Shown: in pieces, positions 1-64,000 of the stretch
Position numbering within the stretch: the first letter of the stretch is position 1
How the letters are laid out: every line of letters starts with the position of its first letter
Origin: Sodiomyces alkalinus F11
Lineage: Eukaryota; Ascomycota; Sordariomycetes; Glomerellales; Plectosphaerellaceae
Length of the DNA: 64,000 nt
Direction of reading: 5' to 3'
Assembly: GCF_003711515.1 (NCBI RefSeq)
Contig: NW_021167091.1
Coordinates: 618,313 to 682,312 of the forward strand
Notes under the pieces: generated by a model
Seen by the model: only the letters and a program-made list of their open reading frames with translations
Told to the model about the DNA's origin: nothing
Databases searched by the model: none
Position numbers and translations under genes: made by a program

Positions 1-600
1 GTAGCTTTATTTATTATTATTATTAATATTACTCTAGTATCTTATCTAATCTAGTCTATAAGAGCCTATTTAGGCTATATAGTCCTTCTCGGATAGCTAA
101 AAAGGTGAAAACCTCTATACTTATCCTTAGGTAGAGTAATACTATTACAGGGCCGATATAGCCCCGGTTTATCTCTTTTGCATATCTGGATTATACCTCT
201 AGTCTAATAGCTAATAGGAAGGGTAGCTGCCTATAGTTCGAGTTAGCCTAGGCTAATACTAGCAAGGGAGTACAGGGCCGCGGGGGTACTATAGTATCTC
301 TAGTATACGGCGGCCGCGGTACTCTATACTCGGTCTTCTTATATCCCCGGGGATTATTCCTATTATCCTTTCAATTTAATTAATAAAGAGAATAGTCAAG
401 GCAAAGCTCTCCTACCCCCCTAAGGGGTAGGGACCTATTATATTCGGTAGTAGATAAGTAGGGTAAGGCTCCACCTATAATCCTAAAATATTAGATACTT
501 AATAAATAATAAAGTCTTCTTCCTTTTTCTATTTTCCTTTCTATAACGATATAAAGCTTACTATAGGTTTTCCGTATATCGTGTTTCTATTAACAGTCCT
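1..600 (-). mobile_element. LINE copy A, 3' part (first piece)
   Basis: The window opens with an ATT-rich tract and then the reverse complement of the 3' end seen in all other LINE copies (tail, then the hairpin-bearing terminal 3' UTR). It is therefore the 3' end of a minus-strand Tad1-like LINE. It stops at 600, where plus-strand copy B is inserted, and resumes at 7386. Aligning the two pieces with the intact minus copy F (around 24,760-24,830) shows that they are continuous. No coding region is left in this piece. It is heavily RIP-mutated (CpA almost absent). Confidence 0.8.
588..600. repeat. Target-site duplication of LINE B, left
   Basis: The 13 bases TATTAACAGTCCT here are repeated at 7373-7385, directly after the microsatellite tail of copy B. 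They lie at the point where minus copy A is interrupted. The first base or bases could belong to the tail, so the true duplication is 12-13 bp. Confidence 0.85.
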
Positions 601-849
601 TACCTTCGAATACACGCCTATTAACCACGGGCGCGTAACTAGAGTAAAATCGATAAAACTATTAAGACGGCGATTATAACTACCGTCTCCCTCCCGGGAT
701 ACTATCGTAGCGGCACCGTAATACCGGCGCTACGGTATAGCTAGAAGAGACGTAGGACAGTGGCCCGATCTTATCTATATAGAATTCGTAACAGACCTAC
801 TTTTCGTAATATAAGCGTTCTCCCCCTCGCCTATAACGGGATATAGCGC

Positions 850-2215
850 GGAACTGATAGGAGACCGAAAGGGGACTACCACGCCCCCCGGAACCGAGAG
901 TAACTAAGATTAAGACAGAAATTTAGGCCCTACTAGCTAATAGGAATATAATTAAGTAGGTTATAAAGCTAGTAAAGGAACTAATTATAATACGCACTAC
1001 TCGTAAAAACGCCGGCGCGATACCGTTAGTATACTTATACGCTACTATCCGATATATTATATAAGAGGAACTCCGGAAAGGAGCGAGTAGCACGAAAAAG
1101 ACTTAGGCTAATATTATAGCCCGGGCTCCCGTGGCGGTACCGCTATAAGACCCCGCCCCCCCTAAAGTAATCCTAGCTAGGTATTACCGGGAATTAATTA
1201 TCCGCTAAGGAACCCTCCCTAAAGACTAGCCCCTTAAAGATAGGACCCTAAAAGAGATTATCTAAGCTATAAACGCTATAACTATCTAATACGATACTAT
1301 AACGGTATAGAAGCTACTAAGCAGGGATATCTACTTTACCTTTACTAAAGGGGTATAATAATAGGCTACCTATAAGGAATAATAGATTAAGAAGGCCTTT
1401 AGTAAAGGAGCTACCCTAGCTATACGCACTTACCCTATACTAGCTAAGGCTATCCCTAGGAGGTCCTTAACGCCTTATTCGAAGAAGACCTGCTAGTATC
1501 CCTATAAGATATAAACCCTAAGGTAAAAATTATCTGAGTATAATAGCAGGTACCCCGCCGCGGTATAAGTAAGGTAGCGCTCCTCCTTATCGAATCGGCT
1601 TCGCCGGAAAGGGTAGCAAGCCTTATCCGGAATACCCTCCTTTTTAAGGGGGGTAGCTATATCTATAAACTATATAACCCCGACCTTAGCCCCTTAAGAT
1701 ACTATACGTGCCTATACCTCGGCTACCGGGCGAACGGCTACCCTATAGCAGAGAGGGTATACCATTATTATACTAAGCCTAAATTAGCGTACCCTTAGGG
1801 CCTAGGATACTATAAAGCTACGGTGCCGGGACGCCCCCGCCATTATACCGCCTATACCAGAGACTATAATACCTTTCATGATTTATACTAATTACTCAAG
1901 AAAATGGCCGAGAAGACCCGCGAAGCGTATAAGTACTAAGCTAGGGACTTTAATATTACCTGTTAGACCGAAGCGGTACTCCCGCGGTAGCTATAGATCT
2001 TCCCCCCGATTATTATCGCCTAAGACTAGGATTACCCCCTCCGTAGAGGTAGGGGTCGGCCCCCGAAAAGGACTAAGGGATAGGAGGGCTCCCCGATACT
2101 AGGCCTAATAAGCGCCTATATAGTCCCCCGCGGGCCCGATAAGGCACCGTAGTGAGAACCCTAGAGCTAGACCCCGGCTAGACCGGGTACGTTATCTTAA
2201 GCCCCCCTCTCTTTA
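850..2215 (+). pseudogene. LINE B ORF1 (Gag-like RNA-binding protein), RIP-destroyed
   Basis: The frame reads as a basic protein with stops almost only as TAG/TAA where relatives would have Gln. Its second half has a run of Tyr residues spaced like Cys/His in CCHC knuckles (around 1,690-1,850, e.g. RPRHYTAYTGDYNTF), as expected when TGC and CAC are turned into TAC. In LINE families such an ORF1 coats the RNA and supports target-primed reverse transcription. No start codon can be fixed because ATG itself is a RIP target (ATG to ATA). The corresponding regions are 18,540-19,810 in E, 38,470-39,790 in I, and 29,200-30,500 (minus) in F. A frameshift is likely near 1,455, where the reading switches frame. 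Confidence 0.75.
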
Positions 2216-2219
2216 ATTA

Positions 2220-5200
2220 ATAGAAATCTATATCCTTTCGTGGAATATAGGGAGGAGTTAGGCGCGGCGGGAGCTACCGCTCTAGTACCGCGCCGAGTAT
2301 AACGTAATAGTAATTCAGGAACCCGGCCTTAACTATTTCACGAAAAGCCCCGTATACCCCTTCTAAGGAGTATACCGGCTAATCTAGGGAGGAGGCTATA
2401 CCCTCCTATGTATCTATAAAAGACACCCGTTATATACGTGGATATAGCGGGCCTACTGCGATATATACGCGGTTATATTTAGGACCGGAGACGATACCCA
2501 TATAATCTAGTTAATCTACTTAGAGAACTACTAATAAGCTAGGATCCCTTAGAATACGCCCCTATAAGATATATTCGACACGGTACCACTATAGGACTAA
2601 TACGTCCTTATAGGAGACTTTAACCTATACTACCCCCTATAGTTATAGCCACCGCGGTACTACCCCCGAGCTGATACCCTGCTTACCCTTACGACCCGGT
2701 AGAACCTTAACATAGTTACCCCCCCCGGAATAACTATATAGTATTACCCGGGCCGGCGTACTAGTATTATCGACCTTATATAGGTAACGTAAAGGCTCCG
2801 CTACGACTTTAGCGGCCCGGATAAGACCATTATCAGGTCTAACTACTACTTATAGACGGCCTGAATCCTTATAGAGACGGATACTACGCCGACTACCGTA
2901 ACGACACTACCGCGGGACCTAGCCGGGCCCTACTAGGTCTAGAAAGACTTCGATCCCTTATAGGTCCCCTAGCTCGCCACCACGCGGCTATAGCAGACTA
3001 GCCCCCTTATATTACTAGAAGATATAGACTTAGTACTAGATAACCTAATAGTAGATCTTATAACTATAGCCGATAAGGCCACGCCACGCCGCTATAGGGG
3101 CACCCCTAAACGCCTATCTAACCCTTAGTAAAACGCGGAGCTAACCGCCCTTACCTAGGAAGTAAGGCGCCTTTACTGTAGATATATATCCAGGAAGTCC
3201 CGGGACTAATAGGATAAGTTCTAGAAAGCGGAGAGGCGCCGAGATAAGGCCGTGGCGGTAATAAAGCGGATATACTAGCGGCACCTACTTTACTTAACCG
3301 GGAGGGATAATAGCCTTCTCTAATAGCTATAGAAATAGGCATAAACTAAAGGGGGCGTATTACCGGACCCCCTATTAATACCACTACTATACTAAGATAA
3401 TAGCGATTACCCGGTAACTATACACGCAGAAAAGGCTAAAGTCCTAAACCGGAAGTTCTTTCCCCCCCCCCCCCTTACCGCCCCTAGGCCCTTAGGCGCG
3501 GAATTCCCCCTAGGGTAGGACGTCCGCTAAGATATTACCGTAGCGGATATACAGGGGCGCCTTAAGAAGATAAAACCCTAAGCGGTACTAGACCTCGACG
3601 GACTCCTAGTAAGGCTCCTAAAAGTATATAGACCCCCCATATACTAAAGACTTAGTACTATCTTTATAGCGTGCCTTAAAGCGAGCTACTACCCGAAAAG
3701 GTACCGCTACGCTATTATAGTAATCCTTAAAAAGGAAGGCCGGCCGCCGGCCGACTACGGGATAACGAAGGGCTAATAACCGATATTACTCCTTAGTATA
3801 ATAGGTAAGGTCCTTAAAAGGATACTAGCTAATCGGATCGCGACCGTAATAAAGGAGTATCGGCTCCTCCTAAAAGGATAGATAAGTAACCGGGTAAGGC
3901 GAAGTATAAAGACGGTAGTATAAAGAGTCACGGAGGCCGTAAAGGTGAGCTAGGCCTATAATAGCACCGCTTCGATACTTTAATAAGATACTAAAGGCGC
4001 CTTTAATACTATCCCCTATTCTTACTTTATTAAGACGCTTAAAAGGAAAGGCTACCCCTAGTAGCTTATTACCCTAATTAGTAGCTTCCTCTAGGACTAT
4101 ATAGCCTAGCTACTACTTAATAGCGAAATAGCCCCCCCGCGGTACCTCCGCGGGGGTATACCGTAAAGCTCCCCGATCTCCTTTATCCTCTTTATCCTTT
4201 ATATCTTTACTCTATATAAGGAGCTAAAAAGGGTCTTTAAAACGATAGTAATAGGTTTTACCGATAATACGAATATTATCGCCTTTAGTAGGATAAAGGT
4301 ATAGACGCGGTAACGCCTTGCCGCCGTGTAGCGGATATACTTAGAATAAGAGATAGCGAGTAGATTATAGTTCGAATTAGCTAAGTGTGTTTATATCCCC
4401 TTCACGAAATCACGCTAACCCTTACCTACCCCGCTCCCTTTTAGTACTACTTTAGTACCGGTAACGGAGGCGATAAAGTTCCTGGGTATTTAGCTTAATA
4501 GGAAGCTCGACTTCCGATAAAATACTAAAAAGGTAAAAAGCCGCCTAACTACCTAAATATACGCCCTCTTAAGGCTTAGCGCGGTAGCGTAGGGATATAG
4601 CTTCGCGGATGTTGGAAGACTATACCTCGTAGTAATACGACTAATAATTACCTATTACGCCTTAACCGTCTATAAGATAGGGGCTAGCCCCTANNNNNNN
4701 NNNNNNNNNNNNNNNNNNNNNNNNNNNNNNNNNNNNNNNNNNNNNNNNNNNNNNNNNNNNNNNNNNNNGAAGACTATACCTCGTAGTAATACGACTAATA
4801 ATTACCTATTACGCCTTAACCGTCTATAAGATAGGGGCTAGCCCCTAGTAAGGCCCCGTAACGGCACTTATAACGGTATAGAACCGGTACCTCCGATTAG
4901 TGGCCGGAGCCTATAAAGCCACACCGGTTAAGGTCCTTAAAAAAAAGACCTTTATCCCCCCCCTTAACCTATACCTCTTCAGCCTTAGTGCCCGGAAGGT
5001 CCGCCGGATATAAAAGGAGGGAGCTAAAGATAAGATATTAGCCGGAGTATATGCTGTAGTAAAAGCCTTAGCGGCACCGAGTCGGTATTATAGGACCTAC
5101 ACGGCCCTCGCGTGGATAGCCTAACTTAATGCCCTAATAACCTAGGCCGGGAATACGGCCCCGAGGAAAGCCCTTATAAGGGACTAGGGTCAAACCTAGG

Positions 5201-5670
5201 CAGAGTCACGGAGACTATATACCTACGCCGTAACGGTACTAAGCCGCCCCCCAATATAACGCTCCCTCCGGAAATATAAAGGACTTCTAAAGCTATAAAG
5301 CGCCGCACTTACCTAAATTAGATTAGAAAAGCTAGGCCTATAAGCCTTCTTAGTAAAAGCGAGGGTGCCGGGATTTCTAATAATGCGGTGCCCCTACGGT
5401 AATAGGGGGGCAGAAATAGCGGAGCACGTAATACTCTAGTACTAGGATATAAGCGAGGAAGAGCGTAAAGAGCTTTTCGGTGCTATAGGGAGACTACTCA
5501 CGACTAAAGGAGATTTATATAACGTACTAAACTATAACACGGAAGCAGGGGTAGTTATAAGGTGGTTCCTATATTAGAAGAGACTTAAGGACTTCCGCCT
5601 CGCCCTTAAAGTTATAGAGGCCTACGAAAATACCCGCGATACCGAAGGGGGACCGTATCGGCGATAAGGT
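2220..5670 (+). pseudogene. LINE B ORF2 (endonuclease-reverse transcriptase), RIP-destroyed
   Basis: The endonuclease/exonuclease/phosphatase domain is visible from about 2,295 (EYNVIVIQEPGLN) to the strong IGDFNLYYPL motif near 2,610, which corresponds to the catalytic GDFN of LINE endonucleases. The reverse transcriptase follows at about 3,540-4,500. Its catalytic box reads GFTDNTNIIAF at about 4,255, with the expected Asp-Asp changed to Asp-Asn by a G-to-A transition. The C-terminus has a CCHC-type motif that reads RCPYGNRGAEIAEH near 5,390, with the second Cys as Tyr. I find no RNase H domain between reverse transcriptase and C-terminus. An assembly gap and false duplication interrupt the frame at 4,615-4,847. 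Equivalent regions are about 19,850-23,120 (E), 25,880-29,160 minus (F), and 39,800-41,752 plus 50,188-51,500 (I). Confidence 0.82.
4694..4768. other. 75-N assembly gap, probably false
   Basis: Exactly 75 N bases. The 79 bases before the gap (4615-4693) are identical to the 79 bases after it (4769-4847). Copies E, F and I carry this sequence only once and with no extra bases, so the two contig ends most likely overlap and the gap has no real content. Confidence 0.95.
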
Positions 5671-5689
5671 AGTATAACGACTAATTAAT

Positions 5690-6060
5690 TATTAGGATAG
5701 GGGCCTTATAAGCCGGGACCCTAATAGTATCGACGTGGTATTATTATAACACCGATTAGCTCTTATCGTTATTACCTCCCTCGGAGGTATTAATACCGCT
5801 TTTAATATACTTAAGCCTAATAGGCTAGTTAGCTAATGCCGTTAAGGAGCCGTAGCAGGACCGGGGGGGAGCCACTTATAAGGTATTCTAGGATAAGGTC
5901 TATCTTACCCTCTAAACGTTTTATCTAATAAGATAAGTCCTATACCTTTACCGACACGGTACCGCTATAACCGCGACCGGAAGGTAACGCCCGGTTTAGA
6001 GCCCGGCTAACAGACCAGGACGCCGTCCTTAGGCGCTCCTTAGCCTATAACTTATTAGCG
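5690..6060 (-). pseudogene. Antisense frame in LINE B 3' UTR
   Basis: Read on the minus strand, the 3' UTR just after ORF2 holds a frame whose interruptions are mostly TAG/TAA at Gln-type positions. It matches the same frame in copy F (plus strand there, 25,386-25,771) and copy I (minus, 51,560-51,960). Recognisable shared pieces are SRALNRAL, IRRLEGKIDFILEYLIS and a Leu/Ser-rich end. I do not recognise the protein; the middle looks like a short amphipathic or coiled-coil helix. It may be a genuine antisense gene of the LINE or a by-product of sequence composition. Confidence 0.45.
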
Positions 6061-7227
6061 TAGAACCGCCACGGCACCGAAGGGGGATACCTACAATAGT
6101 AACACCCGCGCTATTAACGGCCTTTACCGCTATATACGCCTAGTAGATATCTATAAGGCGTTACTACTACTTCTTAGTAGCGGAGGGGACTTACCGAACT
6201 ATTAGCTATATCTACCCCGACGTATATATAATACTATTACGGCACTAAGGCGACTTATATCCTTATAGGGACGGCGACTATTAGTATACTAATACTAGGC
6301 CGCGCTTATACCCGTAATATTAGCATAGGCTTTTATATTATCAGGGTAAGTGCTTAAATACTTACTATAATAAATATAACTACCCTATATTAGCGCTATA
6401 ACACCACTGCGATAGTACCGGGCTATATACGGTATAATATAAACTATTCCGCGCTTATAGCGGCGGTTATTACTATTAGTATTAGTATTATTAGGAGACG
6501 ATATCTACGACTATTAGCACGCTACTATTAAGGCACCGCTACACTATAAAAAGAACTTATATTATACTACTACTTTAGATCGCCTATTTATATATATAAA
6601 TCGATACTATACTACCTAGTTAACCCCACGCCACTAAGCCACCGCGATATCACCTATAAACCACCTATAGTTAAAATAGGATAGGAATATAATAAGAAAA
6701 ACTAAAAGGGTTCTCTAGTTAGTATAGGCCGTAATAATACACCTATAAGAACGTAAGTGGGAATAGACCGGGGAAAACCTATAACGAACTCGTTAGTGTT
6801 ATAGGAGGAAGAGGGAGGTTTAAGGCACGAAGGCCTCGGGGGATATTAACTATCTAATTCTTATAACAGGGTAAGGCCCTATTCCCCCTACCTGCCGCCG
6901 GATATAGCAGGAACCCACCTAGGGGAGGCAGGAGGCGCCTACCTCCTTTACTCTCTTTATTACCCGAATAGAAGGAATAAAGGTATAATCCTCGAGGGAT
7001 ATAGTGAGCCCGAGGAGAAAGAGCCGCAGCTACCCTATAGCGGAAGCGCGGTAACACCCCCTTAGCCCCCGTTCCACCGATAGAGATTAGCCTAGGCTAA
7101 CCTACCTAACTACTAGCCTACTATACTTCCCGTTAGCTACCGGCCTAAAGGTAAGATCCAGATACGTAATAGGGACGAACCGGAGCTATATCGGCCCCGT
7201 AGCGGCACCTCTCCACCTAAGGAAGTG

Positions 7228-7271
7228 TATAGAGGTTTTCCCCTGGTTTTACCCGGGTTTTCCTCTCTATA
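7228..7271 (+). other. Conserved 3' UTR hairpin of the LINE
   Basis: TATAGAGG (7228-7235) pairs with CCTCTCTATA (7262-7271) across a loop containing repeated CCCGGGTTTT-like units. In copy F the arms are TATAGGGG-type and CCCCTATA-type instead, so the stem is retained by paired changes. In several LINE families the reverse transcriptase recognises a 3' UTR structure; that role here is inferred. Confidence 0.5.
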
Positions 7272-7340
7272 GCCACCTAAGAAGGACCGTATAGCCTAGA
7301 AAGGCTCCTATAGATAGATTAGTTAGGATAGCGGAGTAAG

Positions 7341-7341
<1 letters not shown>

Positions 7342-7371
<30 letters not shown>

Positions 7372-7372
7372 A
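7342..7372 (+). repeat. (TAA)n tail of LINE B
   Basis: An AAT/TAA microsatellite follows GGATAGCGGAGTAAG, the terminal sequence of every LINE copy in the window. A microsatellite tail in place of poly(A) is typical of some non-LTR elements. Confidence 0.85.
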
Positions 7373-7385
7373 TATTAACAGTCCT
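7373..7385. repeat. Target-site duplication of LINE B, right
   Basis: The second copy of the 13-bp direct repeat at 588-600. After it, copy A resumes. Confidence 0.85.
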
Positions 7386-7740
7386 ACAAGCCTGCTATCG
7401 CGGCGCGTTATACTAACTAATAGTATTTCTTAGTTTTCTATTCCTAATTTCATTATATAGTTCTAGTATATATCTTATAGGTAGTATTATAATAGCGCCG
7501 GACTAACCAGGTAATAGTATAGTAGTAGTAAGTTATATAAGAATAATAGTAATAATAGTATAATATAAGTATCCTAGTAATATCGTAATATTTTAGTAGT
7601 AATATACTAACCTAGTTATAAATAGCCGCTACTAATAATTATAACCGCTACTATAAATAAGGCACTATTTATATTATACCGTATATAGACTATAAAGGTA
7701 TTAAGGCGGTATTATAGCGGCTAATATAAAGCAGTTAATT
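7386..7740 (-). mobile_element. LINE copy A, second piece
   Basis: This continues the minus-strand 3' UTR of copy A after the B insertion; it aligns with 24,780-25,150 of copy F. It ends where the ATT tail of fragment C begins, so C probably inserted in or next to A as well. The body of A beyond this point is missing. Confidence 0.7.
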
Positions 7741-8015
7741 ACTATTATTATTATTATTATTATTAATCTTACTCCGGTATCCTATCTAATCTATAGGAGC
7801 CTATTTTAGGCTATACGGCCTTTCTCGGGTAGCTATAGAGGGGAAAACCCGGGGAAACCCCGGGAAAACCTCTATACTTTTCCTTAGATGGAGTAGTGCC
7901 GCGACAGGGCTAATATAGCCCCGGTTCGTCTTTACTACGTATCTGGATTATACCTCTAGGCTAATAGCTAACAGGAAGAGTAGTAGGCTAGGGTTCGAGT
8001 TAGCCTTGTATAAGG
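7741..8015 (-). mobile_element. LINE fragment C, 3' end only
   Basis: Starts with (ATT)n and CTTACTCCGGTATCC, the reverse complement of the LINE 3' terminus, and includes the hairpin region. Similarity to copy F is lost near 8,015. It is a strongly 5'-truncated minus-strand insertion without coding capacity. Confidence 0.78.
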
Positions 8016-8299
8016 AACTAAGTGGCACTATGGATTAGCACTATAAAGGATCGGAGATACGCTCGGACCGCCGAGTACTAAGCAAGACTAGATTACTATA
8101 TTAGCATAAAGGGGGAAAGTCTTCCTTTTTCTCCTTAAGTTAAAGTCTTTATAAAATACGACTATTAAGTTATGATAGTAATATCCATTACTGTACACCT
8201 TTTCCCTACTATTATAGTCTATTACATAATAAATTCTTTAACTTCTATACCTATAAGATTACCGGGCCGAAGATACTACTAAAATAGACTTTATAAAGT
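8016..8299 (+). other. Degenerate leader, possible LTR remnant
   Basis: No gene is visible. A pyrimidine-rich stretch ending in a TTAAGTTAAAGTCTTTATAAAATACGAC-like region (about 8,120-8,165) resembles the 3' half of the gypsy LTRs at 41,753 and 62,801 in layout only. It precedes a Gag-like frame, so it could be the remains of that element's LTR and leader. This is weak. Confidence 0.25.
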
Positions 8300-9010
8300 A
8301 TTATCGATACCGAGCAGGCGGATACGAGCGTGTAATAAAAAGAGCTTATTCGAGGCGTTGAAGAAAAGCATTAGAACTAACCGGATAATAATAATAACGA
8401 TACGGCTTTATTATCGTCTCTTGGTTTAGCGCCGATACAGATATTATCCGTGGATAAATATCCTCGGAGGCTTGATATTAAGTAAGCTAAACCCGCTAAA
8501 CGATTAGCAAGCTACGTACCCTCTAGCTATATAGGGGAATTATCCCTAATAACTACTAAAGGCCTATTCGCCTTATTAGTGTATTACGTATAATAGTAGT
8601 AAGAGTTTAATAAGTAGATATAAAGATAGAATACGGCTATTCTATAATAGCTTCTTAAGTATCCGGCGATAAAGCGGGAAGACAAAAAGCTACCGGTTTA
8701 TAACTATAAGACTTTAGAAGAGAATACAACCGTTACTAAGATTAATAACTAGGTATCCGCGCTTAAAGCCGCGAACCGTTTTAGGGTAAAGGCCCTTATA
8801 CTTTAGCTAATTAAACAGGCTTTAACGAAGCTAAAACGCTCCTACTAAATAGTATAGCGGAGCTACGAATAAAAGTTCTTATCGTCTATATAAGAGGACT
8901 TTAAGGTATTTCTTAAGCGAGAATACCTATCCCGCGATTTATCCGATTTTTACTACTAGAAGGAGCTTTATAAGTTATATATTATTAGCGAGATAACGCC
9001 GATAAAGTTA
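8300..9010 (+). pseudogene. Gag-like pseudogene, 5' half (split by Gypsy-1)
   Basis: An extended frame runs from about 8,300 to the Gypsy-1 insertion at 9,010. Its stops are almost all TAG/TAA, often clustered where a Gln-rich stretch would be (around 8,590-8,660). It continues in the same phase after the insertion at 16,235. The protein is Gln, Lys and Tyr rich, with no signal peptide or membrane segment. The distal half contains a knuckle-type zinc motif, so the whole is most likely the Gag of an older LTR element. The precise family is unknown. Confidence 0.5.
9006..9010. repeat. Target-site duplication of Gypsy-1, left (AGTTA)
   Basis: AGTTA directly precedes the left LTR and is repeated at 16,230-16,234 directly after the right LTR. 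Five bases is usual for Ty3/gypsy integrases. Confidence 0.85.
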
Positions 9011-9484
9011 TGTTACGGCCAGCAGACCTAATATGCACCAAGGACATACTGGACAATATCACGTGCTAAGTCACGTGATGGATAACCGGCATAGTGTGCA
9101 CCCGTACAGGGAACCTATTAGCATAAGGGGATCACTAGGATCACCAGGGGTCACTTAGTCTGGGAGGTGATCCGGCATGATCCCGAACCAGAAGATCACC
9201 AGGGCACCTGTGATCCCGTAGATATATATACCAGAGTATCCTAGGTCTTACTTCTACTAGAGAATAAGACATCGATTAATCTAAGTCTTTACCTAGACTA
9301 TTAGTCTACGCCTGACTCTACCTTATAAAGAAGACGCCTAGTCTTTACGACGTAACTACGACCAGACACTACGAACGATAGTTACTGCTCTTTAGTTAAC
9401 ATCCTCTTCTTATTTTGAACTAAAACCTCGACGCTAGTCCCCTATCGTCCGCTATACTATAGAGGACCGGAAGCCGTCGTAATA
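9011..9484 (+). repeat. Gypsy-1 left LTR
   Basis: 474 bp, beginning TGTTACGGCC and ending GTCGTAATA (CA to TA at the end). It differs from the right LTR at roughly twenty positions, all transitions by eye. The U3 part holds two CACGTG-type sites near 9,061 and 9,073, and several GATCAC/GTGATC motifs on both strands between about 9,128 and 9,215. These may be promoter elements. Confidence 0.92.
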
Positions 9485-9524
9485 TTTTAATCGATCCTGT
9501 TCGGTAAGCTGACCTTGATAGCTA

Positions 9525-11100
9525 ATGAGCAGTACGCCCGAAGCAGAAGCTACTTCGCCTAAGGAAGAAGAAGTCACTTTATCTGAAGAAGAATCATCGT
9601 CTGAAGAATCTAGTTCCTCCGACGAAGAGGAAGGACTAGAATAAACTCAACAAGACGACGAAGTAGCCAGCAATCACTCTTCTAATATATCGAATAATAA
9701 TAACCGTACCACGAACGCTATAAGCACCGCGACGCCTACCACTGCCACTAAAGGGAGTAACGACCTTTAGCAGATTCGCGATATAATCACTCAGCTTTAA
9801 GGGGAGAATATAACCCTAAAGGCTTAGCTAAACTATCCTAGAATCGGGGCTAAGTATAGATACCCTATACCCCCTAAATACGATAGGACTCGAGGATAGC
9901 TTTAGAGCTTTATTACTTAGCTTAGAGGCTATCTCCTATTCTACTAGGATAGTATCTATACGGAAGAAACTAAGGTACTCTATACCGCGGCACTCCTTAT
10001 AGGAGATACGTATAAATAGTTCGAGTCTATTTATAGAGACTACCTAGAGAATATAGGAATAGAGATCCTAAGGAAGCCCGGGACCACGGTAATCTTCGAG
10101 AACTTTAACGTATTCGTCGAGAGACTTAACGCTATCTTCGGCTAGCCCGATAAGGAAAGAGTCGCGGCTAAATAACTAAGCTAGTTATATTAGACTAAGT
10201 CCGCTATAGACTATACTACGAGGTTCTAGTAAATCTCGTTAAAGCTTAGCTACCCGGATAAGCCCCTTATAGATCGGTACTACTAAGGACTTAAGGAAGA
10301 AGTAAAAGACGAACTATACCGATTAGACTAACCTAAGACGTTTAGCGAATACACCGCGATAATAATTCGTATTAATAACCGGAACTATAAATAATACTAT
10401 TAGAAAAAGTATTAAATAAGCGTTCCGTTCTACACGGCTAATTCAAAGAAAAAATAATTATACCCACGCTAGTTCGGAAATACCTTATATAGATACTATA
10501 ATAGACCTATAGAACTCGATAATATTAACCGATAAAGCGATAAGCAGGGTAAAAGGGATATAACGAAAGTTAAGTATTATAACTATAATAGGCTAGGTTA
10601 CTACGCACGCGACTATTATAAGTCTAAGAAAGAATAACCGTAACGATAAGCGAATACGATTAAGAAAAAAGGACCTAAGAAGGAAATTAACGCTATTAGA
10701 TACCTGGAAATTTATAGGGACGAAATACTATATATTAACCTCTATTAGGCAACCTGCTACGATAACTATTATCTAGTATATTAATTAGGGAAAGACGGAG
10801 CTGGGTATTACCCTAAGAGACCCTAGAAGATACTCGCTATAGTATCTAGTAATAAGTACGATGACGACTATGGCCTTAAGACCCCCGACTAGGATAAGGA
10901 TAAACTAGCTTTATAAACCACCGTAGAAATCCTTTAAAAATACGGATAGACGAAAGGAGAAGCTAAGAAATAGAAGCAGATCTTAGAAATCCAGAAGGAA
11001 GGAGATCGTACCTAAGAAAGAATCGCTAAGCTTAAAGAGTAAGATTAGGAAACGGAGTCCGACGGAATCCCGGATAATAACACGAACTTCCAGTATTAAC
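9525..11100 (+). pseudogene. Gypsy-1 gag, RIP-destroyed
   Basis: An intact ATG at 9,525 opens a Glu/Ser-rich acidic N-terminus (about 40 residues before the first stop). A typical retrotransposon Gag core follows at roughly 9,830-10,400. Near 10,575-10,616 the frame shows a knuckle with spacing x2, x4, x4 in which all four zinc ligands are now Tyr (Y-YN-Y-NRLG-Y-YARD-Y), exactly the result of CpA/TpG transitions on Cys and His codons. Gag forms the virus-like particle and packages the RNA. Other stops are TAG/TAA at Gln or Trp positions. The border with pol is not clear. Confidence 0.8.
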
Positions 11101-14100
11101 CTATAAAAGTAGCCGACCTAGTCGAGGAAGAAGCTATCTAGCTATAGGTACTCGACTAGCTCGTGGAAGAACCACTAGGATAAACCCACTAAGTCCGTTT
11201 TACTAAACCGGACCTTAGCGAATCCTACCGTATAGTACCGATATATACTAGCGGGGGATAGTAATAAGCTGTATATTAGCGACCTTACCACGCTTAGGAG
11301 GACCGAGACACTCTTACTAACTAGGCAGCGAGCCTATAAGGATCGGATAATTAACCACCTAGGTATAATTACTATAAACACCGGTTAGACGAATACGACA
11401 CTACTAGCTACGTAACACACGCTTCTAGGAAAATCCGATAACTAGGATAAGACTAAGAAGCTTAGGAATCACGCTTCTAGGCCCTCGACGAACGCCTATA
11501 ACGGATAGAATAACTTTTAATCCAGTACGGGTTCTTAGATAAGGGAATATCCCTCGAACACCGAGCTAAACGGGTAAAAAACTAGGAGTATACTATCGCT
11601 AGGAGTATACGAGAGGCATTTAATAGATATACTCCATAACATATAGTAGTATAGGGTATTATTACGTTAAAATACAACTTAACGAACACGAGATAAACGT
11701 ATTATTAGATATAGGCGTAGCAGGAAACTTTATCTTACTAGTAGCCGTGAGAAAGTTCTCTATTCCCTAGGTTAGAAAACACCTAGAAGAGGAGTATAAG
11801 ATTACTCCGTATACGGGAAAGAACTAGTCCCACGAAGAAGTTATTATTAACTAGGAGACTATATACCTTTAGGTTAAAATCTAGAATAAGACTAGAATAA
11901 TAAAGTTCGATATATACGATATAGGTTATAAGGATATTATCCTTAGTAAACTATAATTTAACGAATAGAATCCCGATATAGACTAGAAGCTTAGCTAGCT
12001 CCGGTAGCGATTAAAGAGTAAGTAGGAGACTACGAAGGAAACCTTACCCGATCCCGATATCCGTCGAAAATAGCAGAAAGACTTACCGATAAAGGAGCCT
12101 TAGGGAGACTTAGATAACCGCTAGAAGTCAGGGACTAAGGCGAAGGAAGTACGAAAGACTTTAAGATAGCAGCGATAGTATAACCACTAATATATAACTA
12201 ATATTATTAAAGGAATCTACTAGATTATCTAAGCAGAAAAAGGACTAGTAATAAGCGATTATAATAGACTCGCTAAGGTATTACCAGAATACTATAAATA
12301 TAGAAAGCTATTTACCGAAAATCTAGAGACCGGATTACCGAAATACTAGCACTATAATTACGAGATACCCCTAAAGGAAGGGATATACCTAAAATTCTTT
12401 TTAATTTACGGGCTAAACTAGAAGGAATTAGATACCTTAGAAGAATATCTTAAAGAGATACTAGTAAAAGGCTATATCAGAGTATTATAATTACTAGTAG
12501 GATACCTAATCCTATTTATACTAAAAAAGAATAGTAAACTACGACTATATATCGACTACCGATAACTTAACGATATAACTATTAAGAACCGCTACCCACT
12601 ACCTCTTATCTTAGAGATATAAGATTAGCTAGTTAGAGTATAATAGTTTACGGTACTTAACTTAAAAAGAGCGTATAACTTAATTAGGATTAAGGAAGGA
12701 GAAGAGTAGAAGATAGCGTTTCGGACGAAGTAAGGATATTTCGAGTACCTTATTATGCCTTTTAGACTAATAAATACGCCGGTATCGTTCTAAACACTTA
12801 TTAACGATATTCTAAGGAAGTATTTAGACCACTTCGTTATAGTGTACCTGGATAATATCCTGATCTTCTCTAAAATACTCGAAGAACACCGATAACACGT
12901 TCACACGATCCTATAACTCCTATAAAACGCCGACCTATTAGTTAAACCAGAAAAAGTTTAATTCCACACGTAAGAAGTTAAGTTTTTAGGTTATACGATA
13001 CGACCTAATAAGATCTATATAGATAAGGCGAAAGTCTAATACGTCTCTAAATAGCCACAACCCTAAAACATTAACAATATTTAGTCCTTTCTCGGACTCA
13101 TAAACTACTATTAACGATTTATTAAGGACTATAGTAAGATTACTATCCCCTTAACTAAAGTAACCAAAAAGGGACTTAACTTCGAATAGAATGAAAGAAT
13201 AGAAGAAGTATTCTAAGCTCTTAAAGGAAGGGTTACTAGCGAACCTATCTTAGTAATACTAGACCCCGATAAAGAATACGAACTTAAAACAGACGTATCC
13301 GACTAGGCTCTAGGAGTATAACTCGGATAGCGCGACGTAGAAGGAAGACTATACCCTATAGCCTTTATATCCAAGAAACTCAGTAGACCAGAACTTAACT
13401 ATTAAATCCACGATAAAAAGCTAATAGCTATTATTAAAGCCTTTAAAGAATAGAGACCGTATCTATTAGGGATAAGACACCTGGTATAAGTCTACACGGA
13501 TTATAAGAACCTCGCGTAATTTACTACTACTAAGGTTCTTAATAAACGATAAATCCGATAGGCAGAATTCCTAGCCGAGTTTAACTTCTATATTCAGTAT
13601 ATAAAAGGGAGCGAAAATAGTCGTGTAAACGTATTTAGCCGACTAGGGATACCTAACGAATCACCTAAACCATAAGCCATACTCTAATAGGAAGGAGGAG
13701 CTCTTACTCTAAAGGATAAAGAGGTAAACAGCATCGATCGGATAACCGACACTATATTTAAAGAAGCATACGCCTCGCCGATATATAGATATCAAGGAGT
13801 TTATAAAATATACCACCGATTACGATAATAATACGGCTATATAGGAACTAAAGAACGAGTTAGGGACTTCGTTCGTAACTACGATATTTACCAGAAAGTA
13901 AAGAGTAGCCGATATAAACCTTACGGACTACTAAAGCCACTACTAGTAGTAGACGGACTATAGAAATCGATTATAATAGACTTCGTAACAGGATTTCTAG
14001 TATCTAAAGATCTAGTAACAGGAACCGCCTATAATAGTATATTCGTGATCGTTAACCGATTCACGAAATACACTCTTTATATTCTATATATTAAAAACAC

Positions 14101-15000
14101 TATAGTAGAAGAACTAGTAAGTATCTTTATTAACCGCCTAATCAGGGATCACGGCGCACCGAACGAAATTATCGCGGACAGAGATAAGCTCGTTACTAGT
14201 AACTTCTAGAAAGCAGTTATAAGCTAGCTAGGAACGAAATATAAGTATTCAATAGCATTTCACCCTATAACGGACGGATAAACCGAAATTATAAACTAAG
14301 TCCTGGAATAGTACCTACGATACTACGTAGGGTACGAATAAGATAATTAGGTATAGTACCTGCCACTTATATAGTTTATATATAATAGCTTATTAAACGA
14401 GTTAATAAAGAAAACACTATTCGAAGTAAATTACGGATATACCCTGATAGTATTTAGAAAACCTTTAGAAGGACTAGACGCACTAAGAGCGATAAAAATA
14501 GTTGAAAGCATAAAAAAACTACACGAAGAACTACGAACCGACCTGGAGATAGTCAGAACACGAATAAGCAGGTACGCGAATTAATCAAGGATTAAGGGAC
14601 TAACCCTTTTAAGGGGGGACCACGTCTACCTTATCCGCAAAAACATCAGAACACAACGACCAAGCGACAAGTTGGATTTCAAAAAATTAGGACCGTTTAA
14701 AATCCTAGAGAAAAAGTTAGATACGAACTATATTCTATCACTACCTCCGATAATAAGGATATATAATAATTTCTATATTTCACTACTTAAACTAGCACCG
14801 AAAAACGCAAAGATAATATAAGACACGATCGTGGTTAATACTAGCAATATGTATAAAGTAGAACGAATCCTCGACCACTAAGAAACGCTAGACGGCACCG
14901 AATATTTTATAAAATAGAAAAACTACGATCACGGCGATAATATATAGAAACTAAAAGGTAACCTAATTAATTATAAGCAACTCCTAAAGTAGTACCGACA
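11100..15000 (+). pseudogene. Gypsy-1 pol (PR-RT-RH-IN-chromodomain), RIP-destroyed
   Basis: The aspartic protease site reads LLDIGVAGNF near 11,702 (normal D-T/S-G changed to D-I-G). Reverse transcriptase spans about 12,400-13,010, with YLDNILIFS at 12,845-12,871; GATGAT to GATAAT explains the lost second Asp. RNase H is at about 13,270-13,640. Integrase covers about 13,770-14,600, with DFVTGF near 13,980, an IADRD motif near 14,175 and a Glu near 14,285. A chromodomain (YKVERILDH...) lies at about 14,850-14,990. Together these make, cut, copy and insert the element. Every catalytic region has stops or altered residues, so it is dead. Confidence 0.88.
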
Positions 15001-15005
15001 GAACA

Positions 15006-15430
15006 CTATTGGGACCCAGAACTAAACGCCGCGGTCTGCGCGAAATTAATATCCGGAAAATCACCTATATCCTGCGATAGGATTAGATTCCAGTTAATTA
15101 TATTAACCGCACCCGTTACCTACGCGTCGGCCACCGCTTCGGACTCCTCGCGATCCGCCGCCTCCAGGGCGTTAAGGGACTCAAGGCCACGGGCCACCAT
15201 AGTCATACCCTTAGAACAAAGAGACTCCCTCTAACGATGGATTCGGGCCAGACGGGCTAAGGACTCAGAAGCTTCTTTCTATGCCTTCTCTAACACGCGA
15301 TAAGCAGATAAGAGGGAAGCCTCGGTTACCTCCTCCTCCGTCTTAAGACGCTCTATTTCCTTATTAATGCGTGTTACTGGGGAGAACGGTTAGCGAGGAG
15401 GAGCGGCTCGCAGAAAACAGGAAGACACCC
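15006..15430 (-). pseudogene. Gypsy-1 antisense frame, coiled-coil protein
   Basis: On the minus strand, a frame runs from about 15,430 down to a TAG at 15,006. It begins PFSPVTRINKEIERLKTEEE, an obvious start of a charged heptad-like helix. An Ala/Glu/Arg-rich coiled coil follows, then MTMVARGLESLNALEAADRE, ending in a Trp/Asp-containing tail. Interruptions are three TAG and one TAA, all at Gln-type positions. The tract keeps far more CpA/TpG than neighbouring pol. I recall similar short coiled-coil hypothetical proteins encoded antisense in fungal gypsy elements, but I cannot check this. Function unknown; the 5' end is not certain. Confidence 0.6.
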
Positions 15431-15740
15431 ATAAGAGGATAGAGGGACACCTAAACTATCGCACGAGCGACCACGACGAATATATTCCTTATAACGAGAG
15501 ATACTCTCGATTATAAGGCACCGGAAGCCTTTCGACTCGTAAAAGGAATAAGGTATAACTTCTACTCCAGAAAGCTCGATAGTACGCGATAACTTAATTC
15601 GATACTACGTCTTACGAGAAAGCTACGACTTCTGTATACGACCGGATATAATAGTTAGCCGTAAGAGAAAAGAAGAAAACCCGGGGGGTTATAAACCCGG
15701 GATAGGCGACCTATTTATACGACCGCTAGGACAGCGCTTA

Positions 15741-15755
15741 GAAGAGGGAAGGTAA
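15741..15755 (+). other. Gypsy-1 polypurine tract
   Basis: GAAGAGGGAAGGTAA lies directly before the right LTR, where second-strand DNA synthesis would be primed. Confidence 0.75.
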
Positions 15756-16229
15756 TATTACGGCCAGCAGACCTAATATACACCAAGGACATACTGGATA
15801 ATATCACATGCTAAGTCACGTGATAGATAACCGGTATAGTGTGCACCCGTATAGGGAACCTATTAGTATAAGGGGATCACTGGGATTACCAGGGGTCACT
15901 TAGTCTGGGAGGTGATCCGGTATAATCCCGAACCAGAAGATCACCAGGGCACCTGTGATCCCGTAGATATATATGCCAGAGTATCCTAGGTCTTGCTTCT
16001 ACTAGAGAACAAGACATCGATTAATCTAAGTCTTCACCTGGACTATTAGTCTACGCCTGACTCTACCTTATAAAGAAGACGCCTAGTCTTTACGACGTAA
16101 CTACGACCAGACACTACGAACGACAGTTACTACTCTTTAGTTAATATCCTCTTCTTATTTTGAACTAAAACCTCGACGCCAGTCCCCTATCGTCCGCTAT
16201 ACTATAAAGGACCGGAAGCCGTCGTAATA
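15756..16229 (+). repeat. Gypsy-1 right LTR
   Basis: 474 bp, same length as the left LTR with no indels. It starts TATTACGGCC (TG to TA) and ends GTCGTAATA, followed by the AGTTA target duplication at 16,230-16,234. Some C/G states differ in each direction between the LTRs, so RIP hit the two copies independently. Confidence 0.92.
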
Positions 16230-16234
16230 AGTTA
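16230..16234. repeat. Target-site duplication of Gypsy-1, right (AGTTA)
   Basis: The second copy of the 5-bp repeat at 9,006-9,010. Confidence 0.85.
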
Positions 16235-16935
16235 TTCGAATAATAGGATAACTATTACCGTCTATTAAAGTAAGAGATATATAGTAGCGAAGAGTATACG
16301 TATAACTATTTTAAGCGGCTACCCGCACGGTTCAGTTATAAACTTCGTAAGTATCGGATTAAGCTTAAGAAAGCTTACACGGTAACGTAGGAGGCCTAGT
16401 TATTTTAGGAGATATACTTCTCTAATAAGACGTCTAATAGCCAATAGATATCTTACTCTTATTATTAGAAGGATAACGGTTTATAGTAAAGGTGATAGTA
16501 TATATCCGCTAAATAGTCGGAAAATACCTTAAAGGGGTAATAATAAGTAATAGAATCTTTATTATCGATAACTACGCCTAATACTTAAAGGACCTCTAGG
16601 ATAGATAAACTCTTTAATAGGGAGTACTATAACTATAGTAAAAAGAGATACCGGTCTAAGGACTATTATAGTAAGGACTATAAGGATAGCCGTAAGGGCT
16701 TAGCGAAAACCCGCGCGAATATAAGTAATATCTAGGTCTAGGAGAAGTTAACCCTCGATCACGATATACGAGTCACGGAGATACTTAATAGCCCGGGAAA
16801 TAAGTCGGCGTAATATAAGAGTCGAGTAATATATTCGTAAAAGCCCCGAAATAAATCCTGATTAGTAAAGTCGCGCGAGGCATAGCGTATATTATCTAAA
16901 AGAGACGCGAGCAATATACATAGCGATAGCAAAAA
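16235..16935 (+). pseudogene. Gag-like pseudogene, 3' half
   Basis: The frame from 8,300-9,010 continues here in phase once Gypsy-1 and one copy of AGTTA are left out. Near 16,627-16,668 it reads Y-YN-Y-SKKR-Y-RSKD-Y, the spacing C-x2-C-x4-H-x4-C with all four ligands converted to Tyr. A basic Ser/Lys/Arg-rich tail follows. This supports a Gag-type nucleic-acid-binding protein of an LTR element. Stops are nearly all TAG/TAA; one TGA is present near 16,857. LINE fragment D begins directly downstream, so any pol gene is lost or displaced. Confidence 0.5.
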
Positions 16936-18228
16936 CGACACACCTATCAACCACGGGCGCATAACAAGAGTAAAATCGATAAAACCACTAAGATAGCGAT
17001 TATAACTATTACTTCGCTCCCGGGATATTATTATAAAGGTACTATAATACCGGCGCTACGGTATAACCGAAAGATTCGATAAATGACATTATCCCGACTT
17101 CGACCACGTAAAATTCTTAACAGACCCACTTTTTGTAAAATAAGCGTCCGCCCCCCCCCTTAGGCATAACGCTACGCGGAATCGATATAAAACCGAAAAG
17201 GGATTGATTACTAGGCCCCCCGAACCCGAGGATAGCTAAAGTTAAGGCAGTAATTTAAGATCTACTAGCTAATACGAACACGATTAAATAAGTCGTTAAG
17301 CTAGTAAAGAAACTAATCGTGTTATATTATAACTATAACGCTACCGCTATACTACCGCTAGTATATCCATACTCTTTTATCCGTTATATTATCCGAGAGG
17401 AACTCTGAAGTAAAGTAGTAGTATTAAGAAGACCGAGACTATTATTATAGGCCGGGCTCCTATAATAGTATTACTATAAGACCCCGCCCCCCTTAAAATA
17501 ATCCCTATTAGATACTACCAAGAACTAATTCTCCGTTATAAAGGCCTCCCCGAGGACTACTAACCCCTTTAAGCCAGGACTCTAAGAGAAGTTATCTAAG
17601 CTATAAGCACTATAACTACTTAATATACTACTATAATAGTATAAAAGCTACCTAGCGAAGACATTTACCTTACTTTTACCCAAAGGGTATAATAGTAAGC
17701 CACCTATAAAGAGTAATAGGGTGAGAAGGCCTTTAGGAAAAGAGCTATACTAGCCGTATAAACCTACCCTATACTTACTAACGCTATCTCCAGGAGGTCC
17801 TTAATGCCTTATCCGAAAAAGACCTGCTAGTATCCCTATAAAAAAGAAACCCCGGGCTTAGATCTTCCGAGCATAATAGCGATTACCCCGCCACGGCACT
17901 AGTAGGGTCGCGCTTCTTTTTATTAAATCGGCCTCCCCGGAAACGGTAGTAAGACTTATTTAGAATACCCTCCTTTTTAAGGGGGTAGCTATATCTATGA
18001 ACTATATAACCCTAATTTCAGCCCCCTAAGATACTATAAATACCTATACTTCGCCTATAAGGCTAATTATACCCTATAATAAAAAGAATATACCGCTGCT
18101 ATACTAAGCCTAAATCGATATACGTATAAGGCCTAGGGTACTATACTGCTACGGCGCCTAAGCGCCCCCGCCGCTATACCGCCTATACCGGAGATATAAT
18201 ACCTTTAACTAAAAAGTCATTTATAACT
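16936..18228 (+). mobile_element. LINE fragment D, 5' part
   Basis: Carries the LINE 5' end (variant ACACACCTATCAACCACGGG) and most of ORF1, up to the point equivalent to about 1,890 in copy B. It is then cut off by the 5' end of copy E. Its 3' remainder is not adjacent; fragment G at 31,461 could be part of it, but the intervening 4 kb would have to be deleted. Confidence 0.75.
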
Positions 18229-21200
18229 GATTTTAACACGCCTATCGACCATGGGCGTGTAATAAGAGTAAAATCAATAAAACTACTAAGACAGAGATTA
18301 TAACTACCGCCTTCGTCCCGGGATACTATTATAGCGGCACCGTAATACCGGCGCTACGGTATAACCGGAAGAGTCGTAGGATAGCGCCGATCCGACCTCG
18401 ACTATATAGAATTCGTAACGGACCCACTTTTCGTAATATAAGCACTCCCCCCCCCCCCTTAAGGCAGGATATAGCGCGGAACTAATATAAGACTAAAAGG
18501 GGATTACTGCGCCACCCGGAACCGAGAGTAGCTAAGATTAAGGCAGAAATTCAGGCACTATTAGCTAATAAGAATATAATTAAACAGGTTATAGAGCTAG
18601 TAAAAGAACTACTTATAATACGTAGGACCCGTAATAATACCGGTATATTACCGCTGGTATACCTATATATATCCGTCCGTTATATTATCTGAGAGGACCT
18701 CCGAAAAGGAGCGAGTACTATAAAAAAGACCTAGGCTAATATTATAGCCTAATCCCCCGCGGCAGTACCGCTGTAGGACCCCGCCCTCCCTAAAGTAATC
18801 CCCGCTAGGTATTACTAAGAACTAATTACCTGCTAAGGAACTCTCCCCGAGGACTAGCCCCTTAAAGCCAGGACCTTAAAGGAAATTATCTAAGCTATAA
18901 ACGCTATAACCACCCGATACAACGCTATAGCGACACGGAAGCTACTTAATAGCAATATCTGCCTTACCTTTACTAAAAGGGTATAATAATAGGCTATCTA
19001 TAAGGAATAATAAGTTAAGCAGGCCTTTAGTAAAGGAGCTACCCTAGCCGTATATACCTACCCTATACTCGCTAAGGCTATCCCTTAAGAGGTCCTTAAC
19101 GCCTTATCCGAAGAAGACTTACTAGTATCCCTATAAGACACGAATCCCGAGGCTAAAATCTTTTAAGTATAATAATAAGTACCCTGCCGCAGTACTAATA
19201 GGTTAGCGCTCCTCCGTATCGAATCGACTTTACTGGAAGAGGTAGTAAGCCTTATCCAGAATACCCTCCTCTTTAAGGGGGGTAGCTATATCTATAAACT
19301 ATATAATCCTAACCTTAGCCCCTTAAGATACTATAAATACCTATACTTCGGCTATAATACTAACGGCTACCCTATAGTAAAGAGGGTATACCGCTATTAT
19401 ACTAAACCCGACTTAGCGTACCTATAAGGCCTAGGATACTATTACGCTATAACGCCCGGGCGTCCCCGCTACTATACCGCTTATACCGGAGATTATAATA
19501 CCTTTAACTATTTATACTGATTACTAAAGAATTAGGCTAAGAAGACCCGTAAAGTGTATAAGTACTAAGCTAGGGACTTTAATATTACCCGCTAGACTAA
19601 AGCGGTATACCTATAGTAGCCGTAGATCTTTCCCCCGATTATTATCGCCTAGGACTAGGACTAACCCCTTTATAGGGATAGAGGATACCCCCCGAAAAGG
19701 ACTAGAGGATAGGAAGCCTCCCCGATACCGGGCCTAATCAGCGCCTATATAGTCTCCCGCGGGGCTAGTAAGGTACCGTAGTAGGAGGCCTAAAGGTAGA
19801 CCCCGGTTATATAGGGTATATTATCTTACCCCCCCCTACCCCCTCCTAACTAATAAGAATCTATATCCTTTTATAGAATATAGGGAGGAGTTAGGCGTGG
19901 CGGGAGCTCCCGCTTCGGTATTACGCCAGGTATAATATAATAGTAATCCATGAACCCGGCCTTAACACTTTTACGAAAAGCCCTGCCTACCTATCCTAAA
20001 GGGTATACCGGCTAATCTAAGGAGGGGGCTACGCCCTTTTGTATATCTATAAAAAACACCCGCTATATACGTAGACGTAGCGGGCCTACTATAATACCTA
20101 CGCGGTTATATTCAGAACCGGAGATAATACCCTTATAATCTAGTTAATCTACTTAGAGAACTACTCGTTAGCTAGAATCCCCTAGAATATACCCCTATAA
20201 GATATACTCAACACGGCACTGCTATAGGGACGCCAAGTCCTTATAGGGGACTTTAATCTATAGTACGCCCTATAATTATAGCCACCGCGATAATACCCCC
20301 GGGCTAATACCCTGCTTACCCTTATAACTAGGTAGAACCTAGACCTAATAACTCCCCCCGGAACTACTATATAGTACCGCCCGGGCTAGCGTACTAGTCT
20401 TATTAACCTTATATAGGCAATATAAAGGCTCCGCTATAACTATAGTGGCCCCGATAAGACTATTATCGGGTTAGACTACTATTAATAGATAGCCCAAATC
20501 TATACCGAGATAAATACCGCGGCGAGTACCGCGATAATACTATTATAGGACCTAGGCGGCCACTATTAAGTCTAGAAGGACTTTAACCCCTTATAGGTCC
20601 TTTAGCTCGCCGCTACGTAACTATAGTAAACCGGTCCCCTTATAATACTAGGAGATATCGACTTAGGATTAGATAACCTAATTAAGAACCTTATAACCCT
20701 AGCTAATAAGACTATACCGTATCGCTACGGGGGTACCCCTAGTCTCTTACCCACCCCTTAGTAAAACACGGAGCTAACCGCCCTTACCTAAGAAATAAGG
20801 CACCTCTACCATAGATATATATATAGGAAATCCCGGAACTAATAGGATAAATTCTAGGAAGTGGAGAGGCGCCGCGATAAGACCGTGGCGGTAGCGAAAC
20901 GGCTATACTAATAGTACCTACTCTATATAACTAAGAAAAATAATAACCTCTTTTAGCAATTATAGAAATAGGTATAAATAAAAGGGGGAATACCGCTAAA
21001 CCTCTTATTAGTACCGTTATTACGCTAAGACGATAGCGATAAACTAGCTACTATATACGTAGAGAAAGCCGAAGTCCTTAACCGGAAGTTCTTCTTACCC
21101 CCCCTCCTTACTACCCTTAGGCTCCTAGGCGCGGGATTCCACCTTAGATAGGATATCCGCCGCGATATTACCGTAGCGGATATATAGGGACGCCTTAAAA

Positions 21201-24156
21201 AGACTAAACCCTAGGCGGTACTAAGGCTAGACAGGCTCTGAGTAAGGCTCCTAAAAGTATACGGATCTCCCTTATACTAAAGACTAAGTGCTATCTTTAT
21301 AGCGTGCTTCGAAGTAGGCTATTACCCGAAGAGGTACCGCTATATTACCGTGGTAGTCCTTAAGAAAGACGGCTAGCTATTAGCCGATTATAAGATAGTA
21401 AAGGGCTAACGACCGATATTACTCCTTAGTATAATAGGTAATATCCTTAAAGGGATACTAGCTAACCGTATCGCCGCTATAATAAAGGAGTATTAGCTTC
21501 TCCCGGAGGGATAGATAGGTAATTAGACCGGGCGGAGTACAGAGATAGTAGTATAAAGAGTTACAAAGGCCGTAAGGGCGAGCTAGGCCTATAGTAATAC
21601 CGCTTTAATACTCTAAGTAGAGATTAAAGGCGCCTTTAATACTATCCCTTACTCCCACCTCCTTAAACTACTTAAAAGGAAGGGCTTCCCCTAATAGCTT
21701 ATTACCCTAATTAGTAGCTTCCTCTAAGACTATATAGCCTAGCTATTACATAATAACGAAATAGCCTCCCCGTGGTACCTCCGCGGGGGTATACTATAAG
21801 GCTCCCTAATCTCCTTTATCCTTTTTATCCTTTATATCTCCACCCTCTATAAGGAGCTAGAAAGGGTCCTTAAAATAATAGTAGTAGGTTTTACTAATAA
21901 TATAAATATTATCGCCTTTAGCAGAATAGAGGTATAAACACGGTACCGCCTTATTACCGCGTAGTGAATTTACCTAGACTAGGAGATAATAAATAGACCC
22001 TAGTTGAAACTAGCTAAGTATATCTATATCCCCTTCACAAAATCACGCTAACCCTCCCCTACCCTACTCCCCCTTAACGCTACTTTAGTACCGTTAATAG
22101 AGGCGATAAGGCTTTTAGGCGTCTAGCTTAATAGGAAACTCGACTTCTAGTAATATGCTAAAAAGGTAAAAAGCCGACTAGCTACCTAAATATACGCCCT
22201 CTTAAGGCTTAGTATAAAAGCGTAGGGGTATAGCTTCGTAGACGTAAAAAGACTATATCTTATAGTAATAAGGCTAGTAGTTACCTATTATGCCTTAACC
22301 GTTTATAAGACTAGGGCCGGCCCCCGGTATAGCCCTATAGCGGTATTTATAGTGGTATAGAACTTATATCTCCGATTAGTAGCTAGAGCCTATAGGGCTA
22401 CGCCGGTTAGGGTCCTCGAAAAAAAGACCTTTATCCCCCCCCTTAACCTATACCTTTTAAGCCTAAGCGCCCGAAAGATCCTCCGGATATAAGAAAAGAC
22501 GACTAAAAATAAGATATTAGCCGGAGTATACGCTATAGCGAGAGCCTTAATAATACTAAATCGGTATTACAGGACCTATACTACCCTTATATAGATAGTA
22601 TAGCTTACCGCCCTAATAACCTAGGCCGGAATCTCGCCCCCGAGGAAAGCCCTTATAAGGGAATAGGGTTAAGTCTAGGCGGAAGTATAGCGGCCCTATA
22701 CCTATACCATAGTGGCACTAAGCCGCCCCCCGATATAATATACCCTCCGGAAATATAGAGGACTCCTTAAGCTATAAAGCTCTATACTTACTTAGATTAA
22801 TTTAGAAAAATTAGGCCTATAAGCCTTCCTAGCTAAGGCAAGGGTGCTAGGATTCCTATTAATACGGTGCCTTTATAGTAACGGAGGGGCAGAGATAGCG
22901 GAGCACGGAATACTCTAGTATAAAGATATAACCGAGAATAAGCGTAGGGAGCTCTTTAATACTATCAGGAGACTACTTATAACTAAAGGAGATCTATATA
23001 ATACGCTAAACCACGATATAGAAGCCGGGGTAATAGCTAAGTAGTTCCTATAATAGTAAAGGCTTAACGACTTCCGCCTCGCCCTTAAAGGTATAAAAGC
23101 CTATAAGAACGCGGTAGTACTGTAGCGGGGAAGAGGTGATATAATAGTCCGTTTTAGTATTAAATAAGGGCCCTATAAGCCGGGACCCCGGCGGTATCGA
23201 AGCGTTACCGGCTAAATCCCTTTATTCCTCGTTAGTATCGGTATTACCTCCCTTGGAGGCATTAATACTACTCTTAACGTACTTAAGGCCCTAGAACTAG
23301 CTAGCTATACTATTACCGCGGAGACGCCGTAGCCAAATCGAAAAGGGACTATATATATAATAGTCTATTAGGACACCTATGATGCCCTTTATACGACGGG
23401 TATAGCAGAGAATATCTTATATAACCACATTTACTAATAAGATACCGCTACGGCCACGACCGGAAGGTAACGCCCGAGCGACGGCCTATTTAAAAGATAA
23501 AGCCGCTATCTTTAGACGCTCCTTAGCCTATAGACTATTAGTAAGGCGCTACCGCGATATCGAAGGGAGACTACTTACCGTAGCGACACTACTATTACCG
23601 GTAGCCTTTACCGATAGGTAAAGACTATAAATATATATAAGACGTTATTACTGCTTCTTAGTAGCGGGGGAGACTTATCGACTAGCTAGACTATATCGAT
23701 ATACTAGCGGCACCTTAACGATATAGAGACGACGTATATCCTTATATAGGCGATAGCTATTAGCGTATTAAAAACACGTAGTATTAATGCCTATAGTATT
23801 AGTATAAGCTTTAACGTTATCGGGATAAGTGCCTAGACGCTTACTATAACGTAAGTAACTACTATATATTAGCTGCTATAATACTATTTCGGTATTACTA
23901 AGATATATACACGGTATAACGCGAGTAATACCTCGCTTATACCGATAATTATTACTATTAGGGGAAGGTATCTACGGCTATTAGTATACGGCTACTATAG
24001 TATTACCACGATATAGGGATACTTATATTAAGAAGATATTACGGTCAATATTAAAGTTATTATTACTCTTAGTATTATACTACCTAGTTAACTCCGTGTT
24101 ACTGCGACGCTACGTATAATCTATAGACTACGTACTAGAACTTAGTAAGGTGATTA
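18229..24156 (+). mobile_element. Full-length LINE copy E, first piece
   Basis: The 5' end motif is at about 18,233, ORF1 at about 18,540-19,810 and ORF2 at about 19,850-23,120, followed by most of the 3' UTR. At 24,156 it is interrupted by the inverted copy F; the last 13 bases, AGTAAGGTGATTA, are repeated at 30,786-30,798, where E resumes. Endonuclease and reverse-transcriptase regions match copy B without the false duplication at B's gap. Heavily RIP-mutated and inactive. Confidence 0.88.
24144..24156. repeat. Target-site duplication of LINE F, left
   Basis: AGTAAGGTGATTA, identical to 30,786-30,798 and abutting the (ATT)n tail of minus-strand copy F. Confidence 0.9.
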
Positions 24157-27100
24157 TTATTATTATTATCGATCTTACTCCGCTATCCTAATTAATCTAT
24201 AGGAGCCTTTTTAGGCTATATAGTCCTTCACGGGTGGCTATAGGGGGGAAAACCCGGGTAAAACCCGGGGAAAACCCCTATACACTTCCTTAGGTGGAAT
24301 AGTGCCGTTACGTGGCCGACGTGGCCCCGGTTTATCTCTGCTATATATCTAGATTATACCTCTAGACTAGTAGCTAACGGAAAGTATAGCAGGCTAGTAG
24401 TTAGGTAGGTTAGCCTAAGCTAATCGTTAGTGGCGGAGTAGGAGCCGAGGGGGTGCCGCTACGCCTCCGCGGTATAGGGGCCACGGCCCTTTAGCCTCGG
24501 CCCTTTAGCCTCGGCCTCCCTGCGTCCCCGGGGATCGCGCCTTTTATTCCTTCTACTCGGTTAATAAAGAGAGTAGGGGAGGCAGGCGCCTCCTGCCTCC
24601 CCTAGGTAGGTTCCTGCTATATCTGGCGGTAGGTAGGGGGGATAGGGCCCTACCCTGTTATAGGAATTAGATAGTTAATATCCCCCGAGGCCTTTATGCC
24701 TTAATCCTCCCTCTTTCTCTTATAACGCTAACGAGTTTCTTATAGGTTTTCCCCGATCTATTCCCGCTAGTAGTCTTATAGGTATGTTATTATAGCCTAT
24801 ACTAACTAGTATACCCCTTTAGTTTTCTTATTATATTCCTATTATATTTTAACTCTAGGTGCCTTATAGGCGGCGTCGCGGTAGCATAGTGGCGTGGGGT
24901 TAACTAAGTAGTATAATAGCGATTCTAATATATAAATAAGTAATCCGAAGTAATAACGTAATATAAGTTCCCTTTATAGCGTAGCGGTGCTTTAGTAGTA
25001 GCGTGCTAATAGTCGTAGATATCGTCTCCTAATAATAATAATACTGATAGTAATAATCGCCGCTACGAGCGCCGTATAGTATATGTTATACTATATATAG
25101 CCCTTGGTAGCGTCGGTATAGTATTATAGCGCTAATATAGGGTAGTTATATTCGTTATAGTAAGCGTCTAGGTATTTACCCCGACGATATAAAAGCCTAC
25201 GCTAATACCACGGGAATAGGCGCGGCCTATTACTAGTATACTAATAGTCGTCGTCCGTATAAGAATATAAGTCGCCTAAGTGCCGCGGTGGTATTATATA
25301 GGCGTCGGGGTGGATATAGCTAATAGTCCGATAGGTCCCCCCCGTTACTAAGAAGTAGCAGTAACGTCTTATAGATATCTACTAGACGTATATAGCGGTA
25401 AAGGCCGCTAGTAGCGCGGGTATCGCTACTATAGGTATTCTCCTTCGGTGCCGTGGCGGTTCTACGCTAATAAGTTATAGGCTAAAGAGCGCTTAGGGAC
25501 GGCGTCCTAGTCTTTTAGCCGGGCCTTAAACCGGGCGTTACTTTCCAGTCACGGTCGCGGCGGCACCACGTTAGTAGAGGTGCAGGAGTTATCTTATTAG
25601 ATAAGGCGTTTAGAGGGTAAGATAGACTTTATCCTAGAATACCTTATAAGTGGCTCCCCCCTAGTCTCGCTATAGCTCCTTAGCGGTATTAGCTAACTAG
25701 CCTAATAGGGTCTTAAGTATATTAAGAGTAGTATTAGTGCCTCTGAGGGAGGTAATAACGATAAGAGCTAATCGGTGTTATAATAGTATTGCGTTAATAC
25801 CGCTAAGGCCCCGGCTTATAAGGCCCCTATCCTAATACTTAATTAGTTATCGTGCTACCTTATCCCCGATACGGTCCCCTTTCGGTATTACGGGTATCTT
25901 TATAGGCCTCTATAACTTTAAGGGCGAGGCGGAAGTCCTTAAGCCTCTTCCGTTATAGGAACTACCTTATAACTACCCCGGCTTCCGTGTCGTGGTCTAG
26001 TGCGTTATATAAATCCCCTCTAGTCGTGAGTAGTCTCTCTATAGCACCGAAAAGCTCTCTACGCTCTTCCTCGGTTATATCCTAGCACTAAAGCATTATA
26101 TACTCTGCTATTTCTGCCCCCCTATTACTATAGGGGCACCGCGTAGTTAGGAATCCCAGCACCCTCGCTTTTACTAAAAAGGCTTATAGGCCTAGTTTTT
26201 CTAATCTAATTTAGGTAAGTACAGCACTCTATAGCTTTAGGAGCCCTTTATATTTCCGGAGGGAGCGGTGTATTAGGGGGCGGCTTAGTACCGTTACGGC
26301 GTAGGTATAAGGCCTCTGTGCCTTTACCTAGGTTCGACCCTATTCCCTTATAAGGGCTTTCCTCGGGGCCGCGTTTCCGGCCTAAGTCGTTAGGACGTTA
26401 AGTTAGGCTATCCACGCGAGGGCCGTATAGGTCCTATAATACCGATTTAATACCACTAGGGCTCTCGCTATAGCGTATACCCCGGCTAATATCTTATCCT
26501 CGGTTCCCTCGTCTTATATCCGGCGGACCTTCCGGGCACTTAGGCTTAAGAGGTATAGGTTAAGGGGGGGGATAAAGGTCTCTTTTTCAAGGACTCTAAC
26601 CGGCGTGGCTTTATAGGCTCCGGCTACTAATCGAAGGTACTAGTTCTATACCGTTACGAGTGCCGCTACGGGGCTATACCGGGGGCCGGCCCCCATCTTA
26701 TATATAGTCAAGGCATAATAGGCGATTATTAGTCGTATTACTATAAGGTATAGTCTTCTTACGTCTACGAAGCTATACCCCTACGGTACAGCGCTAAGCC
26801 TTAAAAGGGCGTATAGCTAGGTGGTTAGGCGGCTTTTTACCTCTTTAGTGTTTTATCAGAAGTTAAGCTTCCTATTAAGCTAAACGCTTAGGAACTTTAT
26901 CGCCTCCACTACTAGCACCGAAGTAGTACTAAGGGGGAGCGGGGTAGGTAAGGGTTAGCGTGACTTCGTGAAGGGGATATAAATACACTTAGCTAGTTCG
27001 AATTATAGTCCGCTCGTTATCTTCTATTCTAAGTATATCCTTTACGTGGCGGCGAGGCGTTACCGCGTTTATACCTTTATCCTGCCGAAGGCGATAATAT

Positions 27101-30100
27101 ACATATTATCGGTAAAACCTATTACTATCGTTTTAAGGACCCTTTTTAGCTCTTCGTATAGAGTAGAGATATAGAGGATAAAGAGGATAGGGGAGATCGG
27201 GGAGCCTTATAGTATACCCCCGCGTAGATGCTATAGGGGGGCCGTTTCGCTATCGAGTAATAGCTAGGCTATACGGTCCCGGAGAAAGCTACTAATTAGG
27301 GTATTAAGCTATTAGGGGTAGCCTTTCCTTTTAAGCACCTCGATAAGGCGGGAATAAGGGATAGTATCGAAGGCGCCTTTAATATTTAGTTAGAGTATCG
27401 AAGCGGTGCCGCTATAGGCCTAGCTCGCCCTTACGGCCTCCGTGGTTCTTTATACTACTATCTCTATACTTTACCCTATCCGGTTACCTATCTATCCCTC
27501 CGGGAGGAGCCGATACTCCTCCGCTATAGTTATAATCCGGTTAGTAAGTATCCCCTTAAGGACCTTACCTATTATACTAAGGAGTAATATTAATCGCTAG
27601 CCTTTTACTATCCTATAGTCGGCCGGCGGCCGGCCTTCCTTCTTTCGGACCACCACGGTAGCGTAACGGCACCTCTTTAGGTAATAACTCGCTTTAAGGC
27701 ACGCTATAAAGATAGCGCTAAGTCTTTAGTATAGGGGGGGTCTATATACTTTTAGGAGCCCTGCTAGGAGTCTATCAGGGCCTAGTACTGCCTAGGGTTT
27801 ATCTTCTTAAGGCGCCCCTATACGTCCGCCGCGGTGATATCTTAGCGGATATCCTACCCCGGGGGGGATTCCGCGCCTAAGGGCCTAAGGACGGTAGGGA
27901 GGGGGGGGTGGAAGAACTTCCAGTTTAGGACCTCGGCCTTCTCTGCATGTGTGGTTACCGGGTAAGCGCTATCGTCTTAGCATAGTAGTGGTATTAACGG
28001 GGGGTCCGGTAATACGCCCCTTTAATTTGTGCTTATTTCTATAGCCGTTAGAGAAGGCTATTATTCTTCCCGGTTAAGTAAAGTAGGTACCGCTAATACG
28101 TCCGCTTCGCTACCGCTATAGCCTTATCCCGGCGTCTCTCCGCTTCCTAGAACTTATCCTATCGGTTCCGGGACTTCCTGGATATATATCTATAGTAGAG
28201 GCCCCTTACTTCCTAGGTATGGGTGGTTAGCTCCGCGTTCCACTAAGGGGTGGATAGGCGTTTAGGGGTGCCCCTACGCCGGCGCGGCGCGGCCTTATCG
28301 GCTATAGTTTCAAGGTCTACTATTAGGTTATTTAGTACTAAGTTAATATCTTCTAGTAATATAAGAGGGCCGGTCTATTATAGCCGTATAGTAGTAAGCT
28401 AAGGGACCTATAAGGGGTTAAAGTCTTTTTAGACTTAGCGAGGCCTGGTTAGGTCCCGCGGTAGTATTATCGCGGTAGTCGGTAAGGCGTCTATCTGTAT
28501 AAGGATTCGGACCGTTTATAAGTAGTGGTTAGACCCGATAATAGTCTTATCCGGGCCGCTAAAGTTATAGCGGAGCCCTTACGTTACCTATATAAGGTCT
28601 ATAGTGCTAGTACGCCGGCCTAGGCGGTGCTATATAGTTATTCCGGGGGGGGTTACTAAGTTAAGGTTCTACCGGGTTATATGGGTAAGTAGGGTATCGG
28701 CTTAGGGGTAGTACCGTGGTGGCTATAATTATAGGGGATAGTATAGGTTAAAGTCCCTAATAAGGATATATCGGCCTTATAGCGGTGCTATATCGAATAT
28801 ATCTTATAGGGGCGTATTTTAGGGGATCCTAGCCGACTAGTAGTTCTCTAAGTAGATTAATTAGATTATAAGGGTATTATCTCCGGTCCCGAATATAACC
28901 GTATAGATATCGCGGTAGGTCTGCTATATCTATGTATATAGCGGGTATCTCTTATAGATATATAGGAGGGCGCGGCCTCCTCCTTAGATTAGCCGGTATA
29001 CCCCTTAGGAGGGGTATACGGGGCTTTTCGTAAAGCAGTTAAGGCCGGGTTCCTGAATTACTATTATATCGTACTCGGCGCGGCACCGGAGCGGCAGCTC
29101 CCGCCGCGCCTAACTCCTCCCTATATTCTACGAAAGAACGTAGATTTCTATTAATTAAAGGGGGGGGGGGGTTAAGATAACGTACCCGGTACAACCGGGG
29201 TCTAGCTCTAGGGTTCCTACTACAGTGCCTTATCGGCCCTACGGGGGACTATATAGGCGCTTATCGGGTCTAGTATCAGGGAGCCCTCTTATCCCCTAGT
29301 CCTTTTCGGGGGCCGACCCCTGCCTCTACGGAGGGGTCGGTCCTAGTCCTAGGCGATAATAATCGGGGGAGAGATCTACGGTTACCGCGGGTATACCGCT
29401 TCGATCTAGCGGGTAATATTATAGTCCCTAGCTTAGTACTTATACGCTTCGCGGGTCTTCTCGGCCTCCTTTTTTAGTAATCGGTATAAATCGTTAAAGG
29501 TATTATAGTCTCCGGTATAGGCGGCGTAGCGGTAAGGGCGCCCTAGCGCTATAGCTTTATAATATCCTAGGCCTTAGGGGTACGCCGATTCGGGCTTAGC
29601 GTAATAGCGGTATACTCTCTCCGTTATAGGGTAGCCGTTCGCTCGGTAACTAAAGTATAGGTATTTATAGCACCTTAGGGGCCTAAGGTCAGGGTTATGT
29701 AGTTTATAGATATAGCTACCCCTCTTAAAGAGGAGGGTATTCCGGATAAGGCTTATTACCCTTTCCGGCGAAGCCGATTTGATAAGGAGGAGCGCTACCT
29801 TACTAATACCACGGCGGGGTACCCGCTATTATACTCGGATAATTTTTACCTTAGGGTTTATATCCCGTAGGGATACTAGCAGGTCTTCTTCGGATAGGGC
29901 GTTAAGGACCTCCTAGGGGATAGCCTTAGCTAGCGCGGGGTAGGTGCGTACGGCTAGGGTAGCTCCTTTACTAAAGGCCTTCTTAATCTATTATTCCTTA
30001 TAGGTGGCCTACTATTATACCCTTTTAGTAAAGGTAAGGTAGATATCTCCACTTAGTAGCTTTTATACCGCTACGGTATTATATCGGGTAGTCGTGGCGT

Positions 30101-30785
30101 TTATAGCTTAGATAATCTCCTTTAGGGTCCTATCCTTAAGGGGCTAGTCTTCGGGGAGGGTTCCTTAGCGGATAATTAGTTCCCGGTAATACTTAGCGGG
30201 GATTATTTTAGGGGGTATAGGGTCCCGTGGTAGTACCGCTACAGGAGCCCGGGCTACGATATTAGCTTAGGTCTTTTTCGTGCCGTTTATCCCTTTTCGG
30301 AGTTCCTCTCGGATAACGTGATAAATAGTAGCGTATAGGTACGCTAGCGGTATCGTACTGGCGTCCTTACGGGTGCTACATATCGTGATTAGTTCCTTTA
30401 CTAGCTTTACGACCTAGTTAATCGTGTTCCCGTTAGCTAGTAGGGCCTGAATTTCTGCCTTAATCTTAGTTACTCTCGGTTCCGGGGGGCGTGATAGTCC
30501 CTTTTCGGTCTTATATCGGTTCCGCGCTATATCCTGCTATAGGCGGAGGGGGGGGGGAAGCGCTTATACTACGAAAAGTAGGTCCGTTACGAATTCTGTA
30601 TAGTTAAGGTCGGGGCGACGCTATCCCACGGCTCTTCCGGCTACACCGTAGCGCCGGTATTACGGTGCCGCTACGATAGTATCCCGGGAAGGAGGTGGTA
30701 GTTATAGTCTCTGTCCCGATAGTTTTATCGATTTTGCTCTTATTACGCGCCCGTGGTTAATAGGCGTGTGATTGATCGTTGTCTG
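24157..30785 (-). mobile_element. Full-length LINE copy F, inverted inside E
   Basis: About 6.6 kb, minus strand: tail at 24,157-24,170, terminal hairpin at 24,239-24,282, ORF2 at about 29,160 down to 25,880, ORF1 at about 30,500 down to 29,200, and the 5' end near 30,785 with the motif CACACGCCTATTAACCACGG on the minus strand. A perfect 13-bp target duplication shows that it inserted into E. It keeps a little more TpG/CpA than B or E (for example near 27,945), in keeping with a later arrival. Both sense frames still carry many TAG/TAA stops. Confidence 0.9.
25386..25771 (+). pseudogene. Antisense frame in the 3' UTR of LINE F
   Basis: Opposite to the LINE's own genes, a frame of about 125 codons ends at TAA 25,769-25,771. 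Recognisable stretches are VPWRFYANKL, ERLGTAS, SRALNRALLSSHGRGGTTLVE, IRRLEGKIDFILEYLISGSP and KYIKSSISASEGGNNDKS. Interruptions are TAG/TAA, mostly where CAG/CAA would be expected. The same frame is visible in copies B and I (I has a shift near its end). The centre looks like a short coiled coil. No function is recognised, and a start codon cannot be fixed. Confidence 0.5.
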
Positions 30786-31460
30786 AGTAAGGTGATTAAG
30801 AATTAAAAATAGAGGACTAGGAGTGATTATTAGTTAGTACGACGCCGTGATAGTAGGCCTATAAGACCGTAGGCGGGAACGTAATAAGGAATACCTATAA
30901 TAAGCTTTATAGCGTTATAGGAAGGAAAAGAGGAAAAGAGGAGGACTATACCCTTTATTAACTATCTACTATTCTTTACGGGTATAGCTGAGCCCTACCC
31001 TCCCTGCCTATTACTAGATATAGTAGGCATACCCCCCCTCCTTAAGGGAGACAGCAACGCCTGCCCTACCTTTTCTTTATTAATTAAATAGAAGGAATAA
31101 TAGGCTTAGTCCCCGGGGATATAAAGAGGCCGGAGATAGCGTACCGTAGCCGGTACACGGCGAAGACGCCGCGGTACCCTTTTAGCCCCCGCCCCCTTAC
31201 TAATAACCGGCCTAGGCTAACCCGAAATATAGCCTACTACCCTTCCTATCAGCCACTAGCCTAAAGGTACGATCCAGATATATAGACGGGGCGAACCGGG
31301 GCTATATCGGCCCGGTAACGGTATTACTCTAACTAAGGATAAGTATCGAGGTTTTCCCTGGGGATCCTAGGTTTTTCCCTTTATAGCCACCCGAGAAGGA
31401 CCGTATAGTCTAAACTAGGCTCCTATAGATAGATTAGATAGGATAGCGGAGTAAGAATAA
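30786..31460 (+). mobile_element. LINE copy E, second piece (3' UTR and tail)
   Basis: Resumes after the target duplication AGTAAGGTGATTA and runs through the terminal hairpin to GGATAGCGGAGTAAG and a very short AAT tail at about 31,456. Joining 18,229-24,156 to this piece gives a full-length element. Confidence 0.85.
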
Positions 31461-32283
31461 TACTAATGTTACTACTAAGGCACTACTACGCTACTAAGAC
31501 ACTTATATCTTAAGACTATAAACTTATTATTATTATTATTATTATTTTTATTATAGCTTCTGCTACGGCATTACTTAGTTAACCCTATATTACTATAGCG
31601 CTACCCACGAACTATAAACCACGTACTAATTAAGAAAATAGGGGGAAATGAGAAATAAAGAATTAAAAAACCTTATTAGTTAGTATAACGCCGCGGCGGC
31701 AGGCCTAAGAGGCTATAAATAGAAACATAGTACGAGGAAACCCTATAATAAGCTCTAAGGCATTATAGGAAGAAAAGAGAAAAAGGAAAAAGGTCTTTAT
31801 TATTTATTAATTATCTGTATAGATATAGGCGGGGCCCTGCCTTTCCTATCTACTACCGGATATAGAAGGCACCTACCCCTAAAGGAGGCAGGAACGCCTG
31901 CCTTACCTTTTATTCTGTATTAATTAAATAGAAGGAATAATAGGAATAGCCCCCCGGGATATAGGGAGGCCGAATATAGAGTGCCGCGGCTACTATATAG
32001 CGGAGACGTCGGGGCACCCTTATAGCCCCTACCCCCTTGCTAAGGGCCGGCCTAGGCTAACCCGAACTATAGCCTACTACCCTTTATATTAGCTATTAGC
32101 CTAGAGGTATAGCCTAGATACGTAGAAGAGACGAACCGGGGCTATATCGTTCCCGTAGTAGTATTACTCTAACTAAGGATAAGTATAGAGGTTTTCCCGG
32201 AACCGCGGGTTTTCCCCTTTATAGCTACGTAAGAAGGGCTGTATAGTCTAAATTAGACTCTTATAGACTAGATAGGATAGCGG
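31461..32283 (+). mobile_element. LINE fragment G, 3' UTR
   Basis: Begins with sequence equivalent to about 6,524 of copy B and ends with GGATAGCGGAGTAAG. It has no coding part. An internal (TTA)n run lies at about 31,527-31,548. It is either an independent 5'-truncated copy or the displaced end of fragment D. Confidence 0.75.
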
Positions 32284-32316
<33 letters not shown>

Positions 32317-32362
32317 AAGAAGAAGAAGAAGAAGAAGAATAATAATAATAATAATAATAATA
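32284..32362 (+). repeat. Compound tail: (GAA)n then (TAA)n
   Basis: About 18 GAA units followed by about eight TAA/AAT units directly after the LINE G terminus. Other LINE tails here are plain TAA repeats, so this tail is a two-phase microsatellite. Confidence 0.85.
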
Positions 32363-32473
32363 GTAATAGGTCGTCCTTTAAGATAGCGATATCACTATTA
32401 AAGGAGTTTCCTTCGTTAAAGAGCAGATTATTACGCGTACGGACCTCGCGGTTATATCGTAAGCCGTTAAACC

Positions 32474-32565
32474 AGTCTGGTTATAATTATAAAGTCGGAA
32501 GGATTAGTATAATTTACTGGTTATAATTATAAAATTAGAAGAAGTGGTATAATTAACTGCCTTAA
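32474..32565. repeat. Diverged tandem duplication, about 46 bp
   Basis: CTGGTTATAATTATAAA occurs at about 32,476 and again at about 32,518, each followed by a similar GAAG...GTATAATT stretch. Two imperfect units. Confidence 0.6.
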
Positions 32566-32929
32566 GGGTATTAGCTCTTGCTAGTATAGACAGAAGCTGT
32601 ATATAGCTACCGGGTTACTTTTTCTACGAGGTTAAAGCTTATCGCCGGCGTATACCGGAGCTGTATATACTATTAAGGGGATATCTAACCGTTCTACGGC
32701 TATAATCGCAGAGTGGTTAGTACCGTTAAAAGGCATATAGTATAAATATGTTATTCGTAGTAATAACTTAGCTTATAGGATAGATTCCTTTACTTATAGT
32801 TGTTGTAGTTAGATTAGTAATACTATGCTTCTGGCGACCACGTAGTTTATCACGTGCCAGCCCTAAAGGGCAGGCGGCAGCTCTTACTATAGATACGCGT
32901 TATAATAGTTATTAAGGTAGTTATTAAAA

Positions 32930-33517
32930 TGTCTCCTCTAAAGCAGTCTTGCGGTTATTAGCTTCGGGTCTGGATAAGTACCTGTTCGACCTGCAGACTC
33001 GAGGGGATTCCTTAAGCCCACTCTAGAATAGGCTACTCAGGGAATATATACTAGTCTTCTTTTAAGGTCGTGACTTGTCTTTAGTATATATATAGTGACC
33101 GTTCCGGTAACCGTTAGATCTGCTATAGAGGTATCCTTATTCTGGTAGCCGTTAGATCTACTATTAGATCTGCTATAGAGGTCTATTTAAATAGTGGTTA
33201 GATCCGCTATAGGAAGCAGGTAAACCGTTAAAGTAGTTAAGGGTATTATAGTTTAGTATATTATAGTTATTATATACGGCTATTCCGGTAGTTATTAGAT
33301 CTAGCGTAGTAGGCGGTATAGTGGTTAGAAAAAGGGTAGTATCGTTGATATTATACGTAGCTGTTCTGGTAGCTATTAGATCTAGCGCGGTAAGCGGCGC
33401 GGTTATTAAAGTAAGGGTTATAGAGTTATCGAAATTAGGTTAGAGCTCTAAGGCCGGTTTATAGAAGAGGATTATCGTTAAGGTTAGTTTGTTCTGGACG
33501 TTATAGGCCGTAGCCAT
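32930..33517 (-). pseudogene. Weak coding frame with internal repeats, unidentified
   Basis: On the minus strand, an ATG at 33,517 opens a frame of about 130 codons (MATAYNVQNKLTLTIILFYK...) with one in-frame TAA, then a cluster of TAG/TAA stops from about 33,155. It is Thr, Ile and Leu rich and contains repeated TALDLIAT / TTLDLITT-like units that come from the nucleotide repeats described separately. The stretch before the ATG on that strand contains TTTTGGTAATAGCG, faintly like the primer-binding region of copia elements. So a copia-type gag is possible, but I do not recognise the protein. Confidence 0.3.
33100..33395. repeat. Irregular repeats with core GTTAGATCTGCTATAG
   Basis: At least six copies of a motif of the type GGTAGCCGTTAGATCTGCTATAGAGG, or its GTTATTAGATCTAGCG variant, occur at about 33,106, 33,142, 33,157, 33,197, 33,283 and 33,370. 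Spacing varies from about 15 to 90 bp, so this is a degenerate minisatellite, not a regular array. Confidence 0.6.
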
Positions 33518-33539
33518 CGTGTCGTTACGCTATTACCAA

Positions 33540-33850
33540 AAGGTCTAGTAGCTATAGGTATAATATTATATAGTATTAGCCTCGAGAATCTTATAGAACT
33601 ATAAAATTAATCGTAGGTTAGCTTTCTCCAGTTTTAGGAAAGATTCGGTAATTCGGTTATATCTCGCTATAGCAGCCTAGCTAGAAGGCTCTTAAAAGGT
33701 AGAAAATAGGGATAAATAAAGCTAAGACTCTTAGTTATCCAATACAGCGTAACCGTAATAGAGTAAATACGATAAGAATAATTAGATTAAGACGTTCTAA
33801 ATTAATTGTATTGAAGCCGTAAAACCGTTGTAAAAACGTGTTATAAAGGT
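33540..33850. other. Degenerate sequence, no gene seen
   Basis: AT-rich and RIP-like sequence with no supported gene. The RIP signature fades between about 33,820 and 33,860, where normal CpA/TpG use begins. Confidence 0.5.
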
Positions 33851-33859
33851 CTGGTTATA

Positions 33860-34213
33860 GGAGGCAGAATTAATGCCCGAAATCCTACGGATATCCTGTT
33901 CGGTGCCTGAACACGTAATCGGCCGTTCGGTTGTTCCACCCCGAGGAGGAGGTCTGTGCGACAGTGGTCCCGTGCCCATGCGACAACACAGTTACAAGGA
34001 TGTATTCAACCCGCTCCTGATGGAACCCGAAACGAGCATGACATCCCGCGGGCAGTGCTCGAGCCATCCGTCGGCATATATGTCATAATCCTGATAGCCA
34101 CGGACTTCATGGTGTTTTGCCCAACTATTCGCCCGGGATATTGTTCAAGATTCCCCAGAGCGATGAGGTGTCGGTCTCGACAATCAAGCATTATCACTCT
34201 CAAGCGGGGGAAA
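33860..34213 (+). promoter_or_regulatory. Promoter and 5' leader of the Nudix gene
   Basis: About 350 bp of unmutated sequence between the RIP boundary and the ATG at 34,214. Several short frames occur on both strands, but none shows protein-like composition or a conserved motif. The start context GGGGAAAATGTCG has A at -3, good for fungal initiation. I see no clear TATA box. Confidence 0.5.
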
Positions 34214-35320
34214 ATGTCGCCCCTTAGGCCACTCAATCTTATCAACCAAATCGACTCGTGAGTCCTACACTGTATTGCGCAGCCTCACACATACCTGACG
34301 GATATTTTACTCACCCTAAGGCTAAGATTTCCATACGAGTTGGATGTAGAGACAGTCACTCGCGTACGAAGATGTTTCTACACATTTGTATTCGACGGAG
34401 AAACAGGCAGACAAGTGCCAGTCGGTTTTGTCCCATCGAAGGTCCTCGACATCTTGATCAAGACGCCCGCCAGCATCAGGGGAGAGATTCGGGTTGATCC
34501 TGTTGAGAGGACAGTCTCTGTGTTCATGGGTAGCAACGAGGAGGCGCGGAGCGCATTGGCTGCTCGGCTTGCTCAGTATTGGAGAAGTCAAGATGCATTC
34601 CCAATCCTACGAGGCTGGAGAGACGAACTTTGGCCTGTTTACGGCACGAAGGGCGAACTTCTCTTCAACCTTGAAAGGAGCGCCACGGGCCTTTTTGGCG
34701 TGGTGAGATACGGTGTGCATTTAAACGGCTTTGTACGCTGCGACAATTCCAGCTTTGGGATAAAATTGTGGGTAGCTAGACGGTCCCCGACAAAGTCGAC
34801 GTTTCCCGGCATGCTGGATAACATTGCTGCTGGAGGACTGATGTCTGGCGAGGATCCGTTTGAATGCATTGTCCGGGAGGCAGAAGAAGAGGCCGATTTG
34901 GCCGAAAGCTTCACTCGAGAGCGAATCAAGGCAGTGGAAGGCGTTACGTATATTTATGTCACCCAGGAGGAAGCCGGGGAGGCTGGTCTCATCTATCCTG
35001 AGGTCCAATGGGTATACGATCTTGAGCTGCCCGAACACGTCTTGCCCAGGCCAAAGGATGGAGAAGTGGCCGAGTTCAACCTATGCACCGTGGAGGAAGT
35101 CCAGCAACAACTCAGCAAAGGGCAGTTTAAGCCCAACTGTGCATTGGTCGTCGTTGACTTTTTCATCCGCCATGGCATCATTACGAGAGATATCGAGCCG
35201 AGTTTCGACGAAATCATGCGGCGCATCCATCGCAAGCTTCCGTTTCCAGGACCACACAAGCATGAGTCATTCTCCGTTCCTCGACAGGCGGGCAAGCGAC
35301 TACAGTCTGGACTTGCGTGA
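34214..35320 (+). CDS. DUF4743 / Nudix hydrolase, intact, one intron
   Basis: Exon 1 is 34,214-34,257 and exon 2 is 34,327-35,320 (345 residues). The 69-bp intron has GTGAGT, a CTGAC branch site at 34,295-34,299 and an AG end; splicing gives ...INQIDSFPYELDV, matching the DNFPY-type start of this family. Residues 1 to about 165 are the DUF4743 region. The Nudix box lies at residues 184-206 (G-x5-E-x7-RE-x2-EE) and keeps the Glu residues that bind metal, with Asp where many relatives have Gly. The protein is of the yeast YJR142W / fission yeast Tnr3 N-terminal type. Those enzymes cleave thiamine diphosphate derivatives, preferably damaged ones, so thiamine-related clean-up is likely but inferred. 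Codon and CpA use are normal. It converges on RPB8, with 83 bp between stop codons. Confidence 0.9.
34258..34326 (+). other. Intron of the Nudix gene with tandem acceptors
   Basis: The sequence CTAAGGCTAAG at 34,316-34,326 offers two AG acceptors six bases apart, at 34,320 and 34,326. Both keep the frame; the upstream one would add Leu-Arg before FPY. The downstream one agrees better with the family motif. Confidence 0.7.
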
Positions 35321-35403
35321 ATCTGTGAAACGCAACTGAGGTTCCCAAGAAGAGGACTGGGCCGCCCTCTGACCGGAAGATTTGATGTTTCTAAACTCTC
35401 GGT

Positions 35404-35918
35404 TCATTTCTTGACGAGCAAGTACGTGTAGTCGACTCGCAGAGGGGTCAGTTTCTTGTATGGGCCTTCGAGAGACATCAGAAGGCCGCCGAACGAGATA
35501 TATGCCTTGCTGGGGGAGAGTCGTCAGATCTCATGCATTCTAAGGATCCAATGGGGAACACTTACATGATCTGCCCATCGTCCGCATCCTCAAATTTGTA
35601 GATCTTGCCATGGCATACGTAGTCGAACATATCGGCCAGTGTCGCTTCACTCCCGGCACTGCGGCCTTTGGAAATGTCACGCCAACCTTTCTCGTCATCC
35701 TTGCTCCCATCGTGTGCAAGCGAAGTCACAAGCACCACGTGCAGATTGTCCGATACGGCGCACTGGAAGAGCTCAATGTTGATATCAAGGGTCATAATGG
35801 TTTGATTATCGGCCGATGTCGCGGAGATGCGCGCCACACGATCATATTTCGATTGATCGTAATTGGTCACGGTGAAAGTCTCTTCGAAGAGCGTCACGTC
35901 TCCTCCTATGGTCGCCAT
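35404..35918 (-). CDS. RPB8: RNA polymerase I/II/III shared subunit RPB8 (RPABC3), intact
   Basis: Exon 1 is 35,918-35,566 and exon 2 is 35,509-35,404 on the minus strand, 152 residues, close to the family's usual 145-150. The 56-bp intron has GTAAGTG, CTGAC and CCCCCAG. The protein has LFEETFTVT (10-18), KYDRVARI (24-31), TLDINIELF (43-51), DGSKDDEKGWRD (70-81), LADMFDYVCHGKIYKFE (94-110), and after the splice site YISFGGLL and LEGPYKKLTPLRVDYTYLL (131-149). These are the conserved blocks of Rpb8, the OB-fold subunit present in all three nuclear RNA polymerases and essential in yeast. It lies tail to tail with the Nudix gene. An essential, unmutated gene only about 250 bp from RIP-mutated repeats is remarkable. 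Confidence 0.97.
35510..35565 (-). other. RPB8 intron
   Basis: 56 bp on the minus strand: donor GTAAGTG, branch CTGAC, pyrimidine-rich CTCCCCCAG acceptor. Splicing joins AT + C to make Ile118 and restores the strongly conserved C-terminus, which an unspliced reading would lose. Confidence 0.95.
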
Positions 35919-36180
35919 AATGCAGAATCTGCGGAAATTGTGCAGTCGATCTAGGATATGGCCAGGTTGTGGCTTGCAAAGTCTCCTCTGAACAGGAGAT
36001 ATACAGAGTGTGTTGAACAGGCCGTAAGCTTGACGGTTATTACGTAACGGGCATTGGGTGCCATAGCAGAGGATCCTCCAAAATCGGGATAGACACCTGC
36101 AGAATTTTCACCATAGAAATTACGGTGGCAGGAGTTCCATAACGGTCGGAGAGTTTTGGAGTTAGACACACAGATCTACA
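35919..36180 (-). promoter_or_regulatory. RPB8 promoter and 5' leader
   Basis: About 260 bp with normal dinucleotide use upstream of the RPB8 ATG, before the RIP signature returns near 36,180-36,215. It contains the palindrome TTACGTAA at about 36,039. The whole RPB8 promoter must fit in this short space or extend into mutated repeat DNA. Confidence 0.5.
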
Positions 36181-36424
36181 GATTTAGAAGTCTTACTTAA
36201 ATCAACGGATTAACTGCACTACTACTATTTTCGATATTATTCTACGGTTACGCTATATCTAATAATTAAGAGTCTTACTTACTAAGCGACGATTTATCCC
36301 TTTTACCTATCTTACTACCCATTAAAAGCTATCCTACCCGAGCCGGTACCCGTACCACGACCCACTTATTTTGTTCGTTTGGCACTTACTATCGTATAGA
36401 CCTTGCTATTATTACTTATATTAA
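36181..36424. other. Degenerate AT-rich spacer, nothing recognised
   Basis: Transition from the gene island to repeat DNA. RIP-like composition but no similarity to the LINE or gypsy elements in this window and no reading frame worth reporting. Confidence 0.4.
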
Positions 36425-37155
36425 TTAATGCTATTATACTACCTAGTTAGCCCCGCGCTGCTATAACGCCACCCACGAACTATATACTAGAATTATATAT
36501 AGTAAATAGAAGCAGAGAACTAGGAGACGCTACTAGTTAGTATAACGCCGTGATAGTAAGCCTACGGGATCGTAAACAGGAATATAATATATAGAAAACC
36601 TATAATAAGCTTTAGTAGCGTTATAGAAAGGAAAGAGGAAAAACAAAAAGGATTAGATACTTTATTAATTATCTACTATTTTACGGTTATAGGCGAAGCC
36701 TTACCCTATCTACCTACCGCCGGATATAGCAGGCACCTACTTATAAAGGAGGTAGGAGAGCCTACCTTGCCTATTCTCTTTATTAATTAAGTAGAAGAGA
36801 TAATCAGAATAATTCCCGGGAATATAGGGAGACCGAGTTTAGGGTACTACGACCGCCGTATTATAGAAGCGCCGCGGCACCCCTTTAGTCCCTACTCCCT
36901 TACTCGCGATTAGCCTAGGCTAACCTAAACTCTAGCCTATTACTCTTCCGATTAGCTATTAGCCTAGAGAGGTATAATCTATATATATAATAGAGATAAA
37001 TCGGCGCTATATTAGCCCCGTAATGGTATTACTCTATCTAAGGAAGAGTATAGAGGTTTTCCCCGGGTTTCCCCGGATTTTCCACTTTATAGCTACTTAA
37101 AAAGGACCGTATAGCCTAAATAGGCTCTTATAGATTAGATAGGATAGCAGAGTAA
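36425..37155 (+). mobile_element. LINE fragment H, 3' end
   Basis: A 5'-truncated LINE starting at sequence equivalent to about 6,600 of copy B (CTATTATACTACCTAGTTAG) and ending GGATAGCAGAGTAAG. It is non-coding and heavily RIP-mutated. It is the nearest mobile element to the RPB8 promoter. Confidence 0.82.
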
Positions 37156-37160
37156 GACTA

Positions 37161-37194
<34 letters not shown>

Positions 37195-37307
37195 TATTAT
37201 TATTATTAGTATTATTAGTATTATTAGTATTATTAGTATTATTAGTATTATTAGTAATATTAGTATTATTAGTATTATTAGTATTATTAGTATTATTAGT
37301 ATTATTT
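37156..37307. repeat. Microsatellite: (AAT)n, (ATT)n, then (TAGTATTAT)n
   Basis: About ten AAT units pass directly into five ATT units, making an inverted repeat, and then into about twelve nine-base TTATTAGTA units with one interruption near 37,255. It starts as the tail of LINE H. The Ile/Leu-rich open frame across it on the minus strand is only a translation of the repeat. Confidence 0.85.
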
Positions 37308-38165
37308 TAGGGCAAACCTCGCCGCCACCTCCTCTTACCAAGCCGCCGCCTATTATTCCTCTAGTTTCTATTCGGAGAGCTTCCGGGCGTTATCCTTATT
37401 AGAAAATCGACAGATTATAATAGCATAGCCGTATTCCTTTATATAGTTCTTTATAGATACTAAAAGATTATTAAAATATTTGTAGCCTAGGGCAAATAAG
37501 ATAGGCAGTAGAAGCGCTATTATAGCGTTAATAAATAGATTAATACACGACAATTGTAATACTACGAAGTAAAGTTAATAATAGGCCTAGAGCGATAGGA
37601 AAGTAGTAGGTAGTAAACTAAACCCTAGCTTCTAATTAGTTATAAATATAGGTCTATAACCAAAGTATAGTCGGAATAACCGGTTACTATAGTCGGAATA
37701 ACCGGTTACTATAGTCGGAATAACCGGTTACTATAGTCGGAATAACGGCTCTCTTATAATATATCCCTTACTTCCTTTTTACTAGCATACTAATCCTTTA
37801 ATATAGGGCTAACAGTTTTAGCTATATAATCGTAGAGGGCGTAAAGGCCCCTTTACTCGGCTCTAAAATAATCCTCTTTCACCTACTAAATCTTAAATAG
37901 TATATTCTGATTAAAGATATTGTATTTTTCGCTGGTAGTAGGCTGCTATACTAGGTCGGTTTATATACGGCGTGTAGGCCGTTTAGCCTCTTTAAGATTA
38001 GAATTAATAAGGTCGGCGAGAGTATAGGAGTGCGTAATAGTTATTATAGCTTTAATCTAAGGGCCCTAGTCCTTTAGCGCGGTAAGCATTATAAGGCCTA
38101 TAACTAGTAGTACTACTGTAGAAATTATCGTTATACTAATATGAAGTAGTATAATAGGATACACG
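37308..38165 (-). pseudogene. Degenerate segment with a possible transposase remnant
   Basis: On the minus strand, from about 37,640 down to 37,368, a frame reads ...GYKYFNNLLVSIKNYIKEYGYAIIICRFSNKDNARKLSE. The pattern (Asn-Leu-Leu, then Ile-Lys-x2-Ile-Lys-Glu-x-Gly-Tyr-Ala-Ile, then Arg-x-Ser-Asn-Lys) is faintly like the N-terminal region of Mutator-like (MULE) transposases of fungi. Nothing downstream confirms it. The rest, to 38,165, shows no gene and contains a minisatellite. Confidence 0.25.
37669..37746. repeat. Perfect 22-bp minisatellite, 3.5 copies
   Basis: The unit AGTCGGAATAACCGGTTACTAT occurs at 37,669, 37,691 and 37,713, plus a 12-base partial copy at 37,735. Copies are identical. 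It contains the palindrome AACCGGTT and no CpA, so RIP would not alter it. Confidence 0.93.
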
Positions 38166-41100
38166 GTTATTAACGATTTCGACACGCCTATTAACTATAG
38201 GCGCGTAATAAGAGTAAAATTAATAAAACTACCGGGATAGAGATTATAACTACCGCCTCTCTCCCGGGATGCTATTATAGCGTTACTATAATACCGGCGC
38301 TACGGTATAGCCGGAAGAGTCGTGGGATAGCGTCCCCCCGACCTCGATTATACAGAATTCGTAATAGACCCACTTTTCGTAATATAAGCGCTCCCCCCCC
38401 CTCCTAAGGCAGGATATAGCGCAGAACCGATATAAGACTAAAAGGGGACTACTACGCCCCCCGGAACTAAGAGTAGCTAAGATTAAGGCAGAAATTTAGG
38501 CCGTATTAGCTAACAGGAACACGATTAATTAGGTTATAGAGCTAGTAAAGGACCTAATCACGATACGTAGTACCCGTAATAACGCCGGTATACTACCGCT
38601 AGTATACCTATATATATCCGTCCGCTATATTATCCGTAAGGAACTCTATAAAGGAATAAGCGGTATAAAAAAGACTTAGGCTAATATTATAGCCTAAGTA
38701 CCCGTGGCGGCGCCGCCGTAGGACCCCGCCCCCTTTAAAGTAATCCCTGCTAGGTATTACCGGGAACTAATTATCCGTTAAGGAACCCTCCCCGAAAACT
38801 AGCCCCTTAGAGCTAGGACCCTAAAGGAAATTATTTAAGTTATAAACGCTATAACTACCCGATATAACGCGGTAGCGGTATAGAAGCCATTTAGCAGAGA
38901 TATCTACTTTACCTTTACCGAAGAGGTATAGTAGTAGACTACCTATAAGGAATAATAGGTTAAACAGGCTTTTAGTAAAGGAGTTACCCTAGCCGTATAA
39001 ACCTACCCCGCGCTTACTAAGGCTATCTCCCGGGAAGTCCTTAACGCCTTATCTAAGAAGGACCTACTAATATCCCTATAAGATATAAACCCCTAGGCTA
39101 AAATCCTCCGAGTATAATAATAAGTACCCCGCCGCGGTACTAATAGGGTAATACTCCTCCTTATCGAATCGGCTTTACCGGAAGGGGAGCCTTATCCGGA
39201 ATACCCTCCTTTTCGAAAGGGGTAGCTATATCTATAAACTATATAATCCTAACCTTAGCCCCCTAAGGTACTATAAGTGCCTATACTTTAGCTATAAGGC
39301 TAATAGCTACCTTATAGTAAAGAGGGTATACCGCTATTATGCTAAGCCTAAATCAGCGTACCTATAAGGGCTAGGATACTATAATGCTATAGCGCCCGGC
39401 CGCTCCCGCTATTATACCGCCTATACCGGAGACTACGATACCTTTAACGACTTATACCGATTACTAAAGAATAAGGCTAAAAAGACTTATAAAGCGTATA
39501 AGTACCGAGCTAAAGACTTTAATATTACCCGTTAGACCGAAGCGGTATACCCACGGTAACTATAGATCTTCCCCCCAATTATTATCGCCTAGGACTAAGA
39601 CCGGCCCCTTTATAGGAGCCGGAGACGCCCCCCGAAAAAGACTAAAGGATAGGAGGGCTCCCTATTATTAAGCCTAATAAGCGCCTATATAGTCCCCCGT
39701 GGGGCTAGTAAGACACCGTAATAGGAGCTATAAAGCCAGGACTAAACCCTGGTTATACCGGGCACGCTACCTTAACCCCCCCCCCTACTAACTAATAAGA
39801 ATCTGTATCCTTTCGTGGAATATAGAGAGGAGTTAGGCGCGGCGGGAGCTCCCGCTTCGGTACTACGCCGAGTATAATATAATAGTAATCCAGGAACCCG
39901 GCCTTAACCCCTTCACGAAAAGCCTTACCTACCCTTTTTAGGGGGTATACCGGCTAATATAGGGAGGAGGTTATGCCCTCCTATATATATATAAAAGATA
40001 CCCGCTATATATATAGACGTAGCGGGCCTACTATAATACCTACACGGTTATATTCGGGACTGGAGATAATACTCTTATAATCTAGTCGATCTGCTTAGAG
40101 AACTATTAGTTAGCCAGGATCCCCTAGAATATACCCCTATAAGATATATTCGATATAGTACCGTTACAGGACCGATATATTCTTATAAGAGATTTTAACC
40201 TATACTACCCCTTATAGTTATAGCCACCGCGGTATTGCCCTTAGGTCGATACCCTATTTACCCTTATAACCCGGTAGAACCTAGACCTAGTAACCTCCCC
40301 TAGAATAACTATATAGTACTGCCCGGGCCGGTATACTAGTACTATTAAGCTTACATAGGTAATATAAGGGCTCCGCTATAACTTTAGCGGCTCTAATAAG
40401 ACCGTTATCGGGTTAGACTACTACTTATAGATAGCCCGAATCTTTATAAAGACGGATATTACGCCGATTACCGCAATAATACTACCGCGGGACCTAGTCG
40501 GGCCCCGCTAGGTCTAGAAAGACTTTAACCCCTCCTAGGTCCCCTAGCTCGCCGCCACGTAACTATAGTAAACCGGCCCCTTTATAATACCGGGAGATAT
40601 CGACTTAGTACTAAATAACCTAATAAAAGACCTTATAACCTTAGCCGATAAGGCCGTACCGCGCCGCTACGGGGGTACCCCTAAACGCCTACCTACCCCT
40701 TAGTAGAACGCGGAGCTTACCGCCCTTACCCAGGAAATAAGGCGCCTCTACCGCAGATATACGTCTAGGAAGTCCCGGAACCGATAGGATATGTTCTAGG
40801 AAGTAGAGAGGTGCTAAGATAGGGCTATAGCGGTAGCGAAGCGGCTATACTAATAGCACCTACTCTACTTAACCGGGAAGAACGATAACCTCCTTTAGCA
40901 GCTATAGAAATAGGTATAAACTAAAGGGGGAGCCCTACTAAACCCCTTATCGGTGCTACTACTATACTAAGACGATAGCGATAACCTAATAACTATATAC
41001 GTAGAGAAGGCCGAAGTCCTTAGCCGGAAGTTCTTCCCCCCCCCCCTCTTTACCGCCCTTAGGCCTTTAGGCGCGAAATTCCCCTTAAGGTAGGATATCC

Positions 41101-41752
41101 GCCGCGATATTACCGTAACGGATATATAGGGGCGCCTTAAGAAGACTAAACCCTAAACGGTACTAGGACCCGATAGGCTTTTAATAGGGCTCCTAAAAGT
41201 ATATAGACCCCCCTTATACTAAAGACTAAGTATTATCTTTATAGCGTGCCTTAAAGTAGGCTATTACCCGAAAAGGTACCGCTATACTACCGTGGTAAGC
41301 CTTAAAAAAGAAGGTCGGCCGTCGCCTAACTATAAGATAGTAAAGGACTAGCGACCGATATTACTCCTTAGTATAATAGGTACGGTCCTTAAAGGGATCC
41401 TAGCTAACCGGATCGTTACTATAGCGGAGGAATATCGGCTCCTCCTAAAGGGATAAATAGGTAACCGGATAGGGTGAAGTATAAAGACGGTAGTATAAAG
41501 AGTTATAGAGGCCGTAAGAGCGAGCTAGGCCTATAGCGGCACCGCTTCGATACTTTAACTAGATATTAAAGGAGCCTTTAATACTATCCCCTACTCCCGC
41601 CTCCTTAAAGTACTTAAAAGGAAAGGCTTCCCCCGGTAGCTTATTACCCTAAGTAGCAGCTTCCTCTAAGACCGTATAGCCTAGATACTTCTTAATAGCG
41701 AAACGGCCCCCCTATAATACCTCCGCGGGGGTATACCGTAAGGCTCCCCGAT
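38166..41752 (+). mobile_element. Full-length LINE copy I, first piece
   Basis: The 5' end (AACGATTTCGACACGCC, the same as in copy M) is followed by ORF1 at about 38,470-39,790 and the endonuclease and most of the reverse transcriptase of ORF2 up to 41,752. There gypsy copy J is inserted, with duplication of CCGAT. The element resumes at 50,188 and again at 59,746. Joined, the three pieces make a LINE of about 6.6 kb, the same size as copy F. Confidence 0.9.
41748..41752. repeat. Target-site duplication of J, left (CCGAT)
   Basis: CCGAT before the left LTR of J, repeated at 50,183-50,187. Uninterrupted LINE copies have a single CCGAT at this place. Confidence 0.9.
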
Positions 41753-41966
41753 TATTACGAGTTAACCTCGATATAGAGGATCCGGCTATACTCCGGATCT
41801 TCCTGACTACGCGCTTAGTTAACGGACTTATATCGCTAAGTCATCGCTACCTTATAGCTAGCCTAACGCTATAGACTTTTCTCCTTTTCCTTCTTCTTTC
41901 CTTAGTTCTAGATAATTTATTATTACGACCTTACTTAGTACCATGACCTATAACTAGTCGTTTATA
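41753..41966 (+). repeat. J left LTR
   Basis: 214 bp, TATTACGAG...GTCGTTTATA (TG/CA ends changed to TA). It includes an inverted repeat GAGGATCCGG-CTATACT-CCGGATCTTC near its start. Differences from the right LTR are all transitions by eye. Confidence 0.92.
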
Positions 41967-41989
41967 TATCTAGAACTTAGCGATACCTA

Positions 41990-43400
41990 TACGCTACGCT
42001 AACGATAGATTAGGATCCTAACGCTACCGCCTAATAACCTATTAGAATTAAATAGGTTATAGAGTGGATAAAGTAACGGTTCGAAGAAAATAACCGAGCC
42101 CTAAACGTAAGGCTAGGCCCTCTCTATAAATAATATACCGATATTAACTTAAGGCTCGCTCCGATATAAGAATATTACTCGGAAATACGCTAGTTTATAG
42201 ACCGATAACGCGCGAGAGAAGAAGCCGATAAGCGATAACGCTAGTTAGTCGAATAGCTTATAGCCCGGCTCCTAGGATCGCCTACCCCGTAAAACCTAAC
42301 GCCGCTTAACCTAAATATTCCGGCTCCCTTATAGACCCCGATAATCCTTATACTAGTAGAGTCTACCCTATTACTGGTTTTATTGCCTACGCTATAGCCG
42401 ATGATAGTAATAATCGCCCGGACCTTAATAGTGACACCCCGTAAAACTATTAATAGCCTGGTAAAGTTCTTGGGGAAATAAGTATACTATAGCGCGTAGG
42501 CCTATACGATACGGTAAAAGCTTATAATCGATAACGACTTATTCTAGAATAATATATAAGCTTAGTACACGATTTATAAATACCTAAGGCCTAAAGTATA
42601 ATAGGTTATATCGGCCTTTTATAAAAACGATAGGCCGGGTAAGCTTATAAACCTTAACGACTTTATAGCGTATCTTAATTATACTTACCTTAACCCTATA
42701 GAATAATTACGGGCCGCCTAAGCCTTATACACGATTTATTAATAAACTAATAAGTCGTTTACCGCCTTCCTGCCCGATTTTAAAAGATAGATTACCTTTA
42801 CGGGTAGTACTAAATAGGAAGCCACTATATAGATCTTATTCCTTAAAGGAGCGATTACTTCGCGACTTAGGGATAAACTTATCTCCGCCCGAATCTCTAC
42901 TAACTATTATACTATATAGGTTAACGGCGTATAATAGATCGCTAGGAAACTTACAGGCTATTAGTTCGAATAAAACTATAATAAATAAGCTTAAGATTAT
43001 ATAACCGCGAAAAAGAATACCGATAGCGCTATAAAGATAGGCGGAGTAAACCGTGTTAGCGATAGGAAGGTAAAGTAAAAGACTAGGATATACTATAACT
43101 ATAATGAGAAGGGGTATATCGCGCGGAAATATAAAAAGCTAAAGGAAAACTAAAACACGGTCCGGAAGGTTAAGGAGACTTATACGAAAGATCACGATAA
43201 GAGCGGGGATAAATCGACTAATAAGAATAACTCGGAAAAAGAGTAGCTCTAACACGAAAATAGGCGTTAAAGCCGATAGCTATAATACGGCGGGAGTAAG
43301 AGGCGTTTAAAGTATATACTAATAGTAACCCGGTACTTATAATAGCTAGAGTAAATAAATAGAGTATCCTCGCCCTAATTAGTATTAGTTATAATTACTA
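41990..43400 (+). pseudogene. J gag, RIP-destroyed
   Basis: Degenerate Gag frame ending in a knuckle at 43,091-43,132, which reads Y-YN-Y-NEKG-Y-IARK-Y, spacing x2, x4, x4, followed by a Lys-rich stretch. The four zinc ligands are all Tyr through RIP. The equivalent in copy K is at 53,856-53,897. The start codon is not recoverable. Confidence 0.75.
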
Positions 43401-45265
43401 TACTGCTATAAGTGAATAGTTTACCTAAAGACTCTAATTACTATTAGTTGATAAGACGAATCGATTACTACATAGCTTCTTGGAAGCTACTAAGACTATT
43501 AGTAGCGCGGGGATCGCCGTTTATAAGCTTAAGATTGGTAGTTACTTATAGAGGATATTCGTATATATAGTGCCCGGGCTTAACTAAGATATATTCCTCG
43601 GGAAGCCCTGGATAGAATAAAATAATATAATATACTACGCTAAAGATAAACGGCTTTACTACGGAGTAGCCGAATTAAATATATAACTTTATTACGAAAA
43701 AGAACCTATTAGAGTATAAGCTATCCGCGACGCCTATTTAGTTATAGGATTTATATTCGCGGGTATTATTCGACGACTATAATAAAAGGGTAAGGAAGTA
43801 TTAATCTAAGGAGTAAGCCTAAAAGATATCGAAAAAGCGTTATATAAGAAATAACTTATAGACCCGAAGGACTTTATACCCGAAGAGTTACTACGAGAAT
43901 TCGACGACTTATTCGCGCCCGATAAGGCTAATTAATTACCGTTATACTAATTAAGAGTTAACTATAAAGTAAACCTTATACCCGGAAGCGATAATAAGGA
44001 ATTATCGCTTCTTTAGGGGCTACTTTATAATATATTAAGAGAAGAACTCTTAGTATTACGGAAAATACTTACTAACCTAATAGATAAAGGATTTATCCGT
44101 GCTAGTAGTTTAGAAGCCGTGGCTCCTATCCTTTTTATAAGAAAGCTAGACGGAGGGACTTTAATTTTATTACGACTATTAAGCATTAAATATAATTACT
44201 AAGCGAGACTATTATCTATTTCCCTTAATCGCTAAAATACTATAAAACCTAAGCTAAGTAAAATAATTTATAAAGCTTAATATAATCGCCGCCTTTTATA
44301 AGATTAGGATAGCCCTAGAATATAAATATAAGATTATATTCCGAACTCGGTTTAGGCTTTTCGAATAGCTTATCTACCTATTCGGCCTAAGTAAAACTCC
44401 CGCGACTTTCTAGCGATACATTAATAAGATATTATAGCGTTTCCTAAACGACTTTATTACCGCTTATATTAATAATATTCTAGTCTACTTTAGTAGGAGT
44501 CGGGCCGATTATAAGGCGAAGGTAAAATAAATACTCCGCGTATTCGCGGATACCGGCCTAAAGCTAGATCTATTAAAATACGAGTTTAGCGTAAAGACCG
44601 TAAAGTACCTAGGATTTTTAATTACCGCAGGGAAAAGCGTGTTTTACGATTTAGAGAAGTTATAAGCTATTTACGAGTAGGAAGCGCCTATAACGGTTAA
44701 GGGCGTACGAAGCTTCCTAAGGTTTATAAATTATTACCGAATCTTTATTAAGGATTTTTCGGGGATCTCGGCCCCGTTAATAGTATTAACTAAAAAAGAC
44801 TATACCTTTTAATAAGGTCCTAAGGAAGAAGCGGCCTTTTGTAAGCTAAAGGCGAGGTTCTAAGAAGGACCGATACTATAATAGTAGGACCTAGTAAATA
44901 AGATATTTATCGAGATAGATTACTCGGGGTTTACCTTTAGGGGTAGCCTAATATAAGAAGACGCGGATAGAAATCGCTACGTAATCGTATACTACTCTTA
45001 TAAACTTAATAAAGCGGAATATAACTACCTAATCTATAATAAGAAAATACTAGCGATTATAAGTTATTTAATAATATAGCGGGCTAAGCTTATTAGTTAT
45101 AAGTAGTTTATAGTCCTCTCCGATTATAAGGCCTTTAAATACTTTATAATAAAGTAAACGCTTATTAAACGATAAAGCCGATAGGCCGGCGAGCTTATAT
45201 AGTTCGATTTCGTGCTTAAGTATTAGAAGGGAAAGGATAATATAATAGCGGACGCCCTCTCGCGT
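43400..45265 (+). pseudogene. J pol, first part (PR-RT-RNase H)
   Basis: After a degenerate protease region (to about 43,620) the frame has IPEELLREFDDLF near 43,880, the usual lead-in to gypsy reverse transcriptase. The catalytic box reads YINNILVYF near 44,465, with both Asp changed to Asn. RNase H follows at about 44,780-45,265 (FIEIDYSG, then IIADALSR at its end). Some frame changes occur near 44,200. The insertion at 45,274 separates this from the integrase. Confidence 0.82.
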
Positions 45266-45273
45266 TAATAGTA
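45265..45273. repeat. Probable target-site duplication of the LINE fragment in J, left
   Basis: TTAATAGTA, matching TTCATAGTA at 46,613-46,621 with one mismatch. Confidence 0.55.
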
Positions 45274-46612
45274 TTTTATTATTATTTATTACGCTATTCT
45301 CGCTTAGCTAAGCTAGGCTAGCCACCTAGGCAATAGTCCTTCTCTAATTCTCGAGGGGAAACCGTTAATAGATAAAAACCCCTGCGCCCTTATTATATAA
45401 GTAGTTCTATTATGCGTGGCCGCTACGGTATCGCTCCGCGGCCCCGTTTTTATCGCTATTCGAAAACCGGATCTTACCTCCGGGCTAGTGGCTAACGGGG
45501 GTCGGCTAATTAGTTTAGTAGGTGCCGTGTCGGGTCGCACGCGCCCTTAGTGCGTTATCGCCACGGTTAATCGCCGCTATCCTTTCCTTTATTCCGTTAT
45601 TCCGGATCCGGCGAGGTTCTCCCCTCGCCGCGGCACCCTTTATACCCTCCCGCCCTTTTATAGGGGGGGGGGGGGGGGGGGGGCCCCCCCCCCCCCCCCT
45701 ATTACTCCTTCCTTTATTTATTATTTATTCCTAAACCTCCTTTATATACCTGCTATTTATAGCGGCCCTTATAGAGTTATATACCTCCCTTACTCGCGCT
45801 ATATAGGCTCTCCGAGGCAGGCACTATAGTATAGGCCGGGCGTGGCTGCCGTTCCCTAGAAGGTATAATAACTCGTAGGGCTAATCTACCACTCCCTTTT
45901 TTCTATAAACCTCCCTCTTTTCTTCTCTTTTTTCCTCCTTTCCTTTTTTCCCCCTTTAAGCTATCGTTTTTTAAGGTAAGCTTTTACGTGGTCGGTACGG
46001 TATAAGTACGGTCCTAGAACTCCTATTCGGGATCCCCTAGTACCGTTCGGCTATATAGTAAGGGATTTAACGGGGTCCCGGGTTATACTATCCCCGCGCC
46101 GCCCCCGCTCCGCCCCTGTAGCGCCCGCCTTAGTCTAACTCCCCTACCCCTCCAGATACCTAGTAATAAGACCTCTATCGCTAAAAGGGGAGCCGGTGCC
46201 GGCGCTTATAAGGGTAAAGGGCCGGCTACCTCCTAGCCTTCCACTATAAGTTCCCCGCTCCGTTATCGTCGCGCCTGCTCTACGCCCCCGCTTTATATTC
46301 TAACCCGGTATAGGCCGCTCTTACCCCTACCGTCTATTCGTCGCCTTACACTTCGTGCGTTATATCTCTAGCACGAGATTATTAGGCTACTCCCTGCCAG
46401 AACCCCCCTAGTATATAGTCCTATCGCGTTCCCGCTACTCCCCCGCTCCGTATCGTATCTACTAACCCGACTTAGGAGCCGGCGCCCGCTACGTTATATA
46501 CGTTAACGGTAACCGCAGTAGTAGCCACTACGCCCCGGTTTATCCCCGCTACGCCCCCGTTACGCCCTTACTCCGCTAATCCTCCTATTAGGTCCCCCCC
46601 CCTCTGCGCATG
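45274..46612 (-). mobile_element. Fragment of a second LINE family inside J
   Basis: Copy K lacks this 1.34 kb, so it is an insertion in J. It starts with TTTTATTATTATTTATT then ACGCTATTCTCGCTTAGC, laid out like the reverse complement of the LINE 3' end but with a different sequence. So it is the 3' part of another Tad1-like family on the minus strand, or a shorter non-autonomous element using the same tail. It is C-rich on the plus strand, with no frame that I recognise, and includes the G21C16 tract. Confidence 0.65.
45663..45699. repeat. G21C16 homopolymer palindrome
   Basis: Twenty-one G followed directly by sixteen C. It is a perfect inverted repeat without a spacer, and neither GpG nor CpC is a RIP target. 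Length in the assembly may be unreliable. Confidence 0.9.
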
Positions 46613-46621
46613 TTCATAGTA

Positions 46622-48250
46622 AGATAAGCCCTAAGATATAATAGACGAATAGGAGTAATCTTATTATATTTAATTAATTCCCGATACCGCGATTCCACCT
46701 AGTATTCGCTATATTAATAGCGGTTAATCGATCTTTAAGGCGGACTAAAAGCTATAGCGATTATAGGATAAGACGCTTATAACCGATAAATAATATTAAA
46801 AAGCCCTATCTACGGTTACCGAAAAAGAATAATAGTTCCTACTATTATTAGAATTAAAGCTATAAATAGCCGAGTACTTAGTCTCTACGACTAGGTTACT
46901 ACTATTCCGTGGCCGAATTTAAATACCCGGGTCTATTAAAAAGTCAACGTTATAAGGGAGGATCGTCTAGTTAATTCACGATTTAGTAATTAAAGGGTAC
47001 TCCGGATATAAAAACACTATCGCCTTAGTAGCGCGTCGCTTCTTTTAGCTAAGGATAAATAAAGATATCCGACGATTTATCCGGAACTAGAATATCTACG
47101 GAAAAGGGTATATATAGAGAAATACGAAATAAGGCCTTTTACGCCCCTTCCCGGTACTAAAACGAATACGGAGCGACCTATTAATAGATTTTATAACGGA
47201 CCTACTACTAGCCGGCGAGCAAAAGGCGCGCTACCTTTAGGTTATTATAGACCGTCTAACTAAGGCGGTAATATTAGAAGCGATAAAGATAATAAAAGCC
47301 GAAGCTTACGCGGAATAGTTCTTATACTATTACTTCTGGTTTTACGGAATACCTAGGTCGATTATTAGTGACCGAGGCTTAAACTAGATAAATAGGTTCT
47401 AAAAGTGCTTTTACGAACTCGCACAGATATCGCGTAAGCTTAGTATAGTATATTACCCCTAGACCGATAAAGTAATAAAGCATATAAACTAAGAAGTATA
47501 AGCTTATTTACGAGCCTTTATCTATTATACTTAGGATAACTAGGATCGCCTACTACCCGTAGTATAACTAGCCCTAAATAACCGTAAAAGCTCCGTGATA
47601 GGGTTTAATCCCTTCTTCTTAGAATATAGCTACTACGTTAATCCGATCTAGATAACCGAGGAGCCCCTTTTAGAACCTAGAGTATTAGCGGCCTATAACC
47701 TATTACGCCGCTTATAGGAAATAACCGAGTTTGCCTTGGCCACGATTATATTAATATAGCTTAAAAATAAGGAGTTTACTAACTAATATTATATACCGGC
47801 TAAGCGTTTTCAGGTTAACGATTTAGTTTAGCTATTATTAGCTAACTATTCGACCCCGCGCCTATTATAAAAGCTTAACTAGCTCTATTATAAATACCGA
47901 GTTATAAAGGTAATTAGCCTGTACGTAGTTAAGCTCGCCGTGCTATTATAGATTTACCCTTAATTCCACGTAGACTTATTATGTCGCGCGGGCGATAACC
48001 CCTTTCCGGGATAGGTAGTAGATAACCCTTAACTACCGTCTATTTAAGAAGTAACCGATAACAAAGAATAGGAAATCGAGGAAATCCTTTACGCGAGGAT
48101 AAAAAGGCGAGGTAGGGGATTAAGACGTAAAGTACTCGTATAATAGATAGGATACTATAAGCCTATATAGGAACCTCTAAAACTATTAGCGTAAACGCGG
48201 GTACTTAATAAGTTTAAAGGGAAATTCGGCTTAGTAATAATAAATAATAG
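46622..48250 (+). pseudogene. J pol, second part (integrase and chromodomain)
   Basis: The zinc-binding region of the integrase lies around 46,960-47,120 (LIHDLVIKGYSGYKNT). Its core follows with DFITDLLL near 47,190, SDRG near 47,367 and a degenerate Glu region near 47,480. A chromodomain sits at about 48,063-48,236 (EIEEILYARIKRRGRG ... IGYYKP), with Trp and Gln positions as stops. This is the chromovirus layout. The frame continues from RNase H once the LINE fragment is removed. Confidence 0.8.
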
Positions 48251-49790
48251 CCTATTAAATACTTTCGCGCTATTACGATATAGGAACCGATATATAAGTA
48301 ATTATATCGCGATGATTAAAAACGAGTAAAAGTCGGATTTAGTTTAGGCCGGATAGGCCCCGCGCCTTAGCCACGCTTAATATAAGCCTAGATTAATATC
48401 CTCGGCCTTAAAATCGCTATCCTTAGAATTATCGACTTCCGTAAAAGTCTTACCCTTATCGTCCCGTTATAGGTCGGAGTCTATCTCCTTAACCTTATTA
48501 TTATTTTCGTTATCGCCGTTATCGGGGATTATAACCGCGCTAGCGACGGGTATACTTATAAGCGTAGAAGCCCGCTTACGCTCCGCGTATTATTAGAGTT
48601 CGGAGATTATAATATTAGCGTGACCGAGTATAAGTATCTCCCTAAATAGCCGAGTAAAGTCCCTTAGCTTTATAAGACTAAGGCGTCTAAAGTCTTTATC
48701 TAATAACGTTAACCCCGATAAGGGAGTAAGAGTAATAGGATAGGTATTCTTTTCCGTTATAATATTAGGAGGGACGAAGTCCGAAACTATTACTTTACCT
48801 ATAACCTCGTAAAAAGGAGATAAGGCTAGCTATTCCCTTTTAGTAATAACCTCCTCTAAAGGCGATACGTTTAGTCCCGACGCTATCTCTTCTATAACCT
48901 CTAAGGGAGGAGAAGGGGCTAACACGATTATTATACTAGGAGCCTCCACGGGATATATAGCTATAAGTAATATTGCTATTATTATTTCCTTAGCTATAAG
49001 GGTATCCTAAAACGCCGCGTAGGCATTAAGATACGGTTCCTACTCCTAAAAGAAAAGTTAGCGATACTATCGCGACCTCTTAAGGGGGAGGAAGTCTTAT
49101 AGGGGTATTCTTATTATTATCGCTAATAAGAGTAGCCGTCTTAAATAACCTCTATATATAGCCTTTAAGGTGTATCAGGAGAGGAGTATACCGGTATATC
49201 TTCGTAGAGTATACGTAGTATTTCTTCCCCCGATTAGTCTAGGTATAATAAAGGCGCTTATACTTTTTATCGGCGATATCGCGCGTATAAGGGAGGCACG
49301 GCTTAGTATAAACGCTACTAGGAGGGTGCTTAGGAGGCTAACTACCCGCTAATTTCTTCTTCTTAGGCGGCGGCGAGGGCGATAATATAAACTATTATAC
49401 GGTTAGTATCGCCTTAAGACGTAAAAGCGTTATACCTATATTATCGTCGGCGGCACGCTTACTACTATTATTACCCCTATTATCGCCGGGGGCTAGCGTT
49501 ATCTATAAAAACGATATAAGTTAGCGAAGGGTTCCTAATAAAAAGATTACGAGTAAGAGATAGCTTACCTTAAATAGGGAACTCTTAAACTAACCGAGTA
49601 TCACTATTATTATTTAAGGATAGGCGATATTAGAGAAATTATCGTTATGAAGAACGAGTATATATATAACCGCTATTACTATTATTATTATTATTAAAGG
49701 TAGGGAGGGGAATAAAAGAAAAGAGGGCCTATAAGGAAAACAGGGCCGATACATCTACAGATAGTATCTACGCGAGGGTAGCCTATATTA
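48250..49790 (-). pseudogene. J antisense frame with basic nuclear-signal-like cluster
   Basis: On the minus strand from about 49,790 to 48,250, the sequence reads as an extended protein interrupted almost only by TAG/TAA at Gln/Trp-type positions. Readable blocks in order are: an Asn/Ser-rich start, SSSPPPKKKK-like basic cluster (near 49,365), YTRDIADKKYKRLYYT, YVYSTKIYRYTPLLIHLKGY, a Pro/Val/Glu-rich middle, LTLLDKDFRRLSLIKL-type block, and EDINLGLYQAWLRRGAYP-like end with the stops at Gln. A one-base frame change after IRLPPP (near 49,090) is shared with copy K. I do not recognise the family. Confidence 0.55.
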
Positions 49791-49946
49791 CTATTTCGGG
49801 TATATAAATAAAGGTTAGTAGGCTACCTAAGATTTCTTTAATATTAAGGTAAGGGCGAGGTAAGATAAAGAGACGCGATTATTCCTTGATCACCGCGACG
49901 TAAGGAGGAGCCGAACTACGACGGTAATACGCGGTTATATAACCCC

Positions 49947-49968
49947 AGGAGGGAGAGGAGGGGAATAG
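49947..49968 (+). other. J polypurine tract
   Basis: AGGAGGGAGAGGAGGGGAATAG immediately before the right LTR; K has the same tract before 59,527. Confidence 0.75.
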
Positions 49969-50182
49969 TATTACGGGTTAACCCTGATATAGAGGATCCG
50001 GCTATACTCCGGATCTTCCTGACTACGCGCTTAGTTAATAGACCTATATCGCTAAGTTATCGCTACCTTATAGCTAGCCTAGCGCTATAGACTTTTCTCC
50101 TTTTCCTTCTTCCTTCCTTAGTTCTAGATAATCTATTATTACAACCTTACTTAGTGCCACGACCTATAACCAGTCGTTTATA
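49969..50182 (+). repeat. J right LTR
   Basis: 214 bp, TATTACGGG...GTCGTTTATA, with the same internal GGATCCGG hairpin, followed by CCGAT at 50,183-50,187. Confidence 0.92.
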
Positions 50183-51547
50183 CCGATCTCCCTTATCCTT
50201 TTTATCCTCTATATCTCCACCCTTTACGAAGAGCTTAGAAGGGTCCCTAGAATAATAATAGCAGGTTTTACCGATAATATAAATATTATCGCCTTTAGCA
50301 GGATAGAGGTATAAACACAGCACTATCTTGCCGCCGCGTAATAAGCCTGCTTAGATTAGGAGATAGTAAGTAGTCTATAATTCGAACTAACTAAGTATAT
50401 CTATATCCCCTTTACGAAGTCACGATAACCCTCCTTTACCCTACTCCCCCTTAGCGCTACTTTAATACCGGTAGCGGAAGCGATAAGGCTTTTAGGCGTT
50501 TAGCTTAATAGGAAACTCGACTTCCGGCGATACGCTAAAGAGGTAAAGAGCCGATTAGCTATATAAATATACGCCCTCTTAAGGCTTAGCGCGGTAGTAT
50601 AGGGGTATAGCTTCGCGGACGTAAGAAGACTATATATCGTAGTAGTAAGACTAGTAACGGCCTATTACGCCTCGGCAGTTTATAAGATAAGGGCTAGCCC
50701 CTAGTAAGGCCCTATAACGGCACTTATAGCGATATAGAACCGGTGCCTCTAATTAGTTACCGGAGCCTATAAGGCTACGCCGGTTAGGGTCCTCGAAAAA
50801 AAGACCTTTATCCCCCCCCTTAACCTATACCTCTTAAGCCTAAACGCCTAAAAGATCCTCCGGATGTAAGAAGAAGGGACTAAAGATAAGATATTAGCCG
50901 GAGTATACGCCGTGGCGAGAGCCCTAATAACACCGAACCGGTATTATAAGACCTACGCCGCCCTCGCGTGGATAGCGTAGCTTACCGCCCTAATAACCTA
51001 AGCCGGAACCTCGCCCCCGCGGAAGGCCCTTATAAGGGAATAGGGTTAAACTTAGGCAGAAGTATAGCGGTCCTATACTTACGCCGTAACAGCGCCGGAC
51101 CGGCCCTTAATATAATACTCCGTTAAAAAGTATAAGGAACTCTTTAAGCTACTAAGCTCTACGCTTACCTAAATCCGCACCGAAAAACTAGACCTATAAG
51201 CCTTCCTCGCTAAAGTAAGGGTGCCGGGCTTCCTATTACCGCGGTGCCCCTATAAGGATAGAGGGGCGGAGATAGCGGAGTATATAGTACTTTAGTACTA
51301 AGAGGTAACTAAGGAGCACTATAAGGACCTCTTTAGCGCTATTAGGAGACCGCTTATGACTAAAGGGGACTTATATAACGCCCTAGAATATAATACCGAG
51401 GCAGGGGTAATTATACAGTGGTTCTTATAAAGGAAGAGGCTTAAAGACTTTCGCCTCGCCCTTAAAGTTATAAAAGCCTATAAAGATACCGGGGATAATA
51501 GAGCGGGACCGGAGTAGGGGTAGGGTAGCACGATAGCTAACTAATTA

Positions 51548-51960
51548 TTAAGATAAAGGCCCTATAAGCCGGGACCCTAGTAGTATTAATATAGTATTAT
51601 TACGGTACCGGCTATTATTTATCGTCTTTACCTCCCTCAGAGGCGCTAATACCACTTTCGATATACTTAAGACCCTACTAAGTCTAGTTAGGTAACTAAT
51701 ACCGCTAAGGAGCCGTAATAGGACTAAAGGGGAGCTATTTATAAAGTAATCTAAGATTAGATCCATCTTACCCTCTAAGCGTCTTATCTAATAAGATAAC
51801 TCTTATACCTTTACTAACGTGGTACCGCCACGACTATAATTAGAAGGTAATACCCGGTTTAGGGCCCGGCTAAAAGACTAAGACGCCGTCCTTAGGCGCT
51901 CCTTAGCCTATATTGTATTAATACGGGACTACCACGGCACTAAAGGGAGATACTTATAGT
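51548..51960 (-). pseudogene. Antisense frame in the 3' UTR of LINE I
   Basis: The minus strand is open for 72 codons from an ATG at 51,766 (MDLILDYFINSSPLVLLRLLSGIS...), and the same frame extends upstream through a LEGK motif and Gln-type stops. It matches copies B and F up to about LLSGIS. After that a small insertion shifts the reading, so the C-terminus differs from the ...SEGGNNDKS end in F. Function unknown. Confidence 0.45.
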
Positions 51961-52512
51961 AGCGATACTAGCGCTATTAGCGGCTTTTACCACTATATAC
52001 GCTTAGTAAATATCTATAAGGCGTTATTACTACTTCTTAGTAGCGGGGGGGACATATTAAACTATTAGCTATATTTACCTTAATATATATAAGGCATTAC
52101 TATAGTACTAAGGCGACTTATATTCTTATATAGACGGCGATTAGGAGTATATTAGTAATAGGCCGCGCCTATTCTAATAGTATTAGTATAAGCCTCTACG
52201 TTATCTGGATATATACCTAGGCGCTTACTATAACGAATATAACTACCCTAGGTTAGCACTACGATACTACCCCGATACTACTAGGGCCTATATACGGTAT
52301 AATACGAACTACGCCGTGTTTATAGCGGCCATTATTATTATTAGTATTATTATTATTAGGGGATAGTATCTATAACTATTAGCACGCTACTACTAAAGCA
52401 CCGCTACGCTATAAAAGAACTTATATTATACTACCACTATAGATTACTTATTTATATATATAAATCGATACTATACTACCTAGTTAACCCTATAGTACTA
52501 CGCTACCACGAC

Positions 52513-52517
52513 GCTAC
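52513..52517. repeat. Target-site duplication of K, left (GCTAC)
   Basis: GCTAC before the left LTR of K; repeated at 59,741-59,745. Confidence 0.88.
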
Positions 52518-52731
52518 TATTACGGGTTAACCCCGATATAGAGGATCCGGCTATACTCCGGATCTTCCTGACTACGCGCTTAGTTAACGAACCTATATCG
52601 CTAAGTTATCGCTACCTTATAGCCAGCCTAGCGCTATAGACTTTTCTCCTTTTCCTTCTTCCTTCCTTAGTTCTAGATAATTTATTATTACGACCTTACC
52701 TAGTGCTACGACCTATGACTAGTCGTTTATA
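52518..52731 (+). repeat. K left LTR
   Basis: 214 bp, TATTACGGG...GTCGTTTATA, no indels relative to the other three LTRs of the family. Contains the GGATCCGG/CCGGATC hairpin. Confidence 0.92.
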
Positions 52732-52749
52732 TATCTAGAACTTAGCGAT

Positions 52750-54110
52750 ACCCACGCGCTACGCTAGCGATAGATTAGAATCCTAACGCTACCGCCTAGT
52801 AACCTGTTAGAATCGAATAGATTATAGAGTGGATAAATTAACGGTTCGAAGAAAACGACCGAGCCCTAAACGTAAGGCTAGGCCCTCTCTATAAATAATA
52901 TACCGATATTAACTCGAGGCTCGCTCTGATATAAGAATACTACTCGGAAATACGCTAGTTTATAGACTAATAACGCGCGAGAGAAGAAGCCGACGAGCGA
53001 TAACGCTAGTTAGTCGAATAGCTTATAGCCTGGCTCCTAGGATCGCCTGCCCCGTAGAACCTAACGCTGCTTAACCTAAATATCCTAGCTCCCTTATAGA
53101 CCCCGATAATCCTTATACTAGTAGAGTCTATCCTATTACCGGTTTTATTGCCTACGCTATAGCTAATAATAATAATAGTCGCCCCGACCTCGACGGCGAT
53201 ACCCCGTAAGACCGTCGATAGCCCGGCAAAGTTCTTAGGTAAGCGAGTATACTATAGCGCGTAGGCCTACGTGATATAGTAGAAGCTTATAATTGATAGC
53301 GACTTATTTTAGAATAATATACGAGCTTAGTATATAATCTATAATTACTTAGGGCCTAAAGTATAATAGGTCGTATCGGCTTTCTATAAAAGAGACGGGC
53401 CGGGTAAGCTTATAGATCCTAACGACTTTATAGCGTATCTTAATCGCACTTACCTTAACCCCACGGAATAATCACGGGCTGCCTAAGCCTTACGCACAAT
53501 TCGTTAATAAACCGATAAGTCGTTTACCGCCTTTCTGCCCCGTTTTAAAAGATAGATCGCCCTTACGGGTAATACCGAATAGGAAACTACCGTATAGATC
53601 TTATTCCTTAAAGGAGCGATTACTTCGCGACTTAGGGATAAACTTATCTCCGCCCGAATCCCTACTAACCACTATACTATATAGGTTAACGGCGTGTAAG
53701 AGATCGCTAGGAAACTCGAAGGCTACTAATTCGAATAGAACTACGATAAATAAGCTTAAGACTATATAACCGCGAAGAAGGATACCGACGGCGACACGAA
53801 AATAGGCGGAGTAAACCATGTTAGCGATAGGAAGGCGAAGTAAAAGACTCGGATATACTATAACTATAATAAAAAGGGGTATATTACTCGGAACTATAAG
53901 AAGCTAAAGGAAAACTAAGATATAGTCCGAAAGGTTAAGAAGACTCGTACGAAAGATCGCGATAAGAGCGGGGACGAGTCGACTAGCGAGGACGACTCGG
54001 AAAAAGAGTAGCTTTAACGCGAAAACAGCCGTTAAAGCCGATAGCCGCGATACGGCGGGAGTAAGAGGCGTTTAAAGTATATACTAGTAGTAACCCGGCG
54101 CTTATAGTAG
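52750..54110 (+). pseudogene. K gag, RIP-destroyed
   Basis: Same layout as J gag. The knuckle at 53,856-53,897 reads Y-YN-Y-NKKG-Y-ITRN-Y. It is followed by a Lys/Asp/Ser-rich acidic-basic stretch (DKSGDESTSEDDSEKE near 53,960-54,010). No start can be fixed. Confidence 0.75.
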
Positions 54111-57100
54111 CTAAAATAAATAAACGGCGTATCCTCGCCCTTATTAATATTAGTTATAACTATTATACCGCTATAAGTAAATAGTTTACCTAAAGACTCT
54201 AATTACCGTTAATTAATAAGACGAATCGACTACTAAATAGTTTCTCGGAAGCTATTAGGACTATTAATAGCGCGGGGATCGCTATTTATAAGCTCGAGAT
54301 TAGCGGTTACCCGTAAAGGATATTCGTTTATATAGTGCCCGGGCTTAACTAAGACGTATTCCTCGGGAAGCCCTGGATAGAATAAAATAATATAACGTAC
54401 TACGCTAAAGATAAACGGCTTTACTACGGAGTAGCCGGATTAAATATACGACTTTATCACGAAAAGCAACCTACCAGAGTATAAGCTATCCGCGACGCCT
54501 ATTTAGTTACGGGATCTATATTCGCGGGTATAATTCGACGACTATAACGGAAGGGTAAGGAAGTCTTAATCCAGGGAGTAAGCCTAAAGCATATCGAAAA
54601 AGCGTTATATAAGAAATAACTAGTAGACCCGAAGGACTTTATACCCGAAGAGTTACTACGAGAATTCGGCGACCTATTCACGCCTGATAAGGCTAATTAA
54701 TTACCGTTATACTAATTAGGAGTCGATTACGAGGTAAACCTTATACCCGGAAGCGACGGTAAGGAACTATCGCTTCCTTAAGGGCCGCTCTATAATATAT
54801 TAAGAGAAGAACTCTTAGTATGACGGACAATACTTACCGACCTAATAGATAAAGGATTTATCCGTGCTAGTAGTTTAGAAGCCGCGGCTCCTATCCTCTT
54901 TATAAGAAAGCTAGGCGGAGGACTTTAATTTTATTATAATTATCGAGCGTTAAACGCGATTACTACATAAGATTATTACTTATTTCCCCTAATCGCCGAG
55001 ACGCTATAGAACCTAAGCTAAGTAAAGTGGTTTACGAAGCTTAATATAATCGCCGCCTTCTATAAGATTAGGATAGCCTTAGGACACGAATATAAGACCG
55101 CGTTCCGGACTCGGTTTAGGCTTTTCGAATAGCTTATCTACCTATTCGGCCTAAGTAAGGCTCCCGTGACTTTCTAGTAATATATTAATAAGACACTATA
55201 GCGCTTCCTAGACGACTTTATTACCGCTTATATCGACGATATCCTAGTCTACTCTAATAGAAGTCGGGCCGATTATAAGGTAAAGGTAAAGTAGGTACTC
55301 GCGTACTCGCGGACGCCGGCTTAAACCTAAACCCGTTAAAGTGCGAGTTTAGCGTGAAGACCGTGAAGTACCTAGCATTTATAATTACCGCGGAGAAAAG
55401 CATATTTTACGACCTAGAGAAGTTATAAGCTATTCGCGAGTAGGAAGCGCCTATAACGGTTAAGTGCGTGCAAAGCTTCCTAGGATTTATAAATTATTAC
55501 CGAATCTTTATTAAGGATATTTCGGGGATCTTAGCCCCGTTAATAGCACTAACTAAGAAAGACTATACCTTTCGATAAAGTCCCGAGGAAGAAGCGGCCT
55601 TTCGCGAATTAAAGGCGAGGTTCTAAGAAGGACTAATACTATAATAGTAGGACCTAGTAAATAAGATATTTATTAAGACGGACTACTCGGGGTTTACCCT
55701 CGGGGGTAGCTTAACGTAAGAAAACGCGGACGGAAATCGCTATATAGTCGTATACTACTCTCGTAAACTTAATAAAGCGGAATATAACTACTTAATCCAC
55801 GATAAGGAAATACTAGCGATTATAAGTTATTTAATAATATAGCGGGCTAAGCTTATTAGTTATAGGTAGTTTATAGTCCTCTCCGACTATAAGGCCCTTA
55901 AATACTTTATAATAAAGCGAACGCTTACTAAGCGATAAAGCCGATAGGCCGGTAAGCTTATATAGTTCGACTTTATACTTAAGTATTAGAAGGGAAAGGA
56001 TATTATAATAGCGGACGCCCTTTTATATTAAGAGTAAGATATACCCTAAAGTATAACGGACGAATAGGAATAATCTTATTATATTTAATTAATTCCCGAT
56101 ACCGCGATTCTACCTAGTATTCGCTTTATTAATACCGGTTAATTAATCTTCGAGGCGGACTAAAAGCTATAGCGATTATAGGATAAGACACTTACGACTA
56201 ATAAATAATATCGAGGAGCCTTATCTACGGTCGCTAAAAAAGAATAATAGTTCCTACTATTATTAGAATTAAAGCTATAAATAGCCGAGTACTTAGTCTC
56301 TACGACTAGGTTATTATTATTCCGCGACCGAATTTAGGTGCCCGGGTCTATAAAAGGGTCGATATTATAAGGGAGGATTATCTAGTTAATTCACGATCTA
56401 GTAATTAGAGGATACCCCGGACACGAAAACACTATCGCCTTAGTAGCGCGTCGCTTCTTCTAGCCGAGGATAAATAAGGATATCCGACGATTTATCCAGA
56501 ACTATAATATCTACGGAAGGGGGTATATATAGAGAAATACGAAATAAGGCCTTTTACGTCCCCTCCCGGTACTAGAACGAATACTAAGCAACCTATCGAT
56601 GGATTTTATAACGGACCTACTACTAGCCGCCGAGAAAAAGGCGCGCTACCTCTAGGTTATTATAGACCGTCTAACTAAGGCGGTAATATTAGAAGCGATA
56701 AAGATAATAAAAGCCGAAGCTTACGCGGAATAGTTCCTATACTATTATTTCCGGTTCCACGGAATACCTAGGTTAATTATTAGCGACTAAGTCTTAAACT
56801 AGATAAGTAGGTTCTAAAAGCACTTTTACGAGCTTACACGGATATCGCGTAAGCTTAGTATAGTATACTACCCCTAGACTAATAGAGTAATAGAGCGTAT
56901 AAACTAAGAAGTGTAAGCTTATTTATAAGCCTTTATCTATTACGCTTAGGACGACTAGGATCGCCTACTACCCGTAGTATAACTAGCCCTAAATAACCGT
57001 AAGAGCTCAGCGATAGGGTTTAGTCCCTTCTTCTTAGAGTATAGCTACCACGTCGATCCGATCTAGATAACCGAAAAGCCCCTATTAGAACCTAAAGTAT

Positions 57101-57655
57101 TAACGGCCTATAACCTACTACGCCGCTTATAGGAAACGACCGAGTTCGCCTAGGCCGTGATTATATTGACGTAGCTTAGGAATAAGGAGTCTGCTAACTA
57201 ATATTATATACCGGCTAAGCGTTTTAAGGTTAACGACTTAGTCTAGCTATTATTAGCTAACTATTCGACTCTGCGACTATCGTGAAAGCTTAACTAGCTC
57301 TATCGTAAATACCGAGTTATAAAGGTAATTAGCCTATACATAGTCGAGCTTACCGTGCTATTATAGATCTACCCTTAATTCCACGTAGACTTATTACGTC
57401 GCGCGGGCGATAACCCCCTTCCGGGATAGGTAGTAGACGACCCTTAACCACCGCTTATTCGAGAAGTAATTAATAGTAAAGAATAAGAGGTCGAGGAAAT
57501 CCTTTACGCAAGGACGAAAAGGCGAGGCAGGGGATTAAGACGTAAAGTACTAGTACGATAGGTAGAATACTATAAGCCTATATAAGAACCTCTAGAACTA
57601 TTAGCGTAAACACGGGTACTCGATGAGTTCGAAGGGAAATTCGGCTTAGTAATAA
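54110..57655 (+). pseudogene. K pol (PR-RT-RNase H-IN-chromodomain)
   Basis: The reverse-transcriptase box YIDDILVYS is intact at 55,229-55,255. IPEELLREFGDLF lies near 54,645; RNase H is at about 55,550-56,020; integrase at about 56,090-57,400; chromodomain at about 57,485-57,650 (EEILYARTKRRGRG). Unlike J, pol is not interrupted by an insertion, so it gives the cleaner view of the family. Stops are nearly all TAG/TAA at Gln and Trp positions, plus a small frame change near 55,300. Confidence 0.85.
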
Positions 57656-59340
57656 CGAATAATAGCCTATTAAACACCTATGCGCTATCACAATATAGGA
57701 ACCGATATATAAGCGATCGTATCGCGATAATTAGAAAGGAGTAAGAGTCGGATTTAGTTTAGGCCGGATAGGCCCCGCGCCTTAGCCACGCTTAATATAA
57801 GCCTAGATCGATATCCTTAGCCTTAAAATCGCTATCCTCGGGATTATCGACTTCCGTAAAAGTCTTACCCTTATCGCCCCGCTATAGGTCGGAGTCTATC
57901 TTCTTAACCTTATCGTTATCTTCGTTATCGCCGTTATCGGGGATTATAACCGCGTTAGCGATAGTTATACCTATAAGCGTAAAAGCCCGCCTATACTCCG
58001 CGTATTATTAGAATTTAGAGATTATAACGTTAGCGTGACCGAGTATAAGTATCTCCCTAAATAGCCGAGTATACTCCCTTACCTCTATAAGACTAAGGCG
58101 TCTAAAGTCTTTATCCGATAACGTTAACCCCGATAAGGGAGTAGGAGTAATAGGATAGGCGTTCTTTTCCGCTACGATATTAAGAGGGACCGGGCCCGAA
58201 ACTATTACCTTACCTATAACCTTATAAGGAGGAGATAAGGCTAGCTATTCCGCCCTAATAGCGACCTCCTCTAAAGGCGATACGTCTAGTCCTAATGCTA
58301 TCTCTTCTACGACCTCTAAGGGAGGAGAAAAGACTATTATAACTACCTCGTTAGCGACCTCTATTACCGGAGGAAGTAAGGCTGGTTTAGCTACCTTATT
58401 AACGACCTTAGGAAGAGGCAGCGAGGCTAATTACGGTGCTACTGCTTCTTAGACCTCCTAAGGAGGAGAAGGGGCTAGCGCGATTACCGTGCCGGGAGCC
58501 TCCGCGGGATATATAGCTATAGGTGATATCGCCGTTATCGCTTCCTTAGCTATAAGGGTATCCTGGAATGCCGCGTAGGCGTTAAGATACGGTTCTTACT
58601 CCTAGAAGAAGAGTTAGCGATACTATCACGACCTTTTAGGGGGGAGGAAGTCTTATAGGAGCGTTCTTATTATCGTCGCTAATAAAGGTAGCCGTCTCGA
58701 ATAAGCTCTACGCGTGGCCTTTAATATACGCTAGGAGAGGAGTATACCGGTATATCTTTATAGAGTATATATAGTATTTCTTCTCCCGATTAGTCTAGCT
58801 ACGATAGAGGCGCTTATATTTCCTATTAGCGATATCGCGCGTGTAAAGGAGGTATAGCTCGGCACGAACGCTACCGGGAGGTTATTTAGGAGGCCGATTA
58901 CCCGCCGATTTCTTCTTTTTAGGCGGCGGCGAGGACGATAACGCGAACTATTATACGGTTAGTATCGCCTTAAGATATAAGAGCGTTATACCTAGATCGT
59001 GGTCGGCGGCACGCTTACTACTATTATTACCCTTAATATCGCCGGGGGCTAACGCCGTTTATAAAAACGATATAAGTTAGTAAAGGGTTCTTAATAAAAA
59101 GATCGCGAGCGAGAGACGGCTTACCTTAGACGGGGAACTCTTAAATTAGCCGAGTATTACTATTATTATCTAAGGACGGGCGATATTAAAGGAATCGTCG
59201 CTATAAGGAAGAAGAGTATATACGTAACCGCTATTACTATTATTATTATTACTAAAGGTGGGGAGGGGAACGGAGGAAAAGAGGGCTTACGAGGAAAACG
59301 GGGCAGATATATCTACGGATAGTATCTACGCGAGGGTGGC
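57655..59340 (-). pseudogene. K antisense frame, about 560 codons, unidentified
   Basis: Opposite to pol, between the chromodomain and the right LTR. Order from 59,340 downward: Asn/Ser-rich lead (TFSNNNNSNSGYVYTLLPYSDD), SLAIFLLRTLY, ALAPGDIKGNNSSKRAADHD, the basic cluster SSSPPPKKKKSAG (near 58,920), YTRDIANRKYKRLYR, IYSIKIYRYTPLLAYIKGHA, then after a one-base frame change YLNAYAAF, LIAKEAITAIS, a Pro/Val/Glu-rich low-complexity middle, LTLSDKDFRRLSLIEV and DIDLGLY. Stops sit at Gln/Trp-type codons. The PPPKKKK cluster resembles a nuclear localisation signal. The 141-bp segment absent from J is 47 codons. I recognise no known domain. Confidence 0.58.
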
Positions 59341-59526
59341 CTATATTACTATTTCGGGTATATAAATAAAGGTTAGCAGGCTACCTAAGATTTCTTTAAT
59401 ATCGAGGTAAGGACGAGGTAAGATAAAGAGACGCGACTATTCCTTTATCACCGCGACGTGAAGAGGAGCCGAACCACGACAGTAACGCGTGGGTATATAA
59501 CCTCCGGAGGGAGAGGAGGGGGATAG

Positions 59527-59740
59527 TGTTACGGGTTAACCCCGATATAGAGGATCCGGCTATACTCCGGATCTTCCTAACTACGCGCTTAGTCAACGGA
59601 CCTATATCGCTAAGTTATCGTTACCTTATAGCTAGCCTAGCGCTGCAGACTTTTCTCCTTTTTCTTCTTCCTTTCTTAGTTCTAGATAATCTATTATTAC
59701 GACCTTACTTAGTGCCACGACCTATAACTAGTCGTTTATA
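59527..59740 (+). repeat. K right LTR
   Basis: 214 bp, still starting TGTTACGGG, so its TG end has escaped RIP. Ends GTCGTTTATA, then GCTAC. Short open frames across it on both strands are not genes. Confidence 0.92.
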
Positions 59741-60430
59741 GCTACCCGCAAGATACTTATAGTAAAACTATAATAGAAATATAATAAAAAAACTAAAGGG
59801 GTTTACTAGTTAGTATAGACTATAATAATATACTTACAGGACTGTAAGCGGGAATAGATTAAGGGGAAAACCTATAATAAGCTTATTAGCATTATAGAAG
59901 GAAGAGGGAGAATTAAGGTATAAAGGCCTCGGGGGATATTAACTATCTAATTCTTATAACAGGGTAGGGCCCTATTCCCCCTATATACTACCGGATATAG
60001 CAGGAACCCACTTAGGGGAGGCAGGAGGCGCCTACCTGCCTATTCTCTTTATTAACCGAACGGAAGGAATAAAAGCACAATCCTTAAGGGATATAGGGAG
60101 ACTAAGGCAAAAGAGCTATAGCTACTATATAGCGGAAGCGTGGTAGCGCTCCCTCGGCCCTAGCTCTACCGATAGAGATTATCTTAGGCTAACTTATCTA
60201 ACTACTAGCCTGCTATACTTCCCATTAGCTATTAGCCTAAAGGTAAGATCCAGATATATAATAGGGAAGAACCGGGGCTATATCGGCTCCGTAGCGATAC
60301 CTCTCCACCTAAGGAAGTATATAGAGGTTTTCCCCGGGTTTTACCCGGGTTTTCCCCTTTATAGCCACCCGAGAAGGACCGTATAGCCTAGGAAGGCTCC
60401 TATAGATTAGTCAGGATAGCGGAGTAAGAT
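59741..60430 (+). mobile_element. LINE copy I, third piece (3' UTR end)
   Basis: Starts with the second GCTAC and runs to GGATAGCGGAGTAAGATCG, including the terminal hairpin at about 60,324-60,364. This completes copy I. Confidence 0.88.
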
Positions 60431-60432
60431 CG

Positions 60433-60468
<36 letters not shown>

Positions 60469-60470
60469 GG
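60431..60470 (+). repeat. (AAT)n tail of LINE I
   Basis: About twelve AAT/TAA units after the LINE terminus. Confidence 0.85.
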
Positions 60471-61275
60471 ATAAACGAAAAGGTTAATTAACTAAATTAA
60501 ACGCTTTAAACGATAGTACAATAAAAACTAAAAAAATATTAGATAAAATCAAAGCAGGCAGACGTTACTAGTAGAATAGCTCTAGCTATAATAGACTTAA
60601 AGCTTTAAAATAGTATATCTGCCTTAGAGCTATTAGATCGATTAGATAGTGATATGCCCGGTCCAGGCAAATCCCTGGCTAGCTAGTACTATCGGACCTA
60701 GGGCTTCTAGGGTTCAAAATATAAGACGTAATTTCCTTATAGAGCTTAGGAATAGCGAATCGGCTAACTAACTTATACTAGGTTCGTTTAATGCTAAAGT
60801 AATAACGCTTATTATCAACGGCCTAAATAAACTCCTAACGCAGGGAGAAAGGGATATAAAGGCGATATTTCCCGCTCTATTCTAGGTACTAAAAAAGCCT
60901 ATTATCTAACTCGAAGGGGATCTTAACCGGCGAATTATAGTTCTATAGCTAGGTAAGGATAAGTCCCTATTTAGTATTATTAGTATAACTATCGCTAATT
61001 CTTTATTATAGGTCAGTGTTTATCTTAAGCTCGGAAAAATAGTAAATAGCCTAGTCGCGCTAAATCCGATCTAGTTCTTTATCGTTTTCCGTTTCCGGAG
61101 GGTTTATTATAGGTAGCTATAATAAGGCGTTGGCTATAATACTCGATTTCCTGGGGATATACCGATAATCTAACTAGAACTAGCTAGGGAACTCCGAGGA
61201 GAGGATAAACTTTATAGTTAGCCTAGTCTTATCCGTGCTAGATAGTATAAAAGACTTTATAATACTAATAGTAAA
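60471..61275 (+). pseudogene. Unidentified degenerate coding segment
   Basis: From about 60,650 a plus-strand frame is readable as protein, with TAG/TAA only at Gln-type sites. Readable parts are ASRVQNIRRNFLIELRNSESAN, LILGSFNAKVITLIINGLNKLL, TQGERDIKAIFPALF, LEGDLNRRIIVL, KDKSLFSIISITIANSLL, VYLKLGKIVNSLVALNPI and TRFPGDIPII. It ends where LINE M begins at about 61,276. It is Leu, Ile and Asn rich and might be a Gag or another mobile-element protein, or a host pseudogene. I do not recognise it. The first 180 bp show nothing. Confidence 0.4.
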
Positions 61276-62800
61276 AAACGATTTCGACACGCCTATTAAC
61301 CACGGGCGCGTAATAGGAGTAAAATCGATAAAACCACTAAGACAGAGATTATAATTACTACCTCGCTCCCGGGATACTATTATACCGGCACTATAATACC
61401 GGCGCTATAGTATAGCCGGAAGAGATATAGGATAGCGTTATTCCGACCTCGACTATACAGAATTTATAACAGACCTACTTTTCGTAATATAACCCTCCCC
61501 CTAAGGTAGGATATAGCGCGAAACCGATATAAGACCGAAAAGGGGCTACCACGCCCCCCGGAACCGAGAGAAACTCCGAAAAGGAATAAGCGGTATAAAA
61601 AAGACTTAGGCTAATATTATAGCCTAAGCTCTCATAGCGGTACCGCTATAGGACCCCGCCCCCCTTAAAATAATCCTCGCTAGGTATTACCGGGAATTAA
61701 TTATCCGCTAAGGAACCCTCCCCGAAGACTAGCCCCTTAGAGTCAGGACCCTAAAGGAAATTATTTAAGCTATAAATACCACGATTACCCGATATAACGC
61801 CGTAATAGCACGGAGGCTACTTAGCGGAGATATCTACCTTACCTTTACCGAAAGGGTATAATAATAGGCTATCTATAAAGACTAATAGGTTAAGAAAGCC
61901 TTTAGTAAAGTAGCTACCCTAGCCGTATATACTTATCCTATACTCGCGAAGGCTATCCTTTAGGAGGTCACTAATACCCTTTCCGAGAAAGACTTACTAG
62001 TACCCTTATAAGATATAAACCCCGAGGTAAAAATTCTCTACGTATAATAGTAAGTACTCCGTTACGGTACCGGTAGGGTAACGCTTCTCTTTATCGAATT
62101 AGCTTCGCCGGAAGGGGTATTAAGCCTTATTCGGAATACCCTCCTCTTTGAGGGGGGTAGCTATATCTACGAACCGTATAATCCTAACCTTAGCCCTCTA
62201 AGGTATTATAAATCTCTATACTTTAGCTATAAGGCTAACGGCTACCCCGCGGTAAAAAGGGTATACCGCTACTACACTAAGCTAGAATTGGCGTACTTAT
62301 AAGGCCTAGGATACTATAACGCTATAACGCCCGGGCGCCCCCGTTACTATACCGCTTATACCGGAGATTATAATACCTTTAATAATTTATACCGATTATT
62401 AATGAAAAAGGCTAAAAAGACCCGCGAAGCGTATAAGTACTAAGCCAGAGACTTTAAGATTACCTATTAGACCGAAACGGTATACTCGCAGTAGCCGTAG
62501 ATTTTCCCCCTAATTATTATTGCCTAGGACTAGGACCGACCCCTTTATAGGGGTAGAGGATAGCCCCGAAAAGGGCTAGAGGATAGGAGGGCTCCCCGGC
62601 ACCGGGCCTAATAAGCGCCTATATAGTCCCCCGCGGGATTAGTAAAGTACCGTAGTAGGAACCCTAGAGCTAGACCCCGGTTATACCGGGCACGTTATCT
62701 TAACCCTCCCCCCCCCCTACTAATTAATAAGAATCTATATCCTTTTATAGAATATTCAGAGGAGTTAGGCGTAGCGGGAGCTCCTATTTTAGTACCGCGC
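61276..62800 (+). mobile_element. LINE fragment M, 5' part with internal deletion
   Basis: Has the LINE 5' end AACGATTTCGACACGCC, most of ORF1 and the first bases of ORF2. Between about 61,568 and 61,571 (CCGAGAG to AACTCCG) some 165 bp present in other copies are missing. At 62,800 it is interrupted by the LTR of element N; its continuation would lie beyond the window. Confidence 0.82.
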
Positions 62801-63004
62801 TGTTACGGGCTATAGCCCGCGGAATAGTCCCCGGTAGTGGCCAGGACTAAGAAGCACGGACCTCCTAGTAAGGCCTGTGCGATTCTATATATACTTAGCC
62901 GCCTATATACCACGCAGACTTTTCCTTTCCTCCTTTCCTTTCTTAATTCGAATAATCTATATTTTCGGCCTTAATACGTGAATAACTTTTAATAAGCCGT
63001 TATA
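62801..63004 (+). repeat. Left LTR of a third gypsy-like family, element N
   Basis: Starts TGTTACGGGCTATAGCCCGC exactly where LINE M breaks off, includes a pyrimidine-rich TTTTCCTTTCCTCC block like the other gypsy LTRs and probably ends GCCGTTATA at 63,004. The right LTR is outside the window, so the end is inferred by analogy. GGGCTATAGCCC at 62,807-62,818 is a perfect palindrome. Confidence 0.65.
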
Positions 63005-64000
63005 TATTTGAACTTATAAGATTATAAGCTTTAACACTTATATAGAAGGAGGTCCTGGCCACTTCGCCCCGAGCTACTAAGGGGCTAAGGGCACGTCGTA
63101 GAGACCTTATATAATAAGATCGATAAACGCGTATTATAACGCGTATAAGAAGCGGTAAGGATATATATCGCCCCTATTTATAATATAATCGCTAGCCTAT
63201 AAATAGCCTTTAAGAGGTCTTAACTTAACCCGCACCTCGCGCCTACTATATACCCGATACCCACCCTAGTCGTCACGCCCTCGCCCTTACCTAGGCCTTT
63301 AGAGGCAGAGACTGCTATACCTATCCCGCTACCGCCTAATACGCCAGAATAGCATAGGACTATACGTACGGATAGTCCTCGCGCGCCGGGCACTATACGA
63401 ACGTATGGAGCCTGTCGGCCAGTACCTAAACGAACGTTTAGGGACCGGACCGAAGTCCCTAAACGTATATATAGCCCCGAAGACCAGGAATAGACCGGTT
63501 ATATAGAGAAATAGATAGTCCGGGGCTTACTGAGGATATATTCCCGGTAAGCCCGGCTTTAGATTAGAAGAGGATATCTTTATTATATTCTATTTTTTAT
63601 ACCTAAAGGTCGTTATTAAGAACCTTAGAAGCCCTAGGTCCTATAGTACTGGCTAGCTAGAGATATACCTAGATAGGGTATATTAAATAGTAGTAACTAA
63701 GCTTTCGAGCGAGGTTCGTGTACCGCCGCTTAACGTGAGCTATATATCCTACGACTATATAGATATATAGTATACCGACGGAACTATACGATTATCGGTA
63801 TACCGAGTAAAAACGCCTCTCCTTTACTAGATTAAGGCGTGGAGTATATAAGAGCCACGGCCTGCTATTTATACGTAGGTTTAGCGATTATACTAACTTT
63901 ACTAAACGAAAAATCTGCCGTGGAACCTAAAGCTCCGCTATTATAACTAACGTAAACCTCCTTAACGATTTTCCTTATCCGCGAAACGCTAAAAGCGCGA
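63005..64000 (+). pseudogene. Element N leader and gag-like frame, runs off the window
   Basis: A frame is readable from about 63,055 (APRATKGLRARRRDLI-type basic start) to about 63,760, including LTEDIFPVSPALD, ISLLYSIFYT, SLLRTLEALGPIVLAS and LSFRARFVYRRLT. Its stops are TAG/TAA at Gln-type sites. Position right after an LTR suggests gag. Basic and Pro-rich N-terminus; no zinc knuckle before the window ends. Not similar in sequence to the gag of the two other gypsy families. Confidence 0.5.

What the first reader, a model, noticed from the sequence alone, without database searches (positions are those of the whole stretch)
57655..59340. Long antisense frame in the 3' part of a gypsy chromovirus, kept in two copies
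Opposite to pol, between chromodomain and LTR, K and J both show a frame of up to about 560 codons whose stops are nearly all Gln/Trp-type (RIP products). It includes a PPPKKKK nuclear-signal-like cluster. Such an antisense gene is not part of the standard gypsy layout.
Basis: partly seen in the sequence, partly recalled or inferred. Interest (0 to 1): 0.75.

Follow-up and report, generated by a model that had tools for sequence, protein, structure and literature searches.

The report
Spliced antisense gene in fungal retrotransposon
A dead, heavily mutated retrotransposon, probably fungal, carries on its opposite strand the remains of an intron-containing extra gene that selection once preserved; comparable extra genes are already known from Botrytis and plants, so this looks like a new member of a known kind.

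Summary
Partly confirmed. The single 560-codon frame is not there: K's best antisense frame has 29 stops in 561 codons, and the pol-phase sense frame has fewer, 25. A spliced antisense gene explains the region better. Intron 1 (59124-59049) reads AAG|GTAAGC...CTAAC...TAG on the antisense strand, kept even in two relatives at 41-42% amino-acid identity. Intron 2 (about 58683-58602, donor inferred) explains why the unspliced exon distance falls into all three phases (25/32/21 of 78 copies). Transversions, which RIP does not make, show selection: those fixed between two subfamilies fall 6/4/18 on codon positions 1/2/3 of exons 2 and 3 (p=0.002), singletons 116/102/111 (p=0.63). Shared transversions are 2.8 times denser in introns than in exons. 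Direction rests on splice signals, on antisense introns alone surviving retrotransposition, and on weaker signs; two tests did not separate antisense from its mirror sense frame. No homologue was found. Boty of Botrytis has a published antisense gene, brtn, at the same place, so this is a new member of a known kind. The nuclear-regulator role is inferred.

The parts
52518..59740 (+). Element K, a Ty3/gypsy retrotransposon with LTRs of about 212 bp (52520-52731 and 59529-59740 aligned; first bases from 52518 and 59527 read by eye)
   Evidence: LTR alignment 93.9% identity; reverse transcriptase, RNase H and integrase zinc-binding on the + strand
57424..57660 (+). End of pol, chromodomain-like by eye
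   Evidence: Sequence; no Pfam match in K or in 5 other copies
59049..59124 (-). Intron 1 of the antisense gene, donor GTAAGC at 59124, branch CTAAC at 59080, acceptor TAG ending 59049
   Evidence: GT in 74 and AG in 76 of 80 copies, 72-77 nt in 79 of 80; kept in L050 and L051; strict pattern in 54 of 72 copies
58684..59048 (-). Exon 2, with the PPPKKKK cluster (58929-58909) and the most conserved block after it; start codon possibly at 58965 (inferred)
58602..58683 (-). Intron 2 (inferred): branch CTAAC at 58617, acceptor TAG ending 58602; donor at 58683 inferred as GT lost to RIP
   Evidence: branch, acceptor; donor G in 1 of 72 copies; phases 25/32/21; shared 1-nt indels only
57795..58601 (-). 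Exon 3; possible stop codon at 57794-57792
   Evidence: (TAA at 57794 in 70 of 72 copies and in L050 and L051)
48243..49779 (-). The same region in element J, with a deletion

Best explanation
The region is the RIP-inactivated remnant of an element-encoded accessory gene on the antisense strand of a Ty3/gypsy retrotransposon, between pol and the 3' LTR. Shown: conserved antisense splice signals (intron 1), a second untranslated segment between two coding segments, and protein-type constraint on those segments before inactivation. Inferred: transcription from in or near the 3' LTR towards pol, splicing, translation into a basic protein of roughly 360-390 residues. Because the introns run antisense to the genomic RNA they are not spliced out of it and so survive retrotransposition. 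The protein most likely entered the nucleus and regulated the element, as suggested for antisense proteins of plant gypsy elements and known for HTLV-1 HBZ; this last step is the least certain (about 0.35).
For: Splice signals: GT 74, AG 76 of 80 copies, retained in L050 and L051 whose intron interior does not align; strict pattern in 54 of 72 copies, best sense site 12 of 72. Exon-to-exon distance in all three phases. Fixed transversions 6/4/18 by codon position, p=0.002; shared 16/13/27, p=0.054; singletons 116/102/111, p=0.63; shared transversions 18/138 in introns, 56/1191 in exons, p=0.0003. Shared indels in exon 3 are 3 and 15 nt, in the introns 1-2 nt. Five of six g2 copies share a 1-nt deletion at 58971, upstream of an ATA at 58965 (71 of 72 copies) that fits a RIP-altered start; four of the six have no net length change downstream of it. 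Direction: translated matches to 8 relatives score higher for antisense than for the mirror frame in 8 of 8 (exon 2) and 7 of 8 (exon 3); AlphaFold mean pLDDT 55.4 against 39.9; more purines at codon position 1, as in pol pieces.
Against: Stops are equally rare in the mirror sense frame (14.3 against 14.2 per copy), which also does slightly better for synonymous fixed transversions (12.9 against 9.8 of 28). The donor of intron 2 is not seen, and L050 and L051 have no GT at the aligned position. A 1-nt deletion at 58920 is shared by 5 of 72 copies in exon 2. In the non-coding flank 59526-59130 a sense frame gives the best translated score for L050 and L051, so such scores are not proof of coding. 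Exon 1 shows no constraint (17 shared transversions in 105 sites). No homologue, domain or transcript evidence.
Confidence: 0.72

Rival explanations
1. The constrained frame is on the sense strand: a pol C-terminal extension or a third sense ORF whose mirror image looks like an antisense gene.
For: Shares third codon positions with the antisense frame; equally few stops; slightly more synonymous fixed transversions; continues in the pol phase through exon 3.
Against: No sense splice pattern above 12 of 72 copies although exons 2 and 3 are out of phase in most copies; a sense intron would be lost on retrotransposition (established knowledge); the sense pol frame has four stop columns between 57742 and 57793, each with stops in 66 or more of 72 copies; lower translated scores and pLDDT.
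Confidence: 0.13
2. The antisense strand makes a spliced non-coding RNA that regulates the element through double-stranded RNA or interference; the protein does not matter.
For: Antisense transposon RNAs are reported in a fungus (PMC10648671, abstract start seen), and a review raises dsRNA silencing for antisense transcripts.
Against: Codon-position bias of fixed transversions and multiples of three for shared exon 3 indels are not expected of a non-coding RNA.
Confidence: 0.06
3. No gene: low stop density and conservation come from base composition, RIP and shared ancestry.
For: The region is RIP-saturated; some fixed stops have no surviving precursor codon.
Against: Transversion pattern by codon position and region with flat singletons as internal control; splice signals kept in divergent relatives.
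Confidence: 0.07
4. A captured piece of a host gene, antisense with its introns, carried passively.
For: Antisense orientation and introns would fit capture of genomic sequence.
Against: Matches in this genome that cover most of either query all contain stops, so no intact host copy was listed; constraint continued within the element family; present in divergent L050 and L051.
Confidence: 0.02

Closest known systems
brtn, antisense gene of Boty-like gypsy retrotransposons of Botrytis cinerea (Zhao et al. 2011; paper not held; known here from passages of PMC7264820 and PMC8365987)
   Same: Gypsy element, additional antisense gene between pol and the 3' LTR
Antisense aORFs of plant LTR elements (maize Grande gene23, rice RIRE2, Silene Retand, PvRetro13; passages of PMC7264820 and PMC11963269)
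   Same: [quoted passage not shown] nuclear localisation reported for Grande
   Different: Plants; Retand proteins mostly carry the TRP28 domain, which is not found here; a splice structure of the antisense gene was not described in the passages seen
HBZ of HTLV-1 and APH-2/3/4 of HTLV-2/3/4 (passages of PMC10186651)
   Same: Spliced antisense transcript from the 3' LTR side encoding a regulatory protein; HBZ and APH-2 nuclear
   Different: Animal retroviruses; no homology shown; promoter, transcript and function here are inferred

Membership tests
Ty3/gypsy LTR retrotransposon | Two LTRs around pol in the order RT, RNase H, integrase | tested here: met
   LTRs; RT, RNase H and integrase zinc-binding in that order on the + strand
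Chromovirus | Chromodomain at the end of pol | tested here: inconclusive
   Readable by eye but no Pfam match at E 0.01 in K or 5 other copies; stops were masked as X
[quoted passage not shown]
   LTR on the opposite strand in 77 and pol end in 76 of 80 aligned copies; coding constraint, with direction supported but not proven
brtn family (Boty) | Sequence homology with BRTN | not testable with these tools
   Paper not held; BRTN sequence not available; protein searches gave no match
Retand TRP28 proteins | Pfam PF04195 (TRP28) match | tested here: not met
   No such match for two K pieces, 22 exon 2 members or 16 longer members
HBZ-type antisense gene | Spliced transcript from an antisense promoter in the 3' LTR | not testable with these tools
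   Splice signals present; no RNA data

The most novel reading that the evidence does not exclude
A fungal gypsy lineage carries a two-intron antisense regulatory gene with HBZ-like architecture, whose introns persist because the genomic RNA cannot splice them, encoding a protein family unrelated to any described one and kept by selection across element families that have diverged to about 40% amino-acid identity.
Probability: 0.35. Interest if true: 0.6.

Novelty: new member of a known kind. Interest (0 to 1): 0.43.

Why it matters
Antisense accessory genes of LTR retrotransposons are little understood, and the only fungal case met in the papers searched here is Boty. Many RIP-dead copies act as a fossil record: counting transversions by codon position shows past selection without undoing any RIP change. 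The antisense splice sites also give a direct test, a spliced antisense RNA, for a class of genes whose function is open.

Tried and rejected
Single 560-codon frame: rejected, the frame changes. Stop type alone: not decisive, since the end of pol also has fixed stop columns in its own frame. Codon-position test against L050 and L051: weak, the MAFFT alignment being poor there. Earlier synonymous-transversion test on 78 copies: exon 2 piece 7.6 of 16 against 2.8 expected, mirror sense 6.6 against 3.0; 3' piece no signal in either direction. Fixed-transversion version: antisense 9.8, mirror sense 12.9 of 28. Translated BLAST: antisense is the best of six frames for the exon 2 piece in 8 of 8 relatives, for the exon 3 piece in 5 of 8. 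Start codon: ATG is nearly absent on both strands, so no direct evidence. TGA counts (5 antisense, 39 mirror sense) were set aside as weak because the pol control is unclear (18 in the coding frame, 14-45 in the others). Homology: three protein-database searches, Pfam and PDB without a hit; one of 22 exon 2 members matched DUF5509 at E 0.057, taken as chance. Whether that protein database holds fungal proteins was not tested. No fold search was made because model confidence is low. Papers: passages of PMC11963269, PMC7264820, PMC10186651 and PMC8365987 (of PMC7264820 also one section); the others were seen as listings and starts of abstracts; Zhao et al. 2011 was seen only as cited.

Full report
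The window lies in a 43.4 Mb genome of 22 contigs. No tool names the organism; genome size and the dominance of C/T and A/G variation between copies (830 of 1980 columns, 59 others) point to a filamentous fungus with RIP, which is inference. Element K spans 52518-59740, with LTRs of about 212 bp, 93.9% identical. Its + strand gives reverse transcriptase, RNase H and integrase zinc-binding. A chromodomain-like sequence is readable at the end of pol, but none of six copies tested passes Pfam.

The observation. Over 57655-59340 the antisense frames of K have 47, 29 and 67 stops; the frame with the fewest stops is the sense pol-phase frame with 25. The 560-codon frame therefore does not exist as described. 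The protein-like antisense sequence changes frame: PPPKKKK lies in one frame, the 3' half in another, and near the change 18 of 41 copies lack a base of a C run.

Copies. The DNA search listed K, 39 other places and one 110-base fragment, 40 of 141 candidates being scored. Two protein pieces gave 142 and 144 matches. One region, L052, gave no match and was dropped; 78 plus K and J were aligned. Most later counts use 72 of these 80; dropped were the divergent L050 and L051, the poorly aligned or truncated L046, L060, L067, L068 and L084, and J. The LTR is on the opposite strand to the antisense frame in 77 of 80 and the pol end in 76 of 80, so the frame is a regular part of the element.

Splice signals. 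The antisense strand reads AAG|GTAAGC at 59124, CTAAC at 59080 and TAG ending at 59049. GT is kept in 74 and AG in 76 of 80 copies; the segment is 72-77 nt long in 79 of 80, with 1-nt differences. L050 and L051, 41% and 42% identical to the exon 2 piece at the amino-acid level, keep donor, branch (GCTAAT) and acceptor although the interior no longer aligns. A strict donor-branch-acceptor pattern is found at this donor in 54 of 72 copies. The other sites with 8 or more copies are antisense 59018 (37), 57118 (24), 59290 (11) and 57353 (8), and sense 58726 (12) and 59009 (8). Between exons 2 and 3, the branch CTAAC at 58617 keeps at least 64 of 72 copies at each base and the TAG ending at 58602 at least 62 of 72. 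The unspliced distance between the exons falls into the three phases 25, 32 and 21 times in 78 copies; a translated segment would not do that in active lineages, so I infer a second intron. Its donor is not seen. A GT at 58683 destroyed by TpG to TpA would join the two frames in phase 0; one of 72 copies has G there, and L050 and L051 have no GT at the aligned position.

Selection. RIP makes transitions only, so I counted transversions. Those fixed between the main group (66 copies) and subfamily g2 (L053-L058) fall 6, 4 and 18 on codon positions 1, 2 and 3 of exons 2 and 3 (uniform: p=0.002); positions 1+2 against 3 give 10/794 and 18/397, p=0.0008. Transversions shared by at least three copies give 16, 13 and 27 (p=0.054). 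Singletons, mostly acquired after inactivation, give 116, 102 and 111 (p=0.63). Shared transversions are denser in the introns (18/138) than in the exons (56/1191), p=0.0003, and so are fixed ones (9/138 and 28/1191, p=0.01); singletons do not differ (40/138 and 329/1191, p=0.76) (exon 3 taken to 57774). As a control, the end of pol gives 4, 0 and 11. Shared indels in exon 3 are 3 and 15 nt, those in the introns 1-2 nt. Exon 2 has two shared 1-nt deletions. The one at 58971 is in five of six g2 copies and in L027; it lies just upstream of codon 58965, which is ATA in 71 of 72 copies as a RIP-altered ATG would be, and four of six g2 copies have no net length change after it. So translation may start at 58965; this is inference. 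The deletion at 58920, in the lysine run of five other copies (L015, L059, L061, L065, L069), stays unexplained. The leader upstream of 59125 shows no constraint (17 shared transversions in 105 sites).

Direction. The antisense frame and its mirror sense frame share third positions, so these tests do not tell them apart. Against antisense: equal stop counts (14.2 and 14.3 per copy) and a slightly better synonymous count for sense (12.9 against 9.8 of 28). For antisense: the splice signals; the established point that an intron in genomic-RNA sense would be lost on retrotransposition while an antisense one persists; translated matches to eight relatives, higher than the mirror frame in 8 of 8 for exon 2 and 7 of 8 for exon 3, though a sense frame scores best in the flank for L050 and L051; AlphaFold mean pLDDT for exon 2 of 55.4 against 39.9, both low; purine share at codon position 1 of 0.546 against 0.461 in exon 2 and 0.640 against 0.603 in exon 3, with the three K pol pieces also higher in their coding direction; and four stop columns in the sense pol frame between 57742 and 57793. 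I give antisense about five to one.

Function. No homologue, domain or solved relative was found. Exon 2 has a lysine run (at least 3 of 4 Lys codons in 68 of 72 copies), also present in L050 and L051, inside a stretch rich in shared transversions (8 in 58943-58904), followed by the most conserved block of the exon (2 in 58903-58684). Reviews report nuclear localisation of Grande's antisense protein and suggest regulatory roles. HBZ and APH-2, -3 and -4 come from spliced antisense retroviral transcripts, and HBZ lowers expression from the 5' LTR. By analogy I propose a nuclear regulator of the element; this is inference.

Known or new. [quoted passage not shown]. The kind is therefore known in fungi. 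Nine searches of open-licence papers listed no paper that I recognised as describing a spliced antisense gene in a fungal gypsy element, but they were read as listings and brtn's own intron content was not visible to me. I rate it a new member of a known kind.

Noticed in passing
597-6981, 16923-23106, 24142-30769, 38167-41752, 49969-52415, 61272-62575: Repeats of other retrotransposon-like families in both orientations fill much of the window (repeat families D1-D20 and inverted pairs I1-I25).
   Followed up: no
41753-50182: Element J, between its two LTR copies, is about 1.2 kb longer than K although its antisense region is shorter; an insertion elsewhere in J is likely.
   Followed up: no
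57484-57793 (+) and other stop columns: Many columns alternate between CGA and TAA with few CAA or TGA intermediates, so CpG sites appear to have been changed on both strands as well as CpA.
   Followed up: partly
32263-32369 and 37141-37311: Short tandem triplet arrays (GAA/AAT and TAT/TAG types) next to a repeated AGGATAGCGGAGTAAGA-like sequence.
   Followed up: no
59530-59700 against 57050-57650: The LTR differs less between the main group and g2 (1 transversion in 171 sites) than the third codon positions of pol do (11 in 195), which could mean LTR exchange between subfamilies or constraint on the LTR.
   Followed up: no
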